A stretch of DNA of 20,752 nt, taken from IMG/VR virus record IMGVR_UViG_3300045921_000004, positions 1 through 20,752 of that record; one strand, given 5' to 3'. Of this stretch, positions 1-20,752 are shown piece by piece. The position numbers were made by a program, and so were the translations under genes. The notes under the pieces are model-generated. The model was given only the letters and a program-made list of their open reading frames with translations, was not told the DNA's origin and ran no database searches. How positions within the stretch are numbered: position 1 is the first letter of the stretch; every line of letters begins with the position of its first letter. Source of the DNA: a virus.

Positions 1-2224
1 TTTGTTTGGCGATTACGTAGTTAATTTCCTCCCCATTTTTAATAATGGGCTTTCGTAGACGGAATACCGCCTCATCTGCAAGAAGAGGACGGACATCCCC
101 AATATCCCCAAGCATCATGTCCCAAGCCCTTGTAACGCCTTCTGGGGCGTTTTGGAGGGGTTTGGAGGGATTAGCAAAGGCCATCTTCCCATCGGCTGAA
201 AAAGCCTTATAGCCTCCCAGTTCGAGCCTACGGACCAGCTCCCTGTTCTTTAGGACAAATAGATCGTCTGAAATCCTACGGATTTGAAAGTAAGCTGAGA
301 GTTCCTCCGCTGTATCCATCTTTAGGATACCATCTGGAGTACGGATTCCGTTAATAAGATCTGCTGCCGAATAGACTACCTCATCGTGGTCTCCCTGCAA
401 CAGGATACGATCAAGCTTCTTTCTCTGGAAATAATTAAGTTTCTTTAAAGCCCCAGCATAAGAATCCTGAAAAAGGGTCCTCATTTGCTCTTGGGTAAAC
501 CCAATATTCCTAGCAGTAGATACAAGCCCTTTCTTCATCTGACTAATAATAGTAGATGGAGAATTGATAAAACGACTGGTATTTAAATCTAGCTGGGTAG
601 CGGTAAGATTACCAAAGTCATCCTCGGTAAACTTAACGTAGAACTGTTCAGTAGTCTTGGTTTCTATAGTCTTGGTTTGAAGACGATCCACCAATCTAGC
701 ACGTTCTGCTTTGTTTTCAATTAATTTCTTAGTTAATTCTTTAACCCCGTCATCAAGAGGATCTTGAACACTTTTCTTAGCCTGATTGAGGCGTACAAGG
801 ATATCATTGCGCTCAAAATCAAGCTGCTCAATAGCCCGTAGATTAGCAATCTCCCGCTTCATGCGGATGATTCTAGTCTTAATATCTTTAATAGCCTCTT
901 TATCGAGACCCTGGGCCAGAGCATCCTTTAGCTCAATATCGGTCAATCCAACAAGCTGCTGTTGGAGACGTTCTATTTGAGCACGGATTTTTGGAAGACT
1001 GCTAAGAACAGACTCTGTTTTAACAACGTCTACTTCCCACAGATGCCCGTCTGCCTCTTCTCGAATATGACGGGCTTTACCTGCAAAAGTATTAAGCTGT
1101 CGTTTAAGAGCAGCTTGCACCTCTTCTTCATCCCAGACCCTTCTTTGCATAATAGTATCGTCATGCAATGGGCGTAGGAGCTTTTCTTGTTTTGCTAAAT
1201 CCTCGGCAATAATCCTCTGTACTTCCGCGGATACTCCTTCAGTAAGTCTAGGATCAATACCCTCTGAAGCAAATGGAGAAGAGGATGCAACCGCGTCATC
1301 AATTGTAGTAGACGCAGCCTTAGCTGCTTTTTCAGATTTCATGGCGTTAGCCACAATCTCAGCAGCCGAAATTTCCTTACCAGCGTCTCTTAGAAGCTTG
1401 GCGGGGGTTTGCCCAAATTTAAGCAGTCTAAGAATCTTAATAATAGGTAATGATAAAGTTACATCAAATGCATCATTTGCAATAGCAAACTTAACTTCGT
1501 TAATGTCCGATTCATTAATGTATGGGGCAAGACGCTCCAACATAAATGAAGGGTTGCTCGTTTCCTTAGCTAGCTCATCAATAATATTAATCCATTGACG
1601 AAACTGCTCGTCTTGAGCTAGGGTACGAAACTTTTTAACAGTCTCAGAATACTTAATGCCAAATCCAAGATCTTCTAGATTGCGGCCAGGGACAAGAGTA
1701 CCAAGAGTATTCCAGATTGTAGGATCTGGGTTAATACCCAACTGCTCCATACGCATACGAGCCAATGCCCACATAGCATCTTGACGGGCTATTTCTTTTC
1801 GGAACCCATCTGGAAGAGCTGAGAGCTGCTCAAGGATTGTATCTACTAATTGCTCATACTCAGACTTGGCTTCAGGAGGTTTAATAACCTCATTTGCAGC
1901 CTCATCAAGGGTAGTAACTGGTTGCCCAATTTGCTGGTCAGCAGCCAAAATATCCAGTCTCTGCTCCATTAGACGAGCTTTATTGGTCTCAATAGTAGCT
2001 AGAATACTATTACGGACCTCTTCCTCGTCCATAGTCTTAAGCATATCCAGAGTTACATTAACGGCGTCAATATACCGTTTGTTATCTGGATTAAGCATAG
2101 CAAATCTTTGGGCAAGGTAATAATCCATTACCTCACTACCAGTACCCTTAGGAGTTGGACTAAGCACTTTTTCCAAGGCTTGGTCCACAGATTGGGTTTC
2201 TAGAATTTTATCTAGTTCATCCAT
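1..2224 (-). CDS. Large internal virion / ejection protein, C-terminus outside window
   Basis: An open frame of at least 741 codons starts with ATG at 2224-2222 and runs off the left edge with no stop. The protein is hydrophilic and mostly helical-looking, with long charged Glu/Lys/Arg stretches in the middle (about residues 280-460) that suggest coiled coil. I see no signal peptide, membrane segment or lytic transglycosylase signature in the visible part. Its place directly after the gp14-like gene is where T7-type phages carry gp15/gp16, the internal core proteins ejected into the host envelope to carry DNA across. That role is inferred from gene order, length and composition, not from a recognised domain. 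The start lies six bases after the upstream stop and has no clear Shine-Dalgarno, so translational coupling is likely. Confidence 0.6.
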   Translation of the reverse strand, partial: MDELDKILETQSVDQALEKVLSPTPKGTGSEVMDYYLAQRFAMLNPDNKRYIDAVNVTLDMLKTMDEEEVRNSILATIETNKARLMEQRLDILAADQQIGQPVTTLDEAANEVIKPPEAKSEYEQLVDTILEQLSALPDGFRKEIARQDAMWALARMRMEQLGINPDPTIWNTLGTLVPGRNLEDLGFGIKYSETVKKFRTLAQDEQFRQWINIIDELAKETSNPSFMLERLAPYINESDINEVKFAIANDAFDVTLSLPIIKILRLLKFGQTPAKLLRDAGKEISAAEIVANAMKSEKAAKAASTTIDDAVASSSPFASEGIDPRLTEGVSAEVQRIIAEDLAKQEKLLRPLHDDTIMQRRVWDEEEVQAALKRQLNTFAGKARHIREEADGHLWEVDVVKTESVLSSLPKIRAQIERLQQQLVGLTDIELKDALAQGLDKEAIKDIKTRIIRMKREIANLRAIEQLDFERNDILVRLNQAKKSVQDPLDDGVKELTKKLIENKAERARLVDRLQTKTIETKTTEQFYVKFTEDDFGNLTATQLDLNTSRFINSPSTIISQMKKGLVSTARNIGFTQEQMRTLFQDSYAGALKKLNYFQRKKLDRILLQGDHDEVVYSAADLINGIRTPDGILKMDTAEELSAYFQIRRISDDLFVLKNRELVRRLELGGYKAFSADGKMAFANPSKPLQNAPEGVTRAWDMMLGDIGDVRPLLADEAVFRLRKPIIKNGEEINYVIAKQ

Positions 2225-2229
2225 TAAAT

Positions 2230-2817
2230 TTATTTACCAAACCCGGCATTAATATAAAAGTCTTCTCCAAAACCTTTAAAACTTCTAGAAGGTGGAGGAG
2301 TAGCCGCAGGAGGTTTTCTTAATGAACTAAAAAGTCCGGATTCTGCAAGCTGAACTCCGGCGTCTAAAACACCAAAAATATTAGACGCTTGAGACGCGTA
2401 CTTTCCAGCCCTTCTAGCGTAGTTATTTCTGAGTTGTTGATTTGCAATCTGGGTATCAAAATACCCCAAGTTAAACTTGCCTTGAGACCCAATCGAAGAG
2501 ACAGCTCCTTGAACTCCTGAGGACATAAGGCCACCAGATTCAGAAGACCCGGCAGCAAGAGCTTGTGCTCTAGCTATACGCATTTGTCTAATAAGATCTC
2601 TACGCTGAACAGCTTGTGCCCGCTCGACCATACGGGCTTCCTCGGCTTCAACTTTAGCAGCGTATTTACGCGCTTTGCGTTTCTTGGAGCCGCCAAATAG
2701 TCCGGCAATTCCCCCAAGTACAGCACCAACTGCCATGCCGACTGGGCCGAAGGCAGCTCCTATCTTTGCTCCTGATGCTACCCCGGCGGCAGCGCCGCCA
2801 ATTTCATCCATTGCCAT
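2230..2817 (-). CDS. gp14-like internal virion protein
   Basis: 195 residues, almost the length of T7 gp14 (196). Residues 8-43 are a Gly/Ala-rich zipper-like hydrophobic segment (GAKIGAAFGPVGMAVGAVLG, then GGIAGLFGG), followed by a very basic patch (KKRKARK) and an Ala/Arg/Gln-rich helical region. This layout, a membrane-active N-terminus plus helix, is typical of the small internal core protein of podoviruses, which inserts in the host outer membrane during DNA ejection. It lies between the tail nozzle gene and the large ejection protein, as gp14 does in T7-like maps. The ATG is one base after the nozzle stop codon and there is a second in-frame ATG two codons on; neither has a good Shine-Dalgarno. 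Function rests on composition and synteny. Confidence 0.65.
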   Translation of the reverse strand: MAMDEIGGAAAGVASGAKIGAAFGPVGMAVGAVLGGIAGLFGGSKKRKARKYAAKVEAEEARMVERAQAVQRRDLIRQMRIARAQALAAGSSESGGLMSSGVQGAVSSIGSQGKFNLGYFDTQIANQQLRNNYARRAGKYASQASNIFGVLDAGVQLAESGLFSSLRKPPAATPPPSRSFKGFGEDFYINAGFGK

Positions 2818-2818
2818 A

Positions 2819-5320
2819 TTAAGGACTCAATCTATCGTAGAGGATTTGCCACCCGGCTAACCAAGAATCCTTACCGGTTCCTGCCTTAAACTTAAGGTGT
2901 AAGCTTCTGCCAGTACCTCGGACCTTATTCTTAGTTACAACCATTGGCTGACCATCATCAAATTTATCGGTATTGGGATTATTAGGAACATACAGCCTAG
3001 AGTGCCTATATACCTCTTGTTCTGCCCCCCATTTACCAGCAGACGATAAATCCGCCCAATCCCATCGTGCCTGCATTTTAGTTGAGGATTCTCGAACAGG
3101 AGTATACTGATCCCCGTTTACCGTATAACCTTCTTCAGTCTTATTAGAGAACACGTAGATATACGGGGCATACTTTCTAGCAGCCGAATCTCCTACTGTA
3201 TCGTATCCGGTTACAAGGTAACATTCTGGCTCAGTAACACCAAAGTCTTGATAGGTAGTAAAATTTCGTGCTTCTGCGATTACTAGTGTGGCACTAGAAT
3301 CGGTAAAACAAACGTATTTAATTTTTCTGGTTCCCAATCCATATTTAGTAACAAATATGGACCCAACGTATCCAGTACTAGTGCTATATCCAAAACCGTA
3401 TTTAGTAAATGCGGATAACCTAACATCAAACAACAAGGCTTTATTGTAAGAATAATTGGTAAGAGCTACCCCATTATTATTGGAATAAAGCCAAATTATT
3501 TTTTTATTTAGATCATCAAATACCCCTTGGCAGACAAGTTTGGCTGCTTGAGGGATTTCATTATATAAAGTATTGATGGTATCTTGAGAAATATTTTGTG
3601 CAACCAAAAATCCAGAGTTTGGGTCTTGGACAATTGCGTAAATATCCGTAAGCCCCCAATACACTGGAGAATTATCCGCCATTACAATAGCCCCGGGGGA
3701 AACTGTGCCACTATCAGTTATTTTACGGACGGAGTAACTGGTAGCAGTAAAATATCCATCCGCCCCGGGGCCAATCTGCCAAACTCCGTTAGAAGCAAAT
3801 ACAAGAAGACTAGCACCATACGCCATAATGCGGACAACATTAGCCGCTTCTGGGATGACAATTACCCCACCATCAGACGGAACAATGTCTGAAATACGCT
3901 CATCGGTAGGATCAGCTACTTGGTAGCATTTGCCATACTGGGCTTCCGACTCAATGATTTGAGTAAAATAAATTTTAGTACTGAGTTTTGGAGTTTCAGC
4001 ACCTGCGTACCAAACTCTTCCAGCAAAAAACGCTACCGTTTTAAATCTAGTTCCAGCAGCCTCACCAGTTGGGTTTGATTGCTGAGAGGTAGTTACGGTA
4101 CCAAGAGCAGCGTACTGAGCAGCCCATGAATCAAAATCAGGTACAAATGTAACTGAAATCTGGAATGTATTGGATGTTACCGACGATACCGTGTATGTGC
4201 CGTCGAAAGAATAGAGAGGTACATAGAAATCTGGGAATCCGCCTGTACCGTAGATAGAGAAATAGTAGGCTTGGGTTCCTGAGATTTGGACTGTGTTTCC
4301 GTTGGAGAGTCCGTGGTTACCGGAGGTGGTGACTGTAATTGTTTGAGTTCCTGGTGTGGTTCCAGAAATAGTCCAAGTGGAAATGGCATAATTGGTTGTA
4401 GGTCCAGAAATTGGAACAGAAGTAGTATCAAATGGATCTCGAATAAAATGCCCTTGAGGGGCACTAGCATCTTGAAAAAGCTCAGCTACAAGTTTAGCTG
4501 GGCTAAATTGCCTAACTCCGTCTTTATGGTAGACTGCATTTTGCGTAGCTCCAGAACCGTAAACAGCTAGTGGTCTTTCTAGCCCAAGCCAAGGAATCAT
4601 AGCCTTAGAAGGTTGCTTGCCTTGACTAGTCTGAAAGGCACTTATTTGAGCATCTGTCCATCCTCTGTTTTTAAGATTATACGTATGAGACGGGATTGCT
4701 GAAGAAGGTTGAGCAGAATTACTATACCCATCATCAACCCCTTCAAAATCACGCTCTTCTACCTTAATAGTAGTAACCGTAAAAGTATTTGTATCTGGAG
4801 TGTACTTAATCCAGAACGGGGTTATGTACCTGTGAGTAACAAATAAATGCCCTAGTCCATATGCACAATCTACAGGAGACTGGGCTACGTTAGTATTTGT
4901 GGCCCCTAAAATCTTATACAGACGCAGGTCAATTGATGTATTTGATTTATTGGTACTTACAACATTGGTATCTTTATAAATATGTAGGTAAAATCCTACT
5001 TGAACTACAATAAAGTTTAGGGTAGGATCTCCGGCTACATTTTCCCAATCAAAAGATCTTACAGCATTTCCAATCGCATACCCATAGCCAAGAGTATAAT
5101 TAGAGCCATCAGCCTCAAGAGCCAGTCCAAGCCTACGGCGACGACTGCCGTTAATGAGGAGAGAATAGTTTTCTTCGTCAGATGAAAACCCATCAGGAAA
5201 GTTAATAAGAGAAGCCTCAGTATTGAGGCCCCTTGCAAAATTAATATAAGCTTTCTGTGTGTTAGGCAACGTTAGAACGCTTAGTGTGAGTTTTGTCTTC
5301 GGCTTCGTCCCACAAGTCAT
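2819..5320 (-). CDS. Tail nozzle protein (tail tubular protein B, gp12-like)
   Basis: 833 residues, near the 794 of T7 gp12, and located after the adaptor gene. The N-terminal part (about residues 24-66) carries the family-like pattern of a short beta lead-in, ARGLNTEASLINFPDG, then Asn-rich sequence and RRRRLGL, which resembles the start of nozzle proteins. The rest is beta-rich with many Tyr, Gly, Ser and Thr, as expected for the propeller-like ring that extends the short tail. Residues about 310-395 look like an inserted small beta domain (a TVTTSGNHGLSNGNTVQISG stretch, then FDGTYTV). The ATG at 5320 has AAGG six bases upstream but overlaps the preceding gene by 59 bp. A TTG at 5269 just before that gene's stop is the alternative start and would drop 17 residues of weak character. 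Confidence 0.75.
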   Translation of the reverse strand: MTCGTKPKTKLTLSVLTLPNTQKAYINFARGLNTEASLINFPDGFSSDEENYSLLINGSRRRRLGLALEADGSNYTLGYGYAIGNAVRSFDWENVAGDPTLNFIVVQVGFYLHIYKDTNVVSTNKSNTSIDLRLYKILGATNTNVAQSPVDCAYGLGHLFVTHRYITPFWIKYTPDTNTFTVTTIKVEERDFEGVDDGYSNSAQPSSAIPSHTYNLKNRGWTDAQISAFQTSQGKQPSKAMIPWLGLERPLAVYGSGATQNAVYHKDGVRQFSPAKLVAELFQDASAPQGHFIRDPFDTTSVPISGPTTNYAISTWTISGTTPGTQTITVTTSGNHGLSNGNTVQISGTQAYYFSIYGTGGFPDFYVPLYSFDGTYTVSSVTSNTFQISVTFVPDFDSWAAQYAALGTVTTSQQSNPTGEAAGTRFKTVAFFAGRVWYAGAETPKLSTKIYFTQIIESEAQYGKCYQVADPTDERISDIVPSDGGVIVIPEAANVVRIMAYGASLLVFASNGVWQIGPGADGYFTATSYSVRKITDSGTVSPGAIVMADNSPVYWGLTDIYAIVQDPNSGFLVAQNISQDTINTLYNEIPQAAKLVCQGVFDDLNKKIIWLYSNNNGVALTNYSYNKALLFDVRLSAFTKYGFGYSTSTGYVGSIFVTKYGLGTRKIKYVCFTDSSATLVIAEARNFTTYQDFGVTEPECYLVTGYDTVGDSAARKYAPYIYVFSNKTEEGYTVNGDQYTPVRESSTKMQARWDWADLSSAGKWGAEQEVYRHSRLYVPNNPNTDKFDDGQPMVVTKNKVRGTGRSLHLKFKAGTGKDSWLAGWQILYDRLSP

Positions 5321-5534
5321 TCAATACCTTATTAAGGTACGCCTGAGCAAGCGGGCGCTTGGTAAATCTATGGTTTTGAAGTTTACTAGGCAATTCCCCT
5401 GGACGATTGTCAGCAAAGACAATCTCGTACAAGGACGGATTAGCTGCCCAACTTTGAATTTTAAACACTCGTCCAGTTGGACCTGTGTTCTGAGAGATAC
5501 TGGTTTCTCGAATATTAGGGTCGATATTTGCCAT
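5262..5534 (-). CDS. Small conserved-looking virion-cluster protein, function unknown
   Basis: 90 residues, not recognised. It lies between the adaptor and nozzle genes, starting five bases after the adaptor stop, with AGGA about ten bases upstream of the ATG, and its last 59 bp overlap the nozzle gene if that gene uses its first ATG. The sequence is polar, with a beta-like middle (RVFKIQSWAANPSLYEIVFADN) cut by a Pro/Gly turn, and a helical, charged C-terminus (AYLNKVLNDLWDEAEDK). There is no membrane segment or cysteine pair. Its position suggests a small virion or tail-assembly component, but nothing in the sequence proves that. It is accepted as a gene because the late operon has no other gap here and because of the tight spacing. 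Confidence 0.6.
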   Translation of the reverse strand: MANIDPNIRETSISQNTGPTGRVFKIQSWAANPSLYEIVFADNRPGELPSKLQNHRFTKRPLAQAYLNKVLNDLWDEAEDKTHTKRSNVA

Positions 5535-5539
5535 TGGTC

Positions 5540-6295
5540 TTATTTCCTAGCGTAATTAGGGCCTGAGTCTGTAGCACGTTTAACGCGCCATTTATTCCGT
5601 TGAGCACGAATCCTAAACCTGCGTTCAGACTGTTCGGCTTTTGGGTTGATTTGCATTTTGTGATTTGCAATACAACGAGTCAGTGCTTGAGTATAAAGAT
5701 TATTAAATAAATTTTCCGGGAGGTCTGGAATAAAAGTATCGCTAAGAGTAAATGTAGGTCTAAACTCTACCTCACACATACTCTTAGAAGATTGAAGAGT
5801 AGAGTCTAAAGACGATTTATAAGAATCAAAAATAATGTACTCATCATCAAAACTGGTCCAATAAGTAGGATGATGAGTTTTACCAACAATCAATGGAATA
5901 TTAGAATCGTATTGAACAACTTGATAATTAACCGTATCCGTAGAAGGACGGGAATTAACCAGAGTTACAAAATCACTAGGAATCATATAGTGCATAGTGG
6001 AATATGCTTTATTTCCAGAAACACTATTCCTAGTATCGTACTTTACCCATTTAACTGAGCTAACGTTTTCCGGAATTCGCATATGGGTTGGCTTGGAAGT
6101 ATTACCAAGCCCTTCCAGACTAACCAATTTACGGTTAGTAGGAAGATCCATTTCGTCGATGAGTTCAAAATAAACCTGGCGCAGCACTTCCGCTACGCTG
6201 GTAGCTTCGATAGTATCTGAAATTGAATTGACCGAGTCTGATCCCATCTCCGATAGGATGCCCTGGGTCATGTCCAGAACTGTTCGTTTAGCCAT
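5540..6295 (-). CDS. Head-to-tail adaptor (tail tubular protein A, gp11-like role)
   Basis: 251 residues. The N-terminus (TVLDMTQGILSEMGSDSVNSISDTIEATSVAEVLRQVY, residues 5-42, shown here in two parts: helix 5-18 and helix 28-42) matches the pattern I know from podovirus and related adaptor proteins: a short helix, a SDSVNSI/DT turn, then a second helix. The middle is beta-rich, and the C-terminal part (FNNLYTQALTRCIANHK, then basic) is helical again, which is the expected plan of a ring adaptor binding the portal. T7 gp11 is shorter (196 residues), so this is a distant relative at best. It lies downstream of the capsid genes and upstream of the nozzle gene. The ATG is preceded by AAGGA at about nine bases, located just after the 14-bp hairpin at 6307-6338. 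Confidence 0.7.
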   Translation of the reverse strand: MAKRTVLDMTQGILSEMGSDSVNSISDTIEATSVAEVLRQVYFELIDEMDLPTNRKLVSLEGLGNTSKPTHMRIPENVSSVKWVKYDTRNSVSGNKAYSTMHYMIPSDFVTLVNSRPSTDTVNYQVVQYDSNIPLIVGKTHHPTYWTSFDDEYIIFDSYKSSLDSTLQSSKSMCEVEFRPTFTLSDTFIPDLPENLFNNLYTQALTRCIANHKMQINPKAEQSERRFRIRAQRNKWRVKRATDSGPNYARK

Positions 6296-6306
6296 TATAA
6301 TCCTTA

Positions 6307-6338
6307 AAGATAGAGGGGGATTTCTCCCCCTCCATCTT
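6307..6338 (-). terminator. Strong GAAA-loop hairpin after capsid/decoration genes, probable partial terminator or processing site
   Basis: On the minus strand the arms 6338-6325 and 6320-6307 pair over 14 bp (one G-T wobble), with the core GAGGGGGA / TCCCCCTC closing a GAAA tetraloop. Only three T residues follow (CTTTAAGG), so it is weaker than a textbook intrinsic terminator. It lies 12 bases past the decoration stop codon and 11 bases upstream of the adaptor start, with the AAGGA ribosome site immediately behind it. The position matches the partial terminator after the capsid gene in T7. It could lower tail-gene transcription, protect the 3' end of capsid mRNA, or be cut by RNase III. Confidence 0.75.
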
Positions 6339-6350
6339 AGTTAGTCATGA

Positions 6351-6839
6351 TTAAACGGGGGTAGCGTCCGTATAATTAACGATCACTCGCAAGCGCCCCG
6401 CCGACGTAATAGTCGGGCTAGTGCCTCCAAGCGTCACGTTAATCGTCTGGTCCGCCGCAAGCGGCGTGTTAGCCGCCAACGTGCCCGCAGGCGTAATCGC
6501 ATAAGTGCCCACAGCCTCGGCCTGAGCCTCGGAAATCTGAGCAAAGCGATTAGTACCTTCCGAGCCCTGCACACCGACGTTAATGACCGGAGAGGTGCCT
6601 CCGAGGTTAAATACCTCGGTAACCTCCACAGTCACGTTACGAACGATAATACCGGCCTTAACTGCCCCAGTGGGGCCAGTATACGTAGTACCACTGAAAT
6701 CGGCACCGCGCAAATCAAACACAAGGACTTTTTCAAATCCCGTTTCGCTAGCTACGGCTCCAAAACCAGCCTCTTCCCCAGTTCGCCGCGTACCATAGTG
6801 GACGCGAAGACCATCAGGATTATTCCAAATAGTACCCAT
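6351..6839 (-). CDS. Probable capsid decoration / head-associated protein
   Basis: 162 residues, beta-rich, Gly/Thr/Val-rich, with no cysteine and no membrane segment. Two segments share LGGTSP followed by a beta strand (about residues 78-90 and 136-148), suggesting an internal pseudo-repeat or paired strands. The gene follows the major capsid gene by 14 bases with a very strong ribosome site (AAAGGAGG, eight bases before the ATG), and it shares the capsid gene's C-ending codon preference, which fits a protein needed in hundreds of copies. A head decoration or head-fibre protein is therefore the best guess; I do not recognise the family from sequence. The strong hairpin downstream would keep it co-expressed with capsid. 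Confidence 0.55.
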   Translation of the reverse strand: MGTIWNNPDGLRVHYGTRRTGEEAGFGAVASETGFEKVLVFDLRGADFSGTTYTGPTGAVKAGIIVRNVTVEVTEVFNLGGTSPVINVGVQGSEGTNRFAQISEAQAEAVGTYAITPAGTLAANTPLAADQTINVTLGGTSPTITSAGRLRVIVNYTDATPV

Positions 6840-6853
6840 GTTGTTATCCTCCT

Positions 6854-7816
6854 TTAAGCAACAATATCAGTGTCGCTGAGGACAACCACGAGGTTCTCCG
6901 GACGATACACTTTCAGACCATAACGCGCGGTCGTAAGATACTCCTCGCGCTGGTAGTCCTTGTTGTAATCCGTATCAACCTTGGGCATCTGCCGCCATGC
7001 ACCCATGAACGGAAGCAGGTCCTTACCTGCAGCCGCCATAAAGATGTTAGCAACACCCGCCGCGGTAGTACGAGATTCCATAGTCTCGTTCTGACCAGTG
7101 GCTAGGTAGTTGCTGGTATAGATATCGAAGCCGTAAATGTTCTTGATAAACCGACGGCCCGACGCAATACCAGACGTAATGATACCCTCCCACATTGGAT
7201 TATTAGACACGTTGGTCAAGTTTGTGATCGTGTTGATTGTATACTCAACCGAGGGGTCAACAATCGCAATAAGATTAGTATCGGGCATGTTAGCCTTCTT
7301 CAGACTATGCAGCGCCCTGGCAAAATCCACAACGGACATAGCCTCTGCCGTACCCTGGGCAACCCAGCGATGGGCAGCACCATTGATAGAGTTCAGAGAG
7401 TTAGCCGTCTGACCACCAGGCGCACCGGCCGCAGCGAGCGCGAGAATCTTAGTTTCAAGATTCTCCATAAGAGCGCGAGCCTGCTTAGGAACGAAGCTCG
7501 ACACAAGCTGGTTCATGTAAAACATGTCCTGCTTGGCCTTCTCCGTAATGTAAGTACCCGACTGCACGTAGTCCGTGATGGTAAACGTGAAGTTACCGGT
7601 ATCCAATGCGTCATAAACTGCCGCAGTGTTTTCGGTATAATCACGAACCGGCAACTCGCCAATACTCGGGATATTGAACGTGTCGCCATCAGGGAACTCC
7701 GTAAGCCAATTGACCCACTGCTGGGCCATCAGCTCGTCGAGGACTACTTCCTTAAGCTGCTGGCTCCAGACATTTGCACGACGCAATTGCGCCGTGTTAA
7801 CTGAAGTCATAGACAT
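6854..7816 (-). CDS. Major capsid protein (HK97-like fold expected)
   Basis: 320 residues. It forms the icosahedral shell. It follows the scaffold gene, as in T7 and many podoviruses. The order of elements fits phage coat proteins: a helical N-arm (LRRANVWSQQLKEVVLDELM, residues 11-30), a long beta/extended segment with the FTITDYVQSGTYITEKAKQD stretch around residues 76-96, a spine-like helix, Ala-rich AAAGAPGG, then VVDFARALHSLKKANMPDTN leading to LIAIVDPSVEYTI (about residues 162-195), and a final IYGFDIYTSNYL stretch. Codons are more C-ending than in portal or tail genes, consistent with heavy expression. The start has AAGGA eleven bases upstream; a second ATG two codons on is possible. 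Confidence 0.85.
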   Translation of the reverse strand: MSMTSVNTAQLRRANVWSQQLKEVVLDELMAQQWVNWLTEFPDGDTFNIPSIGELPVRDYTENTAAVYDALDTGNFTFTITDYVQSGTYITEKAKQDMFYMNQLVSSFVPKQARALMENLETKILALAAAGAPGGQTANSLNSINGAAHRWVAQGTAEAMSVVDFARALHSLKKANMPDTNLIAIVDPSVEYTINTITNLTNVSNNPMWEGIITSGIASGRRFIKNIYGFDIYTSNYLATGQNETMESRTTAAGVANIFMAAAGKDLLPFMGAWRQMPKVDTDYNKDYQREEYLTTARYGLKVYRPENLVVVLSDTDIVA

Positions 7817-7837
7817 TTAAGTAGTATCCTTTAGAGT

Positions 7838-8596
7838 TTAAGTAGTGAAAAACGAATCACCAAGAGCCTGCATATCTTTGTGCATCTGCACCTGAAGTCG
7901 AGCGTCCTGAACAAATTTAAGGATACCCATTTCCTTCTTCAGCTTATTGTAATAAGCCTCATTACGGATTTCGGGACCCGGGTTATTTGAATTAGGACGA
8001 TTTGACTGGTTATACATGCTCCCAGAATTCGTCTGATTAGGGGTAACTCCAAGCATATTCAAAAACGCAGTAGGACTCTTCGTAGCAACTTTGTACAGGT
8101 CCGTGACTTCCATGCCAAGTTCCTGTGCTTTCTGTTTCACGTAAGCCGGAGCATCGCTGCCCAGAGCCTTAATGAGAGCAGAATCTGCCTGACGAATGTT
8201 TGCCTGCGCTAGATCATGCTGCTTGGACGATTCGATCAACTTTACCACATCTTCTGCTGAGAGTCCGGCAGCGGGAGTCTGGGCCGGTGCCTGGGGGGTT
8301 CCCTGCGATCCGTACTGGTTAACGGAATTAGGATTCTGTGGATTGATTCGATCAAGGATCGAAGCTTTGACTTTAAGGGAATCTACTTCCTGAGCTAAAC
8401 GTTGGGCCAGTTCTACTGCTTCTCTCTTTTCCTCAAGAAGCTTTTGAATAAACTGATCCGACTCCATCTTACCTCGAGCTAGGGCTTCCTGCGAGTCGAA
8501 CTTCTTTCCGGGACCGACAAGCTGTTCGAACACCCCAGTTGTCACTGGAGGAGTTCCGCTATTGTCGGCGGGAGGGGTCGTTGTATCAGCGGTCAT
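7838..8596 (-). CDS. Capsid scaffolding protein
   Basis: 252 residues: acidic, Pro/Thr-rich N-terminus, then a long charged helix with heptad-like spacing (about residues 43-82, KMESDQFIQKLLEEKREAVE onward), a Gln/Pro/Asn-rich linker, a second helical segment, an Asn-rich stretch (about 195-210) and a basic helical C-terminus. This low-complexity, helical design and the place immediately before the capsid gene are typical of scaffolds that guide shell assembly and bind coat protein by the C-terminal helix. It overlaps the upstream small gene by 11 bp, with AGGA eight bases before the ATG. There is no visible protease signature, so scaffold exit without cleavage is possible but unproven. Confidence 0.8.
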   Translation of the reverse strand: MTADTTTPPADNSGTPPVTTGVFEQLVGPGKKFDSQEALARGKMESDQFIQKLLEEKREAVELAQRLAQEVDSLKVKASILDRINPQNPNSVNQYGSQGTPQAPAQTPAAGLSAEDVVKLIESSKQHDLAQANIRQADSALIKALGSDAPAYVKQKAQELGMEVTDLYKVATKSPTAFLNMLGVTPNQTNSGSMYNQSNRPNSNNPGPEIRNEAYYNKLKKEMGILKFVQDARLQVQMHKDMQALGDSFFTT

Positions 8597-8849
8597 AGTT
8601 AATTCCTACAATTGGTCTAAGTAATTTTAGAATAAAATCCAGCTCTTCTTGCTGGCCGTTTCTATGAGCCAACTTGTATTGCCAAGCTGGAGTGTCATAG
8701 TCTTGAAACTTGTTTGTTCTATCTTGTCTTGGTTCTAGTAGTTTAATTAAAACCTCAGCAAATGCACCTGAAACTCTAAGTAACTGTTCTCTACGTTCTC
8801 GGTCTTCTTGGGTCTTACAATCTTGAAACCAATTACTGGGTATCTTCAA
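8586..8849 (-). CDS. Small unknown protein between portal and scaffold, TTG start
   Basis: 87 residues if it starts at TTG 8849-8847, which I prefer because a strong AAGGAG lies exactly six bases upstream (8861-8856) inside the portal gene's 3' end. A longer frame from another TTG at 8879 lacks such a site. The product is charged and helical (KTQEDRERREQLLRVSGAFAE), with a Trp-Gln-Tyr segment (PAWQYKLAHRNGQQEEL) and a C-terminus rich in Leu/Ile. I do not recognise it. It overlaps portal by 17 bp and scaffold by 11 bp, so it is translated within the capsid-assembly block; an assembly chaperone or minor head protein is possible but not shown. Confidence 0.65.
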   Translation of the reverse strand: MKIPSNWFQDCKTQEDRERREQLLRVSGAFAEVLIKLLEPRQDRTNKFQDYDTPAWQYKLAHRNGQQEELDFILKLLRPIVGINYDR

Positions 8850-10641
8850 TAGGTTCTCCTTCAGGTGGCGGATCTTCAACTGGAGTCATTCCAGCTACTT
8901 GTAGATGTTCTTGAGCTTCCATCTGAAGTTGGGCTGTTTCTAGCTGTTCTCCAATACGAACATTTGGCTGGAATACGTCATATTTGGATAGCCCAAGGTT
9001 TTCTTCCGCAATTTCTGCAAGCCGTTTTGCAGATAGATGATTACGAATTTCTGGATCTTGGTAGATACCAGAAGCCGTAAGAGACGCCAGATTTTGAATC
9101 ATTTGGTTACGTCCAGCAAAGTGCCTGGCTCCCATAGCAACAAGACGACCCCGAGCCATGAGATCTTCCGGAGTAATCTTGAGGAATTCCTCTACCCCGG
9201 TATCTTCTTGGACTACCTTAACTACTTCTTCAAGGTTAAGATTACGTCGTGCTGACTCCAACATGGAGTTCATTAATGGTTCCAGAAACCATTTTTCAAA
9301 ATAAGAAATCTTGGACTGGAAAATTCGGCTAGAAGCATTTTCAAGAGTCTGTACTTCAAAAGCCGTTTTTTCTCCTGGAGTACGAATACCCATTGCTTGG
9401 CGGGGAGCACCAGCCATAGCTTCCATTGTATTTTCTAGTTCGTTAATTTGAATATCCGCATTAAGAGCGGTGGTATCCGGGCGGAGGAACTCTACATCCG
9501 CGTCCGTATCCATAAAGATACGTTCCCCTGGGGCATAGTTCCAATCTTCTACGTATCCACGTTGCTTGACTACCGGGTAGGCGATCATATCAAACACGTC
9601 TGCCTTGAGGTTTTCAAGATGATTAATGCGATACTGAAGTCCTACCAAATTATCAAGAGGACCCATAGCCATTAGATTATCTGGACGTACCCTCCATCCA
9701 CAATGTTCTTTGGAAGAACGTCCAAAGAAAGATTTAGCCGGGGCTTCTCGAACAACGTAAGCACGGTCGATAATCGTAACTACAACATTCTGTTTCAACG
9801 TCTGAGTGGAGGAATCGTAAAGATCTCCCTCAAATTCCAGAACTTCAACTGAGTCAGAGCAGTAATACTCATACAGAGTATTAAACCCATCTGCTGTAAG
9901 AGCTTGGGATTTATCCATATCCGCTTTTCTAATAGCGGAACGCCCTGCTTCAATAACAGTAGCCCGGTTATTACGAATACGGGCAAGAATGTCATTGCTT
10001 ACTTGCTTCCACTCTGGACGAGTAGCTCGAAGCTTTTCCAATTGCCCAAATGAAAGAATAGTACGGGTAATCTTTGGAGCTTCTTTAAAAGATGGAGCAG
10101 TAATATCAAAAACAATATCAAGTGGACTGATACGAATAAGCTTAGGCCCACTGTATACCTGAAGAGTAATGCCCTCAACTGGTTGGGCTACTTCATTAAC
10201 ATACTCAACGTCAGCAAAACAATTACCGTAATCAATATAATCAAGAACAAGCCGAGATACAGTCTCTTCAAATCCTGAGTTTGAAAATACGTGAGACATG
10301 TACGCTTCAATCGCTCGACGCTTGTCTTTATTGACTGACTCATTATCCGCCCCTTCCCACTTAAACCAAGAGGGACTGGGAAATAACGCTGCCATGTAGT
10401 TTGCGTGAAGGTTATCACGGATCTGACAAAGCTTTGGGCGTACTGTTTTATTTTTCCAAGGAAGACTTGCATTTGTAGTAGACCTTGTATCAGTTGCAAA
10501 AATAAAATTCCGAACTTCAGCCCACTCTTGTTCTTTTCTTGAACGAGCTGATTTCCAAGTGGTGTAATAATTTGAGATTTGGATAGCCAAAGAATCTGGC
10601 TTAATTACCAAATCGAGGTCTAAAGTTTTTGGACGAGACAC
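8833..10641 (-). CDS. Portal protein (head-tail connector)
   Basis: 602 residues, in the size range of podovirus portals. It forms the dodecameric ring at the packaging vertex, through which the terminase pumps DNA. The N-terminal region has the usual plan: a helix with WKSARSRKEQEWAEVRNFI (about 29-47), then PWKNKTVRPKLCQIRDNLHA (about 61-80) and NYMAALFPSPSWFKWEG. The middle contains the DYIDYGNCFADVEYV stretch typical of portals, and the region about 400-430 has the NELENTMEAMAGAPRQAMGI run that resembles a stem helix and tunnel loop. It ends in an acidic Pro/Glu tail. The start codon is GTG at 10641, four bases after the terminase stop, with a weak GGGGTAGG upstream. Confidence 0.85.
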   Translation of the reverse strand: MSRPKTLDLDLVIKPDSLAIQISNYYTTWKSARSRKEQEWAEVRNFIFATDTRSTTNASLPWKNKTVRPKLCQIRDNLHANYMAALFPSPSWFKWEGADNESVNKDKRRAIEAYMSHVFSNSGFEETVSRLVLDYIDYGNCFADVEYVNEVAQPVEGITLQVYSGPKLIRISPLDIVFDITAPSFKEAPKITRTILSFGQLEKLRATRPEWKQVSNDILARIRNNRATVIEAGRSAIRKADMDKSQALTADGFNTLYEYYCSDSVEVLEFEGDLYDSSTQTLKQNVVVTIIDRAYVVREAPAKSFFGRSSKEHCGWRVRPDNLMAMGPLDNLVGLQYRINHLENLKADVFDMIAYPVVKQRGYVEDWNYAPGERIFMDTDADVEFLRPDTTALNADIQINELENTMEAMAGAPRQAMGIRTPGEKTAFEVQTLENASSRIFQSKISYFEKWFLEPLMNSMLESARRNLNLEEVVKVVQEDTGVEEFLKITPEDLMARGRLVAMGARHFAGRNQMIQNLASLTASGIYQDPEIRNHLSAKRLAEIAEENLGLSKYDVFQPNVRIGEQLETAQLQMEAQEHLQVAGMTPVEDPPPEGEPIEDTQ

Positions 10642-10645
10642 GAGA

Positions 10646-12193
10646 TTAAATACCTACCCCGCCAAAGCGAGAATTAAATGCTGGGATTGTACGTTCAACA
10701 GTTGAACGCATAGATCGTGGTGGAACAATACCAATAACCGCGCTTGCTAGAGCGTCTTTAATATCATCGTGTGGGGGGAATTGCATCTTAAGTTCTTCTT
10801 CCAGCAATTGACAGTTACCGCCTTTGTAATGCCAGATAGTCTGGTTATCATATCGTGGTTGAAGAGTAGCTGCAATTCTCTCTTCTTTGGAACCTTCCAT
10901 CCTTGTTGGTTTATATTCCTCAATAGCCAAAGCAAGTCCTGAAGGACGAATATATTGATCCCTAAGTTCTCGGACTACTGCAACCTGAGCAGCAGTAGAT
11001 TCAATCTTGATTTTTTTCAAAGACCATTTAAGAGTAAGATCCCTGATGTGTTCAAACATTTCAGAGATCCTGTCTGTCTTGAATCTATCAATATCCAAGA
11101 CATAAATAAATCCATTTGGGTCTACACCAATAACACAAATTACGGTGTAGTCAGCTTTCTTTCCAAGAGAAAACGCCAAGTCCATTGCAGCGTAAATGTT
11201 GATTGGGTTTCCTCGAACAAACCATTTACCTTGGTTAAGATTAACCTGTGATTTGTCGTAGTATTGGAATTTACTTGAGTCGATTAAACCTTCGTCGTAC
11301 TTGTTAGGATTATTGTAGTACTGAGCGTAAAATTGGTTTTTATCTAGATATTGAGCCTTTTTTCTTGCAAGGATTTGTTGATTAAACCCAAACCACTTGC
11401 CATCATATCTCTGCATTCTAGGCCAGAGATATTCCCCAGACCCATCCCCATTTGATTCTACTTCTCGAAGGAATACTTCGTAGACCGGAGTAGAAGATTG
11501 AAGAGAACCGTCTTCGTTGTACAGTTCCTCTTCCATTTCCATCATATCGTTGTATAAGTCAAGGGGATGGTACCTAGTTCCAACCACCCACTCTTCAGCA
11601 TCCCCAGCTTCAATGGAAGCTAAAAGCGAATATTGGGATTTTACTTTTTCTCTACCTTCTTCCGTGTAAGCATTTTCAGCAACTACTACGTCATCAAGAA
11701 TTGCCACATCACAGTGCATACCAGTGACTGTGGTAGTCAAACCTGCTGTAAAAATCGTAGGGTCTCTAACTCCCTCTTCCTTGCGTTTGGGATGATCTAC
11801 GGAGATTTCACTTGAAGTCCATTTCTCCCTCTTACCCTCATCCGGATGTACCATTTCTGGCCAGTACCTACGGTAGATCTTGGAAGTGAGAATATCTTTA
11901 ATCATCTTCAATTGCTTTTCGGCTAGGTTAGCCGTAGAGCTAATATACAGGATACGTACTGCTGGATCTCTTGTAATCCTCCAAGCTGCCCTATAAGCTA
12001 TAAGGGCTGACTTAGCATGATCTCTAGGAACAAGAACAAGCTGGTGTTTTTTGGCTTCCTGCCTTGTCCACCAGTTTATGATCTCTTCGTGGAAAGGAGC
12101 TATAACCCTATGGGGAGCTACCAGCTTGATAAAAGCCAGAAGATCATTTTCCGCTACTTCCCGAATTGTATTCGGGTTATTAGCCACCAGCAC
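10646..12193 (-). CDS. Terminase large subunit (packaging ATPase and nuclease)
   Basis: 515 residues. It cuts concatemeric phage DNA and drives it through the portal. ATPase part: Walker A-like VPRDHAKSAL at residues 55-64, Walker B VAILDDVV at 163-170 with DD in place of the common DE, and the coupling motif GTRYH at 205-209. RNase H-like nuclease part: AAMDLAFSLGKKADYT with D338, IKIEST with E398, and HDDIKDALAS with D476/D477/D480 as candidate metal ligands. Both domains appear intact. It starts at GTG 12193, inside the last codons of the small-terminase gene (14-bp overlap) with AGG five bases upstream, so the two subunits are probably translationally coupled. Confidence 0.93.
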   Translation of the reverse strand: MLVANNPNTIREVAENDLLAFIKLVAPHRVIAPFHEEIINWWTRQEAKKHQLVLVPRDHAKSALIAYRAAWRITRDPAVRILYISSTANLAEKQLKMIKDILTSKIYRRYWPEMVHPDEGKREKWTSSEISVDHPKRKEEGVRDPTIFTAGLTTTVTGMHCDVAILDDVVVAENAYTEEGREKVKSQYSLLASIEAGDAEEWVVGTRYHPLDLYNDMMEMEEELYNEDGSLQSSTPVYEVFLREVESNGDGSGEYLWPRMQRYDGKWFGFNQQILARKKAQYLDKNQFYAQYYNNPNKYDEGLIDSSKFQYYDKSQVNLNQGKWFVRGNPINIYAAMDLAFSLGKKADYTVICVIGVDPNGFIYVLDIDRFKTDRISEMFEHIRDLTLKWSLKKIKIESTAAQVAVVRELRDQYIRPSGLALAIEEYKPTRMEGSKEERIAATLQPRYDNQTIWHYKGGNCQLLEEELKMQFPPHDDIKDALASAVIGIVPPRSMRSTVERTIPAFNSRFGGVGI

Positions 12194-12746
12194 TAATACC
12201 TATACGTTCTGCGTCTTCCTGAAGAAGCTTGGCTTGATTAGCCTCTTCCACAAGCTTCTGGGCTATATCCTTCTTGGACGGACGACCTTTGTGGTCTTTT
12301 TCAATATATCCCTTCTCAGCTAACCACTTAGCTGCTTGAAGAGAAGACTTATCCCCTGAATTGGCAATATTGCGGATAATCCTAACTGCTTCTGCCTTGA
12401 GCTTAGACTGGAGACTATCCCTCCATTCCGGAAGAACGTCCTGCATGAACTTAGCTTCTCGGAGAATCTTCCAGTGACGGAAAGACCCAAATACCTCCTC
12501 TGCAAACCTGTACTCGGTAGGGTCCATAATCCTCATGTACTCATCCCTGAGAGCTGGAACGGTATGATCCGGGAACTTATCGTAGAAAACATGGTTAGGC
12601 GGAAGTTTATGGGGAAACTCCCTCAAAGTCCATACCGGAACATAAACTTCTGGATCTAGAGATTCGTACTTGTAGGTCTCAATAAACAAGGATTCTGTAC
12701 GGAATCTATTTCTAATATCTTTGTAAGGTTTAGTATTTGGTACCAT
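12180..12746 (-). CDS. Probable terminase small subunit
   Basis: 188 residues, the first gene of the late run, directly upstream of and overlapping the large terminase gene. Small subunits recognise the packaging start site and regulate the ATPase. The middle holds a helical DEYMRIMDPTEYRFAEEVFG segment and a basic-aromatic stretch. The C-terminal half (KLKAEAVRIIRNIANSGDKS, then AAKWLAEKGYIEKD, then KGRPSKKD at about 154-161) fits a small terminase with a helix-turn-helix-like part and a basic AT-hook-like GRP. Family assignment is by position and these general features. The only plausible ATG, 12746-12744, follows an in-frame stop, has an A/T-only leader of about 30 bases and no Shine-Dalgarno, which is unusual among its neighbours. 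Confidence 0.6.
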   Translation of the reverse strand: MVPNTKPYKDIRNRFRTESLFIETYKYESLDPEVYVPVWTLREFPHKLPPNHVFYDKFPDHTVPALRDEYMRIMDPTEYRFAEEVFGSFRHWKILREAKFMQDVLPEWRDSLQSKLKAEAVRIIRNIANSGDKSSLQAAKWLAEKGYIEKDHKGRPSKKDIAQKLVEEANQAKLLQEDAERIGISAGG

Positions 12747-12782
12747 ATTTATATATATTTAGTTAATATTTAGCCCTTTTCC

Positions 12783-12913
12783 CCGGTGACCCATCTCCCT
12801 CTTTCGGCGTCCTGCGCCGTGTCAAGGATAGAGTCAAACATCCAAACAGGATGTGGGTACTCAGTATTCCCCGCAGCTACTTAAAGCTGTAGTGCCCACC
12901 ATAAGGTCACCGG
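12783..12913. ncRNA. Candidate structured RNA or leader element, unclassified
   Basis: A perfect 9-bp closing stem (CCGGTGACC at 12783-12791 with GGTCACCGG at 12905-12913) encloses a compact set of hairpins: 5 bp CGGCG/CGCCG (12805-12809, 12815-12819), 6 bp ACATCC/GGATGT (12838-12843, 12849-12854), 5 bp GTGGG/CCCAC (12853-12857, 12895-12899, sharing two bases with the previous stem), and 5 bp CAGCT/AGCTG (12874-12878, 12885-12889). As minus-strand RNA it would be the leader of the terminase operon. Some extra pairs (12855-12860 with 12864-12869; 12873 with 12890) need G-U wobbles that exist only in plus-strand RNA. It does not match a riboswitch, ribozyme or tRNA I know. The strand and the existence of a transcript are unproven. 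Confidence 0.5.
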
Positions 12914-12914
12914 A

Positions 12915-12949
12915 CCAAGTTGTCAGTGGCTCGACAGAGCTTGGGTTTT
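12915..12949 (+). terminator. Possible weak rightward terminator hairpin or extra stem of the structured block
   Basis: CCAAG (12915-12919) pairs with CTTGG (12940-12944), and inside it TGTC (12921-12924) pairs with GACA (12933-12936) around an 8-base loop. On the plus strand GTTTTCT follows, a modest U-tract. If a plus-strand RNA covers 12783-12913 this would end it. On the minus strand it would simply be one more hairpin at the 5' side of the leader. The bulged stem is weak. Confidence 0.3.
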
Positions 12950-13064
12950 CTATATCCTTAGACCATACAAACAGGTAAAAAGTTCCCTACTTTTGAAAAA
13001 AAATATAAAAATAGGGATTTTCCCCCGGAAAATTTTAAGGGTAGTTTCCCCCCGTAATGCCAGT

Positions 13065-13090
13065 CCCAGTCCCCCCTTCCCCCGTATCCC
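13065..13090 (-). other. G-quadruplex-capable tract on minus strand
   Basis: Minus-strand reading gives four G runs of 3, 5, 6 and 3 separated by loops of 4, 2 and 3 bases, which satisfies the usual G3+ loop 1-7 rule. Another six-G run lies at 13053-13048. The tract sits upstream of the late leader. Confidence 0.5.
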
Positions 13091-13150
13091 TTTGATTGTA
13101 AACAATTTTCAGTATCACGTGCTACCGATGACAAGTGTAAATGAGAAAAG

Positions 13151-13164
13151 TTCCCAATTGGGAA
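13151..13164. repeat. 14-bp perfect palindrome TTCCCAATTGGGAA
   Basis: A perfect dyad with no loop in the non-coding control region, of the size of a dimeric regulator site. No gene overlaps it. No other copy was noticed in the window. Confidence 0.6.
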
Positions 13165-13209
13165 TTAATTTTATTTGGGTTTTCCACTAGTGCTAGCAAA
13201 CTCGACCAC

Positions 13210-13224
13210 GTTAACCTAGTTAAC
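13210..13224. promoter_or_regulatory. GTTAAC-N3-GTTAAC site 1
   Basis: GTTAAC, CTA, GTTAAC. It is the exact reverse complement of the site at 13498-13512, so the two form a 15-bp inverted pair around the control region of the 226-codon gene. A likely operator for a dimeric DNA-binding protein. Confidence 0.6.
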
Positions 13225-13312
13225 ACTGTGATTCTAAACAATATTCCTTCCTGCCGGACTACTGCTAGCGCTATATCGCGTTATAAAGCCGTTATAGCGG
13301 ATTTAGACGTTA

Positions 13313-13344
13313 CCGCTACTACCCTAGCGGCCTAACCCTATAAT
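13313..13344 (+). promoter_or_regulatory. Candidate promoter: dyad at -35 position plus perfect TATAAT
   Basis: TATAAT at 13339-13344 is a perfect -10 hexamer. The place of a -35 box is instead occupied by a 6-bp inverted repeat, CCGCTA (13313-13318) and TAGCGG (13325-13330). This arrangement suits a promoter that depends on an activator or is blocked by a repressor. A start near 13351 would give the 226-codon gene a leader of about 195 bases. A second, poorer candidate (TTGCAT 13411, 17 bp, TAGACT 13434) lies downstream. Confidence 0.4.
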
Positions 13345-13446
13345 CCGCCCATATGCCATCCTAGAGCCTGTCCGCCTAGTGGTCACCGAACATCGTCGTG
13401 TTAACGCTACTTGCATTCTACTCCCGACTAGGTTAGACTATGCATA

Positions 13447-13465
13447 CTAGATGCCAGTCATCTAG
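13447..13465. repeat. 7-bp inverted repeat CTAGATG / CATCTAG
   Basis: Perfect arms at 13447-13453 and 13459-13465 with a 5-base centre (CCAGT). It lies between the promoter candidates and the GTTAAC site at 13498. It could be an operator or a leader hairpin. Confidence 0.5.
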
Positions 13466-13497
13466 GGTTGTTTCACAATTTAACCGGACTACCCTGA

Positions 13498-13512
13498 GTT
13501 AACTAGGTTAAC
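13498..13512. promoter_or_regulatory. GTTAAC-N3-GTTAAC site 2
   Basis: GTTAAC, TAG, GTTAAC, ending 34 bases before the start codon of the 226-codon gene. It is the inverted copy of the site at 13210. From this position a bound protein could block transcription into that gene, for example in autoregulation. Confidence 0.6.
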
Positions 13513-13546
13513 TTGGCAAGTAGTCCATTACTCGGAGGTTAATACC

Positions 13547-14227
13547 ATGTCGATTGTTCTGAATGAGACACAGGTTACTCTGTGTCAGAATCTGGCCGAT
13601 TCCACTGTCAATGCACTGTGGGGGAAGAATGGCATTGTGGAACTTGACCAGCAGTTGATGACCAAGCGGCAGGGCGTCGCGTCTAACCTGACGGCCCTTT
13701 ACCGTGAGGCGGAGACTGGGAAGGATGTCGATGCGAGGCTCGAATTGTTCGCCCGACTCTGCGAATGCTTTGAGGCCGCGTGCATCCAGATCGACGCGGA
13801 TCAGAACAAGGGGAACAAGCGTACCGTCTTCGAAATCTATCCGTCTTGGCGGGTCATGAAATCGGAAATGAAGGCCGCCCTCAAGGCCGGGATTCCTTCC
13901 AAGACTCCGCAGGGGAAGAATTTCACCTACGGCCAGATCAAGGATGCACGGAAGAAACTGACCGGACCGAAGGGCGCCAATGCTGCGCGCGGCAGCAATT
14001 CGTCGGCACCGAAGGTTGAAGTTACCCCTGCCCTTGCGGCGGCTCTGCTCAGCGTTCAGGAATACATTGTGACTCTGGACGCTGCCAAGCAGACCGAATT
14101 TGCCGAATACCTGACATCGGCAATCGCTCGCCACAAGGCTGCGCTAGAGGCTCAGCCCAATGCCAATCATGCCGATATCACGGCACCTGCTCAGAAGGTG
14201 CGCCGGCAGAAGGCGAAGGCTGCTTAG
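13547..14227 (+). CDS. Unknown protein, monocistronic, probably strongly expressed
   Basis: 226 residues, not recognised. It is helical, with a hydrophobic-polar N-terminal half, the segment KRTVFEIYPSWRVMKSEMKA (about 86-105), then KNFTYGQIKDARKKL (about 124-138), an Ala-rich helix (160-200) and a basic tail ending KVRRQKAKAA. The basic ends and mixed helices would suit a nucleic-acid-binding protein, but no domain is visible. GGAGG lies eight bases before the ATG. It has its own strong terminator and its own control region with dyads and two GTTAAC-N3-GTTAAC sites. It is clearly more GC-rich than the late genes, with C/G-ending codons, so it was either acquired separately or tuned for high expression. 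It is a reasonable candidate for the phage regulator. Confidence 0.75.
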   Translation: MSIVLNETQVTLCQNLADSTVNALWGKNGIVELDQQLMTKRQGVASNLTALYREAETGKDVDARLELFARLCECFEAACIQIDADQNKGNKRTVFEIYPSWRVMKSEMKAALKAGIPSKTPQGKNFTYGQIKDARKKLTGPKGANAARGSNSSAPKVEVTPALAAALLSVQEYIVTLDAAKQTEFAEYLTSAIARHKAALEAQPNANHADITAPAQKVRRQKAKAA

Positions 14228-14237
14228 TCCACCTAAT

Positions 14238-14267
14238 ACCCGGGCCTATTCGGCCCGGGTTTTTTTT
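14238..14267 (+). terminator. Strong intrinsic terminator
   Basis: A 9-bp perfect stem (ACCCGGGCC 14238-14246, GGCCCGGGT 14252-14260) with loop TATTC is followed by an unbroken T run through 14267. It lies ten bases after the stop of the 226-codon gene and isolates it from the downstream operon. Confidence 0.93.
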
Positions 14268-14297
14268 CGTCTATTGTTTTTATACCCGTTAGCCCTT

Positions 14298-14325
14298 GTT
14301 AACTATGTTAACGGGAGATGTTAAC
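14298..14325. promoter_or_regulatory. GTTAAC-N3-GTTAAC site 3 plus an extra half-site
   Basis: GTTAAC TAT GTTAAC at 14298-14312, then another GTTAAC at 14320-14325, which ends only five bases before the -35 box of the promoter at 14331. Placed to affect RNA polymerase binding either way. Confidence 0.6.
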
Positions 14326-14330
14326 GGAAA

Positions 14331-14359
14331 TTGCAAAGTGAATGGAATTGTGTCATAAT
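14331..14359 (+). promoter_or_regulatory. Sigma70-like promoter of the rightward operon
   Basis: -35 TTGCAA (14331-14336), 17-bp spacer, -10 CATAAT (14354-14359, five of six matches). The predicted start is near 14366. It is the best promoter seen in the window, located after the terminator and flanked by GTTAAC sites on both sides, which suggests host polymerase with a phage or host regulator. Confidence 0.7.
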
Positions 14360-14374
14360 ATACGTACAAACTGA

Positions 14375-14400
14375 GGAATCGGTTAAGGGAATCGGTTAAG
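14375..14400 (+). repeat. Tandem 13-bp repeat in the operon leader
   Basis: GGAATCGGTTAAG occurs twice head-to-tail (14375-14387, 14388-14400), just inside the predicted transcript. It contains GGTTAA, close to the half-site of the GTTAAC operators. Possible regulator or RNA-binding site. Confidence 0.7.
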
Positions 14401-14409
14401 GGGATGGCC

Positions 14410-14424
14410 GTTAACTTTGTTAAC
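14410..14424. promoter_or_regulatory. GTTAAC-N3-GTTAAC site 4
   Basis: GTTAAC TTT GTTAAC, 15 bases before the first start codon of the operon. Its exact reverse complement is at 16529-16543, where the amidoligase block begins. Confidence 0.6.
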
Positions 14425-14438
14425 ATCTGGAGTTAAAC

Positions 14439-14690
14439 ATGCTGAAGCATCAGTACTGGGTACCGCGACACATGCAAGCATATGGCGAGGCTTTCCACTA
14501 TCGCACGTTGCGCGATCAGTACATCCGCATGGCGCGCGTAAAAAATCATGAACCGAAGCGGCTCGCCGTCTGGAACGAGTCTCATCGGTTTCGGCTGAAT
14601 CAGGAACTGCGCCAGTCGATTGAAACCGCACGGTTCTACCATCGTGAGTACATGCGGCTTCTGCGGACCGCTAAGGAACTGTACCTGTAG
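14439..14690 (+). CDS. Small basic unknown protein
   Basis: 83 residues, the first gene of the rightward operon, with GGAG six bases before the ATG. It is unusually rich in Arg, His, Tyr and Met (WVPRHMQAYGEAFHYRTLRD; ARFYHREYMRLLRTAKELYL) and predicted almost wholly helical. It has no cysteines and no membrane segment. Small basic first genes in phage early operons often bind host proteins or nucleic acid, but I do not recognise a family. Its base composition is GC-rich like the 226-codon gene and unlike the later genes of the operon. Confidence 0.65.
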   Translation: MLKHQYWVPRHMQAYGEAFHYRTLRDQYIRMARVKNHEPKRLAVWNESHRFRLNQELRQSIETARFYHREYMRLLRTAKELYL

Positions 14691-14700
14691 GAGGTGACGA

Positions 14701-15132
14701 ATGAAAACCCCGAGGGATATTCTCGAAGCACGGCGAGTAACTCGTATCGTGACCAAGCATCTGCTGAAACAGAACAAGCGATCAGTGCTACCCGACCGGT
14801 GTGCTTACCGTGGCGCGGACGGGACTAAGTGTGCGGTCGGCTGCCTCATTCCCGACACCGCATACAGGAAGAGTTTTGAGGGACACTCCGTGGAACACGA
14901 CGGCGTGAAACAAGCATTGATCGCGGGAGGTATCAACATGCACTCGCTGGTGTGCGAGACTTTGTACATCTTGCAGCGGATCCACGACATGACCCTGCCA
15001 GAGTACTGGCCCAAGCTACTGGCAGACGTGAAGGCGGCTCTGTACTTATCCCCCAGCAAGGTGTCCAGGGCGCTGCGCGCCGTCTATGACGGCGAGTATA
15101 TGAAGCGTGCAATTAAGGAATCACGGTGCTAG
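14701..15132 (+). CDS. Phage protein of unknown function with CAYRGADGTKCAVGC motif
   Basis: 143 residues. Residues 34-54 read RCAYRGADGTKCAVGCLIPD, a pattern I recall in many phage hypothetical proteins: two to three cysteines around an Arg-Gly/Asp-Gly turn followed by Leu-Ile-Pro-Asp. The cysteines could bind a metal. The rest is helical (VKQALIAGGINMHSLVCETL; EYWPKLLADVKAALYL) with a basic C-terminus. It starts ten bases after the previous stop with AGGAGGTG close to the ATG, a strong ribosome site. No catalytic role can be assigned; the family is widespread enough that it probably has a general role in infection. Confidence 0.75.
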   Translation: MKTPRDILEARRVTRIVTKHLLKQNKRSVLPDRCAYRGADGTKCAVGCLIPDTAYRKSFEGHSVEHDGVKQALIAGGINMHSLVCETLYILQRIHDMTLPEYWPKLLADVKAALYLSPSKVSRALRAVYDGEYMKRAIKESRC

Positions 15133-15136
15133 TCGC

Positions 15137-15385
15137 ATGACCAAAAGACTAATCACTGAACGGGACTGGCCTAACGTACGTCTACGCAGGCAGTTAGCAG
15201 ATGGGAGCGGGCATATCCCACGGCAGAAACCGCTACCTTTTCATATCCAAACTCACAGAATCAGGAGGGGTGTATCAGAATATACCAAGATGATGCGACG
15301 TATTGACAAGGCTAAGGGGCGCAAGCCTAAACAGCGCGTTAACCTTGTTATCGAGGGGCTGTTCAAGTTCTACACAACCAAGTAA
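15137..15385 (+). CDS. Small basic unknown protein
   Basis: 82 residues counted from the ATG at 15137, four bases after the previous stop. An upstream in-frame ATG at 15107 would overlap the previous gene by 26 bp and is less likely. It is very basic (RRQLADGSGHIPRQK; MMRRIDKAKGRKPKQR), with a short hydrophobic C-terminal strand and helix (VNLVIEGLFKFYTTK). There is no clear Shine-Dalgarno, so translation may be coupled to the gene before. A degenerate copy of the GTTAAC-N3-GTTAAC site (second half GTTATC) falls inside it at 15338-15352. Possibly nucleic-acid binding; not recognised. Confidence 0.6.
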   Translation: MTKRLITERDWPNVRLRRQLADGSGHIPRQKPLPFHIQTHRIRRGVSEYTKMMRRIDKAKGRKPKQRVNLVIEGLFKFYTTK

Positions 15386-15395
15386 TGAGGTACAT

Positions 15396-15890
15396 ATGCA
15401 AACGTTTCTCCCATATCCTGATTTCGATGAATCGGCCCGTGCACTGGACACAAAGCGGCTCGTCAAGCAACGGGTAGAGTGTGGGCAAATCCATTCCTCA
15501 CTTGTTACCCCAGGTTATGGGTGGCAGAATCACCCAGCCGTGCGCATGTGGCACAACCACGAGTACCAATTAGTGCAGTATGCTCTTGCTATCTGCCGTG
15601 AGTGTGATAGACGTGGGATATTCGACCATGTCAATGCACACGGCAAGTTCTACGCACTAGCCAAAGAGTACCTGATTAAGCCTGAGGATGAGATCGGTTT
15701 CGATCTGTCTTTGCCGTGGTGGTTCGGAGATTCCAGATTCCACGAATCTCACAAGTCAAACCTGCTACGCAAAGACCCGGTATTCTACGGTAAGTACGGC
15801 TGGACCTGTGGTCCTGATCTGCCGTACTGGTGGCCCACTCAACAGGTAAATATGAACTGGTACAAGGTAAGTGGGAGGACAAATGCGTAA
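15396..15890 (+). CDS. MSMEG_6728-type pyrimidine-dimer DNA glycosylase-like protein
   Basis: 164 residues from ATG 15396 (GAGG five bases upstream); the longer frame adds 31 residues without family character. Motifs: N-terminal MQTFLPYPDFDESARALD, LDTKRLVKQRVE at 18-28, GYGWQNHPAVRMW at 40-52, helix with ICRECDRRG at 67-74, and HESHKSNLLRKDP at 116-128. These are the hallmarks of the MSMEG_6728 family, often annotated as pyrimidine-dimer DNA glycosylase / endonuclease V-like. The likely role is base-excision repair of UV photoproducts in phage DNA, as DenV does in T4, although the activity of this subfamily is less well established. The protein looks complete. It overlaps the next gene by 8 bp. 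Confidence 0.75.
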   Translation: MQTFLPYPDFDESARALDTKRLVKQRVECGQIHSSLVTPGYGWQNHPAVRMWHNHEYQLVQYALAICRECDRRGIFDHVNAHGKFYALAKEYLIKPEDEIGFDLSLPWWFGDSRFHESHKSNLLRKDPVFYGKYGWTCGPDLPYWWPTQQVNMNWYKVSGRTNA

Positions 15891-16089
15891 CGCGATCAGG
15901 TGTACGTTCTGTGGGGCGGTTATTGAGTCCAAGCACAGGCACGATTACCAGTTACATACTTGCCAAAAGATGCAGGAAGACTGGGAGCGACGAGAAGGAC
16001 TAGACCGTGCCATCATTGCAGTAGATGGTGGCAAGGATTACAAACGCAGAGTGTTTTCTCATCCGTCTTACTTCGAGGAGGTTGAATAG
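15883..16089 (+). CDS. Small C2HC zinc-finger-like protein
   Basis: 68 residues from ATG 15883 (GGAGG four bases upstream). The start overlaps the stop region of the glycosylase-like gene, so coupling is likely. Residues 8-28 carry CTFCG, then H-R-H, then LHTC: a C-x2-C ... H-x4/5-H ... C arrangement that would bind one zinc, followed by a charged helix (QKMQEDWERREGL). Such small fingers in phages often mediate DNA or protein contacts; target unknown. Its neighbours do not define a pathway. Confidence 0.65.
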   Translation: MRNAIRCTFCGAVIESKHRHDYQLHTCQKMQEDWERREGLDRAIIAVDGGKDYKRRVFSHPSYFEEVE

Positions 16090-16090
16090 A

Positions 16091-16195
16091 ATGGATAATC
16101 ACGAACTTGATGTAGTTAAAGGCATCGCAATTGCTCTACTCTTGGGTGCCTGTTTCTGGGTGCTGGTGCTTGGAGTCATTATTTACTTGTGGTGA
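16091..16195 (+). CDS. 34-residue single-pass membrane micro-protein
   Basis: ATG at 16091, one base after the previous gene's stop, with GGAGG nine bases upstream inside that gene. The product has an acidic N-terminus (MDNHELDVVK) and then one uninterrupted hydrophobic segment (GIAIALLLGACFWVLVLGVI, then IYLW) that fills the rest of the protein: a membrane anchor with almost no C-terminal tail. It could be a small inner-membrane regulator, for example inhibitor-like, or an accessory to lysis. No lysis gene is visible nearby, so I do not call it a holin. Confidence 0.6.
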   Translation: MDNHELDVVKGIAIALLLGACFWVLVLGVIIYLW

Positions 16196-16203
16196 GTACC
16201 ATC

Positions 16204-16311
16204 ATGCAAGTTAAACTCAGTCCGTGGATTACTCATACTTACGGGAAGGAACGCATTAAGTTCCTTATCCAGAAGTTCCTTTGGCTCAAGTGGTGGCGGA
16301 TATGGGATTAA
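16204..16311 (+). CDS. 35-residue basic, Trp-rich micro-protein
   Basis: ATG at 16204, eight bases after the stop of the membrane micro-protein, with GGTGAG eight bases upstream. The product, MQVKLSPWITHTYGKERIKF followed by LIQKFLWLKWWRIWD, is basic and amphipathic with five Trp residues, suggesting membrane-surface binding. It overlaps the next gene by 10 bp. At this length the call rests on the ribosome site, tight packing and the non-random composition. Confidence 0.45.
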   Translation: MQVKLSPWITHTYGKERIKFLIQKFLWLKWWRIWD

Positions 16312-16571
16312 AAAAGAAAGGTCGTCCATCTACAGGTAAATGGACCGCCGAATATAGGCGGGAGTACATGCGCAAGTACAGACAAAAACAGGAGGTTAAA
16401 GACTACCAACGTAAGTACCACTATAGCTACATGCGTAAGCCTCGTGATGACGGGAATGACCATAAACGAGTACTTGAACGAATGTGGTGGGATCAATACA
16501 CCGAAGATTGTGAAATTTGCAAGGACCCGTTAACAAAGTTAACTGATGAGGACAACAGCAATGACCACTAG
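16302..16571 (+). CDS. Basic protein resembling a truncated endonuclease VII / HNH front end
   Basis: 89 residues from ATG 16302; a TTG at 16281 is the alternative start and no good Shine-Dalgarno supports either. It starts KKKGRPS (AT-hook-like), followed by Tyr/Arg/Lys repeats (EYRREYMRKYRQ; YQRKYHYSYMRK), and ends DCEICKDPLTKLTDEDNSND then H and stop. The C-E-I-C-x2-P-L segment resembles the first zinc knuckle of endonuclease VII-type HNH nucleases, but the catalytic DH..H/N part and second CxxC are missing: the frame stops right there and the next gene, which it overlaps by 11 bp, is unrelated. Either a remnant cut when the next block was inserted, or an independent small DNA-binding protein. 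Confidence 0.5.
   Translation: MGLKKKGRPSTGKWTAEYRREYMRKYRQKQEVKDYQRKYHYSYMRKPRDDGNDHKRVLERMWWDQYTEDCEICKDPLTKLTDEDNSNDH
16529..16543. promoter_or_regulatory. GTTAAC-N3-GTTAAC site 5, inside coding sequence
   Basis: GTTAAC AAA GTTAAC, the exact reverse complement of the site at 14410-14424. It lies in the last codons of the preceding small gene and 17 bases upstream of the COOH-NH2 ligase start. Either an operator for the following block or a module junction. Confidence 0.5.
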
Positions 16572-17316
16572 ACCATTGACTTTTGGTATGGACGTTGAGT
16601 TCTTACTGCTTATGAAGCGTAAGAACAGGGCAGTTCCTGCCTGTGGTTTGTTCGGAGGTACCAAGAAGAATCCAATTCAAGTACCATTTGAAGATAACGG
16701 CATCATGATGCAGGAAGATGGTGCGTGTCTTGAACTTAACTGCCCGCCCTGTAATACAGTCGGTGAATGGGCGATGATGGCGCGCCGTCTTGGATCTGCT
16801 GCCAAGAGATTGGCGGATGAAAAAGGACTACGTGTTAGTCGAGCATCTGACGAATTGTTTTCTCACATTCCGTACAAGAAAAAGTATGCACGCATGTTTG
16901 TAGTTGGGTGTGACCCAGACTTTGATGCCTTCCGTGAAGGACAACAACGTAGGGTGTTTGATATAGAGGAGTTCAATAACCTAAGGTTTGCTGGTGGGCA
17001 TATCCACGTAGGCTACGACACTTCTGAACTGGACCCTACATTGTTTGCTCGGGCAATGGCGTACTACCTAATGCACCTGCATAACCAGTTCAATCACAGG
17101 TTCAGATATTATGGGTACCCTGGGATATTTCGTCCTAAGCCATACGGGGTAGAGTACCGCAGCTTGGATAACACATTTTGTTTGCACGACTACACTCTTA
17201 TCGAAGTAGCTGCTGGACTTGATCGTATGCGGCACGATTGGGAGCACAATCGTCAAACGTTTATTAACAACGCCATAAATGTGGAGCGTAGATATGCGCC
17301 TGAAACCTACGTGTGA
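16561..17316 (+). CDS. Phage COOH-NH2 ligase (phiEco32-type, glutamine-synthetase fold)
   Basis: 251 residues from ATG 16561 (GAGG nine bases upstream; a further ATG at 16546 is in frame). Motifs in order: FGMDVEF at 8-14, where the Glu is the expected metal ligand; QEDGACLELNCPP at 51-63; RFAGGHIHVGYD at 142-153, the His-x-His strand; and PYGVEYRSLDNTF at 194-206 with the Arg expected at the nucleotide/acyl-phosphate site. These are the signatures of the phage carboxylate-amine ligase family named after phiEco32 (Pfam COOH-NH2_lig). It should activate a carboxyl group with ATP and join it to an amine, forming an amide or peptide bond; the substrates are unknown. Catalytic residues look intact. 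First gene of the ligase block; its end overlaps the next gene by 23 bp. Confidence 0.85.
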   Translation: MTTRPLTFGMDVEFLLLMKRKNRAVPACGLFGGTKKNPIQVPFEDNGIMMQEDGACLELNCPPCNTVGEWAMMARRLGSAAKRLADEKGLRVSRASDELFSHIPYKKKYARMFVVGCDPDFDAFREGQQRRVFDIEEFNNLRFAGGHIHVGYDTSELDPTLFARAMAYYLMHLHNQFNHRFRYYGYPGIFRPKPYGVEYRSLDNTFCLHDYTLIEVAAGLDRMRHDWEHNRQTFINNAINVERRYAPETYV

Positions 17317-17965
17317 TGTAGAATCTATTGAGGACTTTCGCAAGTACTATCTATCCGGGTATGTAACCTTGAGAGATAGTGACAAAGTTTGTCTTGTCCA
17401 TGAAGTAACTAGTGCCAATGGTGGACAGGTTATTCTACGTGAGGTGGACATTACTACTCCGGGAGGAGGTGGGTACATTCTACTAGATTGGGCTGGAGTT
17501 AGACGTAGTATTGTCTTCGGTAAAGTACCGGGGGGTATGGTAGATCTTGGGGGTAAGGTAGTATACATATGGGAATCCAACAACAGGCAAAGCCACCGAG
17601 GATTCTTCCCTCGTATATGGAGGGTTAATACGATAGGAGGTAGATTAGATCCTGATGTACAGGTAATGATGGAAACCTCTCGGGTAGGCGCTGATGAGAG
17701 ATACGCATGGTGTACTTATCATCGTACCTTTACCCCGATTCAGAACTATAACCCTACTAATGGTAGGGCAATAGCGATATCCACTTTATGGGCATTAGCC
17801 CCACATCCAGAGACTGGAACCCATGTTTTGTACCGACGTAACGATCCGGTAGGCCACTACTTCCCAGAGAAACGACACGTAGTACTTGGTCCTTCCGAAT
17901 ACAAGAAATACGCGATTACACTTTCTTACCTGCTAGGAGTAACATGCAATGAGCGAGCAGCCTAG
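17294..17965 (+). CDS. Unknown protein inside the amidoligase block
   Basis: 223 residues from ATG 17294, with GGAG seven bases upstream; the start lies inside the ligase gene, so the two are coupled. I do not recognise a family. It is mainly beta with many Gly, Val, Arg and Trp: VILREVDITTPGGGGYILLD around 51-70, a VYIWESNNRQSHRGFFPRIW segment around 92-111, and a C-terminal helix. Three cysteines (about 7, 33 and 140) do not form a clear metal site. Being sandwiched by two amidoligases with overlaps on both sides, it is probably part of the same system, for example a carrier, substrate-binding partner or target, but this is context only. Confidence 0.65.
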   Translation: MRLKPTCDVESIEDFRKYYLSGYVTLRDSDKVCLVHEVTSANGGQVILREVDITTPGGGGYILLDWAGVRRSIVFGKVPGGMVDLGGKVVYIWESNNRQSHRGFFPRIWRVNTIGGRLDPDVQVMMETSRVGADERYAWCTYHRTFTPIQNYNPTNGRAIAISTLWALAPHPETGTHVLYRRNDPVGHYFPEKRHVVLGPSEYKKYAITLSYLLGVTCNERAA

Positions 17966-19013
17966 TCTGTTAAAGAATGACCCACATCTGCGTGGGTGGT
18001 ACCCTGTAATGCCTCAATATAAGTTTGAAGCTTTTGGGGTATTGCCTAGTAGTCCCGGTGCTTTACTTGGGATAGAACTAGAGTACGAGGGTACAAAATC
18101 CTCTCCAAGATATCTACGTGAGAGTTACCCAAAAATCTTTGAATGGTGGGTAATAGGATCAGACGGTAGTCTACGTGGTGAGGACGCATGTGAAATTAGA
18201 TCATCCGTCCCTATGAGTGTAGCCCATGTGGAATACTGTTTACCCCAGTTACTTGAGCTATCCAGCAAGTGGCAAGTGAATAAGCGTACTGGACTGCATG
18301 TTCATCTTGATGTCGGGCATATGACTCAAGATAACTTAGTTAAATTGCTGTGTTTGTACGGACTGCTAGAACCTGCTGTCTTTACAGCAGCGGGGGATGA
18401 GCGAAGTGCTAATCCATTTTCTGTTCCGTGGTATAAAGACGCCTATGCTAGTAAATTGGTAGCTACTATTTGTGGTGGGGGAGATGCAGTTTGGAATTCC
18501 ATAAACTTGGGTGGGAAGTACTCAGCACTTAACTTCCGCCCCATCTTGGAATATGGTACGGTTGAGTTTCGGCATATGAAGAATACTCATAACGTATCCC
18601 ACATCTTTGGGTGGATCAGCATGATTCTCCATATGCGTAACGCCGCTATGTCCAAAGAGTTTGGGGAAGTCTTTGCTAATACTCTTGAGACTAGAAATTA
18701 CCGCAGGTTACTAGCCTGGGTATACGGGGGCGACGGTAATATCTGGGGTAGACTCCTCTACCCAGATCTAGAGGAGGAGATAGATATTCTAACTTGGGAG
18801 TTAGCACGTGAATACTATTATGCTGTACTCCCCAACACATTCCTTAAGCTAGTTAACAAGAAAAGGAGAGCACGTAAACCTAAACCTAACATATTTGGTA
18901 TAGATGTAGAGGAGGTGCAACGAGCATTGGACAATAGAGAAGCTGATTTGAGGCAAGCTCAGTTTGAGCCTATGCCGCCTGAATTTGATGATGTTGCTAA
19001 CGGAGGTAACTAA
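17949..19013 (+). CDS. Second amidoligase (Amidoligase_2-like, glutamine-synthetase fold)
   Basis: 354 residues. Motifs: GIELEYEG at 41-48 (two Glu metal ligands), SDGSLRG with E82-I-R at 71-84, GLHVHLDV at 115-122, and NFRP at 195-198 leading to GTVEFRHMKNT at 203-213 (Arg for phosphate binding). This is the full motif series of the Amidoligase_2 family, which joins a carboxylate and an amine using ATP. The C-terminal 140 residues are helical and basic (KKRRARKPKP), ending in an acidic tail. It differs clearly from the first ligase, so the block holds two distinct ligases rather than a recent duplication. It overlaps the preceding gene by 17 bp and ends three bases before the amidotransferase start. 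Confidence 0.88.
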   Translation: MSEQPSLLKNDPHLRGWYPVMPQYKFEAFGVLPSSPGALLGIELEYEGTKSSPRYLRESYPKIFEWWVIGSDGSLRGEDACEIRSSVPMSVAHVEYCLPQLLELSSKWQVNKRTGLHVHLDVGHMTQDNLVKLLCLYGLLEPAVFTAAGDERSANPFSVPWYKDAYASKLVATICGGGDAVWNSINLGGKYSALNFRPILEYGTVEFRHMKNTHNVSHIFGWISMILHMRNAAMSKEFGEVFANTLETRNYRRLLAWVYGGDGNIWGRLLYPDLEEEIDILTWELAREYYYAVLPNTFLKLVNKKRRARKPKPNIFGIDVEEVQRALDNREADLRQAQFEPMPPEFDDVANGGN

Positions 19014-19016
19014 TAG

Positions 19017-20456
19017 ATGTGTGGTATTATTGGGTTCGCACAACAGTCAATCCCAGCATCTGGTGGGTGGCGTGACAAGGACCAGCAACTGAAGATGTTT
19101 GTAGAGCAGATGCTTTACATGGATGCATTGAGGGGGCCGCATGCTACCGGAGTTATGCGGGTAGATCACAAGCAAAAGAATGAGAATGCCTTTATATACA
19201 AGAGGGCACTGCATGCTTATGACTTCTTGCTTCAGCCAGCTATGGACTGGCTAACTAAGAACTTGACAGACGCTTCTTTGTTTGTTGGCCACAACAGATT
19301 CGCTACTCAAGGAGGAGTCAGGGCTGATAAGAACGCTCACCCATTTAATTCTGGTAATGTGTCTTTAGTACACAACGGGCACATTAATAATGGGTTTAGT
19401 TTGACTACGGATAATACAGTCTTTGAAGTTGACTCAGCTTATATTGCCCATGCTCTAAGTCAAGTTGAACCAACTGAGGCTACGTCTGTCCTTGCAAAAC
19501 TTAACGGAGCGTATGCTTTGGTATGGCATGACTCTCGTGATAACACAGTTAACATTGCCCGTAATAAGGACCGGCCACTTTACTGGATCAACCTTGGCAA
19601 TAACGAGCACAAGATGTGGCAAGGCATTGTCTTTGCGTCGGAGATGGAGATGCTTGCTACTGTATGCTGGCGAACAGGACTGGCAGTACACGGAGACTTC
19701 ATGTACCCACGACAACATGTCTTGTATAAATTTAAGTTAGATGAGGTACCTAAATACACCTCCACTGAATACACCCCCGTGCAGGAGGTCGGGGCTTCCC
19801 GCCCTTTTCAGCAAACCCATATCGTTGGCTATGGGGGGACGACTAACACAAACTCGGGGTCCCAATTATCCGGCAAAGAAAGAAAATGGAAGCAACGACT
19901 TGAGCACGCAACCAGTCTCATATTCGACCGCCCAGTGGAGTTCATTCCTACCAAGTGGGTGGCTTACAAAAATCAAAGAGGTCTTGGGGCTGCATACGGA
20001 ACCACCCCCTCCGAGAAAGAATACGATATCGAAATAGCAGCGGTTACTAAGAATCAATTTAACTTGATTAAAGACTGTAGCTACCGGCTCTGGGTACGTC
20101 CCAAGAATATAGTTACAGGTCACCACGGTAAGCGCGCTATTAGGGCAGAGTTCTGTCAAGACATCAAGCGATGGGAGGAGGCTAGACTTAAAAATCAAGA
20201 GCAAGAACAGAAACAAAAGGACCAAGAGATTCCCCCATCAAGGGTGTTCGTATGTGGTCCGGGAGGTAGGTATATCCCGGAGTCTGAGTTCACTAAGTTA
20301 ACAAGTAAAGGCTGTTCTAATTGTGGTTCTAACATAAGTTCGGATGACGCATCTCAGATTGTTTGGGCGGGAGATACAAAAGATTCCCCGATATGCCCAT
20401 CTTGCGCAGAAGATTTATTCCCATCACGTTATTCAATTAGGAGCATGTTGCAATAA
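19017..20456 (+). CDS. Class II glutamine amidotransferase with C-terminal zinc ribbon
   Basis: 479 residues. The N-terminal Ntn-hydrolase domain (1 to about 235) is complete: Cys2 nucleophile in MCGIIGF, RGPHATGVM at 39-47, GHNRFATQGG at 91-100, NAHPF at 106-110, LVHNGHI at 118-123 and FEVDSAYIAH at 136-145. These match the glutaminase half of GlmS, PurF and AsnB. It should release ammonia from glutamine, or transfer it, but no synthetase or isomerase domain follows. Instead come a linker, an unrecognised alpha/beta segment (about 288-390), a Glu/Gln/Lys-rich coil (about 391-410) and a zinc ribbon with C433-x2-C436 and C460-x2-C463. The ammonia acceptor may be supplied by the neighbouring ligases. 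The stop overlaps the next start as TAATG. Confidence 0.9.
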   Translation: MCGIIGFAQQSIPASGGWRDKDQQLKMFVEQMLYMDALRGPHATGVMRVDHKQKNENAFIYKRALHAYDFLLQPAMDWLTKNLTDASLFVGHNRFATQGGVRADKNAHPFNSGNVSLVHNGHINNGFSLTTDNTVFEVDSAYIAHALSQVEPTEATSVLAKLNGAYALVWHDSRDNTVNIARNKDRPLYWINLGNNEHKMWQGIVFASEMEMLATVCWRTGLAVHGDFMYPRQHVLYKFKLDEVPKYTSTEYTPVQEVGASRPFQQTHIVGYGGTTNTNSGSQLSGKERKWKQRLEHATSLIFDRPVEFIPTKWVAYKNQRGLGAAYGTTPSEKEYDIEIAAVTKNQFNLIKDCSYRLWVRPKNIVTGHHGKRAIRAEFCQDIKRWEEARLKNQEQEQKQKDQEIPPSRVFVCGPGGRYIPESEFTKLTSKGCSNCGSNISSDDASQIVWAGDTKDSPICPSCAEDLFPSRYSIRSMLQ

Positions 20457-20752
20457 TGAAAGCACGAGTAGCAGTATATGGTACCCTGAGAGAGGGTGAG
20501 TACAACCATCATATCCTAGTTAAAAGTGGAGCAACTTTACTTGGGTCTACTTTCATTCCAGGATATTTGATGCTCAGTCTAGGAATGTTCCCTGGCATTG
20601 TCCCTTGTAAACGGGATGATTGGGAGGTGTACGTTGAAATTTATGAAGTAGATTCCCCTACTCTTGATAAACTAGATAAACTTGAAGGTGTGGGTAATGA
20701 CTTCTATGATCGGGTAAAGGTAGATACTATCCTGTTTGGTAAAGTATTCTTG
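20456..20752 (+). CDS. Gamma-glutamylcyclotransferase-like protein, truncated by window end
   Basis: The first 99 codons are visible, starting at the ATG in TAATG. YGTLREGEYN at 8-17 is the substrate-binding loop of the GGCT/AIG2-like fold (YGSLRxGxxN in relatives). LDKLEGV at 73-79 carries the acidic residue (E77) in the position of the catalytic Glu of gamma-glutamylcyclotransferases, and the Asp-Phe-Tyr-Asp-Arg after it also fits. Such enzymes split gamma-glutamyl amides to 5-oxoproline and a free amine. In this block it may remove or edit the bonds formed by the two ligases. AGGAG lies 12 bases upstream, so translation is probably coupled to the amidotransferase gene. Confidence 0.82.
   Translation, partial: MKARVAVYGTLREGEYNHHILVKSGATLLGSTFIPGYLMLSLGMFPGIVPCKRDDWEVYVEIYEVDSPTLDKLDKLEGVGNDFYDRVKVDTILFGKVFL

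Follow-up and report, generated by a model that had tools for sequence, protein, structure and literature searches.

Several podoviruses carry a group of genes that has been described as a putative "peptidoglycan modification" module (PMC5498523, PMC11945000, PMC6256558, PMC3890496). Citing papers trace the naming of this cassette to Iyer 2009 and Hardies 2013 (PMC5498523, PMC11945000, PMC6256558). Peptidoglycan as the target is a proposal of the same literature (PMC5498523, PMC11945000), and the module is present in lytic phages, for example, the LUZ24-like group (PMC3517423, PMC3890496). The literature available to us contains no biochemical test or activity for any module member. In the butirosin pathway, the ligase BtrJ puts a gamma-glutamyl group on, and BtrG, a cyclotransferase of the AIG2/GGCT family, takes it off. 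The block that we analyzed is a truncated, divergent copy of the podovirus amidoligase module and not a new system; a first-pass annotation of this DNA had overstated its novelty, as the module is already named in the four papers cited first.

The window, meaning the whole stretch of DNA analyzed, covers the entire 20,752-base record IMGVR_UViG_3300045921_000004. Its left arm is the virion module of a short-tailed phage, and its right arm (plus strand) closes with a five-gene block at 16561-20752 (Table 1). The content first assigned to this block was confirmed, namely, two unlike ligases (here lig2 and the amidoligase), a glutaminase, a gamma-glutamyl cyclotransferase (GGCT), and a protein of unknown function (here mid). 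The five genes had been called overlapping, which holds for three of the four junctions: the lig2 and mid open reading frames (ORFs) share 38 nt (17279-17316; less if mid begins at its internal ATG), mid and the amidoligase share 17 nt, and the glutaminase and GGCT share 1 nt, whereas a 3-nt gap separates the amidoligase from the glutaminase. For lig2, the ATG at 16561 given in the first-pass annotation is preferred over 16546, having the better ribosome-binding site (GAGG about 8 nt upstream). All five ORFs are real genes, four by strong PHROGs/Pfam matches and mid by a purpose-built profile. The block is not a chance arrangement, because the same genes recur in the same order in more than 100 phage loci.

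Table 1. Features of the window, with coordinates from its first base
Feature	Coordinates	Strand	Remarks
Left-arm gene products	2..12746	-	Internal virion protein, tail appendage, tail protein, major capsid, portal, terminase
Divergence of leftward and rightward arms	12746..13547		Arms diverge between these positions
Intrinsic-terminator-like hairpin	14238..14260	+	Strong; 9 pairs (8 G-C) then seven T; directly 3' of first rightward gene
Pyrimidine dimer DNA glycosylase	15393..15890	+	PF03013, 79 bits; just 5' of the block
DUF7695 protein	15871..16089		59.5 bits; follows the PF03013 gene
lig2, phiEco32-type COOH-NH2 ligase	16561..17316	+	ORF open from 16546
mid, conserved core protein, no assigned activity	17279..17965	+	Probable start ATG 17294
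Amidoligase_2 family ligase	17949..19013	+	phrog_7469, PF12224
Class II (Ntn) glutamine amidotransferase (glutaminase)	19017..20456	+	phrog_4736, PF13522
GGCT (GGACT/AIG2-like), first 99 residues	20456..20752	+	PF06094; record ends inside gene

Three of the enzymes were placed by PHROGs profiles: lig2 as a COOH.NH2 ligase (phrog_3815, E=8e-37), the amidoligase by its phrog (E=1e-30), and the glutaminase likewise (E=2e-71). The Pfam profiles that had been suggested for the block gave a mixed result. The glutaminase matched PF13522 with 56 bits and GGCT matched PF06094 (GGACT) with 66 bits (cut-off, 22.8), whereas both ligases fell slightly below their cut-offs, lig2 scoring 24.1 bits against PF14395 (cut-off, 25) and the amidoligase 20.1 bits against PF12224 (cut-off, 22). 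Catalytic residues were not lost on alignment. Every column that is 100% invariant across 168 lig2 sequences or across 146 amidoligase sequences is conserved in the window protein, and window lig2 deviates at three near-invariant columns only (D172A, S208D, and W211F). The glutaminase keeps C2, R94, N120, G121, and D139, and the partial GGCT keeps Y8, G9, and E77, the last at the catalytic position.

The AF2 model of lig2 (pLDDT, 89.9) has a glutamine synthetase (GS) fold. Its matches were glutamine synthetase, YbdK, glutamate-cysteine ligase, gamma-glutamyl-methylamide synthetase, and PafA, with VIA Z scores of up to 11.8 over 178 residues (rmsd, 3.2). Most of these enzymes use the gamma-carboxylate of glutamate. 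The GS catalytic-domain fold of the model, together with a set of acidic, His, and Arg residues that is conserved in full, identifies lig2 as a predicted GS-fold carboxylate-amine ligase. A sequence search of solved structures returned no significant relative of lig2, the amidoligase, or mid.

The glutaminase ends at its C terminus in a zinc-ribbon-like CxxC...CxxC arrangement, the cysteines of which are present in most relatives. Pfam detected the glutaminase domain and otherwise only weak ribbon-like matches, and NCBIfam scores lay far below their cut-offs. Identification as GlmS, PurF, or AsnB was rejected, as no SIS, PRTase, or synthetase acceptor domain follows the glutaminase domain. Database labels call these phage glutaminases GlmS, yet in most of them a zinc-ribbon-like end replaces the isomerase domain. 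GGCT proteins encoded between the glutaminase and an ATP-grasp gene (loci L036, L080, L109, L114, and L171) have about 260 to 300 residues, including a C-terminal extension, and the truncated GGCT of the window may have the same extension.

The protein between the ligases looked at first like an orphan, since tblastn with mid alone found nothing at E<=1 in the phage records. This impression was rejected by profiles, which place mid in a family. A first profile, made from the middle ORFs of 18 other phages with the window excluded, found the window mid at E=1.4e-8. Iteration gathered 152 ORFs and gave the window mid E=7e-25, a value obtained with the window sequence already inside the profile. 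The same approach recovered an unannotated gene in phage ctwe8250 (L003, 5377-6069) and a gene in phage Lyrsu01 (L010, 6797-7390), where the public annotation has an ORF on the opposite strand. A single homologous family sits between the two ligases in 20/20 reference phages. An unassigned ORF of 183 to 234 residues fills the slot in four further loci, and the mid-to-amidoligase gap has a median of -8 across loci, a typical overlap. One subgroup, with long amidoligases of about 580 residues, has no recognized mid. Its members (L042, L045, L046, L061, L069, and kin) have two GGCT genes, in the order GGCT, GGCT, Peptidase_C26 (C26), ATP-grasp, C26, lig2, glutaminase, amidoligase.

The AF2 model of mid is confident (pLDDT, 83.7; pTM, 0.77) and has an SH3/tudor-like barrel at the N terminus followed by another small part. 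The fold search against the PDB gave nothing at E<=0.001, and the best VIA Z score (4.6, to the N-terminal region of RapA) lies under the level of a clear match. Because such barrels are common, no function was read from this fold. Among predicted viral proteins there were 11 significant fold matches, all of them unnamed or uncharacterized phage proteins. Mid is a core member of the module, and we infer that it would act as a noncatalytic partner. The arrangement of two unlike ligases around this protein is real; the protein itself belongs to the module as a recurring part with homologs in other phages and is not peculiar to this one. As a usual fixed part of the module, mid goes beyond the published accounts examined.

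In tblastn against 50,697 phage records, lig2 found 316 records, the amidoligase 249, and the glutaminase 330, with similar host tallies. The 20 reference regions have lig2, a protein of 160 to 220 residues, and the amidoligase in order, with the glutaminase before or after; they also have an ATP-grasp ligase. Most include GGCT or else a class I amidotransferase-like protein, and a primase/helicase often adjoins. Single-sequence IMG/VR scans with lig2 and the amidoligase found no close relatives and alignments were required, which gave 516 and 438 relatives, from which 160 loci were kept. The survey set comprised the 103 loci flanked on both sides by at least 3.5 kb, dereplicated to 73 clusters. 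An ATP-grasp gene was present in 72 of these 73 loci, the amidoligase in 71, mid in 61, GGCT in 46, and C26 in 40; the counts for lig2 (73) and the glutaminase (72) are partly by construction, as loci were chosen via one or the other. No other family is near-universal in the 73 loci, none exceeding 25/73, and the cassette is a closed set of families. A ribosomally made peptide substrate encoded within the module was unsupported, as small ORF families recur in at most 17/73 neighborhoods.

The survey bears out the first-pass expectation that these genes travel together. The genes listed then were right, but the ATP-grasp ligase was missed, as was the C26 gene of many relatives, where it often replaces GGCT. 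In relatives with the order of the window (lig2, mid, amidoligase, glutaminase, GGCT), the ATP-grasp gene comes next; by this gene order, the copy that is absent from the fragment should sit just beyond the contig end. In the lig2 tree, the window lies on a long branch within a 13-row clade (99% support), the other members of which all have GGCT. Upstream of the module in L002 (6055-7002) and its kin lies phrog_7973, a 315-residue family with no assigned function, whose profile matched in 22/103 loci.

The class I amidotransferase-like protein of relatives is a Peptidase_C26 (77 bits, above the Pfam cut-off), for which NCBIfam gave weak matches to PuuD and to gamma-glutamyl-CDP-amidate hydrolase. 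Peptidase_C26 is the family of PuuD and the folate gamma-glutamyl hydrolases; it and GGCT have unrelated folds, and the chemistry that they have in common is gamma-glutamyl cleavage. One or the other is present in 72/73 loci (GGCT alone in 32, C26 alone in 26, both in 14, and neither in 1). This near-universal gamma-glutamyl-cleaving enzyme goes beyond the published accounts examined. The two families partially avoid each other across the 73 loci (Fisher p=1.6e-8), a pattern that is suggestive only and confounded by phylogeny: the labels follow clades, with 9 and 7 changes, and well-supported independent contrasts number only 2. After this control for kinship, avoidance did not stand as a statistical finding in its own right. 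The bonds on which C26 and GGCT act could differ, and a genome scored as having C26 only could carry a GGCT gene at another place.

The capsid and tail of the window phage are nearest to Zobellviridae. The closest relatives of its major capsid protein are those of Celeribacter phage P12053L and SIO1 (Cobavirinae), at 54 to 55% identity, and a search of these two phages for the module families found none. Since the nearest capsid relatives are without the module, it comes and goes within the family. Among 84,980 cellular genomes, lig2 was found in 8 contigs only, all in metagenome bins and mostly short; each carries several other module genes, and some carry a primase, and these contigs are probably phage. 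The near absence of the module from cellular genomes implies that it serves phage growth. It is common in short-tailed phages, judging by the phage records found with lig2 and the more than 500 IMG/VR relatives.

We propose that the module carries out gamma-glutamyl ligation, further peptide ligation, and then gamma-glutamyl release, with a cell-wall precursor as a speculative substrate, and we give this reading an even chance. Addition and release of a gamma-glutamyl group is the simplest common logic because of the GGCT or C26 gene in nearly every locus and the GS-type fold matches of lig2. In this scheme, lig2 would activate a carboxylate with ATP, most likely the gamma-carboxylate of glutamate, and link it to an amine of the substrate. 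Further amide or peptide links would come from the second GS-like ligase and from the ATP-grasp ligase that the fragment lacks, with ammonia provided by the class II glutaminase. Mid, in which no enzyme fold is recognizable, might keep the ligases, or the substrate, together. The gamma-glutamyl group would be freed by GGCT or, in relatives, by the PuuD-like C26 hydrolase. Such protect, extend, and release logic would be that of the Puu polyamine pathway and butirosin biosynthesis, and the multistep pathway of the first pass is upheld as likely. The leading candidate substrate, which is speculative, is a cytoplasmic cell-wall precursor, perhaps altered so as to shut other phages out of the host or to help lysis; no sequence feature links the module to peptidoglycan. 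A more far-reaching version, which we regard as tentative and rather unlikely, is a phage-restricted line of this kind with a nonenzymatic mid, a substrate that has no known cellular pathway, and an interchangeable GGCT or PuuD-like hydrolase. With mid as a core part and a near-universal gamma-glutamyl cleavage enzyme, what was a vague proposal becomes specific and testable.

PafA and the depupylase Dop (Z, 10.8 to 11) resemble the lig2 model to about the same degree as glutamine synthetases do, and the ATP-grasp partner is RimK-like. The ligases might couple a host or virion protein to glutamate or a short peptide by an isopeptide bond, in the style of PafA and Pup, with GGCT or C26 removing the added group. 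The zinc-ribbon-like end of the glutaminase and the tudor/SH3-like barrel of mid, both common in proteins that bind proteins or nucleic acids, would fit. Fold likeness, however, cannot tell protein from small-molecule substrates, the 73 neighborhoods encode neither a Pup-like protein nor another conserved small protein alongside the module, and to our knowledge, the substrates of GGCT enzymes are free gamma-glutamyl amines or peptides and not proteins. We consider protein modification unlikely. Similarly improbable is a gamma-glutamyl-derived compound that counters host defense or decorates nucleotides. The phage-restricted distribution, the primase/helicase and replication genes that usually adjoin the module, and the weak similarity of C26 to gamma-glutamyl-CDP-amidate hydrolase are consistent with it, but any takeover function would equally be expected among the early genes, enzymes that handle nucleotides do not recur within the module in the 73 loci, and PADLOC gave no match. 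An auxiliary role in helping the host to assimilate ammonia into amino acids of the glutamate family, which has been suggested for Planctomycetes phage ZRK32, is very doubtful: the accessible part of that report describes growth promotion by a phage with amidoligase, glutaminase, ATP-grasp (glutathione synthase), and GGCT genes, an effect given there for the whole phage and not for individual genes (PMC10945688), whereas the module has one partner without a recognizable enzyme fold and two unlike ligases that are almost always together, and it occurs in lytic phages.

Gamma-glutamyl ligation and release, the reading that we prefer, can be set beside three known systems. Like BtrJ and BtrG of butirosin biosynthesis, the module pairs a ligase that would add a gamma-glutamyl group with an AIG2/GGCT-family enzyme that would remove it; in contrast to butirosin, no carrier protein or aminoglycoside genes accompany it, and the ligase fold differs. 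The Puu pathway, with PuuA (gamma-glutamylputrescine synthetase) and PuuD (gamma-glutamyl-GABA hydrolase), combines a GS-fold ligase with a Peptidase_C26, as do the C26-bearing relatives. Beyond this pair, the module has another GS-like ligase as well as an ATP-grasp ligase and a class II glutaminase. Enzymes of putrescine oxidation did not appear in the annotated regions, and the window phage has GGCT and no C26 gene within the fragment. The closest system is the podovirus module of phiEco32, PaP3, the LUZ24-like phages, RIO-1, PA11, and PSA-HP1. The window differs from it in having proteins only about 20 to 33% identical, virion genes from another branch, and a copy that stops before the expected ATP-grasp gene. 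The enzyme families are nevertheless the same, with a COOH-NH2 ligase and an Amidoligase_2 together, an adjacent glutaminase, mid, and a partial GGCT, and the lig2-mid-amidoligase order is matched in all 20 reference phages; the block is of the phiEco32 type, as first described. The glutaminase directly follows the amidoligase in the window and PaP3 and nearly so in UFV-P2, which has the same order save for an inserted HNH gene (PMC3890496). A further difference of the window is the GGCT directly after the glutaminase, an order that it has in common with a subset of its IMG/VR relatives.
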